A stretch of DNA of 20,398 nt, taken from positions 1 to 20,398 of IMG/VR virus record IMGVR_UViG_3300035670_001469. One strand, 5' to 3'. Positions 1 to 20,398 of the stretch are shown one piece after another. Every line of letters begins with the position of its first letter. Position 1 is the stretch's first letter. The DNA is from a virus. The notes under the pieces were generated by a model, which worked only from the letters and a program-made list of their open reading frames with translations, ran no database searches and was not told the origin of the DNA. The position numbers and the translations under genes were made by a program.

Positions 1-32
1 GACGAGCCCCTGGGTCGACGCCGAAGGAGTGA
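1..32 (+). CDS. 3' end of an upstream late gene (partial)
   Basis: Only the last nine codons and a TGA at 30-32 are inside the window, reading R-A-P-G-S-T-P-K-E-stop. The frame is inferred because this TGA lies inside the Shine-Dalgarno region (GAAGGAG, 23-29) of the next gene, the usual compact arrangement in this phage. Nothing can be said about function. A virion gene is likely from position. Confidence 0.35.
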   Translation, partial: RAPGSTPKE

Positions 33-3000
33 ACCGTGGCCGATACGACGAAATCCTCAACCAGTACGGTCGACGCGCTGATGCAGCAGATGTCGCTCCT
101 GCCGGGCTTGCCGATGCAGGCGGACCCCTTCAACAACCTGCAACCGATGCCGGGCGAGCAGAACCCGCAGCAGGAACCGACACCGGAGTCCTAAACCAAA
201 ACCCTGCCGATTACCAGGGGACTCACAAACCCCCGGGGCCGGATAGCGCATCGCTGGCCGACCTAACTGGGAACGGCGTTTACCCCGACGACGTGTACGG
301 CCCGAACGGGGCGCGGTATTACGGGGACGGCAGCGCGCGAGACGCCGAGGCTTTTCGCAAAGCTGTAGCGATGCGCGGCAAGCCCAAGCGCGGTGTGACC
401 ATCTACCGTGCGGTGCCCAAGGGCGCGCCAAACACCATCAACGCTGGCGATTGGGTGACGCTGACGCGCGACTACGCCGTCGACCACGGTGAAGGCGCGC
501 TGGACGGTGACTACAAGATCATCAGCAAGGTGGTCAACGCCGGGAACATCTACACCAACGGCGACAGCATCCAAGAGTGGGGCTACTGGCCCGACGAGGG
601 CGCATACGCGCAAGACGAACGCGCCCCTGCAAAAGCCCCCCAGCCCCGCGGCACCTTCAACCCGCAGGCGCTGCTGATCAGCCTGAATGAGAGCGCCGAC
701 CTCTCGACCTTCCTGCACGAGAGCGGGCACTTCTTCCTCGAGGTGATGGCCGACCTGGCCAGCCGCGACAACGCGCCGCAGCAGATCAAGGACGACATGG
801 CCGCCACGCTCAAGTGGTTTGGCGTGCCGGATCTGGCCACCTGGAACGGCTACACCCTGGACCAGAAGCGCCAGTACCACGAGCGCTGGGCCGAGTCGTT
901 CGAGCAATACCTGTTCGAGGGCAAGGCGCCCAACATCGAGCTGCAGCCGCTGTTCCGGCGGTTCCGCTCGTTCATGGTCGCCGTCTACAAGAGCCTGACG
1001 CAGTTCATGCGTGGGCGCGACCTGAAGGTGAGCGACGAGATCCGTGCGGTGTTTGACCGCATGATCGCCACCGACGAGCAGATCGCCCAGGCCGAGGAGG
1101 CCGCCGGCATGCTGCCCGACTTCGAGGCCACCAACGAGGCGATCGAGACGCTGCAGGCGCGCTCGCTGCGTGATCTCAAGTGGACGATCAACGCCCGCAG
1201 CAAGTACATCAAGAAGCTCACCAAGGAAGCCAAGGACCTGCGCAAGGCGGTCGAGGCCGAGGTGCGCGCCGAGGTGGAGCTTGAGCCGATCTACCGGGCC
1301 ATGAACTGGCTCAGGAAGGGCGAGACGGTTGACCCCGAAACGGGCGACACGATCAAGGCCGAGAAGGGCTTCCGGTTGTCGACCGAGGGCCTGGCCGAGC
1401 TCTTCCCCGAGACCATGCTCGGCCGCCCCGACCTGACCCGGCTCAAGGGCATGACGGCCAAGGAAGGCCTGCACCCCAACCTGGTCGCCGACATGTTCGG
1501 CTTCGAGTCGGGCGAGGCACTGGTGCGCAACATCCTCGACGCCGAGCCCATCGCCTCGGTGGTGGAGGGCAAGACCGACCAGCGCATGATCGAGCGCCAC
1601 GGTGACCTGGCCACGCCCGAGGCGATCGAGGCGGCAGCGAACGAGGCGGTGCACAACGAGGCCCGCGCACGGTCGCTGGCCACCGAGCTCAAGAGCCAGT
1701 CGGAGATGATGAACCAGCGCCAGGACACCGGGCGCACGGCGAGCAACGGTCGGGCCATCACGGTCAACGCGATCACCCAGGCCGCCAAGGAGTTCGCGCT
1801 CAACCTGGCGGCACGCCGTCGCATCAAGGATCTGAAGAACGCCGCGTGGCAGCACCGCGCTGCCGAGGCCCGGGCCGGCAAGCGCTGGCAGCAGCTGACC
1901 GCCGAGGGCAAGACGCAGGAGGCCGTGCAGGCCAAGCGCGACCAGCTCCTGAACAACTACGCCGCCAAGGCGCTGCAGGACGCCCAGGCCGAGGTCAAGA
2001 AGACGCTCGAGTTCTTCAAGCGCGTGGTCACCGGCAACGACGAGAAGATCGTAGAGCGTGGCCGCGACCCCGACGTGGTCAACGCAATGCGCGCCATCCT
2101 GGGCGCCTACGACATCGCCCCGCGCCTGGAGAAGTCTGCGCTCGCGTACATGGAGACGGTGTCGAAGAACGACCCCGCCACCTACGCCGCGCTGCAGCCC
2201 AGCGTGACCGCGGCCCTGGTCAACGCCAAGCCGTTCAGCGAGCTCACGCTCGAGGAGCTGCGTGGCCTGACCGAGGAGCTGCGCGCCATGTGGGCCCTGG
2301 CCAAGCGCTCGAGGCAGATGGAGGTCGACGGCGATCTGATCGACATCCAGGACGCCGCCGACGAGCTGATGGCCCGCATGGACGCGATCGGCATCCCCGA
2401 CCAGGTGCCGGGCGAGAAGGGCGCCATCACCGACCGCGAAGAGGCGGGCATAAAGCTGCAGTTCGCCAAGTCGATCCTGCGCCGGGTGGAGCAGTGGGCT
2501 GAAGGGCTGGACGGCAAGTTCGGCGGGCCCTTCCTGCGACTGGTGTTCCAGCCGATCAAGGACGCCGCCGACCGCTACCGCACCGCCAAGGTCGAGTACC
2601 GTCAGAAGTTCACCGACCTGGTCAAGGGCATCGCACCGCTGCTGCCCCCGGGCCCGGTCGCGGCGCCCGAGATCGGCTACACGTTCGGCAACGCCCGCGA
2701 CTCCGGCATGGCCGAGCTGCTGCACGCGATCCTGCACACCGGCAACGACAGCAACAAGCGCAAGCTGCTGCTGGGCCGTGGCTGGGCGAGCGAGAACGCC
2801 GACGGCACGCTCGACACCAGCCGCTGGGATGCGTTCATCCAGCGCCTGATCACCGAGGGCAAGCTGGGCAAGGAGCACTACGACTTCGCCCAGGGCGTGT
2901 GGGATCTGCTCGAGCAGACCAAGCCCCTGGCGCAGGAGACGCACCGCAAGGTGTTCGGGCGCTACTTTGCCGAGGTCACGGCCAACGAGGTGGTGACTCC

Positions 3001-4507
3001 GTTCGGCACCTACCGCGGCGGCTACGTGCCGGCGCAAACCGACAGCCGCCTGGTCAAGGATGCCAAGCTGCGCGAGCTCGCCGAGGCTGAGAACGAGTCG
3101 ATGGCCTACGCATTCCCGGCGAGCCCCAGCGGGTTCACCAAGAGTCGCGTCGAGTACAACAAGCCGCTGCTGCTGGATCTGCGCACGCTCGGCCAGCACC
3201 TGGACAAGGTGCTGCTGTTCTCGCACATGCAGGGCGCCGTCACCGACGTGCGCCGTCTGCTCACGCGCAAGGACGTGAGCTACGCGCTCGACCGCATCGA
3301 CCCGGGCGCCTACGAGGGCATGCTGATCCCCTGGCTGAACCGCGCCGCCAAGCAGGTCGTCGAGACCCCGGTGGTGGGCGATCGCAAGCTCTCGCGGTTC
3401 CTCTCGGGTGCGCGCTCGCGGGCGGGCATGGCGCTCATGTTCGCCAACCTGAGCAACACCGTGCAGCAGATCACGGGCTTCAGCCTGGCCGCCGTCAAGG
3501 TCAAGCCGGCGCTGATGATGAAGGCCACCGGGCAATTCATCGCCGACCCCAAGGCGATGAAGACCTCGGTCGCCGAGGCCTCGCCCTACATGAAGGACCG
3601 GATGCTCAACGAGGTCGGCGCGATGAACGACGCCGTCGAGCAGATCCTGATCGACCCGAGTCTGCTCGAGAAGAGCCAGGCCTGGACCCAGCGCCACGCC
3701 TACTTCCTGCAGGCGGCCGTCGACAACACGATGAGCCCGATCATCTGGACCGCTGCCTACAACCAGGCGGTGGAGGAGGGCCAGGAGCACAAGGACGCCG
3801 TGCGCTTTGCCGACGGCGTGGTGCGCCAGACCCAAGGCTCGCTGCTGCCCGAGGACATCAGCCGGTTTGAGTCAGGCCCTGGCTACGCCCGACTGTTCAC
3901 GCAGTTCGTGAGCTACTTCAACATGATGGCCAACACCAACGGCACGGCGGTCAAGCAGATCGTCGACGAGATGGGCCTCAAGAAGGGCGCGGGCAAGCTG
4001 CTGTACGTGGCGCTCGCGGGCCTGCTGGTGCCGATCTGGGTGGCCGAGGCGATCGCCCAGGCGTTCCGGGGCGGGCCGGATGACGAGGACAAGGACGGCT
4101 GGCTCGACGACTGGCTGATGGCCGTGTTCGGCCTGGGCACGCTGCGTGGCCTGGTGGCGCAGGTGCCCATCGCGGGCCAGGCGGCGCAGCTGGTGGTGAA
4201 CCGGTTCAACGACAACCCGGCCGACGACAAGTTCAGCCTGTCGCCCGCGGTCTCGCTGATCGAGTCGGCGGCCAGCTCACCGGCCAGCGTCTACAAGGCG
4301 ATCGTCGACGACGGCAACAAGCAGAAGGCCGTGCGCGACGTGGCAGCTGCTGCAACGCTGCTCACCGGCCTGCCCATCTACGGCGCTGCTCGACCGCTCG
4401 GCTACCTGGCCGGCGTGGCGGACGATCGCATCGAGCCCACCGGCCCGATCGACTTCGCCCGTGGCCTGGTCACAGGTACCGCCAGCCCCGAGAGCAAGGT
4501 GCCCTGA
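29..4507 (+). CDS. Large virion/ejection protein with ART-like and HExxH segments
   Basis: Open frame of 1492 codons; residues are numbered from the first possible codon at 29. Codons 1-55 overlap the 52-aa gene in another frame and are probably not translated in this frame, so the true start is uncertain. Residues 58-195 look like an ADP-ribosyltransferase fold with an R-S/T-E pattern: R127 in IYRAVP, T144/T146 in GDWVTLT and E183 in QEWGY. Residues 218-320 carry a zinc-peptidase motif, HESGH (H230, E231, H234), with a downstream E289/E292 candidate ligand. Long charged helical and coiled-coil stretches follow (about 350-420 and 600-680). Hydrophobic helices lie near residues 1325-1345 and 1363-1392. 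Size, position before the tail spike and helix content fit an internal virion protein ejected with the DNA, as in podoviruses. The ART and peptidase parts could act on host proteins. Both activities are motif-based inference; the role is moderately supported. Confidence 0.78.
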   Translation: MNRGRYDEILNQYGRRADAADVAPAGLADAGGPLQQPATDAGRAEPAAGTDTGVLNQNPADYQGTHKPPGPDSASLADLTGNGVYPDDVYGPNGARYYGDGSARDAEAFRKAVAMRGKPKRGVTIYRAVPKGAPNTINAGDWVTLTRDYAVDHGEGALDGDYKIISKVVNAGNIYTNGDSIQEWGYWPDEGAYAQDERAPAKAPQPRGTFNPQALLISLNESADLSTFLHESGHFFLEVMADLASRDNAPQQIKDDMAATLKWFGVPDLATWNGYTLDQKRQYHERWAESFEQYLFEGKAPNIELQPLFRRFRSFMVAVYKSLTQFMRGRDLKVSDEIRAVFDRMIATDEQIAQAEEAAGMLPDFEATNEAIETLQARSLRDLKWTINARSKYIKKLTKEAKDLRKAVEAEVRAEVELEPIYRAMNWLRKGETVDPETGDTIKAEKGFRLSTEGLAELFPETMLGRPDLTRLKGMTAKEGLHPNLVADMFGFESGEALVRNILDAEPIASVVEGKTDQRMIERHGDLATPEAIEAAANEAVHNEARARSLATELKSQSEMMNQRQDTGRTASNGRAITVNAITQAAKEFALNLAARRRIKDLKNAAWQHRAAEARAGKRWQQLTAEGKTQEAVQAKRDQLLNNYAAKALQDAQAEVKKTLEFFKRVVTGNDEKIVERGRDPDVVNAMRAILGAYDIAPRLEKSALAYMETVSKNDPATYAALQPSVTAALVNAKPFSELTLEELRGLTEELRAMWALAKRSRQMEVDGDLIDIQDAADELMARMDAIGIPDQVPGEKGAITDREEAGIKLQFAKSILRRVEQWAEGLDGKFGGPFLRLVFQPIKDAADRYRTAKVEYRQKFTDLVKGIAPLLPPGPVAAPEIGYTFGNARDSGMAELLHAILHTGNDSNKRKLLLGRGWASENADGTLDTSRWDAFIQRLITEGKLGKEHYDFAQGVWDLLEQTKPLAQETHRKVFGRYFAEVTANEVVTPFGTYRGGYVPAQTDSRLVKDAKLRELAEAENESMAYAFPASPSGFTKSRVEYNKPLLLDLRTLGQHLDKVLLFSHMQGAVTDVRRLLTRKDVSYALDRIDPGAYEGMLIPWLNRAAKQVVETPVVGDRKLSRFLSGARSRAGMALMFANLSNTVQQITGFSLAAVKVKPALMMKATGQFIADPKAMKTSVAEASPYMKDRMLNEVGAMNDAVEQILIDPSLLEKSQAWTQRHAYFLQAAVDNTMSPIIWTAAYNQAVEEGQEHKDAVRFADGVVRQTQGSLLPEDISRFESGPGYARLFTQFVSYFNMMANTNGTAVKQIVDEMGLKKGAGKLLYVALAGLLVPIWVAEAIAQAFRGGPDDEDKDGWLDDWLMAVFGLGTLRGLVAQVPIAGQAAQLVVNRFNDNPADDKFSLSPAVSLIESAASSPASVYKAIVDDGNKQKAVRDVAAAATLLTGLPIYGAARPLGYLAGVADDRIEPTGPIDFARGLVTGTASPESKVP
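36..194 (+). CDS. 52-aa protein, possible N-terminal part of the large virion protein
   Basis: GTG start six bases after a strong GAAGGAG ribosome site; 52 codons to a TAA at 192-194. The predicted peptide starts MADTTKSS and is rich in Met, Gln and Pro, with no recognisable domain. Third codon positions are almost all G or C, as in the rest of the late genes. The competing frame that begins at 29 has many A/T third positions here, so this frame is the translated one. It is in the 0 frame, while the giant downstream ORF is in the -1 frame relative to it and has no good start of its own before its first domain. It is therefore either a short independent gene or the true N-terminus of the large protein, joined by a frameshift or separated by an indel. 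Confidence 0.65.
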   Translation: MADTTKSSTSTVDALMQQMSLLPGLPMQADPFNNLQPMPGEQNPQQEPTPES

Positions 4508-4566
4508 TGTGTCCGTGAGCGGAGCCCCTGCGCCTACCATCATTGGCAATCGCAGGAGCTCCGCGC

Positions 4567-6951
4567 ATGACCACCCCATCCACCGCCCGCAAGGCTGGCC
4601 CGTTCAACGGCAACGGGTCGACCACCTCGTTCCCGTTCACGTTCAAGGTCTTCGCGGCCGCTGACATCGCCGTCACCATCGCCAACAGCCTGGGCGTGGA
4701 AACCGCGCTGGTGCTCGACACCGACTACAGCGTGAGCCTGAACGCGAACCAGGAGACCAGCCCCGGCGGCACGATCACCTACCCGATCAGCGGCACGCCC
4801 CTGGCCATTGGCAGCGTGCTCGCCATCGTCGGCGACCTTGACTACGACCAGCCCCTCGATTTGCCGAGCGGTGGCAACTTCTCGCCGCTCGCGCTCGAGA
4901 ACCAGCTCGACCGCACGGTCATGCAGATCCAGCAGCTGCGCGAGGAGGTGGAGCGCTCACTGCGCACCAGCGTCACGACCGGCGCCGATGTCGAGCTGCC
5001 AGCCCCTGAGGCCAACGCATTTATTGGCTGGAACTCTGGGGCCACTGGCCTGCAGAACGTGCAGCTTGAGGACTTGGCCACCGCCGTGGCCTACGCCACG
5101 ATGCGTTACGACACGTTCACCGGTGACGGTGTGACGACGCAGTTCACGCTGCAGACTGACCCGGCCACGCTGGGCAACATGGACGTGTCCGTCGACGGCC
5201 AGACCTACGTGCCCGGCACCGACCACACACTGGTCGGCCAGAACGTCGTGTTCACCGTGGCCCCCATTCTCGGCGCCGAGATCCTGGTGCGTTATGGCCA
5301 AGGGGTGGTGGTTGCCACCGCCGATGCACAGGACGTGAGCTACTTGCCCGCAGGCACCGGAGCCGTCGCCACGACTGTGCAGGCCAAGCTGCGCGAGACG
5401 GTGTCAGTGCGGGATTTTAATGCTGTTGGTGATGGGGTGACGGATGACACAGCTGCAATTCAGGCAGCTATAACATCGTTATCCGCTACTGGCGGCACTG
5501 TATTTTTTCCAAAGGGAACTTACAAGACTGATAGCGGAGTAACGCTTGTAAGTAATCTGACGTTGCAGGGTGAAACTGGTGCAGTAATCAAACCAAGCGA
5601 TTCTGTCCCATTATGGGCCTATCGTGGGGTATCGACCAACAATGTGAAAGTCATTGATCTGACGTTTGAAGGTACCGGAACAGCATTCACGAACGGAAAC
5701 CAACGGCTCCTTCAGATCGAGACTGGTTCCAACATTGAGATCACCGGATGCAACTTCACCAAGGCGCGAGAGGGCGGTGTCTCGCTTAACGGGTGTTCGT
5801 TCGCAATAGTTTCTAATTCGAGCTTCACGAGCTGCTACGGGACGGGGCTAACTACTCGCGACGGGTGTTCAAAAATCACAGTCGATTCGTGCGTTTTCTA
5901 TCTGAACGGCGACACAGGTGTTGCGACTAACGCGGCTGGTCGTGGTCTGCTCTTTTGGGAGACTTCTAACTCGGTCGCGTCAAACTGCGTATTTGAAGGA
6001 AACACTGAATACGGTCTGCGCCTTTACTCTCAGACAGGCGACTCGGAAGCCAACCGCAACATCGCGATTAGTAACTGCGCATTCCGTGACAACGGCACCA
6101 CGGCAACAGGCAAGAGCGACCTCTACATCTACAACGAACACGGCGACACCGAGCGGGTGGTTGTCACCGGCTGCACGTTCTCCACGCGAACCGGCAACAC
6201 TGGTGCCGTGATGAGTGGAACGAACATGACGCTATCTGGATGCTCTTTCAAAGCCATCACGCCGCGATCGAGCAACCATGCCGTGTCCCTGTACGGCGCG
6301 ACGAATGTGGTGTGCGTAGGTAATGTAATTCAGGATTTTGGTTCTGCCTTCAACATGTCGGCGTCCGTTGGGCACGTAACTACGAACTGCACGATGGCCG
6401 ACAACCAGATTGATGGTGTCGTCGAATTCTCTGGCGGTGGAATTGTTGGGACGGGGAACGTGATCTCGAACAACCGGATCAAACACGGCGGCGCTGGAGC
6501 TTCCGATGTCTGCTTCACGATGACGACCGCCAACACGAACTGCAGCATCGTAGGGAACTACGTCGATAGCTTCTATCGCGGGTTTAATCTGGCGTCGTCA
6601 GGGGCATTGATCGCCATTAGGAATAACACCGTAGTCGGGTCCACCGGCACCGGGTTCTTCGCGCAGTACAACACCGACCTCAGCAACCAGATCATCGACG
6701 GGAACGGTTTCGACTCTGCATACCCCAACATGTTCGGGCAGTTCAGAAAGCCGTCAGTTCACAGCTTCGCCCGTTCGACATTTTGGACGAACGTTGTGCC
6801 TTCGTCCGGTGGGGTCGGCGGCGGCGCGAACGTCCAGTGGAAAGTGGGCGACCGCGCCTTCAATAACACACCGGCCGTAGGCCAGCCGAAGTCTTGGGTT
6901 TGCACTGTTGCGGGCGCGCCTGGCACATGGGTCAGCGAAGGCAACCTGTAA
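4567..6951 (+). CDS. Tail spike with pectate-lyase-like beta-helix
   Basis: 794 aa from an ATG with an AGGAG site eight bases upstream. Residues 1-135 form a podovirus fibre-type anchor, including a FPFTFKVF segment and a helical heptad stretch near 115-140 that would trimerise the stalk. A second small beta domain follows (about 180-270). From about residue 277 there is a pectate-lyase-superfamily entry motif, DFNAVGDGVTDDTAAIQAAI, and then repeated Asn/Gly/Cys-rich strands of a right-handed beta-helix to about residue 730. A short C-terminal domain ends the protein. It should be the receptor-binding spike and may cleave surface polysaccharide; no catalytic residues can be assigned by eye. 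The beta-helix section (about 5400 to 6780) is clearly poorer in GC, with A/T third positions, than both ends, which points to an imported module. Confidence 0.9.
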   Translation: MTTPSTARKAGPFNGNGSTTSFPFTFKVFAAADIAVTIANSLGVETALVLDTDYSVSLNANQETSPGGTITYPISGTPLAIGSVLAIVGDLDYDQPLDLPSGGNFSPLALENQLDRTVMQIQQLREEVERSLRTSVTTGADVELPAPEANAFIGWNSGATGLQNVQLEDLATAVAYATMRYDTFTGDGVTTQFTLQTDPATLGNMDVSVDGQTYVPGTDHTLVGQNVVFTVAPILGAEILVRYGQGVVVATADAQDVSYLPAGTGAVATTVQAKLRETVSVRDFNAVGDGVTDDTAAIQAAITSLSATGGTVFFPKGTYKTDSGVTLVSNLTLQGETGAVIKPSDSVPLWAYRGVSTNNVKVIDLTFEGTGTAFTNGNQRLLQIETGSNIEITGCNFTKAREGGVSLNGCSFAIVSNSSFTSCYGTGLTTRDGCSKITVDSCVFYLNGDTGVATNAAGRGLLFWETSNSVASNCVFEGNTEYGLRLYSQTGDSEANRNIAISNCAFRDNGTTATGKSDLYIYNEHGDTERVVVTGCTFSTRTGNTGAVMSGTNMTLSGCSFKAITPRSSNHAVSLYGATNVVCVGNVIQDFGSAFNMSASVGHVTTNCTMADNQIDGVVEFSGGGIVGTGNVISNNRIKHGGAGASDVCFTMTTANTNCSIVGNYVDSFYRGFNLASSGALIAIRNNTVVGSTGTGFFAQYNTDLSNQIIDGNGFDSAYPNMFGQFRKPSVHSFARSTFWTNVVPSSGGVGGGANVQWKVGDRAFNNTPAVGQPKSWVCTVAGAPGTWVSEGNL

Positions 6952-7214
6952 TGACCCCCACCCCCTCCATCCTCGCCGCCATCCTCCGCAGCCTTGGCTT
7001 CAGGGCTATCACGCTGCCGCCGCTGGGCATCTACGCGCTGCCGGAGTGCTGCGGAGATGCTCGGCTGGCGCGGCATGAGGCCCGCCACTGGGAGCAGTAC
7101 CAGCGCATGGGTGCTATCCGCTTCTACGCAACCTACTTCTATCAATGCACGCGGTACGGCTACCGCAACGCCCCCATGGAACTTGAGGCCCGTGCGGCCG
7201 AGATGAAAGGCTGA
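6951..7214 (+). CDS. Small HEARH metallopeptidase-like phage protein
   Basis: 87 aa. The ATG overlaps the spike gene's stop (TAATG) and has GAAGG nine bases upstream. The central motif HEARH (H42, E43, H46) is a gluzincin-type HExxH, and an E in the PMELEARAAE segment (E77 or E79) can serve as third zinc ligand. The middle is aromatic (RFYATYFYQ) and could touch a membrane. No signal peptide is evident. It is the first gene of a block containing endolysin and holin genes, so a part in lysis or envelope degradation is plausible, although nothing proves protease activity. The ATG at 6951 is chosen over upstream in-frame codons because those lie inside the spike gene. Confidence 0.82.
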   Translation: MTPTPSILAAILRSLGFRAITLPPLGIYALPECCGDARLARHEARHWEQYQRMGAIRFYATYFYQCTRYGYRNAPMELEARAAEMKG

Positions 7215-7215
7215 C

Positions 7216-7467
7216 ATGACTGACGACGATTTCCGCCGCCTGGAGACCAAAGTGGACAAGCTCACCGATGCCGTGTCCAAGTTGATCTTGGTCGAGGAGC
7301 GCCTGGCCAACCAGGGCGAGCGCATCGGCCGGGTGGAGCAGGCTGTGGCGGTTGTTGAGACCAACGTCTCAAAGCTCGATCGCACCGTCAGCACATGGAT
7401 CAATCGTGGCATCGGTGCCTGGGCGCTCGCACTCCTGATCTGGTCTGTCGGCCAGAAGCTCCTATGA
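7216..7467 (+). CDS. Coiled-coil protein with C-terminal TM helix (holin/XhlA-like)
   Basis: 83 aa. The ATG lies one base after the previous stop, with AAAGG nearby. Residues 1-60 are a heptad-rich coiled coil (RRLETKVDKLTDAVSKL and following). Residues 66-82 (GIGAWALALLIWSVGQK) form one membrane helix at the C-terminus. This tail-anchored plan resembles XhlA/hemolysin-type and other small lysis-accessory proteins found next to endolysins. It may be a holin partner or antiholin. The 3' end overlaps the endolysin start by ATGA, so the two are translationally coupled. Confidence 0.82.
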   Translation: MTDDDFRRLETKVDKLTDAVSKLILVEERLANQGERIGRVEQAVAVVETNVSKLDRTVSTWINRGIGAWALALLIWSVGQKLL

Positions 7468-7934
7468 ACTTCGACCAGGCCTTTGATCTGCTCCTCGGCC
7501 ACGAGGGCGGCTATTCCGACCACAAGGACGACAACGGTGGCAAGACCCGGTTCGGGGTCACCGAGGCCGTCGCACGCGAGGTGGGCTACCGTGGCGACAT
7601 GCGCGAGCTTCCCCTGGATCTGGCCAAGCGGATCTATCTCGAGGACTACTGGCGCCCGATGCGCTGCGATGAGCTGCCCGAGGAGGCGCGCTACGTGGCG
7701 TTCGACGCGGCCGTGAACTCGGGCGTGGGCCAGGCGACGCTGTGGCTGCAGAGGGCGGTCGGCGCCAAGCCCGACGGCATTCTTGGGCCCATGACTTTGG
7801 CAGCTGCCAAAGCAACACCCAACCTCAAGCTAAAGCTGCTCTCGCAGCGCCTGCAGTTCATGGCGAACCTGCACGCCTGGCCGGCGTTTGGTCGTGGCTG
7901 GGCTCGGCGGATTGCCATTCTGATGGAGATGTGA
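7464..7934 (+). CDS. Endolysin, GH108 N-acetylmuramidase
   Basis: 156 aa, the usual length for this family. The N-terminal glycoside hydrolase 108 domain starts with LLLGHEGGYSDHKDDNGGKT; E14 in HEGGY is the expected catalytic acid, and the following N-G-G and FGVTE segments are typical. The C-terminal part (about 85-156), with KPDGILGPMTL, is a peptidoglycan-binding type 3 domain. It would cut the glycan backbone of peptidoglycan at lysis. There is no signal peptide or SAR helix, so export should depend on the neighbouring holin. The start at 7464 overlaps the previous stop (ATGA). Confidence 0.95.
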   Translation: MNFDQAFDLLLGHEGGYSDHKDDNGGKTRFGVTEAVAREVGYRGDMRELPLDLAKRIYLEDYWRPMRCDELPEEARYVAFDAAVNSGVGQATLWLQRAVGAKPDGILGPMTLAAAKATPNLKLKLLSQRLQFMANLHAWPAFGRGWARRIAILMEM

Positions 7935-7936
7935 CC

Positions 7937-8326
7937 ATGGACCCGGTGAGCGCAATCCTCGGCATCGGCGGCAAGCTGATCGACCGCCTGTGGCCCGACC
8001 CCGAGCAAAAGGCGCAGGCGCAGCTGGCGCTCCTTGAGCTCGCGCAGAAGGGTGAGCTCGCCGAGTTCACCGGCCGCGCCGAGATCGTCAAGACCGAAGC
8101 GGCCTCCAACCACTGGCTCGCCGCCAACTGGCGACCGCTCACGATGCTGACCTTCTGCGGTCTCATCGTCGCCCGCTGGTTCGGCTGGGCCGCGCCCAAC
8201 CTGTCCGAGGCCGAGTACTTGAAGCTCTGGTCGATTGTCGAGTTTGGCCTCGGCGGCTACGTCGTCGGGCGCAGTGTTGAGAAGATCGTTCCGGCGGCCG
8301 CGGCCGCGCTGAAAGGGAGCAAATGA
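7937..8326 (+). CDS. 3TM-type holin
   Basis: 129 aa. The ATG lies two bases after the endolysin stop. The start MDPVSAILGIGGKLIDRLWPDP followed by a charged helix and NHWLAANWRPLTM matches the 3TM holin family first described for gene-transfer-agent release. Hydrophobic segments lie at the N-terminus, near residues 62-82 (a WRPLTMLTFCGLIVARWF helix) and near 95-112 (a glycine-rich helix). It should form the inner-membrane hole that lets the GH108 enzyme reach the wall. The 3' end overlaps the next start by ATGA, and the C-terminus is basic (LKGSK). No Rz/Rz1 pair was found beside it. Confidence 0.88.
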   Translation: MDPVSAILGIGGKLIDRLWPDPEQKAQAQLALLELAQKGELAEFTGRAEIVKTEAASNHWLAANWRPLTMLTFCGLIVARWFGWAAPNLSEAEYLKLWSIVEFGLGGYVVGRSVEKIVPAAAAALKGSK

Positions 8327-9534
8327 GCAATGCCCGCTTTAACCAGATCAAGTTGATGGACGTGCGCCACTTCGGCGCCGCCGCCGACGGGGTCACCAAC
8401 GACGCGGCGGCCATCCAGGCCGCCATCAACGCGGTCAACGCGGCCGGGGGCGGCGTCGTCAAACTGCCGGCCGGCGTCATGAAGATCGGCGCCGCGCTCG
8501 CGCTCTACAGCGGCGTGATCCTGCAGGGGGAGGGCAGTCAGGCCACCACCCTGAGCTACACGGGCGCTGCCCAGGCGCTGGTGCAGGCCACCCCGGGCAC
8601 GCGCATCTACGGCGTGGGGGTGCGCGGCATCAAGTTCTCGGACGCCGGCACCGGCACCATCGGCCTCGATCTCAACTCGGTCAGCACCGGCGTGTTTGAG
8701 GACCTGATCGTTGACGGCTTTGCCACCGCGGTGAGTCTGACCGGCAGCAACGGTTACTGCGTCTACAACCGCTTCACCAACGTGACCGCCGCCAACAGCA
8801 CCACCGGCTTCGTGATCGGTGCCGCCGGCAGCAACAGCAACACGTTCATGGCCTGCCGGGCCAACGTCTGCACCACCGGCTGGGCCATCACCGACAGCAA
8901 CCAGAACCAGCTGATCGGCTGCCAGCTCGAGGGCGGCACGACCGGGGTGTCGATCACCTCCACCGGCGCGAGCCTCGCCGATCGCAACACGATCGCGTTC
9001 TGCCGCTTTGAGAGCAACACCATCAACGTCAACATCACAAGCTCGAACGTGCGCGAGACGGCGCTCATTGCCAACCACGCGGTGAGCGGCAGCTCGACCG
9101 ACAGCGGCCAACGCACCCTGGCGCTGGAACCGTTCGGTGCCAGTGGCCTCAACTGGGCGGTGCAGTCGGCCGCGCTGTCCAGCCTCGCCGGGCACTTCCG
9201 CTTCGTGCGCTCCTCCAACGCCCACATCGCGGGCGACACGGGGGACCCCGCACCGACCCCGGCCATGGTGATCGCCGACACGGTGACGGGCACCGGCAAC
9301 CCGATCACGCTGCAGATCGAGACCGGCCGGGCGACAGGTTCGTTCGTCAAGGGCGTGCGCGCGGGCGCCACCTTCTTTGAGGCCTACGCCTCGGGCGCGC
9401 TCGGCATCGCCGACGGGATCACGGCGCCGGCCACGGTGGCGGGCATGGCCCAGCTCTACGTCGACACCGCCGACGGCGACCTCAAGGTCAAGTTCGGCGA
9501 CGGCACGGTCAAGACCATCGTCGTCGACACCTAA
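8323..9534 (+). CDS. Second tail spike, beta-helix without N-terminal anchor
   Basis: 403 aa. The ATG overlaps the holin stop and has a GGGAG site. Only about 14 residues precede the pectate-lyase-superfamily entry motif HFGAAADGVTNDAAAIQAAI, so there is no virion-anchor domain of the kind seen in the first spike. Gly/Asn/Ser/Thr-rich beta-helix rungs follow to about residue 270. A compact C-terminal domain ends LYVDTADGDLKVKFGDGT, as in many phage spikes. Codon use matches the late genes (high GC), unlike the first spike's beta-helix. It may dock on the first spike to make a branched receptor-binding complex or act as a free depolymerase; that is inference. Its TAA overlaps the stop of the convergent HTH gene. 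Confidence 0.85.
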   Translation: MSNARFNQIKLMDVRHFGAAADGVTNDAAAIQAAINAVNAAGGGVVKLPAGVMKIGAALALYSGVILQGEGSQATTLSYTGAAQALVQATPGTRIYGVGVRGIKFSDAGTGTIGLDLNSVSTGVFEDLIVDGFATAVSLTGSNGYCVYNRFTNVTAANSTTGFVIGAAGSNSNTFMACRANVCTTGWAITDSNQNQLIGCQLEGGTTGVSITSTGASLADRNTIAFCRFESNTINVNITSSNVRETALIANHAVSGSSTDSGQRTLALEPFGASGLNWAVQSAALSSLAGHFRFVRSSNAHIAGDTGDPAPTPAMVIADTVTGTGNPITLQIETGRATGSFVKGVRAGATFFEAYASGALGIADGITAPATVAGMAQLYVDTADGDLKVKFGDGTVKTIVVDT

Positions 9535-9941
9535 GCCCAGCGCGCCTGGCTGTCATTGGCGGCCGGGGCCAGGCGCTCGACCGCCTCCTCGGCGATGGCC
9601 AGGCGCACCCGCAGCCGCTCGATCTCGCGCTGCTGGGCGGTCAGCTGCTGGCGCAGCAGCACCAGCGAGAGGACGTGGCCGGGCTGGTAGGCGTCACCCC
9701 CCGGGGACAGCAGCTCGCCGTCGTGGAAGCGCCAGCCGGTCCATTTGCCGCAGGTGCCGGGCAGATCCCCGAGCAGCAGGCGAATGACCTGGTGCTGGTG
9801 GCCGGGGATCTGCACCTCGCCCTTCAGCCAGCGGCGCACCGTGGTGCGGTGGACGTTGAGCTCGCGCAGCACGCGGCGCTCGCCGATCAGCTCCAGCAGT
9901 TGGCGCAGGTGGCGGCCCGGCAGGGCGTTGATCTCAAGCAT
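9531..9941 (-). CDS. Phage HTH regulator with C-terminal coiled coil
   Basis: 136 aa. The ATG at 9941 has AAAGGAAA eight bases upstream. Residues 14-45 (LLELIGERRVLRELNVHRTTVRRWLKGE) form a helix-turn-helix. A segment with WTGWRFHDGELLSPGGD (about 66-82) resembles the W-x-G-W-x-F region of small phage DNA-binding proteins; I recall DUF3653-type proteins but am not certain. Residues 90-125 are a leucine-rich coiled coil suited to dimerisation. The gene converges tail-to-tail with the late genes with overlapping stop codons. It is preceded by three copies of the phage operator, so it is a tightly controlled regulator, perhaps of late transcription. Its target is unknown. Confidence 0.8.
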   Translation of the reverse strand: MLEINALPGRHLRQLLELIGERRVLRELNVHRTTVRRWLKGEVQIPGHQHQVIRLLLGDLPGTCGKWTGWRFHDGELLSPGGDAYQPGHVLSLVLLRQQLTAQQREIERLRVRLAIAEEAVERLAPAANDSQARWA

Positions 9942-9957
9942 GTGCGACAGTTTCCTT

Positions 9958-9972
9958 TAGCAGATGCTCTAG
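9958..9972 (-). promoter_or_regulatory. Operator copy a / extended -10 at the HTH gene start
   Basis: TAGCA-GA-TGCTC, one base off the consensus TAGCA-NN-TGCTA. Read leftward it gives CTGC-TAAAGG, an extended -10-like sequence, directly in front of the HTH gene's Shine-Dalgarno. A repressor bound here would cover the start region of the 9941 gene. A TTGACG lies upstream on the minus strand, but its spacing does not fit a classic -35. Confidence 0.55.
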
Positions 9973-10014
9973 CGTCAACCCCCGTTTGGATACGCATAAT
10001 GTATATTGTGCCAT

Positions 10015-10026
10015 TACAAAATGCTA
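10015..10026. promoter_or_regulatory. Operator copy b (degenerate)
   Basis: TACAA-AA-TGCTA has a perfect right half-site and a left half with two mismatches. It matches the copy in the repressor/Cro region (TACAA-CC-TGCTA) in the same non-consensus bases, which suggests a real sub-class of site. A possible leftward promoter overlaps it (TTTAGC, 17 bases, TATACA). Confidence 0.45.
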
Positions 10027-10065
10027 AAGGGCACCGAGCACTAGGGGGACATCGCGCTCGTTTGG

Positions 10066-10094
10066 ATTCTAGCAAGTGCTAGAACTTTGTGCAG
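10066..10094 (-). promoter_or_regulatory. Leftward promoter with perfect operator c
   Basis: Contains the perfect palindrome TCTAGCA-AG-TGCTAGA (10068-10083). On the minus strand the half-site forms an extended -10, TTGC-TAGAAT (-10 at 10066-10071). The -35 (CTGCAC, 10089-10094) is weak, as is usual for extended -10 promoters. The operator overlaps the last codons and the TAG stop of the 10257-10069 gene. It should drive the HTH gene. Confidence 0.6.
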
Positions 10095-10257
10095 GATGCA
10101 CCCGACCGCTGAATAAATCAAGCCAGCGACCATCGGCGCCTAGCACCAGGGCAGGGTGCTCGGGGTGCGTGGCGATCACCTGGTTGTGATCGTTCAGCGC
10201 CAGCCGCGTGCGCTCGTCGTAGCCTGCCGGCAGCTCGGCGATGTACTCAGTGACCAC
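10069..10257 (-). CDS. 62-aa hypothetical protein
   Basis: The GTG start is chosen because GGGAGG lies six bases upstream; longer in-frame extensions run through the next gene and have shadow-like composition. The peptide begins VVTEYIAELPAGYDERTR and holds a short motif, WLDLFSGRVHP. No domain was recognised. It is the last gene of the helicase operon and overlaps its upstream neighbour by 11 bases. Its final codons and stop are formed by the perfect operator palindrome at 10068-10083. Confidence 0.68.
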   Translation of the reverse strand: MVTEYIAELPAGYDERTRLALNDHNQVIATHPEHPALVLGADGRWLDLFSGRVHPAQSSSTC

Positions 10258-10435
10258 GATGCGCCTCCCACTGGTCACGGCACTCGGCGTCGCACCAGCG
10301 CTGGTGCTCGGCCACGAGCTCGTCGCAGTACAGGCACCGACCCGTGGCGGTAGGACCCTCGGGCCTGCGCACCCGCGCAGCGCTGTTGCGGGCGATCTCC
10401 TCGCGCTCGCTGGCCAGGTCGAGCTCATCCGCCAT
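10247..10435 (-). CDS. 62-aa zinc-finger-like protein
   Basis: ATG with GGAG seven bases upstream, overlapping the DUF3310 gene. The C-terminal half carries four cysteines as C-x2-C and C-x3-C (CLYCDEL ... WCDAECRDQW), a compact zinc-binding pattern seen in several small phage proteins. The N-terminal half is an acidic/basic helix (ELDLASEREEIARN). It may be a DNA- or RNA-polymerase-binding factor in the way of TraR-like proteins, but the cysteine spacing is not diagnostic. Confidence 0.78.
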   Translation of the reverse strand: MADELDLASEREEIARNSAARVRRPEGPTATGRCLYCDELVAEHQRWCDAECRDQWEAHRGH

Positions 10436-10658
10436 AGCGCTTCTCCATCTCGATCAGCAGGTCGACCTCGTGCTTGATCTTCTCGAGGTCCTGGAACCGA
10501 GACTCGGCGGGCTTGTCGCGCCAGCGCGTGATGCGCTTGACGATGCAGCCCTCCAGGAAGTTGAGACCGTTGGCGTGGATGTACTCCACCGGCTGGATGC
10601 GCTTGCCCTTGTAGTGGCCCCCGGCCACCTGCACGTCGAGCGGGTTGCTCTCACTCAT
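10425..10658 (-). CDS. DUF3310 family protein
   Basis: 77 aa. The ATG overlaps the helicase stop (ATGA). It shows the family pattern: HY at 15-16, QPVEYIHANGL at 22-32, FLEGCIVKRITRW, then a basic/acidic helix DLEKIKHEVDLLIEM. DUF3310 proteins are common near phage replication genes, sometimes annotated as nucleotide-kinase related. Their biochemical role is not settled. The setting after an SNF2-like helicase agrees with a replication or nucleotide-metabolism role. Confidence 0.85.
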   Translation of the reverse strand: MSESNPLDVQVAGGHYKGKRIQPVEYIHANGLNFLEGCIVKRITRWRDKPAESRFQDLEKIKHEVDLLIEMEKRYGG

Positions 10659-12043
10659 TGCTTGCCTTTCATGTATTCGAGCAGCGCGTCCTGAACGCTG
10701 CGCTTGGTCTTGCGTCGGGTCATCTCGAGCTCGTCGATCGTGCCCCTGGCCACCAGGTAGTGGACGAACACGGGCCGGTTCCTGCCGGCCTGGAACTGTC
10801 GCACGGGTCCCACCCGCTCAAGGATCTGGTCGTGGTACTCGAGGTTCGGGTCCTGCGCGAAGAACACCACGGTGTTGCAGTGCTCCTGCAGGCCGTCCAC
10901 GCCGTGGCCCATGCTGGCCGGGTGGCCCAGCCAGAGCTTGCCCTTGCCGGCCTTGGCGGCGGCCAGGTCGTTGGGTGCGGCCATGTTCAGCGCATCGGGG
11001 AACCGCGTCGTGATGCGCGCCAAGTCGCTCTTGAACTGGTAGCTGACCAGGATCGGATCATCGCCCGTGGCCTCCACCAGCTCCTGCAGCGCGTCGAGCT
11101 TCTCGTCGTGCACCGTCGCCCAAGTGCCCTGGTCGTCGACGTAGACGGCGCCGTTGGCCATCTGCAGGCACTTGCCGTACTTGGCCGCGGCGGTGAACGC
11201 CTCGACCTCCTGCGTGCCGATCAGCGTGAACAGGTCGCGCTCCATCTCCCGGTACTTGGCCCGGGCGCTGGGTGGCAGCTCGACCTCGATCACGTTGACG
11301 ATCGGCTCGTGCAGGTCGAACCAGTCGGCGGGGTCGAGCGTCAGGCAGATGTCGGCCAGGCGCTCGTGGATCTCCTCGGCGGCGAACTCCGCTTGGCGCC
11401 ACTGGTGGAACTGGCCCGCCTTGACCGGGCGGAACCAGCGGTCACGGAACGACGAGAACGTGCGGCCCAGGCGCACGCCCGCGTCGAGGAACCAGGTCTG
11501 GCCCCACAGGTCCTCGAGGCCGTTGCTGGCCGGCGTGCCGGTCAGGTTGACCCAGCGGGCGACGTCCTTGTGCGCGACACCTGCGATCGCCTGGGCACGC
11601 ACGCCGCCCTGGCGCAGCCTGAAGCCCTTGAGCTTCGTGCTCTCATCGGCCACCACCGTGCGGAAGGGCCAGGCGCGGCCTGTGGCCTTGAAGTGGTCGC
11701 GCAGCCAGACCAGGTTGTCGTAGTTGGTGGTGTAGACCTGGGCATCCTGGCGCAAAGCGGCGCGGCGCTGGGCAGCGTCGCCCACCACCGGCACCACGTC
11801 GATGCCGGCTAAGTGGTCCCACTTTGCCGCCTCGTTCGACCAGGTGTCACGCGCCACCCGCAGCGGTGCGAGCACCAGGGTGGGCGCGCTCTCGCCGACG
11901 ATGTTGTGCAGCGTGTCGAGGAACGTCAGGGTGATGACGCTCTTGCCCATGCCGGGCTTGGCCCACAGCGCCGCGCGGGGGTGCGCGCTGATGTGCGCCA
12001 GCGCCTGGTCGGCGTAGGGCCTGGGCGTGTAGTGCTTACGCAT
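10655..12043 (-). CDS. SNF2-like superfamily 2 helicase/ATPase
   Basis: 462 aa from the ATG at 12043, which overlaps the previous stop (ATGCGTAA). A Q-motif-like region (Q13) precedes Walker A, AKPGMGKS (K34). Walker B is DEST (133-136), motif III is NLTGTPASNGLEDLWGQ, and the second RecA lobe ends with QILERVGPVRQFQ (motif VI arginines). The C-terminus is basic. Length and motifs match phage SNF2-type DEAD-box proteins that accompany DUF2800, DUF2815, polymerase and VRR-NUC genes. It would use ATP to remodel or move along DNA during phage replication or recombination; a primary replicative helicase role is possible but unproven. An in-frame GTG/ATG further upstream is rejected because it lies inside the neighbouring gene. 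Confidence 0.92.
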   Translation of the reverse strand: MRKHYTPRPYADQALAHISAHPRAALWAKPGMGKSVITLTFLDTLHNIVGESAPTLVLAPLRVARDTWSNEAAKWDHLAGIDVVPVVGDAAQRRAALRQDAQVYTTNYDNLVWLRDHFKATGRAWPFRTVVADESTKLKGFRLRQGGVRAQAIAGVAHKDVARWVNLTGTPASNGLEDLWGQTWFLDAGVRLGRTFSSFRDRWFRPVKAGQFHQWRQAEFAAEEIHERLADICLTLDPADWFDLHEPIVNVIEVELPPSARAKYREMERDLFTLIGTQEVEAFTAAAKYGKCLQMANGAVYVDDQGTWATVHDEKLDALQELVEATGDDPILVSYQFKSDLARITTRFPDALNMAAPNDLAAAKAGKGKLWLGHPASMGHGVDGLQEHCNTVVFFAQDPNLEYHDQILERVGPVRQFQAGRNRPVFVHYLVARGTIDELEMTRRKTKRSVQDALLEYMKGKQ

Positions 12044-12200
12044 TGGGCTTGCGGGCGCCACCGTGCGGCGCGACTTCCACGCGCTCAACGGTCGTGAACT
12101 TGTGCAGGTTGGCGCACTGGTAGGTGCGCCGGCGCGTGTTGTCCTTGCGCATGCGCGACTCTTTGACCTCGACCCAAGCCTGGCAGATCGGGCACTTCAT
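12036..12200 (-). CDS. NrdR-like zinc-ribbon mini-protein
   Basis: 54 aa from the ATG at 12200, overlapping the previous stop (ATGA). It begins MKCPICQAWVEVKESRMR, followed by NTRRRTYQCANLHKFTTVE. This is strongly like the N-terminal zinc ribbon of NrdR, with the SR, RRR and FTT-E signatures in order. Candidate ligands are C3, C6, C29 and H33; the last replaces the usual cysteine. The ATP-cone of NrdR is absent. It may bind DNA or act as a zinc-ribbon cofactor; direct control of ribonucleotide reductase is speculation. Confidence 0.82.
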   Translation of the reverse strand: MKCPICQAWVEVKESRMRKDNTRRRTYQCANLHKFTTVERVEVAPHGGARKPNA

Positions 12201-12400
12201 GCGGCTGACCAGTCTGTTTGGTCTTCGGCACGCTCGGCCCAGCGGCGCGGGCACGGCTCGTCGCTGATCACCCAAGGGCCGATCCAGGTCTGTCGTACGG
12301 CCTGTGGATGCACTTCCAGTGTTTTACGCAGACAGGTGTCGCACTCATCGCGCATTGGATTGCCGACGCACTTGGCGTCGTCTGAACTGATGTATCTCAT
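12197..12400 (-). CDS. 67-aa cysteine-rich phage protein
   Basis: ATG at 12400, overlapping the stop of the 34-aa ORF upstream (ATGA). It starts MRYISSDDAKCVGNPMRDECDTCLRK and contains C-x10-C-x2-C plus a later C in EPCPRRW, a likely metal site. Similar small Cys-rich proteins occur in early regions of many proteobacterial phages. No function was recognised. There is no visible Shine-Dalgarno, so it probably depends on translational coupling. Confidence 0.75.
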   Translation of the reverse strand: MRYISSDDAKCVGNPMRDECDTCLRKTLEVHPQAVRQTWIGPWVISDEPCPRRWAERAEDQTDWSAA

Positions 12401-12501
12401 AGCAGAGCGTCGGGGTATTTGCTGAGGTCGGGTTTGACTTTGGGTGGTGGGGTGAGGGGCTTGTCCTTTGTGGGGAACGGCCAGTTGGCGGGATGGGTCA
12501 T
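12397..12501 (-). CDS. 34-aa proline/lysine-rich ORF
   Basis: ATG to TGA, MTHPANWPFPTKDKPLTPPP followed by KVKPDLSKYPDALL. It was found by following the chain of ATGA overlaps: its ATG overlaps the stop of the upstream 73-aa gene, and its stop overlaps the start of the downstream gene. The perfect fit between two neighbours is the main support. No domain is recognised; it is proline-rich and probably unstructured. Confidence 0.62.
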   Translation of the reverse strand: MTHPANWPFPTKDKPLTPPPKVKPDLSKYPDALL

Positions 12502-12719
12502 GATTGGCCCCTTGCGCGGATGGCGTTGGCGATGTACTTCGGGTGCTGAACGTCAAGCCCCTCAACCATCTCAGCACACGCCTCACGTTCGGCAGCGGCG
12601 ACAAGGGCGGCGAAGCCGATAAGGGCTGGCAGCATAAAAAAGCCCTGAGATGGAAATGGACTATCCGGCAACTTGATGCCAGCCTCCCGCGCCATGCGGA
12701 TGATGTCGTCGCGGGTCAC
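12498..12719 (-). CDS. 73-aa phage protein
   Basis: GTG start overlapping the upstream stop (GTGA), preceded by a G-rich GGGGGTGAGG. The N-terminus MTRDDIIRMAREAG is a helix pattern seen in many small phage early proteins. A hydrophobic, alanine-rich middle (FFMLPALIGFAALVAAAE) could be a buried or membrane helix. The C-terminal segment ends YIANAIRARGQS. No function known. Confidence 0.78.
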   Translation of the reverse strand: MTRDDIIRMAREAGIKLPDSPFPSQGFFMLPALIGFAALVAAAEREACAEMVEGLDVQHPKYIANAIRARGQS

Positions 12720-12880
12720 GCCTCACCCCCTTCGCTGTCGGCCATGCCGGCGATGATCTTCATCGCGGCCTGGAGCTCGGCCTCCAGGCGCTCGTTGCGG
12801 GCGCGCAGCAGGCGGTTCTCTTGCTCAAGCTCGCTGACGTCGGCGACCAGCAGGTCGAGCTCACGTTCCTGTTCTGTCAT
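12716..12880 (-). CDS. 54-aa coiled-coil protein
   Basis: ATG at 12880 with AAGGA five bases upstream, MTEQERELDLLVADVSELEQ. Residues 3-42 make one continuous acidic/basic coiled coil with leucines at heptad positions. It is a typical small phage accessory protein; the partner is unknown. One base separates it from the VRR-NUC stop upstream, so it belongs to the same transcript. Confidence 0.78.
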   Translation of the reverse strand: MTEQERELDLLVADVSELEQENRLLRARNERLEAELQAAMKIIAGMADSEGGEA

Positions 12881-12881
12881 G

Positions 12882-13163
12882 TCAGTCCTTTCCAAATAGT
12901 TCTTCGACACCCTCGATGCTGTCGATCACTCGGACACACTGGCCAAGCTCGCGCATCCGCAGGTGTTCACGCATTTGATGAGGTTTGGGCTTTTCGCCGG
13001 GTGCCTTGAGCTCGACCCAGATTGCTGCGGGTTTACCGAATTGCCCTAGCATCACCAGGCGATCGGGCGCGCCCTTGCGACCGATCCACTGGACCTTGCG
13101 GCACTCACCGCCCAGCTCTTTCACCCGCTTGACCAGGTGCTTCTCGACGTCGCTCTCCCTCAT
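12882..13163 (-). CDS. VRR-NUC nuclease
   Basis: 93 aa from the ATG at 13163, overlapping the previous stop (ATGA). PD-(D/E)XK-type VRR-NUC layout: helix with E7, GAPDRLVM (D34), then IWVELKAPGEKP (E51, K53) and Q63. All catalytic positions are present. Stand-alone VRR-NUC proteins are common in phage replication cassettes and are predicted structure-specific or Holliday-junction-type nucleases. It should process replication or recombination intermediates together with the SNF2 helicase. Confidence 0.92.
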   Translation of the reverse strand: MRESDVEKHLVKRVKELGGECRKVQWIGRKGAPDRLVMLGQFGKPAAIWVELKAPGEKPKPHQMREHLRMRELGQCVRVIDSIEGVEELFGKD

Positions 13164-13369
13164 AGTGCGCTCACCACGATGATGGCCAGGTAGGCGATGC
13201 CGACCGAGATCAGCACCCACTTGGCCAGCTTGTTGACCTGGCGCCGCCAGCGGATCTCAGCCCGCAGCTGCACCGGGTGCGCGGGGTAGCGCTGGCCGAT
13301 CTTGCTGCCGGTGCGCACGGGGCAGTCACGCCCCTGGCGGCAGTTGCCGTACTCATCGCAGCAGCTCAT
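13160..13369 (-). CDS. 69-aa protein, Cys-rich N-terminus and C-terminal TM helix
   Basis: ATG at 13369, overlapping the stop of the previous gene. The N-terminus MSCCDEYGNCRQGRDC carries five cysteines in 16 residues and is followed by a basic linker. Residues 50-68 (AKWVLISVGIAYLAIIVVSAL) are a single membrane helix at the very C-terminus. It looks like a tail-anchored inner-membrane protein with a cytoplasmic metal or disulfide knuckle. The role is unknown; host takeover or exclusion is a guess. Confidence 0.78.
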   Translation of the reverse strand: MSCCDEYGNCRQGRDCPVRTGSKIGQRYPAHPVQLRAEIRWRRQVNKLAKWVLISVGIAYLAIIVVSAL

Positions 13370-13530
13370 GCCAGCGCTCCTTGCTGCAGGCGCTGCAGCA
13401 GTCGGAACTTGCGCCAGGTGCGGCGCACGTCGGTGGCGGCGGCGCAGCGCCACCGGAACTTGGGGTCGGTGCAGTGCCGGCTTGGCATCGTGACTTTGGC
13501 CCCGGCGGGGGCGTTGTTGTAGACGTTCAC
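13366..13530 (-). CDS. 54-aa hypothetical protein, first gene of the helicase operon
   Basis: The GTG start is chosen because GAAAGGA lies eight bases upstream and the same leader (GAAAGGACT...GTG) precedes the gene at 18455. The peptide is basic (KFRWRCAAATDVRRTWRKF), with two cysteines, and starts VNVYNNAPAGAK. No domain was recognised; a small nucleic-acid-binding protein is possible. It lies directly downstream of promoter d. Confidence 0.72.
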   Translation of the reverse strand: MNVYNNAPAGAKVTMPSRHCTDPKFRWRCAAATDVRRTWRKFRLLQRLQQGALA

Positions 13531-13563
13531 CGTGTGAGTCCTTTCATGGTTGGCGACAGGGAA

Positions 13564-13592
13564 AGTGTAGCAGATGCTAAATGCCGGGCTTA
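13564..13592 (-). promoter_or_regulatory. Leftward promoter with operator d
   Basis: Perfect TAGCA-GA-TGCTA palindrome (13568-13579). On the minus strand CTGC-TACACT is an extended -10 (13564-13569), with TAAGCC 17 bases upstream as a weak -35. The stop codon TAG of the DNA polymerase lies inside the operator. The leader down to the GTG start at 13530 closely resembles that of promoter e. Confidence 0.65.
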
Positions 13593-15370
13593 TATCCAAC
13601 GTCCTTGAGAATCGATTCGGCCTCGCTGATGTACCAGTCTCGATTCAGGTCAAACGGAATTGATTCCGGCATATCCATCAGGGGCTTTGCGCCTTCGCTG
13701 CGTGGCACCTTGTAGCCGTTGACCTTGTAGGTGAGCGGGGCACCCACGCCTTGCGCGTAGTACCAGCGCACAGCTCGACCAAGGTACTTTCCATCCTGGT
13801 CGACACCCCCGCCTTTGACCTGGCGGATCGTCACAAACTTGCGGATGTCGGTGCAGTTATTGATCGTCTCGGCCACGGGCTTGCCGGTCTTCAAGAACTC
13901 CCTGGCGGCTTCGCTGCAGATCTCGTTGGTCGGGTTTTTCTGCAGTCCAGCGGGGGCGTACACGCCTTTGAGTTTGGCAGTTCCGTCGGGCTTGACGGCG
14001 ATGTAGTTGTTGACGTCCCTGGAGTACAGGGATCGGTACAGCGTGGCCTCTGTCTCAAACCCGGTCATTTGCTCCCAGGTGAATACTGCGGCGTCCATCG
14101 TCGACTTCAGTTCTTTCGGGCACTTGATCACCACGCCGTCGGTGTTGGCCGACACGACACTCACGCCGTTGTTCTCCAGCATCTCGATGAGCATCAGCAA
14201 CGACAGCTGGCCGGTGAGAGTTACTTGGATCAGCAGATCCGGCGAGTACAGCGCCGACCACTTACTGCCCAGCTTTCCGAAAGATCCGTTGATCGTGATC
14301 TTCAGGCTGTCCGCGGTCACGGTGTCTTTGTTCCGCTTGGCCTCCAAGCGGCGCGTCACCAAAGACTGGTAGACCTTGATGAATGGTCGACCCAAGTGTT
14401 TTGGATACAGGCCGCAGCCAAGGATGATGGCGGGGTAGTAGCTGGCGACGTCACGGTCCACCAAGATGGTGTGCTCGTCCGCGTGATGCGCCACGCAAGA
14501 TTCGGTCGAATGTAGGCCACCGACACCCATCTGGTAGGTGCTCCCGCCCAGCGTCAGCTTGAGGTTGCTGATCTCCTTTGGCAGCAAGATAGATCCGCCG
14601 TCGCTGACAAACATGTCAGCCGATGTCACGATCTCCAAAGCATCGCGCAGCACCTGGCTCTCGAAGTTGATGAAGAACGGCGGGGTGTACTTGTACAGCG
14701 TCCCAGCGGCAATGGTTGGGCGCTCAATCTTTCGGGCCAGCAGGCTGGTGACCCTGGACTTGATTACCGCTTCAGCGATCTGCGCGTCCGACTTGCTACG
14801 CAGATCAATTCCGTACTCGTCTGACATGGAGATGCGCAGATTGACCTGCGGTTGCAGCTTGTTCCACAGATCAAGCGTTGCCACCGTGTCGGAGTTGATG
14901 CAGTAGTCCTTGAGCATCTCCCTGCCATCGGCGTCGATGCTGTCCCCTGGTTCAATGGGAAGGTCCTGCAGGCGCTTGGAATGCAATCGACCTGCGTAGA
15001 TCTTCAGGCTGGCCATTCCTGGCGCCACATCAAACAAGTCGATGTGATCCCAGTCGGGGATCTTGCAGTTGAACCGATCCTCAAACTGAAAAGGTTGGAT
15101 GTTCAAGTTGATGATCGTGTCGGCGGCTTTCTTTAAGAGGTCACAACTGGCACCAGTTAGAGCCAACGCCACAAGCGGAGCGTCGAATCGTTTGCCGTTG
15201 AAGCTCACAATGGTTCGCGTGGCCATGTACCGGCGCAGTCGCTGAATGTCCATCGGGTGACCGTCGTACTGCTCAAACGCCGTTGTGGCACCGGTGGCAA
15301 CGTTGCGAAAACCGACAAGGAAGTAGTTGCGATAGACCTCGATGTCGAAAATCTCAATGGGCTTGGTCAT
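13577..15370 (-). CDS. Family B-type DNA polymerase
   Basis: 597 aa. The ATG overlaps the HNH gene's stop (ATGA). The 3'-5' exonuclease domain has Exo I FDIEVY (D9, E11), Exo II SFNGKRFD (N58, D63) and Exo III YCINSD (Y156, D161). Polymerase motif A is DVASYYP (D307), motif B KITINGSFG (K357, N361, G365) and motif C ANTDGV (D411). Only about 45 residues separate motifs A and B, so the TPR1 insertion of protein-primed phage polymerases is absent. This points to ordinary RNA- or DNA-primed synthesis. The spacing in Exo III is one residue longer than the common Y-x3-D. It would copy phage DNA together with the helicase, ssDNA-binding protein and nucleases nearby. GC is moderately lower than in neighbouring genes. 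Confidence 0.92.
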   Translation of the reverse strand: MTKPIEIFDIEVYRNYFLVGFRNVATGATTAFEQYDGHPMDIQRLRRYMATRTIVSFNGKRFDAPLVALALTGASCDLLKKAADTIINLNIQPFQFEDRFNCKIPDWDHIDLFDVAPGMASLKIYAGRLHSKRLQDLPIEPGDSIDADGREMLKDYCINSDTVATLDLWNKLQPQVNLRISMSDEYGIDLRSKSDAQIAEAVIKSRVTSLLARKIERPTIAAGTLYKYTPPFFINFESQVLRDALEIVTSADMFVSDGGSILLPKEISNLKLTLGGSTYQMGVGGLHSTESCVAHHADEHTILVDRDVASYYPAIILGCGLYPKHLGRPFIKVYQSLVTRRLEAKRNKDTVTADSLKITINGSFGKLGSKWSALYSPDLLIQVTLTGQLSLLMLIEMLENNGVSVVSANTDGVVIKCPKELKSTMDAAVFTWEQMTGFETEATLYRSLYSRDVNNYIAVKPDGTAKLKGVYAPAGLQKNPTNEICSEAAREFLKTGKPVAETINNCTDIRKFVTIRQVKGGGVDQDGKYLGRAVRWYYAQGVGAPLTYKVNGYKVPRSEGAKPLMDMPESIPFDLNRDWYISEAESILKDVGYKPGI

Positions 15371-15855
15371 TTACCCACCCACTTGGCTGCAGTGCGGTGT
15401 GCCACACGCTCACCGTGCGCGGCCTGGGCGATCGAGTGGTAAGCCTTGCCGCTGGGGCTGACGACCTGCTTGGCCTGAGTGTTGAGACCGAGCTCGACCG
15501 CATGCCGTTTGTTGTCGGCACGGCTGGACCACTCAAGGTTGATCACGCGGCAGTTGGACTTGCGACCGTCCCGGTGGTTGACCTCGGGCAACCCGTCTGG
15601 GTTTGGGATGAACGCCTTGGCCACAAGCGTGTGAACGGTATGCGCTTTGCGCTTGCCCTCGGTGTCGTACAGGTGAACGATGAAATACCCGCTGTTGGTG
15701 ATCTGGCGACTGATCAGGCGCTCTTTGGTTGTGCGCCAGGCCTCCTGGCCATTGCGCAACAGGTAACGCTGCTTGAACGCTGTCGACTTGACGTCGCCAA
15801 GATCGCTGACTTGGTAGCGCCCGTCGTAGCCTGGGATGTCTTTCCACTGTTCCAT
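15367..15855 (-). CDS. HNH homing endonuclease (NUMOD4-HNH-NUMOD1)
   Basis: 162 aa from the ATG at 15855. Residues 1-45 are a NUMOD4 domain (WKDIPGYDGRYQVSDLGDVKS). Residues 70-112 carry the HNH core (H75, N93-H94 in VNHRDG, N106 in RVINLEW). Residues 130-160 (SPSGKAYHSIAQAAHGE) look like a NUMOD1 DNA-binding helix. The family makes site-specific nicks or breaks and spreads its own gene; it favours replication genes, and here it sits directly before the polymerase with an ATGA overlap. Longer in-frame starts (to 15924) run into a strong hairpin and lack family similarity. The ribosome site is weak (GAAAGCAG). A large inverted repeat lies just upstream and may restrain expression. Confidence 0.9.
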   Translation of the reverse strand: MEQWKDIPGYDGRYQVSDLGDVKSTAFKQRYLLRNGQEAWRTTKERLISRQITNSGYFIVHLYDTEGKRKAHTVHTLVAKAFIPNPDGLPEVNHRDGRKSNCRVINLEWSSRADNKRHAVELGLNTQAKQVVSPSGKAYHSIAQAAHGERVAHRTAAKWVGK

Positions 15856-15867
15856 TTGCTGCTTTCG

Positions 15868-15927
15868 TTTTTGGTGAGGGCCGGTGGTCTCCGCCGGGAA
15901 CTCCCAGCGGCCGACCCTCACCAAAAA
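15868..15927 (-). repeat. 13-bp perfect inverted repeat upstream of the HNH gene
   Basis: TTTTTGGTGAGGG (15868-15880) pairs with CCCTCACCAAAAA (15915-15927) over a 34-base loop that can form further short hairpins. Either strand has A residues after the stem, so it is not a standard terminator. It ends 12 bases before the HNH start. It may shield translation of the endonuclease. Confidence 0.6.
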
Positions 15928-15938
15928 ACACCCGTTCC

Positions 15939-16028
15939 GAGGCTTCCCTGTGAATGCTTACGGCTCTGCCAGGGTGGGTCGGTGGCCGCCGCTGAACATC
16001 TCGCGGGAACGGCGGCCACCTAAGCCTC
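15939..16028 (-). ncRNA. Candidate three-way-junction RNA between ssDNA-binding and HNH genes
   Basis: Nested inverted repeats: closing stem GAGGCTT/AAGCCTC (15939-15945 with 16022-16028). Inside are CCCTG/CAGGG (15946-15950 with 15970-15974) and the perfect 11-bp GGTGGCCGCCG/CGGCGGCCACC (15981-15991 with 16010-16020). Another hairpin, GGCTGG/CCAGCC (16037-16042 with 16052-16057), lies beside it. A 13-codon ATG ORF (15958-15999, minus) is embedded in it. No RNA family was recognised. The fold is on paper only; the strand is assumed from the surrounding operon. Confidence 0.4.
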
Positions 16029-16083
16029 AGCTGGTTGGCTGGTGGGTGAGTCCAGCCGGGAGGGATGCAGAGCCCCGCGTGAT

Positions 16084-16659
16084 TTAGGCGAAGTCCTCGG
16101 CGGCAGCGCCTTCGGTGACTTCCTCGAACTCGTCGGCGTCTGCAGGACGGCCGGCGCTGAAGCTGTCGCCGTCCTTGAAGAACTGGATGCCACGCAGGGT
16201 GCAGTTGATCCGCTTTCCGTAGGCGTTGTCCTGGGCCCAGAACTCCAGGCTCGCGTTCACGTAGCAGCCAGCGTAGGGGCGGCCGCTGCGCTGGCTCAGG
16301 GGCGAGCGGTCACGGTCGATGACGGTGGGCGCAGCGTTCTCCTGCGCAGCTGCGGTCACGAAAAAGTTGCCCGGGAACCCGTCGTACTGGGCCTTCTCGT
16401 CGCCGTCGTGCAGCGCGACCTTGCCAGTCTTGTACAGGCCAGCCAGCAGGGCGGTGGCCTTCTCGCGCCACTTCTCCTTGGCGATGGCGTCGATCTTGCG
16501 CTTGATCTCCTCGAGCTGCGCGTGGTCGGCGGGCATCAGCAGCGTGGCGCTGTAGCGGGGCTTGCCTTCACCGTTGACGGTGGTCGGCTCGAACAGGTTG
16601 GGGAAGGCCAGGCGCACGTCTTTGAGGAGGATGCGGCCGATGGGTTGGTTGGTGGACAT
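16084..16659 (-). CDS. DUF2815 ssDNA-binding protein
   Basis: 191 aa. The ATG at 16659 has a strong GAAAGGAAA site; a farther ATG at 16743 lacks one and would add an unrelated stretch. The opening MSTNQPIGRILLKDVRLAFPN followed by LFEPTTVNGEGKPRYSATLL matches DUF2815. The middle holds the conserved PYAGCYVNASLEFWAQDN, and the tail is acidic (DEFEEVTEGAAAEDF), as in other ssDNA-binding proteins that recruit partners by an acidic end. It should coat single-stranded phage DNA during replication and recombination. It forms the usual pair with the DUF2800 gene directly upstream. Confidence 0.9.
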   Translation of the reverse strand: MSTNQPIGRILLKDVRLAFPNLFEPTTVNGEGKPRYSATLLMPADHAQLEEIKRKIDAIAKEKWREKATALLAGLYKTGKVALHDGDEKAQYDGFPGNFFVTAAAQENAAPTVIDRDRSPLSQRSGRPYAGCYVNASLEFWAQDNAYGKRINCTLRGIQFFKDGDSFSAGRPADADEFEEVTEGAAAEDFA

Positions 16660-16692
16660 GGTGAGTTTCCTTTCAGGGGTTGAGTTGTCGTA

Positions 16693-16713
16693 CACAGCCC
16701 GCCCTTGGCTGTG
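16693..16713. repeat. 7-bp hairpin in the DUF2815 gene leader
   Basis: CACAGCC (16693-16699) pairs with GGCTGTG (16707-16713) over a 7-base loop, 34 bases before the DUF2815 start. No T-run follows on the transcribed strand, so this is not a terminator. It may stabilise or pace translation of the mRNA. Confidence 0.35.
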
Positions 16714-16746
16714 CAAAATTTGGCGGGCGTAGGTTCCAAACATGGT

Positions 16747-18039
16747 TTAGGCGAGGTCTGCGGTCACGTCGGTGAAGTCATCAACGACCGGCGTGACCAC
16801 GAGGGCCGGGCGTGAGTCGGAATCGGGCGCCACGTGGGGCTTGCCCTCGGATTGGGTGATGAGCTCCTGGAGCTTGGGCCACTGGCGCGGGCCGATCGTG
16901 CCGGACTTGGCTAGCTTCTCGGCCGTCGTCGGGCTGATGAGCTTGAAGTCGTACATGTCCTCGAGCTTCACGCGCATGGCCTTAAGGGTTTCCTCAGCGG
17001 CCTTGGCGTCGGCCCACTGGCGTGCGCCCTTCTTGCCTGCCACGACCTTGAAGCCTGGCACCGTGTCGCCCGCCAGCAGGCGGCGCTCGGCCTCGGCGCG
17101 GACCGCCTTGCACCAGTCCTCGATCATGTCGACGCGGGTGAGGGCGGCAGCAACCCAGTCGGCGGGCGAGTGCTCGTTGGGTTCGCTGACGTAGGCCTGC
17201 GCGAACTCATCGGGGCTGGCCGGCGTTGCACCAAGGACCGTGTCGGCCACCTCATCGCGCAGGGCAGGGCAGGTGGCCTTGGCCTTGCAAAACTTGCAGG
17301 CTTTCTCGGCGGGGCGCAGGAAACGCATTTGCCAGATCGGATCGTTCTCGTCGAGGTTGCTGGCGTTGACGCAGTCCACCACCGCGCTGCGCGCAGTGGA
17401 CCGGCCCCAGGTCTCGAGCTCGTCGACGCTGCAGTCCCACTCACTGGGTGCGCGCTTCACGCGGGGCTGGCTGATGGCCATGCGCACGCGGCTGAAGTCG
17501 GCGACCAGCCCCTGGTAGGCCTGCAGGGCGCCGAGCCCGTACAGCGACATCTGCGGGTTTTGCATGGCGTCGACCTCGACACCGCGGCCGTACTTGAAGT
17601 CGACGACGATGAGCTCATCACCGCGGGCGATGATCACGTCGGCGGTGCCCCAGGCGGTGTCGGCCTCGACATCCAGGTAGCTGGAGTAGTTGACTCGGAT
17701 GTCGGCGAACAGCACGCCGTCGTCGCCGCGCAGGTCGACGCAGTAGTCGATGCACGCCTGGACGTGCTCGGCCATTTCGAGGTCAACCTCGAATTGGTAC
17801 TGAGCTTCAGCCGGCTCGCAGGGCTTGCCTGCGGTGTTGAGGTGCACCAGGCGGCCAACGTAGGCGCTGGCCGGGCGGTCTTCCTGCAGCGCCCAGGTCA
17901 GGACCTGGTGCGCAGCGGTGCCCTCGGCAGCGTAGACGTTGGTGTTGTCCGGTGCGCCGTCCTCGAGCACGATCTTGCCCGGGCAGAGCATGATCGACTC
18001 AAACTTGCTGGCGGACCAGTAGGAATGGGCGGCGGTCAT
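16747..18039 (-). CDS. DUF2800, Cas4/RecB-like Fe-S exonuclease
   Basis: 430 aa from the ATG at 18039, which lies two bases after the upstream stop with GAGG seven bases before it. A TTG two codons earlier is the alternative. The PD-(D/E)XK nuclease core is visible: EGTAAH (E39, H44), GTADV (D134) and VVDFKYG (D147, K149). Cysteines C19, C248, C251 and C257 are placed like the Fe-S cluster of Cas4/AddB-type nucleases (CKFCKAKATC). Phage DUF2800 proteins sit beside DUF2815 and polymerase genes. It should resect DNA ends to give 3' single strands for the neighbouring ssDNA-binding protein. The polarity is not visible from sequence. Confidence 0.9.
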   Translation of the reverse strand: MTAAHSYWSASKFESIMLCPGKIVLEDGAPDNTNVYAAEGTAAHQVLTWALQEDRPASAYVGRLVHLNTAGKPCEPAEAQYQFEVDLEMAEHVQACIDYCVDLRGDDGVLFADIRVNYSSYLDVEADTAWGTADVIIARGDELIVVDFKYGRGVEVDAMQNPQMSLYGLGALQAYQGLVADFSRVRMAISQPRVKRAPSEWDCSVDELETWGRSTARSAVVDCVNASNLDENDPIWQMRFLRPAEKACKFCKAKATCPALRDEVADTVLGATPASPDEFAQAYVSEPNEHSPADWVAAALTRVDMIEDWCKAVRAEAERRLLAGDTVPGFKVVAGKKGARQWADAKAAEETLKAMRVKLEDMYDFKLISPTTAEKLAKSGTIGPRQWPKLQELITQSEGKPHVAPDSDSRPALVVTPVVDDFTDVTADLA

Positions 18040-18041
18040 GA

Positions 18042-18455
18042 TCAAGCCTCAATAATGGCTAGGCGCTCGTTGACGGCTTCCAGCGCGTCGGCCCACTTGG
18101 ACTGGTCGAGCTCCTTGAACGTCTTTACGCCCAGGCTGGCGGCCACTGCTGCAGCTGCTTCGCGGCTCTTGCCGGCCAGCGCGAACACGGCCTTTTGCAG
18201 GGTGGGGTAGTCAACCGACGGTGCAGCCTTCTCAGGCTCGACGGGCGCAGCGACCGGGGCTGGGACATCGGTGGGCGCCACAGTAGGCAGGGGCTGGGCA
18301 ACCTCCTGCACGGGGGCAGGCTTGGCAGCTTTCGCTGCCTTCTCCTGCTTTGGGGCGGGCGCTTCCTCCGCGCTGACCAGGGCCGAGGCGGGGATCTCGA
18401 GCAGAGCGGCGCGGGCGGCCTCGATGCTTCGGAAGTTGAGGGTGATGGCGATCAC
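18042..18455 (-). CDS. 137-aa protein with Ala/Pro linker and helical C-domain
   Basis: The GTG start is supported by GAAAGGA seven bases upstream and by the leader shared with the 13530 gene. The N-terminal part (IAITLNFRSIEAARAALLEIP) is a small alpha/beta piece. Residues 28-75 are an Ala/Pro/Glu/Lys linker. The C-terminal 55 residues (VDYPTLQKAVFALAGKSREA onward, with LGVKTFKELDQ) form a helical domain often seen at the ends of phage replication-associated proteins. The function is unknown. As the first gene of the nuclease/ssDNA-binding operon it may be a scaffold. Confidence 0.8.
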   Translation of the reverse strand: MIAITLNFRSIEAARAALLEIPASALVSAEEAPAPKQEKAAKAAKPAPVQEVAQPLPTVAPTDVPAPVAAPVEPEKAAPSVDYPTLQKAVFALAGKSREAAAAVAASLGVKTFKELDQSKWADALEAVNERLAIIEA

Positions 18456-18486
18456 AGTGCAGTCCTTTCGCAGTTGGTGAAATTGG

Positions 18487-18515
18487 AGTGTAGCGGATGC
18501 TACAGCCCCGGGCAA
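18487..18515 (-). promoter_or_regulatory. Leftward promoter with operator e
   Basis: -35 TTGCCC (18510-18515), 17-base spacer, -10 TACACT (18487-18492). The operator TAGCG-GA-TGCTA (18491-18502, one mismatch) spans the spacer and -10. It drives the 18455 gene and through it the nuclease, ssDNA-binding protein, HNH and polymerase genes. Confidence 0.68.
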
Positions 18516-18519
18516 AAAA

Positions 18520-18600
18520 TTAGATGTTGTAGGCCAGGGTGAGGCCCAGGCCGATGCCGATGGCGGCGGCCAGCAGGATGGAGAGGATCTTGTCTTTCAT
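18520..18600 (-). CDS. 26-aa single-pass membrane peptide
   Basis: ATG to TAA; MKDKILSILLAAAIGIGLGL then TLAYNI. A short basic start is followed by a glycine-rich hydrophobic helix. It begins 11 bases after the stop of the 72-aa gene, on the same strand. The ribosome site is weak (GAAAGA). Composition and placement support expression. Function unknown; toxin-like or membrane-regulator peptides have this look. Confidence 0.55.
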   Translation of the reverse strand: MKDKILSILLAAAIGIGLGLTLAYNI

Positions 18601-18611
18601 GGCGGGGTCTT

Positions 18612-18830
18612 TCAGTAGCCGAGGACGCGGGCGGCGCCGGTGCGGTTGTAGACGCGCTCGCTTTCGATCTCGGTGCGGCGGGTGCTGCCGTTGAAGATGA
18701 CCGACAGGCTGCGGATGTCGACCGCGTAGAAACCAGGGAAAGTTTCGACAACGTCAGCGCGGGGTTGAGGCACGCCACCTTCGTGGCTGTTGGCGAAGGC
18801 TGCGACGAATTGGGCTTCGTGGAAGTTCAT
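18612..18830 (-). CDS. 72-aa hypothetical protein
   Basis: ATG at 18830, MNFHEAQFVAAFANSHEGGV. The middle is likely beta-rich (FPGFYAVDIRSLSVIFNGS). The C-terminal part is basic with RVYNRTGAARVLGY. No domain was recognised. There is no clear Shine-Dalgarno; the gene lies at the end of a possible structured leader RNA that starts at promoter f. Confidence 0.68.
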   Translation of the reverse strand: MNFHEAQFVAAFANSHEGGVPQPRADVVETFPGFYAVDIRSLSVIFNGSTRRTEIESERVYNRTGAARVLGY

Positions 18831-18856
18831 GTTCAGGCTTCGGTTGTGTTTAGGGT

Positions 18857-18990
18857 ATCGACATCGGCCAGCTTGTCTTGCCGGGGAGGTGGCGCTGGTT
18901 AGGCTTCCTCCGCTGAGTGCCCCTCGTCGTGGCGGTCGGGGCCCTTGTTCGCAACTACCCTAGAGCGGGTTGCTGGCTATCGATGTCGAT
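18857..18990 (-). ncRNA. Candidate four-way-junction leader RNA
   Basis: A 16-bp closing stem with a 3-base bulge joins 18857-18872 and 18972-18990 (ATCGACATCG + GCCAGC against GCTGGC, TAT, CGATGTCGAT). Three hairpins lie inside: GGAGG/CCTCC (18885-18889, 18907-18911), GCCCC/GGGGC (18919-18923, 18938-18942) and ACCC/GGGT (18957-18960, 18967-18970). It begins about 12 bases after the predicted start of transcription from promoter f. The alternative is a TTG-started 34-codon ORF in the same stretch. No RNA family was recognised. Confidence 0.42.
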
Positions 18991-19008
18991 GACTGAACTC
19001 TAGCACAA

Positions 19009-19037
19009 GTGTTAGCAACTGCTACAACCCCCGCCAA
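19009..19037 (-). promoter_or_regulatory. Leftward promoter with operator f (double site)
   Basis: -35 TTGGCG (19032-19037), 17-base spacer, -10 TAACAC (19009-19014) in an extended -10 context, TTGC-TAACAC. A perfect operator, TAGCA-AC-TGCTA (19013-19024), overlaps the -10. A second near-palindrome, CTAGCACAAGTGTTAG (19000-19015), abuts it. It should drive the 18830 and 18600 genes. Confidence 0.62.
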
Positions 19038-19038
19038 T

Positions 19039-19066
19039 AAAAAAAACCCCACGCGATGGTGGGGTT
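19039..19066 (-). terminator. Rho-independent terminator of the repressor operon
   Basis: Stem AACCCCAC/GTGGGGTT (19045-19052 with 19059-19066), six-base loop, then six U on the minus-strand transcript (19044-19039). It lies 25 bases after the stop of the 55-aa gene. It separates the lysogenic transcript from promoter f, whose -35 begins right after the U-tract. Confidence 0.88.
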
Positions 19067-19090
19067 CTTCGCGCTCAGGCTTGAGCTAGA

Positions 19091-19258
19091 TCAGAGGTGC
19101 CAGCCCGTGGCGAGCAGCACCCAGGTGACGATCAGACCCAGGGCGGACAGGCCGATGGCCCAGCGGATCTGTCGTCGCAAGCTGTCCAACGGGTCGTCCC
19201 AGACGCCGCCGTGTTCCACCAAGTACTGGATGCGCTGCTTGATCTCTTCGTTCGTCAT
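19091..19258 (-). CDS. 55-aa membrane protein co-transcribed with the repressor
   Basis: The ATG overlaps the repressor stop (ATGA). MTNEEIKQRIQYLVEHGGVW and a charged stretch (DDPLDSLRRQIR) are followed by one membrane helix (WAIGLSALGLIVTWVLLATGW) near the C-terminus. It is part of the two-gene lysogenic operon ended by the terminator at 19039-19066, so it should be made in the prophage state. Superinfection exclusion or control of the repressor are reasonable ideas. No family was recognised. Confidence 0.78.
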   Translation of the reverse strand: MTNEEIKQRIQYLVEHGGVWDDPLDSLRRQIRWAIGLSALGLIVTWVLLATGWHL

Positions 19259-19683
19259 GACTTGCCGCTCCCTCGAGCAAGAGTTATGAGTTTCTGGATG
19301 TACTGCTCGTCAATGCGCCCGGTCAGTTTGGCCCGGTCATAGGCAAGCTGCACAAGCGTGCCGTAGGTGTCGGGGTCCGGTCTGAGACCGGCGTCACGCA
19401 ACGTGGTGGCCACTGCCCGCACCACCTCGGTCAGCGCCGCGTCGTTGAGCTGCTGCCCGCCGGCGGGGTGGTCCTGGTCCATCCAGCCCACGGGCAGGCC
19501 GAGCTTGCCCTCGATCTCGCGGGCGACTTTTTCGCTGATGTCGCGCGACGGGTGGGGCCCGGCGATCTGGGCGATGTAGCTGCCGTTCGCGTGGCCGAGC
19601 TTGCGACTCATGGACGTCGGGCCACCCCACTGGCCAATGAGCGTGCGCAGGTTCAGCCGGCGGGTTTCGTACACACTGATCAT
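19255..19683 (-). CDS. CI-like phage repressor without peptidase domain
   Basis: 142 aa. The ATG at 19683 is eight bases below a -10 (TAGGGT), suggesting a leaderless message; a GTG three codons on, with GGAG nine bases before it, is the alternative. Residues 8-65 (RRLNLRTLIGQWGGPTSMSR, KLGHANGSYIAQIAG, ending GLPVGWMD) form a HTH domain of the XRE/phage-repressor type. The C-terminal 70 residues are helical (LNDAALTEVVRAVATTLRDA) and may dimerise. No S24/LexA-type cleavage domain is present, so RecA-driven self-cleavage is not expected. It lies divergent from a Cro-like gene, and the shared operator has a degenerate copy of the window-wide palindrome. Confidence 0.85.
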   Translation of the reverse strand: MISVYETRRLNLRTLIGQWGGPTSMSRKLGHANGSYIAQIAGPHPSRDISEKVAREIEGKLGLPVGWMDQDHPAGGQQLNDAALTEVVRAVATTLRDAGLRPDPDTYGTLVQLAYDRAKLTGRIDEQYIQKLITLARGSGKS

Positions 19684-19691
19684 CTCCGGCC

Positions 19692-19720
19692 ACCCTAGCC
19701 TGTCTTTCAACTTGCTGCAA
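19692..19720 (-). promoter_or_regulatory. Repressor promoter
   Basis: -35 TTGCAG (19715-19720), 17-base spacer, -10 TAGGGT (19692-19697), ending nine bases before the repressor ATG. Its -35 lies in CTTGCTGCAAG (19711-19721), where the divergent promoter's weak -35 also lies. Confidence 0.6.
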
Positions 19721-19742
19721 GCGTTTTACAACCTGCTAAACT
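19714..19742 (+). promoter_or_regulatory. Rightward early promoter with operator g
   Basis: Extended -10, CTGC-TAAACT (-10 at 19737-19742), ending seven bases before the Cro-like ATG. The operator TACAA-CC-TGCTA (19727-19738) fills the spacer and -10. The -35 region (GCTGCA, or TTGCTG at 19 bases) is poor, as is common with extended -10 promoters. It drives the rightward early operon. Confidence 0.62.
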
Positions 19743-19749
19743 CGCGGGC

Positions 19750-20076
19750 ATGAAAACCATCTCCGTCGTCAAGAATTGGATGAGCTTGGCCACGGTCGAG
19801 GAGCAGCAGCTCCTGGCCGAGCGTGCCGGCACCTCCCGCGGCTACCTGTACCAGCTCTCGGGCGGTCACCGCCAGGCCTCGGCCGAGCTCGGCGCCGCCA
19901 TCGAGCGCGAGAGCAAGGTCATGGCCCGGGCCAGCAAGGGCCGCCTGCCTGTCATCTACCGCACCGACATCGTCGCCGCCTGCCGGGCCTGCGACTTCGC
20001 CCAGCGGTGTCTCGGCGAGCGTGCGGTGGTGTCCGAGTTTCCGATCGTCGGCAAAATCGAGGAGATCAGCGCATGA
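19750..20076 (+). CDS. YdaS/Cro-like HTH regulator with Cys motif
   Basis: 108 aa. The ATG is seven bases after the -10 and has no Shine-Dalgarno, so a leaderless start is likely. Residues 8-50 (NWMSLATVEEQQLLAERAGT then SRGYLYQLSGGHRQAS) form a YdaS-type HTH. The C-terminal half has CRACDFAQRC (C-x2-C-x5-C), a possible metal site, and a short beta-rich end. Position opposite the repressor and control by the same operator make it the Cro-like lytic switch protein. YdaS-family members can also act in toxin-antitoxin pairs, but no toxin gene is visible beside it. Confidence 0.85.
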   Translation: MKTISVVKNWMSLATVEEQQLLAERAGTSRGYLYQLSGGHRQASAELGAAIERESKVMARASKGRLPVIYRTDIVAACRACDFAQRCLGERAVVSEFPIVGKIEEISA

Positions 20077-20213
20077 GCGTGTTGTGGATGATCATCTGCT
20101 TCTGGGCCGGTGGCCTGATCGGATTCTTCGCGGCCACGTTGATGATCATGACCGGTCGGGCCAGCCGCGAGCTCGAGGACATGGAGCGCACGCTGCGGGG
20201 CCCGCGTGATTGA
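20073..20213 (+). CDS. 46-aa membrane protein in the rightward early operon
   Basis: The ATG overlaps the Cro-like stop (ATGA). MSVLWMIICFWAGGLIGFFA and the following residues (to about 27) form one membrane helix at the N-terminus. A short charged tail follows (RASRELEDMERTLRGPRD). It is coupled to both neighbours by overlap. Function unknown; small membrane proteins of this size in early operons often alter host envelope or division processes. Confidence 0.72.
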   Translation: MSVLWMIICFWAGGLIGFFAATLMIMTGRASRELEDMERTLRGPRD

Positions 20214-20379
20214 CCTGCTGCAGGTCGGCATGCGCGTGCTGCTGCCCAGCGGCAACATCGTGCTGCTCGTGCGCCGTGAGCGCGCCGAGTGGATCTGCAC
20301 CTACACCGAGCTCGCCCGGGCCCGCGGTGAGGTGGTCTTCACCGGCGCTTGGCTGCGCCGTCACGGTGTGCGCGCTTGA
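20206..20379 (+). CDS. 57-aa hypothetical protein
   Basis: GTG start overlapping the previous stop (GTGATTGA). The peptide has VLLPSGNIVLLVRRERAEWI, Trp-containing strands and a basic end (GAWLRRHGVRA). It looks like a small beta-barrel (SH3- or KOW-like) fold, but no family was recognised. The TGA overlaps the TTGAC at the window edge. Codon use matches the neighbours, and the overlap supports translation. Confidence 0.65.
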   Translation: MIDLLQVGMRVLLPSGNIVLLVRRERAEWICTYTELARARGEVVFTGAWLRRHGVRA

Positions 20380-20398
20380 CTTTGCCATCTGCTAAAGT
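20377..20398 (+). promoter_or_regulatory. Operator h / promoter at window edge
   Basis: TTGACT followed by TGCCA-TC-TGCTA (20383-20394, two mismatches) and an extended -10-like CTGC-TAAAGT at the last bases. A second reading uses TTGACT as -35 with the -10 just outside the window. Either way, another operator-controlled rightward transcript should begin here. Confidence 0.5.

Follow-up and report, generated by a model that had tools for sequence, protein, structure and literature searches.

The sequence studied is a 20.4-kb virus record (IMGVR_UViG_3300035670_001469), hereafter called the window, i.e. the whole stretch of DNA that was analysed. On its minus strand, the genes for a DUF2800 exonuclease and an ssDNA-binding protein (SSB), a spacer, and the genes for an HNH endonuclease, a 597-aa DNA polymerase, a nuclease and an SNF2 helicase follow one another in an order similar to that of Bordetella phage BPP-1. 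Since the neighbouring genes all lie on the minus strand, the transcript to consider is that of the minus strand, which runs from the SSB gene through the spacer and the HNH gene to the DNA polymerase. A search of the window for tRNAs and tmRNAs yielded none. Two proteins predicted on the plus strand (4543-6951 and 8323-9534) have a common motif (GDGVTDDTAAIQAAI and ADGVTNDAAAIQAAI), which was read by eye from the list of open reading frames and is one known from beta-helix tail proteins. The genes around the spacer are as follows.

18045-16747, minus strand: DUF2800 exonuclease gene
16084-16743, minus strand: SSB gene, encoding an Enc34/DUF2815 ssDNA-binding protein (Pfam PF10991, 3e-40; phrog_112), the upstream neighbour of module A
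15367-15855, minus strand: HNH endonuclease gene (NUMOD4 and HNH_3 by Pfam), cargo in the slot behind module A and outside the element
15370-13577, minus strand: 597-aa DNA polymerase gene

The spacer consists of two modules, A (15928-16080, minus strand) and B (15868-15927). The predicted fold of module A has four nested helices (X, P2, P3 and H4), three pseudoknot helices (H1, PKa and PKb) and a few near-invariant unpaired residues, and its length is about 145-161 nt in nearly all members of the family described below. The parts of the two modules are listed here, with the fraction of pairs changed on both sides and of cells paired among the members.

15928-16080, minus strand: module A, a 153-nt pseudoknotted RNA element (140 bits and E 5e-28 with CM R2, the window being in the training set)
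16074-16078, minus strand: 5' strand of PKa (GCGGG), nearly invariant, pairing with 16003-16007
16003-16007, minus strand: 3' strand of PKa (CCCGC), in the P3 loop
16067-16073, minus strand: 5' strand of H1, pairing with 15963-15969 as a pseudoknot across P2
15963-15969, minus strand: 3' strand of H1
16037-16057, minus strand: hairpin X, stem 16052-16057 with 16037-16042, loop ACUCACCCA (6/6 pairs changed on both sides; 96% of cells paired)
16044-16048, minus strand: 5' strand of PKb (CACCC), in the X loop, pairing with 15929-15933
15929-15933, minus strand: 3' strand of PKb (GGGUG), the 3' tail of module A, abutting the U-tract
16022-16030, minus strand: 5' strand of P2, pairing with 15937-15945 (9/9 pairs; 95.6% of cells)
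15937-15945, minus strand: 3' strand of P2
15981-16020, minus strand: hairpin P3, 16010-16020 with 15981-15991 (11/11 pairs; 84% of cells)
15946-15974, minus strand: H4, 15970-15974 with 15946-15950, enclosing the 3' strand of H1 (5/5 pairs; 77% of cells; the weakest helix)
15923-15928, minus strand: U-tract UUUUUU right behind PKb, which is also most of the 5' foot of module B
15868-15927, minus strand: module B, a hairpin with the stem UUUUUGGUGAGGG/CCCUCACCAAAAA and a variable interior

A preliminary description of this stretch had reported a dense RNA-like structure in the spacer. The helices named there are present, namely a 13-bp inverted repeat (15868-15880 with 15915-15927), an 11-bp arm (15981-15991 with 16010-16020; hairpin P3) and a 6-bp hairpin (16037-16042 with 16052-16057; the stem of hairpin X). 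Comparison with shuffled sequences, which had been proposed as a check, gave better folding than the shuffles on both strands (plus strand, originally delimited interval: z = -3.49; minus strand, complete spacer: z = -4.84; 0/200 shuffles as good in each case). The structure therefore stands, whereas its strand and length had to be revised: the element belongs to the minus-strand transcript and extends beyond the earlier limit as far as 16080, a position 3 nt away from the stop codon of SSB. The three long-range pseudoknot helices, which are invisible to a nested fold, had been missed. A 13-codon ORF that had been considered as a possible leader peptide is not conserved, and several members lack any ATG in the element.

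Relatives of the locus were collected with the SSB protein (47 phage loci) and with an SSB alignment (best 80, on partly overlapping contigs), and in many of these SSB relatives, the stop codon of SSB is immediately followed by a relative of the window spacer. The helices were first read in 12 members (alignment A1), in which 87.6% of the cells pair and 21/48 pairs changed on both sides; the covariation score was 0.409, compared with 0.184 after shuffling and at most 0.142 with the partners slid. A CM built from these 12 members recovered ten further loci at E < 1e-3. A second model allowed 36 members to be aligned, of which 21 were in the training set and 15 outside, and the CM homologues ranged from E 1e-4 to 1e-28. 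In the 36-member alignment, which leans towards the nested structure because it was fitted to it, all 31 nested pairs changed on both sides, with a score of 0.774 (0.215 shuffled, 0.124 or less slid).

The pseudoknot helices lie outside the CM and were tested by pairing the two strands of each member and, for comparison, strands exchanged among the members. In the 36 members, H1 scored z = 15.4, PKb z = 8.8 and PKa z = 2.0, the last value being low because PKa hardly varies, while two control combinations scored 0.4 and -2.8. H1, the longest-range helix of module A, thus has extreme partner-specific complementarity, and PKa was 100% paired in alignment A1, with one compensatory change from G-C to A-U. 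Covariation shows that H1 (7-8 bp) runs through the P2 domain in the predicted fold and that both ends would be locked, the 3' tail into the X loop (PKb) and the 5' end into the P3 loop (PKa), the latter pairing being mostly invariant. The helices contain 83 G-U pairs and 29 A-C mismatches, an excess to be expected if the SSB-sense strand functions as RNA. The relatives keep the shape of module A while its letters and the neighbouring genes change, which argues for a working RNA. The non-random RNA structure originally suspected is thereby borne out more strongly than a single sequence could reveal. By this comparative evidence, module A is shown to be a member of an undescribed family of predicted structured RNAs of about 150 nt, in the replication-operon transcript of BPP-1-like and BcepC6B-like phages, and the family itself is almost certainly real.

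Module A is present in about 45 phage loci, always in the same orientation and at or one gene from the end of the SSB gene, and each of the 23 A-bearing records that were searched whole has a single copy. Some relatives have unrelated spacers, an arrangement earlier regarded as counter-evidence, but these 45 or so loci share a homologous one. The carriers include the cultured Burkholderia phage BcepC6B (NC_005887; between gp38, which is its SSB, and gp37, E 2e-4), seven BcepC6B-related contigs (one only at E 0.06) and one contig of a Burkholderiales MAG (L075). Among Burkholderiales chromosomes, 1/399 genomes matched, which was the same MAG contig, and a search for plasmid homologues found none. 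Pattern scans of all viral contigs, blind to SSB, returned 6, 9 and 10 contigs. The first six were already known from the SSB search; the remaining contigs with a CM match all adjoin an SSB gene and contributed one new member (L236), and seven without a CM match (L221, L231, L232, L234, L235, L237 and L238) were treated as chance. In two members (L043 and L164), a gene separates module A from SSB; in L164, this is an uncharacterised ORF of about 200 aa (3658-4260) between the SSB hairpin and module A, which begins a few nt behind its stop. In Acinetobacter phage 4316 (L077:3556-3735), a different-looking and possibly structured spacer unmatched by the models lies behind the SSB gene.

Module A matches no family of Rfam release 15 at the thresholds used. 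None of the 4227 models matched the window at gathering. When hits with E up to 1-5 were admitted, those in the window region and in 13 further loci with module A all scored far below gathering and lay in the region of hairpin B or in other places. No description of module A was found in the literature as far as it is represented by titles and abstracts, most subscription papers lying outside this range.

Module B is a hairpin separate from module A. Its conserved stem (UUUGGUGAGGG/CCCUCACCAAA) has compensated variants (e.g. GCUUUGGCUGGGGC/GCCCCAGCCAAAGC in BPP-1), and its interior differs even between close relatives; the same stem with different interiors occurs in many relatives, before or after module A or without it, in the orders A-B (window), B-A, B-A-B, A alone and B alone. 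A B-like hairpin also precedes the polymerase of Acinetobacter phage 4316 and, by eye, that of Curvibacter phage PCA1. One copy of hairpin B (L024:5700-5780) has a tRNA-like interior and a T-arm (Rfam tRNA-Sec 28 bits, below gathering), and a minihelix resembling a T-loop occurs at another locus (L030:5770-5808); pieces of tRNA may have been acquired by hairpin B. In one phage (L005:1149-1242), overlapping inverted repeats located elsewhere (TTTGGCGA.../...CGCCAAA) are similar to the arms of hairpin B.

The genes behind module A vary. They are a polymerase of about 700 aa, the 597-aa polymerase, an HNH gene followed by a polymerase (window, L007, L008, L013 and L027), or small ORFs. The two polymerase types have no detectable similarity in the search used and share the slot behind SSB in closely related phages. 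In the BcepC6B-like phages, identity in module A reaches 93-97% (74-76% for L167, an outlier), which is above the 78-88% of SSB third codon positions (54-59% for L167), and the 200 bases 3' of module A are only 51-59% identical, i.e. unrelated. In Escherichia phage vB_EcoM-606R2 (L076:6403-6534), the gene that follows the polymerase bears a TIR-like annotation, and the region may be a hot spot for cargo or defence genes.

The preliminary description had tied the RNA to the HNH gene, as a translation-limiting hairpin like that of I-TevI, a mobile RNA partner or an intron remnant. The foot of hairpin B does lie 12 nt before the HNH start in the window, but most A-bearing relatives lack an adjoining HNH gene, and HNH relatives occupy the same interval without module A in L148 and L149. 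The HNH gene is therefore regarded as cargo placed behind the element, probably a later insert into a variable slot, and the sequence upstream of its start resembles the polymerase ribosome-binding region of HNH-less relatives. There is also no sign of an intron remnant: module A lies between complete genes, and Rfam, introns included, gave no match at the thresholds used. This reading is almost certainly wrong. The related candidates were likewise rejected, an HNH-associated RNA (HEARO or IscB guide RNA) for want of an Rfam match and because most loci have no HNH gene, and a group I or II intron remnant because no intron core was matched by Rfam and module A interrupts no gene.

The most likely role of module A is, tentatively and with not quite an even chance, that of a cis-acting folded barrier that separates the abundant expression of SSB from the genes behind it, by attenuation or by protection of the 3' end. 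The compact fold directly behind the SSB cistron would either cause partial termination of transcription at the following U-tract or block 3' exonucleases and prevent processing, with the result that SSB would be produced abundantly and the genes behind it at a lower level. The same place would be filled in simpler form by module B and by the terminator-like hairpins found in relatives. This role is favoured because relatives without module A usually have a terminator-like hairpin at that place: of 49 distinct relatives lacking module A, 36 show a strong GC hairpin no more than 70 nt from the SSB stop, compared with 2.2 expected from shuffles and 0 in the coding control. Where no such hairpin precedes it, module A lies 0-12 nt behind the SSB stop. 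Where module A adjoins the stop, an extra hairpin of this kind is usually missing, and where one is present, module A lies farther on. A UUUU follows within 18 nt behind module A in 20/36 members, as opposed to 2% of random positions, and several members have a hairpin of the type CCCCG-GAAAGA-CGGGG next after module A, mostly followed by a U-rich stretch. In the window, PKb abuts six U residues, and a simple terminator scan finds no site there or elsewhere on the minus strand of window 12500-20398.

Other observations count against the barrier. The remaining 16/36 members have no UUUU right behind module A. A whole gene stands between SSB, with its own hairpin, and module A in L164, and module A is one gene further on in L043, so that the SSB message does not end with module A in every case. 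Three pseudoknots and conserved unpaired residues are more than a simple barrier would need, and the U-tract may instead enhance translation of the gene that follows. It is possible, if on the doubtful side, that module A represents a novel type of phage RNA that has an activity of its own, be it as a stable RNA acting in trans, as a switch sensing a ligand or protein, or as a ribozyme, and that moves together with the SSB-polymerase interval whatever genes adjoin it.

Among the specific alternatives, an SSB-binding operator like that of T4 gene 32 is conceivable but rather unlikely. In this reading, SSB would recognise the pseudoknot and spread over the U-rich ribosome-binding region behind it, so that the next gene would be turned down at SSB excess. 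The nearly constant linkage to the SSB gene speaks for such an operator, as does the succession of pseudoknot, U-rich stretch and next ribosome-binding site in many members, which is the two-part make-up of the T4 operator (PMC535899). However, module A lies behind the SSB gene and not in front of it: an operator of the T4 type has its pseudoknot in the leader of the SSB gene itself, whereas the element is downstream of the SSB stop in all members. As for a U-rich region 3' of the pseudoknot, UUUU is present in 20/36 members, several members are without a U-rich stretch, and in some hairpin B intervenes. Moreover, the gene that would be regulated varies (two polymerase types, HNH, small ORFs and unrelated genes in BcepC6B-like phages).

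Unlikely, too, is a trans-acting noncoding RNA that would be processed from the operon transcript and act as a stable RNA on host RNA, the ribosome, RNA polymerase or a defence system. The conserved length and locked ends would suit it, and module A persists where its downstream flank is replaced or a gene is inserted in front (L164); its place beside SSB, however, is fixed, and no gene occurs only with module A among 13 phages with and 3 without it, a comparison of low power.

Interlocked pseudoknots and a few near-invariant unpaired residues are the sort of architecture found in small ribozymes, and a putative self-cleaving ribozyme could cut the polycistronic message. No Rfam ribozyme family matched the searched loci, however, and the derived strand order is unlike the HDV-like order, with an extra hairpin between the first two strands and a P3 loop that pairs upstream, which makes this explanation improbable. 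No better placed is processive antitermination, in which the RNA, like HK022 put, would act on RNA polymerase throughout the remainder of the operon. A partner-free cis RNA would be indifferent to the gene behind it, as observed, but the same minus-strand scan gave no terminator-like site that would need readthrough, and put differs from module A in size and fold. Least probable of these is a DNA-level element, i.e. a replication origin or recombination site with the inverted repeats as cruciforms: the element does lie in the replication module, in an interval that is a hot spot for inserted genes, but the orientation to transcription is fixed in all members, G-U pairs in the helices outnumber A-C mismatches almost threefold, and the long-range pseudoknot helices covary.

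Module A lies at a point where the output of SSB may be kept separate from that of the polymerase, in an interval that serves as a slot in which the cargo genes (HNH and others) are exchanged and the RNA is retained. In relatives of BPP-1, a functional RNA could also be targeted by host factors or defence systems. Since BcepC6B is in culture, the role of module A is directly testable.

Several known systems are comparable. Like GOLLD and ROOL, which are several times larger, module A is a structured phage RNA without a known protein partner. GOLLD and ROOL have been described as large and ornate (PMC12286853). With HK022 put, which acts as RNA alone (PMC9378689), module A would have in common that it is a phage cis RNA possibly indifferent to the downstream gene. 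It resembles intrinsic terminators and 3'-end stabilising hairpins in its position right behind a highly needed gene, in the helix before the U-tract where there is one and in the plain hairpins that take its place in relatives; it differs from intrinsic terminators in that the helix beside the U-tract is a long-range pseudoknot, the complex fold is conserved and the U-tract is not universal. The closest functional analogy is the operator of T4 gene 32, in which a pseudoknot and a U-rich initiation region are bound by the SSB gp32, with the homing endonuclease gene segG in the same interval (PMC535899). The T4 pseudoknot has about 28 nt and stands in front of gene 32, whereas module A has about 150 nt and three predicted pseudoknots and stands behind an SSB gene of another family. 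In both cases, a pseudoknotted RNA is linked to a phage SSB gene; the less structured, U-rich ribosome-binding region that follows it in T4 has a counterpart in many, though not all, members of the family of module A.
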